Shown here piece after piece: positions 1 to 21,113 of a stretch of DNA of 21,113 bases. The position numbers were made by a program, and so were the translations under genes. The number at the start of each line of letters is the position of its first letter. Position 1 is the first letter of the stretch. A model generated the notes under the pieces. It saw only the letters and a list, made by a program, of their open reading frames with translations. It was not told where the DNA came from and ran no database searches. The stretch is from a virus, in IMG/VR virus record IMGVR_UViG_3300011416_000043, positions 1 through 21,113 of that record; one strand, written 5' to 3'.

Positions 1-3000
1 GAGCCGGCTCTGCCCGATCAGCGCCTCGGCGTAGATGCGGCGCGCCAGCGCGCCGACCGGTCGCACGCGCGCGACCGTCTCTGCGGCCCCGTGCCCGGCC
101 ACGCGGTCGGCGGTGTCCATCAGGCCCCGCAGCAGCCGCGTGCCCGCCCAGCGGTTCAGCTCGGCCGAGACGAGCGTCCAGGTGCGCACGCCGACGATCT
201 CGCCGTTGACGTAGTACCAGTTGCCGACGCCGTTGAGCAGCTCCTCGTCGGTCAGGCTCGTCGGGATCTGCCCGCCGGTGAAGTCGACGGTGAGCGTGTT
301 CGCATCGTCCCACCAGCCGACCGGCCCGCTGCCCAGCGCGGCCGCGGTGACGCCCGCCTGGCTCTCGCCGGTCACGTCCGCCAGCTCGTTGTAGCTCGCC
401 CCGCCGTTGCTGCTCTCGTGCACCGTCACGCCGTTCCAGGTGTACTGCAGGCCCTCGCGGACGACGCCGTAGTAGAGCAGCGTGACCAGCGCATCGTCGT
501 CGGCGAGCGGCCCGATGTCGGCCAGGCGCATCTGCGGATGGCCCTGCTCGACGGGCAGCAGATTCGGCGGGAAGACCTCCCCCGCCGTCCCGCTCTCGTT
601 CGTGTAGATGTACGGGTCGTGCTTTTGCCCGAAGACCTCCATCACGTAGTTGTTGCCCTCGACCGCGCGCGTGACCATCGTGGCGCGCGAGCGGCCCTTG
701 TGCGTGGTCTGCAGCACGTCGGACTCGTAGGTGAGCAGCCCGCTCGGCGGCAGCGTGGTCTCGTGCCGCTCGGAGGTCACGGCCTCGCTCCACAGGACCC
801 GCTTGGCGATCTTCTTGGCCTGCTCGGAGTCGAGCACCAGGGGCAGCGACAGCGCGATCACGTTCTCGAGCGGCAACCCCGAGCGCCGATGCGTCGCCGA
901 ACCGTTCTCGCCACTGGTGTCGACGTTGAGGAAGGTCAGGCTGACCTGGGCGGGCAGGCGCTTGCTGTCCTCGCGGTCCACCAGGAAGGACACCGTCGCG
1001 TCGAAGGGCTGGTCCTCCTTCGCGCCGAGGTCCACCTCGTCGATGGTCTTCACGTCGGCCGCGAGCCGCGGGAAGATCCGCAGCTTCAGGTCCCGCTCCT
1101 GCGTGACGAGGTTGTAGGCCATCAGGATCGGTGACAGCAGCCCGGCCAGGCTCTTCGGGCCGCGCGCCGCGTAGCCGCGGAACAGCCCCACCGCGTCGCC
1201 GGTGTCGAGCTCGCACTGGTCGATGCCGTGGCCGACGGCGAGGTCCTTGAGCGCCTCGGCCAGGTCGGTGCTGTCGCGCTCGCGGATGATCGCCTCGAAC
1301 CGCGGCACCGCGTAGCCCCACCAGTCGACGCCGAACCTGCTGTAGACGATGTAGAAGCGCCCGGTGTAGCCGGGCACGTTGCCCGAGCCCTCGAGGGCCT
1401 CCATCGTCGGGTCGGGCTGCTGGTCGGCCGAGCCGAGGTACACGGTGAAGTCGGTGAGCGGGTAGAAGCTGTACTGCTTGGCCGCCTGGAACAGCGACAC
1501 CGTCGGGCCCGCGGCCGCATCGGCGAAGGCGTAGGTCGCGATGTTCATGTCCCTGCAGCGCACCTTGTTATGGCTCGTCGAGACGACCATCCAGGTGCCG
1601 TTGTTCACCGCGCCGCCGCCGCTGTAGCCGCCCACCGTGAGCAGCCCGCCGGCACTGATCCCGGAGAGATCCGTCGAGATGCTGATCAGGTCGAGGTAGG
1701 TCTGCGTCGTCACCGTGGTGCCGGTGGCGGGGTCGAAGTCCGTCTTCGACACGGCGTCGGCCGAGATGTCGGTGCCCGTGAGCGAGAGCTCGTCGCGGTC
1801 CTCGTAGATCAGCTTGTCGTTGGCGAAGAGCTTGACCAGCTTCTTGCTGGCCGTGCCCTTGAACGAGTGCCCGAAGGACACCGCGAGCGGCAGCCAGGCG
1901 TGCGTCTCGCCCTCGTGCTCGTTGGTGAAGCTGTCGAATGGGCCGCGCCACATGATCTGGCCGGCCAGGCGCGGCTCGCGCCCGATGAACCGCTGCATCG
2001 GATCGCCCTCGGAGCTGCCCTGCTGCTTGATCTCCTCGACCGTGGGGGCGTCGAGGTTGTTGCCGTCGATCATGGCGCCGAGGAAGGTGCCGATGGCCGC
2101 GCCGATCAGCGGGCCGAGGGGCGTGAAGAGGCCAATGACAGCGCCGGTCAGCCCCAGGACCGTGGTCCACGTGCCCTTGGGCGATTCGGGCGCGCCGATC
2201 TGCAGCGACATGCCCAGGTCGTTGGGCATGTAGGGGTCGCCGCCGAAGTGCGTGGCCATGGCCTTGGGCTGGCAGTCCTCGATGAACCGCTTCTGGCAGC
2301 CCTGCACCAGGTCGAACGTGTCGCCGATCTGGATTGCCTCGCTCTCGGACAGCTCGAGCTCGATCTCGTAGTACCCCGCCCCCTCGGTCGCCTCCTTCAC
2401 AACCGCGGTCTTCCCGACGTTGGCGCCGGCGGTCCAGGTCAGCGCGCCGTTGACGAAGTATTCGGCGATGTGCGCGGGCGTGAGCCCCGTCGCGCGGAAG
2501 CGGCGCGGCCCGACGATCACGGCCGAGATGGTGCCGGTCTCGCTGGTGGCCGCGACGTTGAACTTGCAGCCTGGGTTCGTCGTCCCGAACTCGTCGCCCA
2601 GGTCGCGCGTGCAGTCGATGCTGTAGAAGTCGCCGCGCTGTCGCTGGAAGCGGCTGGTGATCCCGGCGAGCTGCGCCGTCCAGCGCTCGCCGTCCCACTG
2701 GATGTTGCGCAGGTACCAGCGATGGTGCTTCTTGCAGCCCGCCCAGGGGTAGCGCCAGTCCACGACGCGCTCGATGACCGCGGCGTCGTCCCAGAGGTTG
2801 GCCTCCAGCTCGGAGAGCTCGAAGCCGCCCAGCACGATCGCGCCCGTCAGCTCGCGGGTGTGCTCCTTCTCACCCGACTCGTGCTCGGCGGCCGACGCCG
2901 CGGGGCCGCCGACCGGGGTGTAGTCGTTGCCCTCGTACTCGAGCGCCCCGCAGTGGTCGGTGAGGTAGAGCGTGTCGCCGTCGCTGCGCTCGATCTCCCA

Positions 3001-3186
3001 CAGCCGCGCGTTGCGGTGCCCGCGCCGCTCCAGTGTCTCGGCCACCCACTCCGGGCAGGCGACGTCGGTGCAGGGGTTGTAGGTGCCCAGCACGCGCACG
3101 ACGTACTGCGTGATCCGCTCGACCGAGGGGGTGGCCCCCAGCACGCGGGTGACGACCTGCGTGACGCGACGGTCGCCGGCGGCCAT
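1..3186 (-). CDS. Tail-tip hub protein: DUF2163/BR0599-like adaptor fused to J/GTA-megatron-like hub (C-terminus beyond left edge)
   Basis: The frame is open for 1062 codons from ATG at 3186 to the window edge, so the C-terminus is missing. Residues ~60-310 look like DUF2163/phage BR0599 proteins (GTA g13 type): W63-E-I-E-R-x-DG, L-TDH near 76-79, a Cys/LGD segment, then GCQKRF at 296-301 and a GGDPYMPND end. A glycine/hydrophobic stretch (~343-373) follows, then KQQGSSEGDPMQRFIG and RLAGQIMW (~387-413), which resemble the start of J-like and GTA g15-like hubs (QGSSYGTPIPRVYG-x-RVAGNVIW). Residues ~779-810 (LPLVLDSEQAKKIAKRVLW) resemble the Phage-tail_3 region of such hubs. The inferred role is the baseplate hub at the tail tip, joining the tube to host recognition. 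These parts are normally separate genes with an NlpC/P60 peptidase between them; none is seen here. The gene starts 3 nt after the lectin-like gene. The family call is good; the exact domain borders are approximate. Confidence 0.85.
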   Translation of the reverse strand, partial: MAAGDRRVTQVVTRVLGATPSVERITQYVVRVLGTYNPCTDVACPEWVAETLERRGHRNARLWEIERSDGDTLYLTDHCGALEYEGNDYTPVGGPAASAAEHESGEKEHTRELTGAIVLGGFELSELEANLWDDAAVIERVVDWRYPWAGCKKHHRWYLRNIQWDGERWTAQLAGITSRFQRQRGDFYSIDCTRDLGDEFGTTNPGCKFNVAATSETGTISAVIVGPRRFRATGLTPAHIAEYFVNGALTWTAGANVGKTAVVKEATEGAGYYEIELELSESEAIQIGDTFDLVQGCQKRFIEDCQPKAMATHFGGDPYMPNDLGMSLQIGAPESPKGTWTTVLGLTGAVIGLFTPLGPLIGAAIGTFLGAMIDGNNLDAPTVEEIKQQGSSEGDPMQRFIGREPRLAGQIMWRGPFDSFTNEHEGETHAWLPLAVSFGHSFKGTASKKLVKLFANDKLIYEDRDELSLTGTDISADAVSKTDFDPATGTTVTTQTYLDLISISTDLSGISAGGLLTVGGYSGGGAVNNGTWMVVSTSHNKVRCRDMNIATYAFADAAAGPTVSLFQAAKQYSFYPLTDFTVYLGSADQQPDPTMEALEGSGNVPGYTGRFYIVYSRFGVDWWGYAVPRFEAIIRERDSTDLAEALKDLAVGHGIDQCELDTGDAVGLFRGYAARGPKSLAGLLSPILMAYNLVTQERDLKLRIFPRLAADVKTIDEVDLGAKEDQPFDATVSFLVDREDSKRLPAQVSLTFLNVDTSGENGSATHRRSGLPLENVIALSLPLVLDSEQAKKIAKRVLWSEAVTSERHETTLPPSGLLTYESDVLQTTHKGRSRATMVTRAVEGNNYVMEVFGQKHDPYIYTNESGTAGEVFPPNLLPVEQGHPQMRLADIGPLADDDALVTLLYYGVVREGLQYTWNGVTVHESSNGGASYNELADVTGESQAGVTAAALGSGPVGWWDDANTLTVDFTGGQIPTSLTDEELLNGVGNWYYVNGEIVGVRTWTLVSAELNRWAGTRLLRGLMDTADRVAGHGAAETVARVRPVGALARRIYAEALIGQSRL

Positions 3187-3189
3187 CGC

Positions 3190-4191
3190 TCAGCTCTCGT
3201 CCTTCACGCCGTACTGGCGCGCCTCGAAGCCCGGCTTGGTCCACCCGCTGCCGGTCGCAGGGTCCGCCTCGAGCACGTCGTGGTAGCCGGCATGGGTGAC
3301 CGTGAGCGCCTGGTTGGCCTGGTCGTGGTTGGCGACGCCGACCTCGCGCACGTAGTTCTTGATCGCGTGCGGGCCGGTCGTGTCGAAGCGGCCGACCGAC
3401 ATGAGCTGCACGGCATCAATCGACGCGATGTCCGGGGCCAGCGAGCCCACGCCGAAGCACACCCGGTTGCCTGGCGTGGCGTCGGACAGGTAGTCCGTGT
3501 CGTCATTCGGGCCGACTTCATCGACCACGCCGAACTTCGTGCCGCCCGTGCTCTGCGTCCACTGCTGGTGGTCGCCGTCGCTCTGCGGGAAGTGGTCGCG
3601 CACGATCCGATCGCCTTTGAACTGGTCCTCGAGGTTGCCGACGATCGAGTCGGCGGCCTGGACGTACAGGTCATCGACGTCACCGCCTCCAATGAGGAAG
3701 TACGAGAACTCGTTCGGCGCAGCGTTGTGTGTGTCGACGCCGTCCATCGACAGCACGAGATTGCCATTCAGGAAGCCGCGCAGCTGGCCGTTGCCGGCGC
3801 CGTCCCACTTGGCGTAGAAGGCGACGTGATACCAGATGTTCGCCTGCAGGGCAGCACCGAGGTAGGTCTGGATGGTGGTGCTGCTGGCGTCCTTCATGAA
3901 GACGAAGCCGGACGCGTTGCGCAGCATGCGGCAGTGCTGAGAGGTGCCACCGAACTCGAACAGGATCGGCTCTCCTGCAATGGTGCCCCAGCGAACGGCG
4001 CGCGCCGCACCCATGTACGTGTACGGTCCGCCCGGGATCGTCTTGAAGGCCGAGGTCCCGACCGTGGCGTACTGCCCGACGCCGAAGCGCCCGGGCGTGC
4101 CGACGGTGAAGTCTGCCGTCGTGTACCAGGTCGCCTCGTGCGTGGAGTCCGTCGAGTCGAAGCCGTCGCACCACACAACCGGCATGGGCAT
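3190..4191 (-). CDS. Concanavalin/LamG-like virion protein of the tail tip
   Basis: This is a 333-residue protein with no signal peptide. It starts at ATG 4191, overlapping the preceding stop by one base; a second Met at residue 3 is an alternative start. Residues ~5-178 have the pattern of a laminin-G/concanavalin jelly roll: WYHVAFYAKWD at 120-130, a FLNG turn at 140-143, and SYFLIGGGDVDDLYV at 163-177, the usual closing strand where an Asp pair precedes the last strand. Residues ~180-333 form a second beta-rich part of a kind often seen in phage structural proteins. The family often binds carbohydrate. Its place between DUF2460 and the hub gene suggests a tail-tip or receptor-contact protein. 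No catalytic motif is visible, so I do not call it an enzyme. The fold is read from sequence pattern only. Confidence 0.72.
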   Translation of the reverse strand: MPMPVVWCDGFDSTDSTHEATWYTTADFTVGTPGRFGVGQYATVGTSAFKTIPGGPYTYMGAARAVRWGTIAGEPILFEFGGTSQHCRMLRNASGFVFMKDASSTTIQTYLGAALQANIWYHVAFYAKWDGAGNGQLRGFLNGNLVLSMDGVDTHNAAPNEFSYFLIGGGDVDDLYVQAADSIVGNLEDQFKGDRIVRDHFPQSDGDHQQWTQSTGGTKFGVVDEVGPNDDTDYLSDATPGNRVCFGVGSLAPDIASIDAVQLMSVGRFDTTGPHAIKNYVREVGVANHDQANQALTVTHAGYHDVLEADPATGSGWTKPGFEARQYGVKDES

Positions 4192-4511
4192 CAGAGGAAG
4201 CTCCGCGCGAGCAGACGCCAGCCGCCGGCCTGGGTCGAGGTGTCGAAGAGGTAGAGCAGCGCGACCGCCCCGGCGAGGATCGTGCCGATGGCCCCGCCCG
4301 CGTTGTCCTTGACCGTGATCGTCGCCGCGCCGCTGTTCCAGATGGCGGCGATCTCATCGGGCCGCAGCGTGCGCGCGTCGGGCAGCGTGACCGACGGCGT
4401 GCTCGTCCCCGCCAGGCGCCAGGTCTTGCCGGCCAGCGGGTGCACGTTGATGTTGCCCGAGAAGGCCTCGTTGTTGTACGTGCCGCCGAAGAAGCGCTCC
4501 TTGGTGATCAC
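4191..4511 (-). CDS. Small beta-rich tail-tip protein
   Basis: This 106-residue protein starts at GTG 4511. The GTG overlaps the TGA of the DUF2460 gene (GTGA, 4 nt), and AAGGGG lies at a normal distance upstream, which settles the start over longer readings of the frame. The sequence alternates short beta strands and turns: WRLAG, SVTLPDA-x-TLRPDE, ITVKDNAGGAIGTI, ALLYLFDTS-x-Q-GGW. This resembles repeat units in phage tail-fibre and tip proteins in which a LTLPDA-type segment is followed by xVKDxxG and a closing W. It has no signal peptide or transmembrane segment. Its position within the tail-tip genes suggests a minor virion component, perhaps a small fibre or cap domain. No specific function can be assigned. 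Confidence 0.7.
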   Translation of the reverse strand: MITKERFFGGTYNNEAFSGNINVHPLAGKTWRLAGTSTPSVTLPDARTLRPDEIAAIWNSGAATITVKDNAGGAIGTILAGAVALLYLFDTSTQAGGWRLLARSFL

Positions 4512-5485
4512 ACGTACATCCCCTTCCAGGTCTTGCTGCCGCCGACCTTCCAGATGTCGAGACGCACGTAGGCGCCCGCGGCGAGCGCGCCGATGGTCGT
4601 CGCGCTGCCCTTGAGCGTCAGTGAGTCGGCGCCGGCGTTGTAGAAGGCGTAGTGCGGCCCGCCGCTGGGCATGTCGGCCGCGGCCTCGACGGTCACCGAG
4701 AGCCCGGACGAGGCCGGCACGAGCTCCCAGGACACGCCCTCCGACTGCGCGATGCTGATGCTCGCGCTGAAGGCCTTGCGGCCTCCGCCCATCGGCAGGC
4801 GGTCCTCGTCGATGGTGCTCCCGTCGATGTCCTCGATCAGCGGGATGCTCGGCAGCGAGCCGGTCGAGAAGTCGTCGCAGCGCAGCGGCAGCACGCGGTC
4901 GACGTCCTTGCCGTAGCGCAGCTTGATGTAGAACTCGCAGCCGGCCCGGACGACCACGCCGGCGCCGGGTGGGCTCGTGAAGGTGATCAGCCCGGTGAGC
5001 AGGTTGACCGACCAGCCGCTGGCCTGGTCGACCAGGTCGAGCGAGACGACCGTGGTTCCGGTCTTCACGATGGCGATCGGCGCGTAGACCGTCTGGCTGC
5101 CGCTGGCGTAGGGCTTGCGCAGCTGGAAGGTCGTCGTCGTCCCGTCGCCCACGCCGAGCAGCGCGTCGGCGTTGCTCGGGGGCGCGGCGGCGCTGTTGCT
5201 GTAGTGCTTCGGGGTCGCCGCGGTGTTCGTCGAGAAGTCGAGCGGGTCCTTGTACGGGAACGGGTTCTGGCAGCCCAGGCGCGCGTTGTAGTGGTTGCGC
5301 ACCGTCTGCAGCTGGGTGTAGTTCTTGATCCCGTAGCTGACGTCGTAGCTGCGCCGCGGCCGCGACCAGCGCGCCACCGCCTCGTCCACGCCGCTGTCGG
5401 TCGTGATCAGGTTGGTGTAGAAGCCCGGGCCGCCGACGCTGCCGTAGCTGACGTCGGTCGGGAAGAGCGCATCGTGCAGCGTCAA
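4508..5485 (-). CDS. DUF2460 distal tail protein (GTA g12-like) with C-terminal extension
   Basis: Residues 1-~222 fit DUF2460 proteins, the distal-tail component of gene transfer agents and related siphophages: FPTDVSYGSVGGPGFYTN, then WSRPRRSYDVSYGIKN, GDGTTTTFQL, a GLITFTSPPGAGVVVRAGCEFYIKLRY hairpin split over ~165-193, and SLPSIPLIE near 210-218, where the family usually ends. About 100 further residues follow; they are beta-rich, ending WKVGGSKTWKGMYV, and may be a separate domain. The start is TTG at 5485, overlapping the tape-measure stop (TTGA), with AGGAG about 8 nt upstream, and it places FPTD at the usual distance from the N-terminus. The family follows the tape measure in gene order, as here. 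The likely role is a ring joining tail tube and hub. Confidence 0.88.
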   Translation of the reverse strand: MTLHDALFPTDVSYGSVGGPGFYTNLITTDSGVDEAVARWSRPRRSYDVSYGIKNYTQLQTVRNHYNARLGCQNPFPYKDPLDFSTNTAATPKHYSNSAAAPPSNADALLGVGDGTTTTFQLRKPYASGSQTVYAPIAIVKTGTTVVSLDLVDQASGWSVNLLTGLITFTSPPGAGVVVRAGCEFYIKLRYGKDVDRVLPLRCDDFSTGSLPSIPLIEDIDGSTIDEDRLPMGGGRKAFSASISIAQSEGVSWELVPASSGLSVTVEAAADMPSGGPHYAFYNAGADSLTLKGSATTIGALAAGAYVRLDIWKVGGSKTWKGMYV

Positions 5486-7254
5486 CTGCGGCGCTCCTGG
5501 CTGCGCTCGAGCTGCCGCGCGAGCTGGTAGGCCGAGCGCCGCACGCCGCCGGCGTCGGTGATGCCGTGCAGGTGGACCTGGATGGAGCCCCCAGCCCGCC
5601 CCTGCGTGGGCGCGGCACGCCCGGTGTCGTAGACCTTGGTCTGCTCGGCGTTGAGCACGCGCTCGCCCGCGTGGATCAGAGCCATCTGCGTGACGGGGTT
5701 GTAGCCGCCGTGCTGGTAGCTGGGCGCGGGCGCGCCCGGCGTGCTGGACGATGCGGCAAAGAACGAGGTGGCGGCGCTCGTGGCGAGCTGGTCGATCCCC
5801 TTCTGCGCCAGGGAGTTCGCCAGCGACATCGCGAACGCGCGGACCGCGTCGCCGCCGCTGCCGAGGCTGTCGATGAACGTGGACATGCCGGCGCCCAGTG
5901 AGTTGCTCAGCGTCGAGATCGACTCCGCGCGATCCTGGGCGGCCTTGGCAGCGTCGCGCTCGGCGGCCTTGAGGCGGTTGACGACGTCGATGCGCTCGCC
6001 CTCCTCGCGGCCCAGCCGCTCGACGGCCGCGGCCGACTGACTGGCCTCCTGCGCGAGCGCCTTGATGTTGTTGACCGACTCCTCGCGCGCGTAGGCGTCG
6101 TCGCCGATGGTCGCCCGGCGCACGGCACCCTCGCTGGCCTCGATGCGGGCCAGCAGCGCCTGGGAGGCGGCGTTCTTGCGGTCCACGTTGGCCTGCGCGT
6201 TGGCCGTCGCGCTCGCGCTGGCCGAGTCCACGTCGCGCAGTCCGGCGGCCAGGCGCTCGACCGTCGCGGCCCAGTCCTGGTAGACCGAGACGGCGCCGCG
6301 CACCAGGTCGGGATCGAGGCCGGCCCGGCGGGCCAGCTCCATCGCCCGCTCGGTCTCGGCCGAGATCCCGTGCAGGCGGTTGTAGCCGGAGACGAGCTCG
6401 GCCAGGATCGCCTGGCGCGCCTTGAGCACCTCGCTGTGCGCCCGCGTCGCCGCGGCCGCGGACTCCTCGCCGGCCTCGACGCCCTTCAGGGCCGCCTCCT
6501 GGCTCTCGATCTGCACGTTGAGCGCGCGGACGACGTCGGAGGCCTTCACGTACTCCTCGGTGCCCAGCCCCAGGAAGCCGCCGGACTCGACCTGCATGAA
6601 GCGCCGGGCCGACATGTAGCCCTGGCTCCCACCGCCCAGCGCCTGGCCAGCCTCCTCGACCGACAGCCGCGCCCCGCGCTCCTTCGTGTCGAGCGCCACG
6701 AGCGCGTCGCGCGCCTGCTTGAGCGCCGAGATCCGCGCGCTGATCGCCTCGTCGGCCGGGGTCGACACCCCCAGGTCCGCCGCGCGCCGCTGCTGGGCGA
6801 TGAGCTCGGCGACGGCCACCGAGGCCTGCTCGACCTTGGCCGTGTAGTCGTCCGCGGCGTCCGCCGCGTCGTCGAGCCCGAGGGCCGACTTCACCGCGTT
6901 GATGCCGAGCTCGGCCAGCGCCAGGCTCAGCGCGACGACCGGCGTCACGATCAGCGCACGCGTGACCGTGGTCCAGGCCCGGTGCAGGATCCCGGCGGCG
7001 AAGGCCTGCGCCCGCGTGGCCGCCGCCGAGGCCAGCGAGGCGCTCGTCGCGGTCGCCGTGCCAGACGCCAGCTGCCGCGCCGCGGCCGTGGCTGTGTTCT
7101 CGGCCGCGGCCAGGTTGTGCAGCGCCGCCGTCCCCTGGTTGCTCGTCTCGTCGAGCGCCCGCAGCTCGGTCTTCAGTGGCCGGACGGCGGCCTCGGCGCG
7201 CGCCGCGCTCTCGCGCATGCGCTCGGCGTTGAGCTCAAGGTACAGGGTAGGCAT
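5482..7254 (-). CDS. Tail tape measure protein
   Basis: This is a 590-residue, Ala/Glu/Arg-rich, mostly alpha-helical protein with long coiled-coil-like stretches (~10-60, ~140-300, ~330-450) and one hydrophobic segment (~100-118, LIVTPVVALSLALAELGI). The C-terminal part has the motif typical of tape measures in this tail type: a HGGY turn followed by IHAGERVLNAEQ (GERVL at 530-534). Tape measures set tail length and are threaded through the tail lumen; at roughly 1.5 angstrom per residue this one would specify a tail of around 85-90 nm (inference). It lies directly after the frameshifted chaperone genes that bind tape measures, and its ATG at 7254 overlaps the end of the G-T reading frame by 20 nt. 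It is short for the family but looks complete. Confidence 0.9.
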   Translation of the reverse strand: MPTLYLELNAERMRESAARAEAAVRPLKTELRALDETSNQGTAALHNLAAAENTATAAARQLASGTATATSASLASAAATRAQAFAAGILHRAWTTVTRALIVTPVVALSLALAELGINAVKSALGLDDAADAADDYTAKVEQASVAVAELIAQQRRAADLGVSTPADEAISARISALKQARDALVALDTKERGARLSVEEAGQALGGGSQGYMSARRFMQVESGGFLGLGTEEYVKASDVVRALNVQIESQEAALKGVEAGEESAAAATRAHSEVLKARQAILAELVSGYNRLHGISAETERAMELARRAGLDPDLVRGAVSVYQDWAATVERLAAGLRDVDSASASATANAQANVDRKNAASQALLARIEASEGAVRRATIGDDAYAREESVNNIKALAQEASQSAAAVERLGREEGERIDVVNRLKAAERDAAKAAQDRAESISTLSNSLGAGMSTFIDSLGSGGDAVRAFAMSLANSLAQKGIDQLATSAATSFFAASSSTPGAPAPSYQHGGYNPVTQMALIHAGERVLNAEQTKVYDTGRAAPTQGRAGGSIQVHLHGITDAGGVRRSAYQLARQLERSQERRS

Positions 7255-7588
7255 CAGAAGCTCGCGCGCGCGACCAGCGCAGGTACTCCAGGTCCATGGT
7301 CAGCAGCCAGTCGAGCAGCTCCTGCCGCTCCTGCAGGTCCTCGTGCCCGTGGATCGACAGCCAGGCCTCGATGGCTTCGGTGCGCAGCGGCTGCGGCCCG
7401 GTCTCGCCGAGTGCCCGCCCCGCGCTGAGCTGCCAGAAGCCCTGCCAGACGTGCGACAGATCCCCCGCCAGCTCGGGCCGGTCGGAGGTCGGGTCCGGCC
7501 CCTCGCCGTCCGCCGCGGCCAGCATGGCCACGCGCATGCGCCGAGGGTCGGAGTTCCATCGCAGCTCCCACGTCAGGCGGGCTCGGAG
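7235..7588 (-). CDS. T extension of the tail assembly chaperone G-T (made by -1 frameshift)
   Basis: This is the -1 frame that overlaps the end of the G gene and continues past its stop for 117 residues to TGA at 7235. If ribosomes slip on A AAA AAC at 7594-7588, the product is residues 1-135 of G joined to this segment, about 252 residues. Its sequence, with WQGFWQLSAGRALGETGPQP and LLDWLLTMDLEYL, resembles second-ORF tail chaperones in siphophages. There is no convincing independent start: the first in-frame ATG lies inside the segment without a good ribosome site. In lambda, G and G-T bind the tape measure during tail assembly and are absent from the virion; the same role is inferred here. 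The reading frame overlaps the tape-measure start. Confidence 0.82.
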   Translation of the reverse strand, partial: LRARLTWELRWNSDPRRMRVAMLAAADGEGPDPTSDRPELAGDLSHVWQGFWQLSAGRALGETGPQPLRTEAIEAWLSIHGHEDLQERQELLDWLLTMDLEYLRWSRARASDAYPVP

Positions 7589-7992
7589 TTTTTTGCCGCG
7601 GCCTCGTGTTCCTGCTCGAAGTAGCGGTTCGTCTCGCTGCTGATCGTGTAGACGGCTTCCTTGAAGTGCGGCAGCAGCTCGTCCTGCAGGAAGCCGAGGA
7701 CCGCCTCGGGCGTGCACGGCAAGGGCTGGCCGTCGGCGCCGTCGAGGCCGGGCCAGCCCAGCACGACCGTGTTGGCAACGGCCTCCATGAACACCTGGTC
7801 GGCCGCCGCATCGCTCGACAGCCCCTGCGCGAGCAGCTGTCGCTTGCGCTCGGGTCCGTGGAACCGCATCCAGCGCTGCATCACCGGGTTGTTCATCCGC
7901 GCCAGGCAGAGCCTGATCTCAGGCTGCAGCGGGAAGGGGACCTCGATCCCCTTCTCGTTCTTGATCGGGTCGAGTCGCTTGAGCTGAGCCAT
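7573..7992 (-). CDS. Tail assembly chaperone G
   Basis: This is a 139-residue soluble protein, ATG at 7992, immediately after the TAA of the tail-tube gene (TAAATG). It has the length, position and composition of the first tail chaperone of siphophages: an N-terminal beta part (VPFPLQPEIRLCLARM), a basic middle and a helical C-terminal part ending EQEHEAAAKNSEPA. The heptamer that allows the longer G-T form lies in codons 133-135. The gene is placed between tail tube and tape measure, the standard order. Family resemblance at sequence level is weak, as is normal for these chaperones; the call rests on synteny plus the frameshift. Confidence 0.85.
   Translation of the reverse strand: MAQLKRLDPIKNEKGIEVPFPLQPEIRLCLARMNNPVMQRWMRFHGPERKRQLLAQGLSSDAAADQVFMEAVANTVVLGWPGLDGADGQPLPCTPEAVLGFLQDELLPHFKEAVYTISSETNRYFEQEHEAAAKNSEPA
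7588..7594 (-). other. Programmed -1 frameshift slippery heptamer A AAA AAC
   Basis: On the minus strand the G gene reads GCG GCA AAA AAC TCC GAG CCC GCC TGA, so A AAA AAC is phased exactly as the classical X XXY YYZ slippery site, five codons before the G stop. Slipping back one base gives AAA AAA CTC CGA and enters the open frame that runs to 7235. A purine-rich, Shine-Dalgarno-like GAGG lies about 7 nt upstream. A clear downstream pseudoknot was not resolved by eye; short complementary pairs such as CCGAG (7586-7582) and a CTCGG about 40 nt later are candidates. Confidence 0.85.
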
Positions 7993-9168
7993 TTAGACGT
8001 CCCACTTCGCGATCTGCATCTGGTACCCCCACGTGTTGTGCTTCTTGCTCATGAAGTGCAGCTTCTGGAACACGTCGTCGTCGGTGCGCTCGCCCTGGCG
8101 CGTGCCCGCGGTGAAGTTCCCCGCCGGCCAGTGGATCACGTAGGCGTTGCCGTCGATGTCCACCACGCGGAAGGCCAGGCCGACATCGGCGAAGCTGAGG
8201 TGCTTGGCCAGGTTCGTGTTGTTGGCGTAGTAGGCCTCGAGGTCGACCTCGCAGGTCATGCGCCCATAGCCGAACGACACCGGGCCCAGCGAGCCCAGCT
8301 CGAGGCGCTGGCGCACGGCGTTGGAAAGCTGCCAGCTCAGCTTGCTCATGCCGAAGGTCGAGCCGTCGAGCATCACGGCCTTGATGTGAGAGACGCCGTT
8401 GATGATCCGCTTGTCCGTCGACGCCACCGGCGTGCCGGCCTGCGTCGAGGTGTTGAAGATCTCCTGCGCGCCCATCCAGTTGAAGCCCAGGTCCACCAGG
8501 CCGTCGGCCGCGACGGCGAAGTTCATCCCCGCGATGGTCTGGTCGCGCCACAGCACGAAGTTGCTCGACAGGTCGCCGTACTTGATCTCGTGGCTGTAGA
8601 GCCGCTCGGTCACGCCGTTGGTGATGTACGGGCCCCGCTCGACCTCGCCCGAGGCGATCGCGGCCTCGTCGACCAGGGTCACGTGGTCGACCGTCGCGTC
8701 GTCGCCCGCGATCGCGGTGATGCGGCACCAGATGGTCGCCGGGTTGGTGGCGAAGCCCTTGACGCGGATCCAGCGGCCCAGGCCGTGGTTGGCCCACACG
8801 ATCTTGCTGGCGCCAGCGGTGCGCAGGATGTTGCCCGCGGCGATCGCCTGCAGGGTCTTGCCCGCGGCGAGCGTGTCGGTCTGCACCGCCTGCCAGGTGT
8901 CGGCCTGGTCGGCCTGTAGCGCGGCCGCCAGCCACTCGTCGTACGCGCCGTAGCTGAAGCGCGCGCGCACCGGGCCCTCGGTGTGCCGCGCGGTCTGCGC
9001 GACGTCCGTCACCATGCGCCCGCTCTCGATCTCGTCGGAGGGCGTCGCGCCCGTGACCGTGGCCAGGCTCTCGCCGGCGAAGCGGTAGGTCTGGTAGTTG
9101 CCGGTCGCCTGCGTCCCGAAGGCGGACTGCTTCTTGGAATACAGCGTCAGCCGATTGGTGTCGGACAT
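7993..9168 (-). CDS. Major tail tube protein
   Basis: This is a 391-residue beta-rich protein, ATG at 9168 with a strong purine-rich ribosome site (AGGGGAAGAAG). The N-terminal part carries SDEIESGRMVTD, the strand-and-loop motif typical of the phage_tail_tube family of siphophages, then GPVRARFSYGAYDEWLAAAL. Later parts are repeated beta segments with aromatic residues. It is longer than many tube proteins, so an extra Ig-like or decoration domain is possible. It is expected to polymerise as hexamer rings around the tape measure. It is preceded by the terminator gene and followed by the chaperone pair, as in most siphophages. It is one of only two genes here with the stem-loop plus AGGGGAAGAA leader, consistent with high expression. 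Confidence 0.85.
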   Translation of the reverse strand: MSDTNRLTLYSKKQSAFGTQATGNYQTYRFAGESLATVTGATPSDEIESGRMVTDVAQTARHTEGPVRARFSYGAYDEWLAAALQADQADTWQAVQTDTLAAGKTLQAIAAGNILRTAGASKIVWANHGLGRWIRVKGFATNPATIWCRITAIAGDDATVDHVTLVDEAAIASGEVERGPYITNGVTERLYSHEIKYGDLSSNFVLWRDQTIAGMNFAVAADGLVDLGFNWMGAQEIFNTSTQAGTPVASTDKRIINGVSHIKAVMLDGSTFGMSKLSWQLSNAVRQRLELGSLGPVSFGYGRMTCEVDLEAYYANNTNLAKHLSFADVGLAFRVVDIDGNAYVIHWPAGNFTAGTRQGERTDDDVFQKLHFMSKKHNTWGYQMQIAKWDV

Positions 9169-9204
9169 TGGTCTTCTTCCCCTGCTGCGCGGGCATCACC
9201 CCGC
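9169..9204 (-). promoter_or_regulatory. Leader of the tail-tube gene: stem-loop plus strong Shine-Dalgarno
   Basis: On the minus strand, GCGGG and CCCGC (9204-9200 and 9193-9189) can pair around a six-base loop GTGATG. Twenty bases separate the stem from the ATG, including AGGGGAAGAAG (9183-9173). The first base of the stem is the last base of the upstream TAG stop. The major capsid gene has the same arrangement with a different stem sequence but a loop that also contains TGAT. Confidence 0.55.
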
Positions 9205-9590
9205 TAGGCTTGGTCCTCAGTGTAGAACGGGCACTCGACGTTTAGTTGCCACCATTTCCCCGCGCGGCCGATCGTGCGCACCGTCGGCGAGCGCCAGGTC
9301 ACCCCGGCCGCCGAGACGAGCCGGAAGGCCGCGCTGATCGTGTCGGCCAGCACGAGGCCGGCCGACACACCCATCGCCATCGGCGTGAAGATCGACGCCA
9401 CGGCGCGGCCGTCGGTGCGGTAGGTGCCGAACTCTGGCTGGCGCACGCCGGCCGGCTGCAGCGTCCAGCGCACCCAGGGCGCGACGTCGGGCGGCGTCAG
9501 GGCGTGGTTGTCGTACTGCACCGCCACCGAGGGCAGCGTGGTGCTCATCCGGGTGCGCACGGCGGCGGCCATCTCGGTCCAGCTCGTCAT
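9204..9590 (-). CDS. Tail terminator/tail completion protein
   Basis: This is a 128-residue protein starting at ATG 9590, which overlaps the stop of the preceding gene (ATGA). The pattern is that of minor tail/terminator proteins (lambda U and DUF4128-like): an N-terminal helix MAAAVRTRMSTTLPSVAVQYDN, WVRWTLQPAG, an R-x-x-G-x-AVASIFTP strand, LADTISAAFR, and a final strand WWQLNVECPFYTED. The family caps the tail tube and joins it to the head. It lies directly before the tube gene, which is the expected place. The C-terminal domain of the neighbouring upstream protein follows the same motif order, so this locus holds two copies of the domain. Confidence 0.78.
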   Translation of the reverse strand: MTSWTEMAAAVRTRMSTTLPSVAVQYDNHALTPPDVAPWVRWTLQPAGVRQPEFGTYRTDGRAVASIFTPMAMGVSAGLVLADTISAAFRLVSAAGVTWRSPTVRTIGRAGKWWQLNVECPFYTEDQA

Positions 9591-10945
9591 GCGACCGGCT
9601 CCGCGCACTGCGCGTAGAAGGGCACGACGACCTCGAGCACCCAGCGGTCGTCCACGAGCCCGCGGCGGATCGGGTAGGGCGGCGGGCTGTAGATCACGCC
9701 GTCGGCGGCCTGGCCGCGGAAGGCGTCGTTGATGATGTCGGCCAGCTCCCAGGCCTCGCCGTCGCCGACCCCGAAGGGCAGGTAGATCGCCGCCGTGGCC
9801 TGGCCCAGCAGCCGCCGACTCTGCTCGGCGCCGCCGAAGTCCATCTGGAACGAGCGGTCGAGCTCGAGCGAGAAGCGGACCCAGGCCGAGCTGTCCGGCA
9901 TGGCCTCGCCCTCGTTGTCGTGCAGCGTGGGGACGCTGTGCACGCCCTCCACGAGCGTCGCGTAGCGGCTCCTGACGGCGGCCAGGATCGTCTCGACGCA
10001 GCCGCCGACTGCGGCCTGCAAGTCGGCCAGCACGCCGCGCGGGAGCAGCTGCAGCAGCGCCCGGCCGGCCAGGGCGCCGGCGCCGGTGGGCGTGGCGCGG
10101 CCGCTGGCGCCCACCAGGCCGCGGCCGGCCAGCGCCCCGCCCCCCGCCGGTGGCCCGCCGCGGCCGGCCAGGCCGAGCATCGCCCGGCCCGCCAGCTCGC
10201 CCGTCGCGCCGGCCGCGGCCCGCCCGGCCAGGCTGAGCAGGGCCCGGCCCTGGATCGGCGCGGCACCCGTGAGCTGGCCGCGCGCCGCGAGCGGCACCAG
10301 CGCGCGCCCGCGCAGCGACCCGGCACCGGCCGGCGCGCCCGCGCGACCCGCCAGCGACACCAGGCTGCGCCCCACCAGGCCGCCCGCGCCGGCCAGGACG
10401 CCCCGCCCCATCAGGGACACGAGCGCCCGGCCGATCAGCGTCCCCAGCCACAGCAGCGGCATGTCGATCCCGGTGTCCGCGGCCCCGACCTCGAACACCA
10501 GCGTGCGGCCCGTGCCCGTCGTCGTGCGCCCCTGGATGCGGTAGCGGAGGCGCTCGGTGACGGCGCCCGCGGGCGTGCCCCACGTGATCCCCACGAAGTC
10601 GTTGAAGGTGAGGACCGTCCCGCTCACCGCGAGCTGCTCAGGCGAGAGCGTCTGCTGCTCGACGTTCCCGCCGGCGGCGTCCTCGCGCACGATGTTCACG
10701 GCGACCTGCACGTTGGCGAAGCCGGTCACGATCTTGACCTTGGGCACCGCCGTGCCGTCCTGCCAGTCGGCGTTGTTCGGCACGCCGACGGGCGAGTGAA
10801 ACTGCGCCGCGCGCGTCGAGCTGCCCGGGATCACGAGCGACAGGTTGCTCGGCGTCTCGCCCGCCAGGTTGAGCTCCTTCGACAGCAACACGTTGCCCGA
10901 GGGCACGATGTCGGAGTCGACGGCGGTCGTGTACCACTGCGGCAT
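9587..10945 (-). CDS. Fusion virion protein: beta-rich head, GR-repeat middle, tail-terminator-like C-terminal domain
   Basis: This is a 452-residue protein; ATG 10945 overlaps the previous stop by one base (TGATG). Residues 1-~160 are beta-rich and resemble no family I can name. Residues ~169-308 hold seven imperfect repeats of 20-21 residues (x-L-x-GRAL-x-x-LAGR-x4-GAG). Residues ~318-452 have the terminator-domain pattern: VRSRYATLVEGVHSVPTLHDN, WVRFSLEL, a QATAAIYLPFGVG strand, LADIINDAFR, and DRWVLEVVVPFY. This C-terminal domain parallels the separate protein encoded next. An independent internal start for the C-terminal domain cannot be excluded, but I see no strong site. It is likely a neck or tail-head joining component; the role of the repeats is unknown. 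Confidence 0.72.
   Translation of the reverse strand: MPQWYTTAVDSDIVPSGNVLLSKELNLAGETPSNLSLVIPGSSTRAAQFHSPVGVPNNADWQDGTAVPKVKIVTGFANVQVAVNIVREDAAGGNVEQQTLSPEQLAVSGTVLTFNDFVGITWGTPAGAVTERLRYRIQGRTTTGTGRTLVFEVGAADTGIDMPLLWLGTLIGRALVSLMGRGVLAGAGGLVGRSLVSLAGRAGAPAGAGSLRGRALVPLAARGQLTGAAPIQGRALLSLAGRAAAGATGELAGRAMLGLAGRGGPPAGGGALAGRGLVGASGRATPTGAGALAGRALLQLLPRGVLADLQAAVGGCVETILAAVRSRYATLVEGVHSVPTLHDNEGEAMPDSSAWVRFSLELDRSFQMDFGGAEQSRRLLGQATAAIYLPFGVGDGEAWELADIINDAFRGQAADGVIYSPPPYPIRRGLVDDRWVLEVVVPFYAQCAEPVA
10022..10441 (-). repeat. Seven tandem ~60-bp coding repeats (20-21 aa, GR-AL-LAGR type)
   Basis: GR pairs open the repeats at residues 172, 192, 213, 233, 253, 274 and 294 of the fusion protein, a spacing of 20 or 21. 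Units include VGRSLVSLAGRAGAPAGAG, LAGRAMLGLAGRGGPPAGGG and LAGRGLVGASGRATPTGAG. Each unit has a second GR about 8 residues after the first. At DNA level the units share a GGCCGGCCA-like core but are not identical, so the array is old or under selection for protein sequence. Actinophage minor tail proteins often have comparable low-complexity strands, which makes a structural linker plausible. Confidence 0.8.
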
Positions 10946-11643
10946 CAGTCGAAGATCAGGTCGAGCACGCCCGCGGCGAAGGACGGGGTGATGTTCACGT
11001 CCACGGCCAGGTGGGTCATCTTGATGCAGTACCCGGCGCCGGCGGCGGTGATGTCGAGCGTGCCGCCGCCCAGCGTGGTCGAGATCGTGATGTCGTTGCC
11101 CGAGCTCGTCTTGACGAAGTACCGCGTGCCCTCGGTGATCCCGGTCGGCAGCGCCGAGCCGCCAGCCATCGCGAGGAAGCAGATCTCGTCGTTCACCGCG
11201 AAGGGGTTGCCCGGCACGGTGAGCGTGTCCGAGGTCGCCGCGACGAACACGAAGTAGTCGGCGCCCGACGGGATCAGCGGGCCGAAGGCGAAGAGCTCGC
11301 CGGCGCCGGTGCCTGAGTCGCGGCCCAGCGTCCACCAGAACTCGGTCTCGGGCGCGCCGGTGCAGACCGGGAACGTGATCGCGCCCACGTTGTCGCCGAT
11401 GTTGTTGGTCATCGCCCAGCCGCCGGTCGAGCGCGCCACGGCGACGCGCGCGTAGCCGGTGTAGGCCGCCTGGCTGGTCGCCTGCGTGCCGCCCTCGCCG
11501 GGAAACGCCGTGGCCAGGCCGCAGTACCAGCTGCCCGCGACGGCGCTGCCGACCAGGCCCGTCGCGTCGCCGACGTTGGCCCAGGTCACGTTCTGCAGGA
11601 CCAGCTTGCCCAGGTTGGTCTCGGCGGAGTTCGACATCGACAT
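10945..11643 (-). CDS. Beta-rich minor virion protein (tail-fibre or decoration-like)
   Basis: This is a 232-residue protein; ATG 11643 lies 3 nt after the preceding stop, with a second in-frame ATG two codons later. The N-terminal half has WYCGLATAFPGEGGTQATSQAAYTGYARV split over ~39-67, a pattern (PGE-x-GT/S-x2-E/Q-x-Y-x-GYAR) common in small phage virion proteins annotated as tail-fibre or Gp80-like. The middle has an ATSDTLTVPGNPFAVNDE segment and a TEGTRYFVKTSSGNDITIS strand, which resemble fibre-tip or Ig-like modules. The C-terminus (MTHLAVDVNITPSFAAGVLDLIFD) is also beta-rich. No enzyme motif is seen. Its place next to the terminator and gp10-like genes suggests a virion surface or neck protein; the specific role is unknown. 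Confidence 0.68.
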   Translation of the reverse strand: MSMSNSAETNLGKLVLQNVTWANVGDATGLVGSAVAGSWYCGLATAFPGEGGTQATSQAAYTGYARVAVARSTGGWAMTNNIGDNVGAITFPVCTGAPETEFWWTLGRDSGTGAGELFAFGPLIPSGADYFVFVAATSDTLTVPGNPFAVNDEICFLAMAGGSALPTGITEGTRYFVKTSSGNDITISTTLGGGTLDITAAGAGYCIKMTHLAVDVNITPSFAAGVLDLIFD

Positions 11644-11646
11644 GGC

Positions 11647-12180
11647 TCAGTCCCTCTCGAAGTAATCCTGGAGTGCGAGCACGGTCACGCCGACCATCCC
11701 CTGGGGCGCCTGCTTGCTGAAGCCGCCCGCGCTGCGGATCTCGTAGTCGGCTTCCTGGTCGGGCGGGAGCAGCCCCTTCTTGGCGAGCGAGCGGCGCCGG
11801 CTGCGGCGCAGCTTGTTGCGCACGCGCGTGCCGCGCTTGACCGGGCTCGGGTAGCCGCCGTCCTCGATGACGGGCGCGTAGGGCGTCGGGTTGCTCAGGA
11901 ACGCGTTGGCGAAGGGAGTCAGCTGCGCCTTGAGTGTGGCCTTGCACTCGGCCGCCGTCGAGTCGCCAGCCAGGTCGCTGCCCTGGCGCACGGTCTCGAT
12001 GGGCGCGCCGACCGAGCCCTGCCAGTTGAAGCGCAGCAGGCCGTCGAGCACGGGCGTGAGCTCCATCACGCCGTCGGTGGCGTCGCCCGCGACCTTGAGC
12101 TGGAACTCCAGGCAGCGCTCCGGCAGCTGCTCCTCGAAGAACTTGTCGACCTCGCGATCGAACGCGTCGAAGTTGCTCAC
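11647..12180 (-). CDS. HK97 gp10-like tail completion/neck protein
   Basis: This is a 177-residue protein starting at GTG 12180, which overlaps the stop of the sulfatase gene (GTGA). The pattern is that of the HK97-gp10-like family: an N-terminal helix (FDAFDREVDKFFEEQLPER), an ELTPVLDGLLRFNWQ strand equivalent to the TPVDTGRLRxNW motif, NPTPYAPVIEDGG for the conserved NxxPYAxxxExG motif, and SKQAPQGMVGVTV at the C-terminal end for the APxGMVxVTV motif. A basic insert (VRNKLRRSRRRSLAKKG, ~119-135) is unusual. Family members act at the head-tail joint or tail completion. Its position before the terminator genes agrees with this. Confidence 0.8.
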   Translation of the reverse strand: MSNFDAFDREVDKFFEEQLPERCLEFQLKVAGDATDGVMELTPVLDGLLRFNWQGSVGAPIETVRQGSDLAGDSTAAECKATLKAQLTPFANAFLSNPTPYAPVIEDGGYPSPVKRGTRVRNKLRRSRRRSLAKKGLLPPDQEADYEIRSAGGFSKQAPQGMVGVTVLALQDYFERD

Positions 12181-13478
12181 GGGCCCGCCGCGCCGGCGTT
12201 GAGCACCGCGAGCAGCGTCGCGATCGCGTCCGTCTGCTCCTGCGTGCTGCCGGGCCACAGGTTGCTCAGCTCGGCCTGGTCGGCCACCAGGTCGAACAGC
12301 TGCAGCACGACCGAGGCGCCCGTGGTCTTGCGCACGAGCTTCCAGCGCGCCTCGATGGCGGCCTCCTGGATCCAGTCCTTGGGCAGAAAGCCGTTGGGCT
12401 GGGCGTGGCGGCAGTAGGCCGAGATCCGCGCGGCCGGCGCGGCCGGGTTGCCCAGCGCGGCCAGGAAGCTGATGCCGTCGGTGCCGGCCACGGCCGGCGC
12501 ACCGAACAGCTCGAGCAGCGTGGTGTGCAGATCGACCGCGTGCACCAGGTGGTCGCAGGTGCGGCCGGGCTGCTCGACGCCCGCGCCCCACACGATGAGC
12601 GGTACGTGCACACCGCCCTCGTAGGGCGTGGCCTTGTGCTGGTGCGCGGCCGTGGGCGGCTCGATGGCCGCCGCCGGCGTCCCGTTGTCGCCCAGCACGA
12701 TCCACAGCGTCTCGGCGGCCGCCTCGGGGTGCTGGGCGGCGAAGTAGGCCATGAGCTGGCCGAGGTAGGTGTCGACCGCCTGCAGCGCGTACTGCTGCTT
12801 CTTGGGCTGGGTCTGCAGCCCGCCGACCGGTGTGTAGCTGCCCGCGGGCGGCAGCAGGTCCCAGGGCGGGTGCGGCGCGTTGAAGGACAGGCACAGGAAC
12901 GACGGCCGGCTGATCGAGGCGGCCAGCGCCTGGCTCGCGTCGTAGCAGTTGTCGACCGTGCAGAAGACCGTCTGCGTCGCCTCGGTCCAGCCGGCGCCGT
13001 CGGCGTACTGCTTCTTCCAGCTGTAGGGCCCCTCACCCTGCGCGGAGAGGATGTTGCTCAGGTGCCCGCGCCAGTTGCTGTAGCCCTTGGCGATCGGGTC
13101 TCGGTGGTAGTCGGGCGCCGCGATGTGCGTGAGGTGCCACTTCCCCACCAGGTCGCAGTGCACGAGCTGCTCGCTCAGCAGCCGCGGCAGCCAGGGCAGC
13201 TCGTCGGCCGGCAGGAAGTCGCCGTTGGGGTTGGTGGCGGGCTCGTAGGTGGGCACGCCCGTGTCGATGCCGGTGCGGCTGCCGTAGAGCCCGGTGAGGA
13301 GCGCGCAGCGCGTGGGCGCGCAGCTGGGGTTCACGTAGGCGCGGCTGAAGCGGATGCCGCCGCTGGCCAGGCCGTCGAGCGTCGGCGTCGGGCCAGCCGT
13401 CGGGTGGCCGTAGCAGCCCACCTTGTCGACCCCGACGTCGTCGAGGACCACGAGCACGACGTGGCGCGGGCAGCTCAT
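12177..13478 (-). CDS. Cysteine-type sulfatase (arylsulfatase family) embedded in the head-tail joining genes
   Basis: This is a 433-residue protein, ATG 13478, coupled to its upstream neighbour by ATGA and to its downstream neighbour by GTGA. All hallmarks of formylglycine-dependent sulfatases are present. D13-D14 near the N-terminus are likely calcium ligands. The signature C53-A-P-T-R57 leads into LLTG, with Cys53 the residue oxidised to formylglycine. K113-W-H115 lies in VGKWHL, and H203 in NAPHPPW. D264-N265 in LGDNGTP are further metal ligands, and K282 precedes PYEGGVHVPLIVWG. Such enzymes hydrolyse sulfate esters of glycans or aryl compounds; phosphonate ester hydrolases share the fold and are an alternative. 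There is no signal peptide, unlike most bacterial sulfatases. The enzyme may therefore work in the cytoplasm or ride in the virion, for example at the tail. Activity would need a host maturase (FGE or anSME). Substrate unknown. Confidence 0.9.
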   Translation of the reverse strand: MSCPRHVVLVVLDDVGVDKVGCYGHPTAGPTPTLDGLASGGIRFSRAYVNPSCAPTRCALLTGLYGSRTGIDTGVPTYEPATNPNGDFLPADELPWLPRLLSEQLVHCDLVGKWHLTHIAAPDYHRDPIAKGYSNWRGHLSNILSAQGEGPYSWKKQYADGAGWTEATQTVFCTVDNCYDASQALAASISRPSFLCLSFNAPHPPWDLLPPAGSYTPVGGLQTQPKKQQYALQAVDTYLGQLMAYFAAQHPEAAAETLWIVLGDNGTPAAAIEPPTAAHQHKATPYEGGVHVPLIVWGAGVEQPGRTCDHLVHAVDLHTTLLELFGAPAVAGTDGISFLAALGNPAAPAARISAYCRHAQPNGFLPKDWIQEAAIEARWKLVRKTTGASVVLQLFDLVADQAELSNLWPGSTQEQTDAIATLLAVLNAGAAGP

Positions 13479-13843
13479 CCGCCGCGCCTCAGGTGCAGGC
13501 CCCAGGCGCAGATCTGCTCACCGCTGTGGAACTCGGTCACGGCCACGACGCCCCACACCTGGCCGCTGATCGTCAGCGTCTGGTTCACCGCCGGCGTGAA
13601 GGCCAGGCCTGAGCCCGCCACGAGCACGGCGGTGTCGCCCTGCTGGATCAGGTCCTCGTCCATCAGCTTGCGGTCGACGGCCGGCGGCGAGACCTTCACC
13701 GTGCCCAGCGAGGTGCCAGGCGTCGCGGCGCCCGTGGCGGGCGAGTAGGCGGTCGGCGCGCTCGTGAACGTCGCGTCGCGCCCGTAGGTCTGGATGACGT
13801 CCAGCACCTCCGGCAGCAGCTCGAGGTCGAGTTCGGTGGGCAT
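13475..13843 (-). CDS. Head closure / head-tail joining protein
   Basis: This is a 122-residue protein, ATG 13843, three bases after the stop of the connector gene, with its own stop overlapping the sulfatase start. It has an N-terminal helix (ELDLELLPEVLDVIQTYGRDATF) followed by a small beta barrel: TVKVSPPAVDRKLMDEDLIQQGD, then TAVLVAGSGLAFTP, TLTISGQVWGVVAV and EQICAWGLHLR. This helix-plus-barrel plan and length are usual for head closure proteins of siphophages (the SPP1 gp16 or lambda FII functional class). Its order, connector then closure then gp10-like, matches that class, apart from the inserted sulfatase. Specific family membership could not be decided by eye. Confidence 0.7.
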   Translation of the reverse strand: MPTELDLELLPEVLDVIQTYGRDATFTSAPTAYSPATGAATPGTSLGTVKVSPPAVDRKLMDEDLIQQGDTAVLVAGSGLAFTPAVNQTLTISGQVWGVVAVTEFHSGEQICAWGLHLRRGG

Positions 13844-13846
13844 CGC

Positions 13847-14362
13847 TCAGGCTCGGATCAGCGCGTTGGAGTCGAGCACCAGGTCGGCGAGCAGCAGGTC
13901 GGCGATCCGGTAGTACTTGGTCGTGCTCTGGCCCGAGCCCGCCCACGTCTTGCTGACGCTGATCGGGCCCACCTCCACCGACTTCGAGATCAGCGCGCCC
14001 GAGCTGGCCGGCGCGACGTCGGGAAGCAGCGACTCGGTGAGCGCGCGCACCGCCATCTCGGCGCACGCCTCCTTGAGCTTCGTCGGCAGGCTGTCGCTGG
14101 CGATGGGGTAGTGGTTCTCGTCGCACACGCCGGCGCGCGGCCAGTCGAGCGCCTGCGTCGAGAGCTTCTTGTCACCCTTCCAGAACAGGTGGTAGTACGC
14201 GTCGAGATACTGCGTGGCCGCACGGATCGCGGCCTCCTTCGCTGCATCGGTGCTGGTCCAGGCGGCATTCGCGTGGTCGGCGAAGTAGAGCACCGCGTCC
14301 GCGAGCGACAGGTACGCGTTGGCGTCGCTCAGCCCCGCACCGGTCTCGACCACGTGTGCCAC
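13847..14362 (-). CDS. Head-tail connector (DnaT-like/gp6-like adaptor)
   Basis: This is a 171-residue protein starting at GTG 14362, with GGGAGGG just upstream. The N-terminal half fits the phage protein family annotated as DnaT-like ssDNA-binding (DnaT_2), found at the head-tail connector position: VETGAGLSDANAYLSLADAVLYFADH, then KEAAIRAATQYLDAYYHLFWKG and QALDWPRAGVCDENHYP, where the family has its QALxWPRxGVxD motif, then a helix LKEACAEMAVRALTES. The C-terminal part (SVEVGPISVSKTWAG, YYRIADLLLADLV) also fits connectors in which the last helices contact the portal. The DNA-binding name is historical; the likely role is a dodecameric adaptor below the portal. Confidence 0.82.
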   Translation of the reverse strand: MAHVVETGAGLSDANAYLSLADAVLYFADHANAAWTSTDAAKEAAIRAATQYLDAYYHLFWKGDKKLSTQALDWPRAGVCDENHYPIASDSLPTKLKEACAEMAVRALTESLLPDVAPASSGALISKSVEVGPISVSKTWAGSGQSTTKYYRIADLLLADLVLDSNALIRA

Positions 14363-14390
14363 GGCACCCTCCCAGGATCAGTGCGTGCGA

Positions 14391-14639
14391 TCAGTCCTGC
14401 GCGTTGGTGCCGTCGGCCGTCGTCGCCTCCGGCCCCTTCTTGGCCTGCGGCGGCGTGCGGCCCGTGGGCTTCCAGCCGCGCCCGGCCCACTTGGGCTGGT
14501 CCTCTTCGTTGCACACGACGAGATCGCCCTTCTTCGGGCCCTCCATCTCGAGGGTCTTGCTGATCACCACGCGCTTCACGGGCGGATCGCGGCCCAGCCA
14601 CGGACGGGGATTGGGATCGGGTTGCAGGGCCTTGACCAC
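14391..14639 (-). CDS. Small basic protein between capsid and connector
   Basis: This is an 82-residue, Pro/Lys/Arg-rich protein starting at GTG 14639, with AGGAG about 9 nt upstream on the minus strand (CCAGGAGTCAGCCC before GTG). Visible features are a central strand VKRVVISKTLEME, KKGDLVVCNEED, WAGRGWKPTGR and a polar tail. It has no transmembrane segment and no recognised domain. The good ribosome site and its place in the gap between major capsid and connector support it as real. Small proteins here are often head decoration, capsid-stabilising or connector-adjacent proteins, but I do not recognise this one. Confidence 0.68.
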   Translation of the reverse strand: MVKALQPDPNPRPWLGRDPPVKRVVISKTLEMEGPKKGDLVVCNEEDQPKWAGRGWKPTGRTPPQAKKGPEATTADGTNAQD

Positions 14640-14669
14640 GGGCTGACTCCTGGTGCGCCCGAGAGCGGT

Positions 14670-14705
14670 CCGGCTGCCGAAGGCGGGCGCGCCCCCGGCA
14701 GCCGG
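14670..14705 (-). terminator. Perfect 10-bp stem-loop just after the major capsid gene
   Basis: On the minus strand CCGGCTGCCG (14705-14696) pairs perfectly with CGGCAGCCGG (14679-14670) around a 16-nt loop that itself contains GGGCGCGCCC. It lies 11 nt downstream of the capsid stop. No T-run follows, so it is not a canonical intrinsic terminator. It may instead protect the capsid mRNA 3' end, mark a processing site, or attenuate transcription into the next genes. Confidence 0.5.
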
Positions 14706-14716
14706 TGCTCCATGGA

Positions 14717-15856
14717 TCAGCCGGCGAGGCGGCAGGCCAGCTCGGGCCGGGTCAGCTTCTTGCCGTAGAGGACGTCGTAGTCCCAGACGGTCTGCTTGTA
14801 CTGGCGCATCACCTCGAGCCGCAGGGTGATGTTCGTCAGCGGGTCGGTCAGCGAGCGGATCTCGCTGCCGCCGGTGAAGAACTTCACTGAGTCGGCGATC
14901 GGCCGCGTGGCGAACGCGATCGCCTCGCGGTGGAAGGCCAGGTTCACCCGGTGCGTGGCCTTCAGGGTGATCGCGGCGTTGTCGGCCACGGTCGCCTTGA
15001 GGCCCGGGTAGAACGTGATCAGGGTCGGCGCAGCGCCGCCCACGGACGAGATCACCGTGTACGTCTGGGCGTGGCCAGCGAAGGTGATGATGTCGCCCGC
15101 GAGCACCGTGCCCGCGGCCTCGCCGTCGGTGATCGCCGTGGTCGCACCCACGGCCAGGCCGGCGCCGTTGTTGACCAGCAGCGTGTCCGCCGTGCCCGCC
15201 GTGTGGCTCGGCACGTCGTCGTCGGCGTACCAGTCGAAGCCGAGCTTGCGGCCGATCTCGCCCTCGGTGATGGGCGTGGCGTCGTTGCTCTGGCTCGCAT
15301 CCCGGAAGGGGGCGAGGTTGAGCGCGTTGGCCTCGGCGTCGTGGTCGAGCACGAAGCGGCGGCTGCCCTTGGGGCAGAGCTGCTGGTTCAGCGTCTTGCG
15401 CACGTCGGTGGCCTGCGTGATCGCCGACGCGAACGGCGTGGTGCCCGCCGTTCCGGCGTAGCCGAAGACGCCCTTGTACTCAGTCCAGATGTCGGTGTTC
15501 ATGATCCGGGCGAGTGCGTCGATCGCGGCCTCGGTCTGCATCGGCAGGAAGTGCTTGTCCTTGTCGATGCGGTGCAGGTCGGGATCGGTCAGCACGTAGT
15601 CGGCGTGCTTGTGCTTGTCGAGCGTGATCTGCACCTGCGTCGGCGTGGTGTCGTTCGGCGTGGGCGGCGTGGTCGCCGGGGTCACGTCGAGCGCGGTGTA
15701 GGACACCGGCAGCGGCACGTCGATGGTCGCGCCGGGCAGCTTCGCCTCGTCCCGGTAGTCCAGGTTCACGATCGAAGGCATGATGAGCCGCTTGCGCAGG
15801 AGCTTGAGGCCCCGCGCGAGCTGCTTGTCGATGATTACGGTCAGGTCGTTGGCCAC
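14717..15856 (-). CDS. Major capsid protein (P22-coat-like)
   Basis: This is a 379-residue protein starting at GTG 15856 with a strong AAGGGGAAGAA ribosome site. It resembles P22-coat-type major capsid proteins: an N-terminal helix (LARGLKLLRKRLIMPSIVN), YTALDVTPATTPPTPND, VQITLDKHKHADYVLTDPDLHRID, a long helix EAAIDALARIMNTDIW, and a central insertion (GDIITFAGHAQTYTVIS, LITFYPGL). NLAFHREAIAFATRPI follows, the late hallmark of this family. The C-terminal strands (ITLRLEVMRQYKQTVWDYDVLYG) complete the HK97 fold. It follows the scaffold gene, as expected. It is the most abundant head protein and, with the tail tube, the only gene here preceded by the stem-loop and purine-rich leader. Confidence 0.9.
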   Translation of the reverse strand: MANDLTVIIDKQLARGLKLLRKRLIMPSIVNLDYRDEAKLPGATIDVPLPVSYTALDVTPATTPPTPNDTTPTQVQITLDKHKHADYVLTDPDLHRIDKDKHFLPMQTEAAIDALARIMNTDIWTEYKGVFGYAGTAGTTPFASAITQATDVRKTLNQQLCPKGSRRFVLDHDAEANALNLAPFRDASQSNDATPITEGEIGRKLGFDWYADDDVPSHTAGTADTLLVNNGAGLAVGATTAITDGEAAGTVLAGDIITFAGHAQTYTVISSVGGAAPTLITFYPGLKATVADNAAITLKATHRVNLAFHREAIAFATRPIADSVKFFTGGSEIRSLTDPLTNITLRLEVMRQYKQTVWDYDVLYGKKLTRPELACRLAG

Positions 15857-15895
15857 GAGTGTTCTTCCCCTTGGGGCGCGGCCGGAATCACCGGC
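15857..15895 (-). promoter_or_regulatory. Leader of the major capsid gene: stem-loop plus strong Shine-Dalgarno
   Basis: On the minus strand GCCGG (15895-15891) pairs with CCGGC (15885-15881) around a TGATT loop. Twenty-four bases later comes the GTG start, preceded by AAGGGGAAGAA (15872-15862). The AGGGGAAGAA string and the TGAT in the loop are shared with the tail-tube leader, while the stem bases differ but still pair, which favours selection for structure. Confidence 0.55.
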
Positions 15896-15934
15896 GCGCG
15901 CGAGTGCGGAGTGTCAGAGCAATCACCAGCGCGC
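15886..15934 (+). repeat. Two near-identical 14-bp direct repeats upstream of the capsid gene
   Basis: AATCACCGGCGCGC at 15886-15899 and AATCACCAGCGCGC at 15921-15934 match at 13 of 14 bases, with starts 35 bp apart. The first copy overlaps the capsid leader stem-loop; the second cannot form the same stem. They may be a protein-binding pair or the trace of a duplicated leader. The rest of the 15857-16004 gap shows no good promoter. Confidence 0.45.
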
Positions 15935-16004
15935 AGATCCCCCGCGCGTTGGCATGCCTCTGGATCCCCCGTCGGGCACGCCCACCGTTGCTACGTGACC
16001 GACC

Positions 16005-16751
16005 TCAGTCGGCTCGCGTGACCTCTCCGGACGCGAGCTTGTCGAGGTAGTCCCCGCCCGCGGCGATGTCCGCGTTCGAGACGGTTCGGGCATTGGCGGC
16101 GGATCCCCCGCGACCACTCCCACCAGCACCGCTTCCCGCGGCGCCTGAACCTTCGTAGTGCGCTGAAAACTCCGGGTCGTTCCGGAGGACCTCGCCGATG
16201 TACTCGTCGGGGGTCATGTACGGGTCGGAGGCGCCCTGCCGCTTCGTGACGAGCGGCTTGCCGTCGGCGCCGTAGACACGGAAGAGCCGGGTGCCGTTCT
16301 CGACGACAGGACGCACGGCGTCCTTCACGGCGAGCATCACCGGGCGACGGCCCTTGACCTTGTGCGTGTCGAAGGACTCGTTGGCCAGGCGCGCGAGCGC
16401 GAGCTCGGTGTTCTCCTTGTCGAGCGCGGCCAGGCGCGCCGCGGCCTCCTCGTGCTTGCTCTTCCACACCGCGCCCTCGGCGGCCTTCGCCTTGATGTCG
16501 GTGAGGTCGCCCAGGGCGGCGAGCTTCTGCTGCGACTCCTTGGCCAAGTCGGGCGTCAGCTCACCGTAGGCGCGCAGCCGGCCCTCGGCGATGTCGGCGC
16601 GCTGGCGCTCGGCCTGGAGCGCTCGGTGCTGTTCCTCGGCGCCCTCGTAGTCGAGGTAGTACTTGCCGTCGTGCCCCTTGGTGTAGAACTCGCGGTGCGA
16701 CGCTTCTGCGACCGCGTCCAGCGAGTCGACGACCCGCTTCAACTTCCCCAC
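16005..16751 (-). CDS. Capsid scaffolding protein
   Basis: This is a 248-residue protein. The start is GTG 16751; the frame has no earlier start before a stop, and the ribosome site is weak. The protein is highly charged and helical: residues ~35-125 form a coiled-coil-like stretch (AEEQHRALQAERQRADIAE, LAKESQQKLAALGDL, HEEAAARLAALDKENTELAL). A small mixed region (FRVYGADGKPLVTKR, DPYMTPDEYIGEVLRND) and a Gly/Ser linker (~202-217) follow, with a short C-terminal helix after that. This layout and its position directly before the major capsid gene are typical for scaffolds, whose C-terminal end usually contacts the coat protein and which are removed on maturation. No protease motif is visible, so the scaffold may leave intact, as in P22. 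Confidence 0.82.
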   Translation of the reverse strand: MGKLKRVVDSLDAVAEASHREFYTKGHDGKYYLDYEGAEEQHRALQAERQRADIAEGRLRAYGELTPDLAKESQQKLAALGDLTDIKAKAAEGAVWKSKHEEAAARLAALDKENTELALARLANESFDTHKVKGRRPVMLAVKDAVRPVVENGTRLFRVYGADGKPLVTKRQGASDPYMTPDEYIGEVLRNDPEFSAHYEGSGAAGSGAGGSGRGGSAANARTVSNADIAAGGDYLDKLASGEVTRAD

Positions 16752-16974
16752 GAAGCTCGCCCATCGGTGCGGCGCCGGGCTCCCGTTCCCTGCGCAGCGG
16801 CTGCTGTGGCCACAGTGCTACATCGCCACCAGGGCCGATTCAAGAGAAAGCGCGGGGCAGGGACTGCCGCGGGAGGGGAAGGGGAGAAGGGCGCCCACCG
16901 CCCCGCGCTCACGCCGCCAGCGAGCAAACTGCGGGCCGCGCCGCCGGCACGCCGCGGCGCGCGCTGCGCCGCGC
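16752..16974 (-). other. 223-nt gap between the MuF-like and scaffold genes with palindromes
   Basis: No credible gene lies here. Just after the MuF stop, GCGGCGC and GCGCCGC (16972-16954) can form a 7-bp stem with a five-base loop and no T-run. At 16804-16815 is a perfect 12-bp palindrome, CTGTGGCCACAG. It abuts a weak promoter-like pair on the minus strand, TTGAAT (16843-16838) and TAGCAC (16820-16815), spaced 17 bp. This is the longest gene-free stretch of the window and could hold a regulated internal promoter; the evidence is thin. Confidence 0.3.
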
Positions 16975-18090
16975 TCACGCGTCGACCAGCGCCTCGAGCT
17001 GCTGCAGATTGAGCATTCGGCCGCGCCGGTCGGTGAAATCGCCGATCTCGAGGCCCCCCTCGCGCAGCAGCTTGGCGCGCCCCGGGCCCAAGGCCTCCTC
17101 TTGCACCCAGGCCGGCTGGTCCTTGATCCACTCGGCGTAGCTCAGCGTGCCCTTGACCGGCCCGCCCATGGCCGCCCGCTGGCCGGGCCCGACCTCGCGC
17201 AGGTCGAAGCCGAGCTGCTTCCAGGTCTTCATCTTCGGCCGCGTGACGCACCGGCAGTGCGGATGGAACGGCGGCCGCGGCCCCTCCTCGAGGGGGAACT
17301 CCCGGCCGTCGAGCTCGCCGCAGGTCGGACAGGTCGTGGTGTCGAGCGTGGCCATGATCACGACGGCCTCGATCACGTCCGAGTTGGCCGCGAAGGTCGA
17401 CTCCCGCGCGTGGTTGGACACGTGCCCCACGGCGGTCCGCACGACTCGCTCGGCGTCGCGCCGGGTCGTGTTGAGCACCCCATCGGTGAACCGGTTCTCG
17501 CGCGTCCCGCGCAGCCTGGCGACGATCTGTGAGACCGTCTCGCCGCTGCCCATGCCGAGGTTGATCTGCTGGGTGACCCGGCGCTGGGTGTCGAGCGCCA
17601 GGTCGCTGAACCAGTCCTTGAGCAGCTTCCCGGCCATCGGCCGGGCCGTCACGATCGAGCGCAGCATGGCCGGGCTCGGCGCGGCGAACTCGATCTGCAG
17701 CGGCACGGTCTTGGTCAGCAGCGTCCGCTGCCACTGGGCCTCGGACGCGGCCAGCGGCGAGAGGTCCTTCTGCAGCCGCTCGCTGGCCTGGGTGACCCCG
17801 CCGGCGAGCAGGCCGCGCAGCTCGACCGCCAGGTCTCGCAGGCGCTTGGTGGAGTGCACGCCCGCGTCGAAGCCCCGCTCCTCGACGCGCCGCAGTCGCG
17901 CCTCGATCCGCGCGAGCACGTCGGGCAGCAGCTGCTCGTTCAGGAAGCCCAGCACCCGGCCGACCTCGTGCGTCTTGAAGCGCTCGAGGTAGAGCGCGTG
18001 GCGGATCCCGCGCGCCATGAGCACCTGGTCGGCCGGCTGGCCGCGCAGGGCCGCCAGCAGCCGCTCGTCGATCTTCGGGACCTTGCCCAT
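16975..18090 (-). CDS. Phage Mu protein F-like minor head protein
   Basis: This is a 371-residue protein; ATG 18090 overlaps the stop of the zinc-protein gene by one base. Residues ~1-215 are helical, with HEVGRVLGFLNEQLLPDVLARIEARL and a middle part QINLGMGSGETVSQIVARLRG. Residues ~216-285 are the Mu-F domain: VVRTAVGHVSNHARESTF, then LDTTTCPTCGELDGREFPL and PPFHPHCRCVTRP. The conserved C254-x2-C257 and H276-x-H278-C279-x-C281 are all present and probably bind zinc. The remaining ~85 residues continue with a helical tail (YAEWIKDQPAWVQEEALG, LLREGG). Such proteins are head-inside or portal-associated minor capsid proteins needed for head assembly and sometimes injected. The location after the portal fits; two small genes intervene. 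Confidence 0.9.
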   Translation of the reverse strand: MGKVPKIDERLLAALRGQPADQVLMARGIRHALYLERFKTHEVGRVLGFLNEQLLPDVLARIEARLRRVEERGFDAGVHSTKRLRDLAVELRGLLAGGVTQASERLQKDLSPLAASEAQWQRTLLTKTVPLQIEFAAPSPAMLRSIVTARPMAGKLLKDWFSDLALDTQRRVTQQINLGMGSGETVSQIVARLRGTRENRFTDGVLNTTRRDAERVVRTAVGHVSNHARESTFAANSDVIEAVVIMATLDTTTCPTCGELDGREFPLEEGPRPPFHPHCRCVTRPKMKTWKQLGFDLREVGPGQRAAMGGPVKGTLSYAEWIKDQPAWVQEEALGPGRAKLLREGGLEIGDFTDRRGRMLNLQQLEALVDA

Positions 18091-18290
18091 CAGGGCTTGG
18101 CCGGCCGCCGGCACAGCTGCCCGCCGACGAAGTGCCGGGCGCTGCACTCGCCGCACAGGATGCGCTCGCACAGCGGGCAGGCCACGGCCTGGCGGCCGTC
18201 CTGGCGCTGCACGGTCAGCCCCTTCATCTGGCAGACGTCGCAGGTCCACTCCAGCGGGAAGGGCGGCAGCTTGGGCGCGTGGTGCTTCAT
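18090..18290 (-). CDS. Small zinc-binding protein
   Basis: This is a 66-residue protein; ATG 18290 overlaps the sigma-like gene's stop (ATGA), and its own stop overlaps the MuF start. Three CxxC pairs are visible: C17-x2-C20, C38-x2-C41 and C46-x2-C49, followed by H53 and C60. Spacing suggests one or two zinc sites, perhaps a compact cross-brace or treble-clef fold. Phage Mu Com is a small zinc protein, but it controls mom translation and is not homologous by any motif I can see. Possible roles are nucleic-acid binding, or partner of the sigma-like protein encoded just upstream. No specific function can be assigned. Confidence 0.78.
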   Translation of the reverse strand: MKHHAPKLPPFPLEWTCDVCQMKGLTVQRQDGRQAVACPLCERILCGECSARHFVGGQLCRRPAKP

Positions 18291-18796
18291 GCGGCCCACT
18301 CGGCCATGAACTTCCGGCGCGCCCGGAACAGGCGCACGTCGTACGCCTTGCGCTTGAGCCCCAGCTCGGCCGCGATCGCCTGCCTGGACTCGCCAGCCAG
18401 GAAGGCCCGGCGCAGCAGCGCTGCGTCCTGCGCGCGCATGCGCCCCAGCACGCGCTCGATGGCCAGCCGCCGTGCCCGCTCGTGACCTTCGGTCGTGTCG
18501 GCCCTGTCCTCGCAGAGCAGCACCTCCACCGTGTCGGTGCCATCGAGCTCGCGCCGCTGCGGCTGAGTCCGCCAGCGCACGCGCCGCGCACGCCACAGGT
18601 CGAGCGCAGCCCGGCGCGCGAACGTCGAGACCCAGTTCCGCACATTCACACAGTCGGCCGGGAAGCGCCCGACCGCGCGCAGCGCGCGCACAATGGCGTC
18701 GCTCGCGGCGTCCTCGGCGTCCGCCTCCTGGTCCAGGATCTTGCGCGCGATCCCGACGCACATCGGGTGGCAGGCGGCGATGTCGTCGGCGATCAC
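18287..18796 (-). CDS. ECF-like RNA polymerase sigma factor
   Basis: This is a 169-residue protein starting at GTG 18796, overlapping the portal stop (GTGA). Residues ~4-76 fit sigma region 2: an N-terminal helix, ARKILDQEADAEDAASDAIVRALRA (region 2.1-2.2, AED at 27-29), and NWVSTFARRAALDLWRARRVRWR (54-76), matching the WLxTIARNxxxDxxR core that melts and contacts the -10 element. Residues ~107-165 fit region 4: a helix RLAIERVLGRMRAQDAALL, then a helix-turn-helix ESRQAIAAELGLKRKAYDVRLFRARRKF that would read the -35 element. The order and length match ECF (group 4) sigma factors. It is most likely a late-gene or host-redirecting transcription factor. A terminase small subunit is a poorer fit because of the intact region-2 pattern and its place after the portal. 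Confidence 0.8.
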   Translation of the reverse strand: MIADDIAACHPMCVGIARKILDQEADAEDAASDAIVRALRAVGRFPADCVNVRNWVSTFARRAALDLWRARRVRWRTQPQRRELDGTDTVEVLLCEDRADTTEGHERARRLAIERVLGRMRAQDAALLRRAFLAGESRQAIAAELGLKRKAYDVRLFRARRKFMAEWAA

Positions 18797-20334
18797 GCGG
18801 CCTTCTTGGGCGGCCGCTCCTCGTCGTCGTCCCCTGGCGGGGCCTCCCCCTCCTCGCCAGGCGGCATCCCGAAGCTGGCCAGGTCCGGCCCCTCGTCCTC
18901 GATCGCCTTGGCCTCCTTGGCGACGTCGAGGTCCTCGGGCAGGATCAGCCCCTTCAGCAGCGACAGGAAGGTGGTGCGCGAGAGCTCGCCCGCCTGGCGG
19001 ATCTCCTTGAGCAGGCGCACCTGGTCGAGCGTGAGTGAGGGCGGCGCCCAGTCGTCGAAGACGTCGACGCCGAACTTGTCGGGCAGCTTCGTGCGCGCGA
19101 ACAGCGCGGCGAACCCGAAGCCCTGCAGGAAGCCTGCCTCGATGGCGCGCACGTAGGCCTTGAGGTCGCTGGTCGTGTTCTTGTCCGAGATCTCCTGGCC
19201 CGTCGCGGTCTCGTCGCCGGTGCGTTCCATCAGCGGCTGCAGCGCACGCACGTTCATCTCGGCCTGCAGGTCGAGGATGTCCTGGCGGCCGGCGGAGACC
19301 GCGTTGCCCTGGATCTCGACCCACCAGGCCTTGCTGTTCGGGTCCTTGAGCTTCCACACCGACTGCACGCCGAGCAGCGAGGGCTTGCGGCTCTCCTCGT
19401 CGCTCACGCCGGCCATGGCCATCTTGGGCACGCGCGCGTAGCGCAGGATGTTCGTCTGGTCGCTGCGGCTGGCCCAGTGCGCCCGCTCGAGCTCGGCCAG
19501 GTCGGCGAGCGGCGGCTCGGCCTCCATGAAGCCCGTGCGGTTGAAGTAGACCGTGACGAGCGGGATGCCAGGGAAGGTGTGCGGCCCGCTCTCGACGAGT
19601 GTGTAGCCGTCGGCGTCCTTGTTCTTGCGGTACAGCTGCCAGGTGCCGGCGCTGGCCTCCACGCCCTCGCTGGCCTCCACGGGCGTGTTCCACACGCGCA
19701 CGTGCTCGACCTCGGTCTCCTCGCCGTCGACCTCGACGACGTGGCACTCGCGGATCCGGATCTGTGTCAGCTCGAGGCGGTTGCCCTTGCCGCGCTGCGC
19801 CTTCCAGCCGATGAGGTCCTTGGCCGAGACGTGCACGAAGTAGGGGTGCACGCGCCCCTCGCGCTCGTCCTTGGTGGACAGCTCGCGCACGTCGCCCGGC
19901 ATGTCGACGAGGAAGTGCACCAGACCGCGCTGCAGCGCGTCGGCCATGAGCCGGCGGCCGAACTGCGTCAGGCTGGAATCGCTGTAGTCGGCGTCGCTCT
20001 CGATGGGTGCGAGCAGCTCGGGCAGCGTCCCCAGGTCGCGGCCGATGCGGATCGTGACCGGCTTGCCGAAGGGCCGGGCCGAGAGCCGGCGCACCGTCGA
20101 GCGCAGGAAGCCGTGGCACGTGCTGCGCTTGAGGCGCGTGTCGTAGGCGGGCTTCTCCTCGCCCGGCTCCTTCGGCAGGTAGACCTCGCCGGCCTTCTGC
20201 ATCCCCTCGGTGCCACCCATGAGCGCGTCGATCAGCTTGGTGCGCTCGGCCATCCGCCGGTAGACGGCGGACTCCTTGCCCACCCACGCGTTGGTCTCGG
20301 TGGGTGTGGGCGGCGGGCGCTTGACCTTGGCCAT
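18793..20334 (-). CDS. Portal protein (DUF4055-like)
   Basis: This is a 513-residue protein starting at ATG 20334. It fits the DUF4055 group of portals: DALMGGTEGMQKAGEVYLP near 36-54, YDTRLKRSTCHGFLRSTVRRLSARPFGKPV (about 64-93), and a beta-rich wing (GLVHFLVDMPGDV, HPYFVHVSAKDLIGWKAQ). A clip/stem region with FNRTGFMEAEPPLADLAELERAHWASRSDQTNILRYA follows, then the long C-terminal helical crown (EMNVRALQPLMERTG, LKAYVRAIEAGFLQGFGFA). The end is acidic then basic (GDDDEERPPKKAA). As the portal it forms the dodecameric ring through which DNA enters and leaves. The large terminase normally precedes it; the upstream 198 nt and small membrane genes do not include one. The start codon has only a weak ribosome site, and a hairpin lies just upstream. 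Confidence 0.9.
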   Translation of the reverse strand: MAKVKRPPPTPTETNAWVGKESAVYRRMAERTKLIDALMGGTEGMQKAGEVYLPKEPGEEKPAYDTRLKRSTCHGFLRSTVRRLSARPFGKPVTIRIGRDLGTLPELLAPIESDADYSDSSLTQFGRRLMADALQRGLVHFLVDMPGDVRELSTKDEREGRVHPYFVHVSAKDLIGWKAQRGKGNRLELTQIRIRECHVVEVDGEETEVEHVRVWNTPVEASEGVEASAGTWQLYRKNKDADGYTLVESGPHTFPGIPLVTVYFNRTGFMEAEPPLADLAELERAHWASRSDQTNILRYARVPKMAMAGVSDEESRKPSLLGVQSVWKLKDPNSKAWWVEIQGNAVSAGRQDILDLQAEMNVRALQPLMERTGDETATGQEISDKNTTSDLKAYVRAIEAGFLQGFGFAALFARTKLPDKFGVDVFDDWAPPSLTLDQVRLLKEIRQAGELSRTTFLSLLKGLILPEDLDVAKEAKAIEDEGPDLASFGMPPGEEGEAPPGDDDEERPPKKAA

Positions 20335-20349
20335 CGGGTCAGCTCACGG

Positions 20350-20389
20350 AAAAGCTGGTCGTGGCCGAGCTCGGGACTCGACCACGACC
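20350..20389 (-). terminator. Terminator-like hairpin directly upstream of the portal gene
   Basis: On the minus strand GGTCGTGG (20389-20382) pairs perfectly with CCACGACC (20364-20357). A one-base mismatch and an inner CGAG/CTCG stem follow. Downstream comes AGC then TTTT (20353-20350), 16 nt before the portal ATG. It could terminate transcription of the right-hand genes, but there is too little room for a new promoter after it, so a leader or antitermination function is equally possible. The rest of the 20335-20532 gap is GC-rich, with a small CCCAG/CTGGG stem, GGGGAAACCCC, and no clear promoter. Confidence 0.4.
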
Positions 20390-20532
20390 CGGACGTGCAC
20401 GGGCGCCACACCCGAGACGAGCGCAGGCCGCCGTGCGCGGCCTTCCCATTCCCTCGGCGGTCGCGGGAGGAGCGACGGCCAGGGGTTTCCCCAGAGCGCC
20501 CTGGGCAAGGCGGTTCGGGTGAGAGAGATCGG

Positions 20533-20673
20533 TCACGGCAGCAGGCCGGCCACCACGAGCGCGATGACGGCGATCACGCCGCACAGCGCGACGCCGGCTT
20601 TGTCCGGCCAGCGGCAGATGCCGATGCCGGTGGCCAGGCCCGCGACGAAGACGAGCAGCGTGGTGGCGTTCAC
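20533..20673 (-). CDS. Small two-helix membrane protein
   Basis: This is a 46-residue protein starting at GTG 20673, overlapping the lipoprotein gene's stop (GTGA). It is almost entirely two transmembrane helices: TTLLVFVAGLATGIGIC (4-20) and GVALCGVIAVIALVVAGLL (27-45), joined by a short polar loop RWPDKA. Size and topology fit a holin-like or other small phage membrane protein, but that label rests on topology alone. Coupling to a lipoprotein gene could also suggest a lysis or superinfection function. It precedes the 198-nt gap before the portal. Confidence 0.65.
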   Translation of the reverse strand: MNATTLLVFVAGLATGIGICRWPDKAGVALCGVIAVIALVVAGLLP

Positions 20674-21113
20674 GGGGTGGGCTGTGAGCTGGTGCCGAAC
20701 ACGCCCGGCTCGGCCGCGGGCGGCGTGTGCGTGCCGACCACGAGGGCGGAGACGGCCTTCAGCGTCGAGGCGTTCGGGTCGAGGATCGCGCTCAGGTTCT
20801 CGGTCGTGCGGTTGCGCCGCCCCGACGCGATCGCGGCCACGGCCTGGGCACCGATGAGCGAGCCCTTCACGGTGAGGAAGCCGGTGAGCAGGTTGAGCGT
20901 GACGTCGAGCCAGTCCTGCGCGGGCTCGGCCGGGACCTCCTTGCCCTCGGCCAGCATCGCGGTCAGCGTCGCGCCGCCGAACTCCTTCCACTCGTCGGTG
21001 CTCGCCTCGGCAGGATCGACGCCCGCCTCCTGCATCGCGGTGACGGTGCGCTGCTGCCACTCCTGGCGCGTCGCGTCGGCCTCCTCGGGCGTGCAGCCCG
21101 CGAGCAAGGCACC
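20670..21113 (-). CDS. Putative phage-encoded lipoprotein, start beyond the right edge
   Basis: The frame is open to the window edge and begins there GALLAGCTPEEAD, so the start and most of the signal peptide lie outside. L-A-G-C is a proper lipobox, so the mature protein would begin at that Cys, anchored to a membrane. The TTG at 21107 lies inside the lipobox and is not a credible start. The mature chain (~143 residues) is acidic (EEADATRQEWQQRTVTAMQEAG), with an amphipathic or hydrophobic stretch LDVTLNLLTGFLTVKGSLIGAQAVAAIASG, and ends in a Pro/Thr/Ser tail. It could be an outer-membrane spanin-like or an exclusion lipoprotein; neither is established. Confidence 0.62.
   Translation of the reverse strand, partial: GALLAGCTPEEADATRQEWQQRTVTAMQEAGVDPAEASTDEWKEFGGATLTAMLAEGKEVPAEPAQDWLDVTLNLLTGFLTVKGSLIGAQAVAAIASGRRNRTTENLSAILDPNASTLKAVSALVVGTHTPPAAEPGVFGTSSQPTP

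Follow-up and report, generated by a model that had tools for sequence, protein, structure and literature searches.

Why should a phage carry a gene for a catalytically complete sulfatase between the genes that close its head and complete its tail, and where would such an enzyme act? The question is raised by a linear virus record of 21,113 bp, hereafter called the window (the whole stretch of DNA that was analysed), whose real genes lie on the minus strand. Their order is portal, ECF-type sigma factor, Mu-F-type head morphogenesis protein, scaffold, P22-type major capsid, a small protein, Ad1 and Hc1, followed by the sulfatase, Ne1, a gp80-like fibre protein, the tail terminator, the tail tube and the tape measure (assigned by position), and finally a DUF2460 protein, a LamG-like protein and the baseplate hub. 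The main features are:

18793..20334, minus strand: portal protein (phrog_145, 2.7e-93)
16975..18135 (start approximate), minus strand: head morphogenesis protein, Mu F type (phrog_241, 9.4e-121)
16005..16751, minus strand: head scaffolding protein (phrog_206, 4.2e-17)
14717..15856, minus strand: major capsid protein, P22 coat type (phrog_283, 3e-76)
13847..14362, minus strand: head-tail adaptor Ad1 (DnaT_2; phrog_477, 4.1e-44; Pfam, 4.4e-39)
13475..13843, minus strand: head closure protein Hc1 (phrog_161, 6.5e-10)
13475..13478, minus strand: ATGA overlap of Hc1 stop and sulfatase start (read from the sequence; same in the sister phage L002)
12177..13478, minus strand: type I sulfatase gene, 433 aa (Pfam Sulfatase, 1.4e-36; SGSH_C, 1e-06; AF2 pLDDT 87.7; Z 43 to an S1_25 sulfatase)
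13308..13322, minus strand: formylglycine (FGly) motif C53-A-P-T-R57, then LLTG (read from the sequence)
12177..12180, minus strand: GTGA overlap of sulfatase stop and Ne1 start (read from the sequence; same in L002)
11647..12180, minus strand: tail completion / Neck1 protein Ne1 (phrog_169, 7.8e-18)
10945..11643, minus strand: podophage gp80-like fibre-type protein (Pfam Gp80, 1.1e-06)
9204..9617, minus strand: tail terminator (Pfam Phage_tail_terminator_5, 2e-07)
7993..9168, minus strand: major tail tube protein (tblastn to annotated tail tube proteins, 27%)

Two further genes of the window deserve mention. The RNA polymerase sigma factor encoded within the structural operon (18287-18796, minus strand; Sigma70_r2, 1.1e-12; Sigma70_r4_2, 2e-06) is joined to the portal gene by a GTGA overlap, and a different Sigma70_r2 protein occupies the same site in L002 (640-1176). 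The tail-region protein encoded between the DUF2460 gene and the baseplate hub (3190-4191, minus strand) gave weak LamG (3.5e-4) and polysaccharide-lyase (9e-5) scores, both below the Pfam cut-offs, and is possibly a second glycan-facing protein.

The first-pass annotation had described an intact gene of 433 aa with D13, D14, C53-x-P-x-R57, K113, H115, H203, D264, N265 and K282, and all of these residues were found where it had placed them. It had named no strand; the plus-strand frame at 12177-13478 is meaningless, and the real ORF is on the minus strand. The ATGA and GTGA overlaps reported for the two gene ends were read directly from the sequence, with Hc1 and Ne1 as partners, and place the gene inside the virion morphogenesis module. 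Pfam assigned residues 5-327 to the Sulfatase family and residues 284-415 to SGSH_C, and the top match in a sequence search of the PDB was a kappa-carrageenan sulfatase of family S1_16 (1.8e-25). Across 49 aligned sulfatases the FGly motif keeps its cysteine in 47 sequences and its arginine in all 49, and D13, D14, D264, N265, K113, H115, H203 and K282, which comprise the metal ligands and the catalytic Lys/His/Asn set, are invariant. The labels "sulfatase" and "late-operon gene" are firm. The position of the gene at the neck is no evidence that the protein is located there; the operon suggests late expression.

An AlphaFold model calculated from the 49 aligned rows (pLDDT 87.7, pTM 0.92), which supersedes an earlier model from 11 rows (pLDDT 68), had as its top structural match the S1_25 sulfatase module 6hr5 (Z 43.3, 2.5 A over 364 residues), followed by a Pedobacter sulfatase (7stv, Z 42.5), an iota-carrageenan sulfatase (6bia, Z 41.3) and human 4-sulfatase (1fsu, Z 41.2). 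Although the S1_25 module ranks first, many S1 subfamilies tie, and because the Z values lie so close together the substrate cannot be read from this ranking. The structural alignments cover residues 2-433 and thus leave no room for any other domain; the model contains neither an extra or anchoring domain nor the beta-helix fold of tailspikes. The combination of a C/S-x-P-x-R motif followed by LTG, the residue set and an alkaline-phosphatase-type fold with the sulfatase C-terminal subdomain identifies the protein as a type I sulfatase (PF00884). As to the question whether structure prediction would place it with phosphonate hydrolases instead, motif and best structural matches both indicate a glycan sulfatase. 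The protein has the sulfatase-type K-x-H and D-N pairs when compared with the phosphoric/sulfuric ester hydrolase PehA, whose model it matched with 43.8 bits against an NCBIfam cut-off of 900, and no phosphonate monoester hydrolase occurred among the 50 best structural matches, an absence that alone excludes nothing.

These comparisons also bear on a rather improbable reading, in which the protein would be an intracellular auxiliary metabolic enzyme acting on small sulfate esters within the infected cell, either to release their sulfate or to render them harmless. Known sulfatases of the cytosol include AtsA of P. aeruginosa and choline sulfatase. AtsA (1hdh) is itself among the structural matches (Z 37.9), and the missing signal peptide would suit a cytoplasmic role. 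Sulfatase also appears among the auxiliary metabolic genes that a review lists for viruses of deep groundwater (PMC10029852). However, the best structural matches are glycan sulfatases, and the scores stayed far under the NCBIfam cut-offs of both the arylsulfatase equivalog PRK13759 (90.1 bits vs 481) and the choline sulfatase equivalog (50.8 bits vs 433). The late structural position of the gene and the mostly export-type nature of its nearest cellular subfamily also argue against an intracellular function.

That subfamily was found in a pattern-limited scan of 84,980 species genomes, in which the best cellular relative by far was the MAG Proteobacteria bacterium TH-Jun18-251 (37%, 2e-57). 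Since both phylum samplings gave the same genomes, this MAG was assigned to the phylum that holds a Myxococcales genome (Myxococcota), in which 42 of 284 genomes contained sulfatase matches at 1e-30 or better. Phylogenetic analysis grouped the phage copies (window/L002, L036 and L044, the latter two described below) with the Myxococcota sulfatases (SH-aLRT 99) and separated this group from planctomycete, verrucomicrobial and other sulfatases; as the Myxococcota sequences were chosen for their similarity to the query and L044 forms a long branch, the exact placement is unsure. A crude rule detected a hydrophobic N-terminus ahead of the catalytic domain in 24 of 29 Myxococcota sulfatases, and a lipobox was recognized by pattern in 17 of the 29 and by eye in several more. 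The earlier statement that bacterial sulfatases are usually exported thus holds for most of the nearest cellular relatives, whereas the window protein, as had also been claimed, opens directly with the catalytic fold: its N-terminus, MSCPRHVVLVVLDDVG, is the first strand, and a signal peptide is absent. The simplest reading of these sequences would be that the phage acquired the catalytic domain without a leader. Within the Myxococcota, L050 encodes three sulfatases of this subfamily in tandem, and L148 and L151 contain subfamily sulfatases within ORFs of over 900 to 2200 aa. Host searches yielded no match to the major capsid protein in 284 Myxococcota genomes (a search with no positive control) and, for the tail tube protein, only distant matches (25-30%) in 399 genomes of the Paucibacter order.

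Whether other phages carry a sulfatase at this site, as the first-pass annotation had asked, can be answered with one example. IMGVR_UViG_3300012172_000008 (L002; 40,754 bp) from IMG/VR contains the gene at the identical junction; its overlaps are of the same kinds, and its identity to the window gene is 93%. As this is a separately assembled contig with the same gene, neighbours and overlap kinds, the gene in the window is neither a chance reading frame nor the product of a chimaera. A terminal direct repeat of 123 bp indicates that the L002 genome is complete, and the tyrosine integrase and RecT that it also encodes make it probably a temperate phage. In five more distant relatives (L004, L006, L007/L029, L015 and L020) a neck-sized gene comes directly after an Hc1-sized gene, and in several of these relatives the two overlap; Hc1 was confirmed by sequence in L004, L006, L007/L029 and L015, and Ne1 in L006, L007 and L015. 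No sulfatase occurs anywhere in the 41-kb relative G020. Since Hc1 and Ne1 also adjoin in cultured Guernseyvirinae and in Serratia phage Eta, the sulfatase is an insertion in one clade, which agrees with the original description of a gene inserted between head-closure and tail-completion genes. Absence from all relatives combined with signs of recent insertion, which had been named as counter-evidence, was not observed: L002 has the gene, and the GC content (0.724), third-position GC content (0.977) and codon use of the sulfatase match those of the neighbouring genes and thus give no sign of a recent arrival.

The restricted distribution could be taken to indicate a passenger gene that was inserted between two genes by chance and is tolerated without selection, as merely two close phages possess it while it is missing at the junction in the five other relatives and anywhere in G020. 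This is very unlikely given the uninterrupted frame, which overlaps cleanly with both neighbouring genes, the operon-like codon use and GC content, the recurrence of sulfatases in late modules of other phages, and the purifying selection on the catalytic part. Between the window and L002, the sulfatase gene had an overall dN/dS of 0.49, with 0.32 in residues 1-300 and 0.66 in residues 301-433 (rough values from one sequence pair, as are 0.14 for Ad1, 0.15 for the tail tube, 0.21 for Hc1 and 0.70 for the scaffold), and the two phages show zero differences at catalytic residues. By this comparison, the catalytic part (residues 1-300) is under purifying selection and is the most constrained part of the protein. 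The same values speak to the similarly remote idea of a repurposed fold, according to which a former sulfatase would now serve as neck or decoration protein with no need for catalysis. Its place among connector genes and the more variable C-terminal third would be compatible with such a change, but the catalytic part is the most constrained, and the catalytic residues are complete in the window, L002, L036 and L044. Divergence between the window and L002 is mosaic across 7993-16751, with a dS of 0.09 in the sulfatase, gp80-like and tail tube genes, 0.42 in the capsid gene and 0.31 in Ne1.

A scan of 2.9 million viral contigs for the FGly motif detected 12 contigs, all sulfatase-encoding and one of them the sister phage L002; this count is a lower bound, as the scan is blind to the arginine codons AGA and AGG. 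The scan thereby revealed sulfatases in approximately five further phage lineages, several of them within structural modules. In L036 (IMGVR_UViG_3300022214_000114, 2312-3535) the gene, whose product has a short hydrophobic N-terminus, directly follows the portal gene by a GTGA overlap, and the portal gene itself follows the terminase gene. L044 (IMGVR_UViG_3300029319_007336, 807-4010) encodes a protein of 1067 aa whose catalytically complete sulfatase domain is preceded by a phage-type domain (phrog_5417) with a paralogue in the next gene (31%, 1e-22); upstream of the fusion gene lie genes for a baseplate wedge protein (phrog_219, 2e-36) and a Tail_P2_I protein. A relationship of this N-terminal domain to the gp80-like protein of the window was not detectable. 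The L042 sulfatase, with a signal-like N-terminus, is encoded between tail-fibre assembly and minor structural genes, and the L040 sulfatase, with a lipoprotein-like N-terminus, near the end of a late operon. The L041 sulfatase has no signal, lacks the second catalytic His and is encoded next to a peptidase gene; a protein with a Zeta-toxin/AAA domain is encoded near the structural region of the same contig (7633-9510). All catalytic residues are kept in the window, L002 and the distant copies in L036 and L044. Matches of the window, L036 and L044 proteins to phrog_19870, a PHROGs family with no assigned function, imply that unannotated members exist in phage or prophage data. Among the remaining contigs, L043 is cut by the contig end, and four were rejected as phage examples: L045 is probably chimaeric, as it combines pieces of sulfatase with terminase-like and tail-sheath sequence, and the genes surrounding the sulfatase in L037, L046 and L038 are apparently bacterial.

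The first-pass annotation knew of no well-described phage structural sulfatase. For deposited phage genomes and structures this stands: none of the 50,697 deposited phage records searched by tblastn with P0002, L036, L041 and L044 as queries yielded a genuine phage sulfatase (hits partly examined), and giant-virus proteins were the only matches of this fold that the viral structure library returned. It does not extend to uncultivated phages, in which approximately five other lineages carry sulfatases. Four of the six tblastn hits in deposited phages were, on examination, bacterial polysaccharide-utilisation contigs filed as "Bacteriophage sp.", and a hit of another query to Campylobacter phage A11a (L048, MG065691) lies in enterobacterium-like DNA of an UNVERIFIED record. 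The deposited "phage" records MT836438, MT835586, MT835799 and MT836891 (L031-L034) read as bacterial DNA with Bacteroidota-like polysaccharide-utilisation genes. A genome scan with a single sequence as query gave no match. From the late modules above it is tentatively proposed that several unrelated tailed phages, each on its own, took up type I sulfatases as late enzymes of the virion module (as stand-alone proteins at neck or portal, and in one lineage as part of a tail-module protein), which would constitute a new, desulfating class of phage enzymes modifying surface glycans that depends on the host formylglycine-generating enzyme (FGE) and could make FGE a host-range factor.

For the window, the favoured reading, with a probability of roughly 0.4, is that of a virion-borne enzyme which desulfates surface glycans at adsorption. 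A type I sulfatase of glycan-sulfatase fold would be translated late in infection alongside the head-tail connector proteins, and host FGE would convert Cys53 into formylglycine while the chain is still cytoplasmic. Its presumed substrate would be sulfate esters carried by the host capsule, by slime or by polysaccharide in the surroundings, which the enzyme, having no export signal, would have to reach from outside. It would most likely be attached to the virion and used like deacetylase tailspikes, with the decoration taken off and the chain left uncut, and may help the virus to pass sulfated slime or coats.

This virion-borne role is favoured by the family, residues and fold of the protein, by the conservation of its place and overlaps in the second complete genome (L002), by purifying selection on residues 1-300 with no catalytic substitution, by the contrast between mostly export-type Myxococcota relatives, many with a lipobox, and a phage copy reduced to the catalytic domain, by the sulfatases in virion modules of L036, L042, L040 and L044, and by the precedent of virion LPS deacetylases (PMC5380687). 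On the other hand, the model has no anchoring domain, neck genes are an odd site for an adsorption enzyme, and the whole-gene dN/dS is looser than that of Ad1, Hc1 or the tail tube. Export-type N-termini on the L040 and L042 sulfatases imply that not every phage sulfatase acts from the virion. The complete L002 genome contains no FGE-family gene, so that sulfatase activity would depend on the host.

Alternatively, the enzyme could be soluble and absent from the particle: it would build up in the cytoplasm alongside the structural proteins, be released by lysis and desulfate slime or debris, helping progeny to spread or to escape trapping. Such an enzyme would need neither the anchor domain that the model lacks nor an export signal, the late operon position would suit it, and the export-type sulfatases in the late operons of L040 and L042 indicate that an enzyme acting outside the cell need not be virion-bound. 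This alternative is nevertheless somewhat unlikely, as it explains the position among connector genes no better than chance insertion does, and for at least one lineage, L044, the fusion encoded next to baseplate genes speaks for attachment to the virion. Removal of sulfate by a phage would point to sulfated glycans as phage barrier or receptor and would tie infection to the ability of the host to make formylglycine, and the gene provides a small soluble enzyme for trials on sulfated polysaccharides. Relatives that naturally have no sulfatase gene at this junction make the idea directly testable.

Among known systems, the type I glycan sulfatases (SulfAtlas S1; for example 6hr5, 7stv, the carrageenan sulfatases 6prm and 6bia, and 1fsu) share the fold over residues 2-433 (Z 41-43), the FGly motif and the metal and catalytic residues with the window protein, which differs in its low identity to them (approximately 22-26%), its location in a phage morphogenesis operon and its missing signal peptide. 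The Myxococcota sulfatases (L050, L142-L165) are the best cellular matches (up to 207 bits, 40% identity) and have the signature DDVGVDKV in common with it. Many of their genomes encode several paralogues, and unlike the phage copies most of these proteins carry a leader, often with a lipobox, and a linker ahead of the catalytic domain. Giant-virus sulfatase-domain proteins (Yasminevirus, Satyrvirus, Tetraselmis virus 1) have the sulfatase fold as well, but are non-phage proteins with 12-16% identity and an unrelated genome context. A search of the open-licence literature, which is weak evidence of absence, found no papers on a phage- or virus-encoded sulfatase. In phage papers "sulfatase" mostly refers to FGE-sulfatase domains (PMC12724379, PMC11318856, PMC10232697), and the FGE-sulfatase domain proteins of phage diversity-generating retroelements (PMC12724379) share only this word with the window gene: they contain a formylglycine-generating enzyme domain and, unlike the window protein, are not sulfatases. 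The virion enzymes so far known to attack surface sugars comprise hydrolases, lyases and deacetylases, and the review consulted makes no mention of sulfate (PMC5380687). Compared with tailspike depolymerases and LPS deacetylases, the window enzyme has a sulfatase fold and is encoded with the neck genes instead of within a tailspike. The proposed role is nonetheless alike, namely to alter host surface polysaccharide at adsorption, and the LPS deacetylases of virions likewise strip decorations and leave the chain uncut (PMC5380687).
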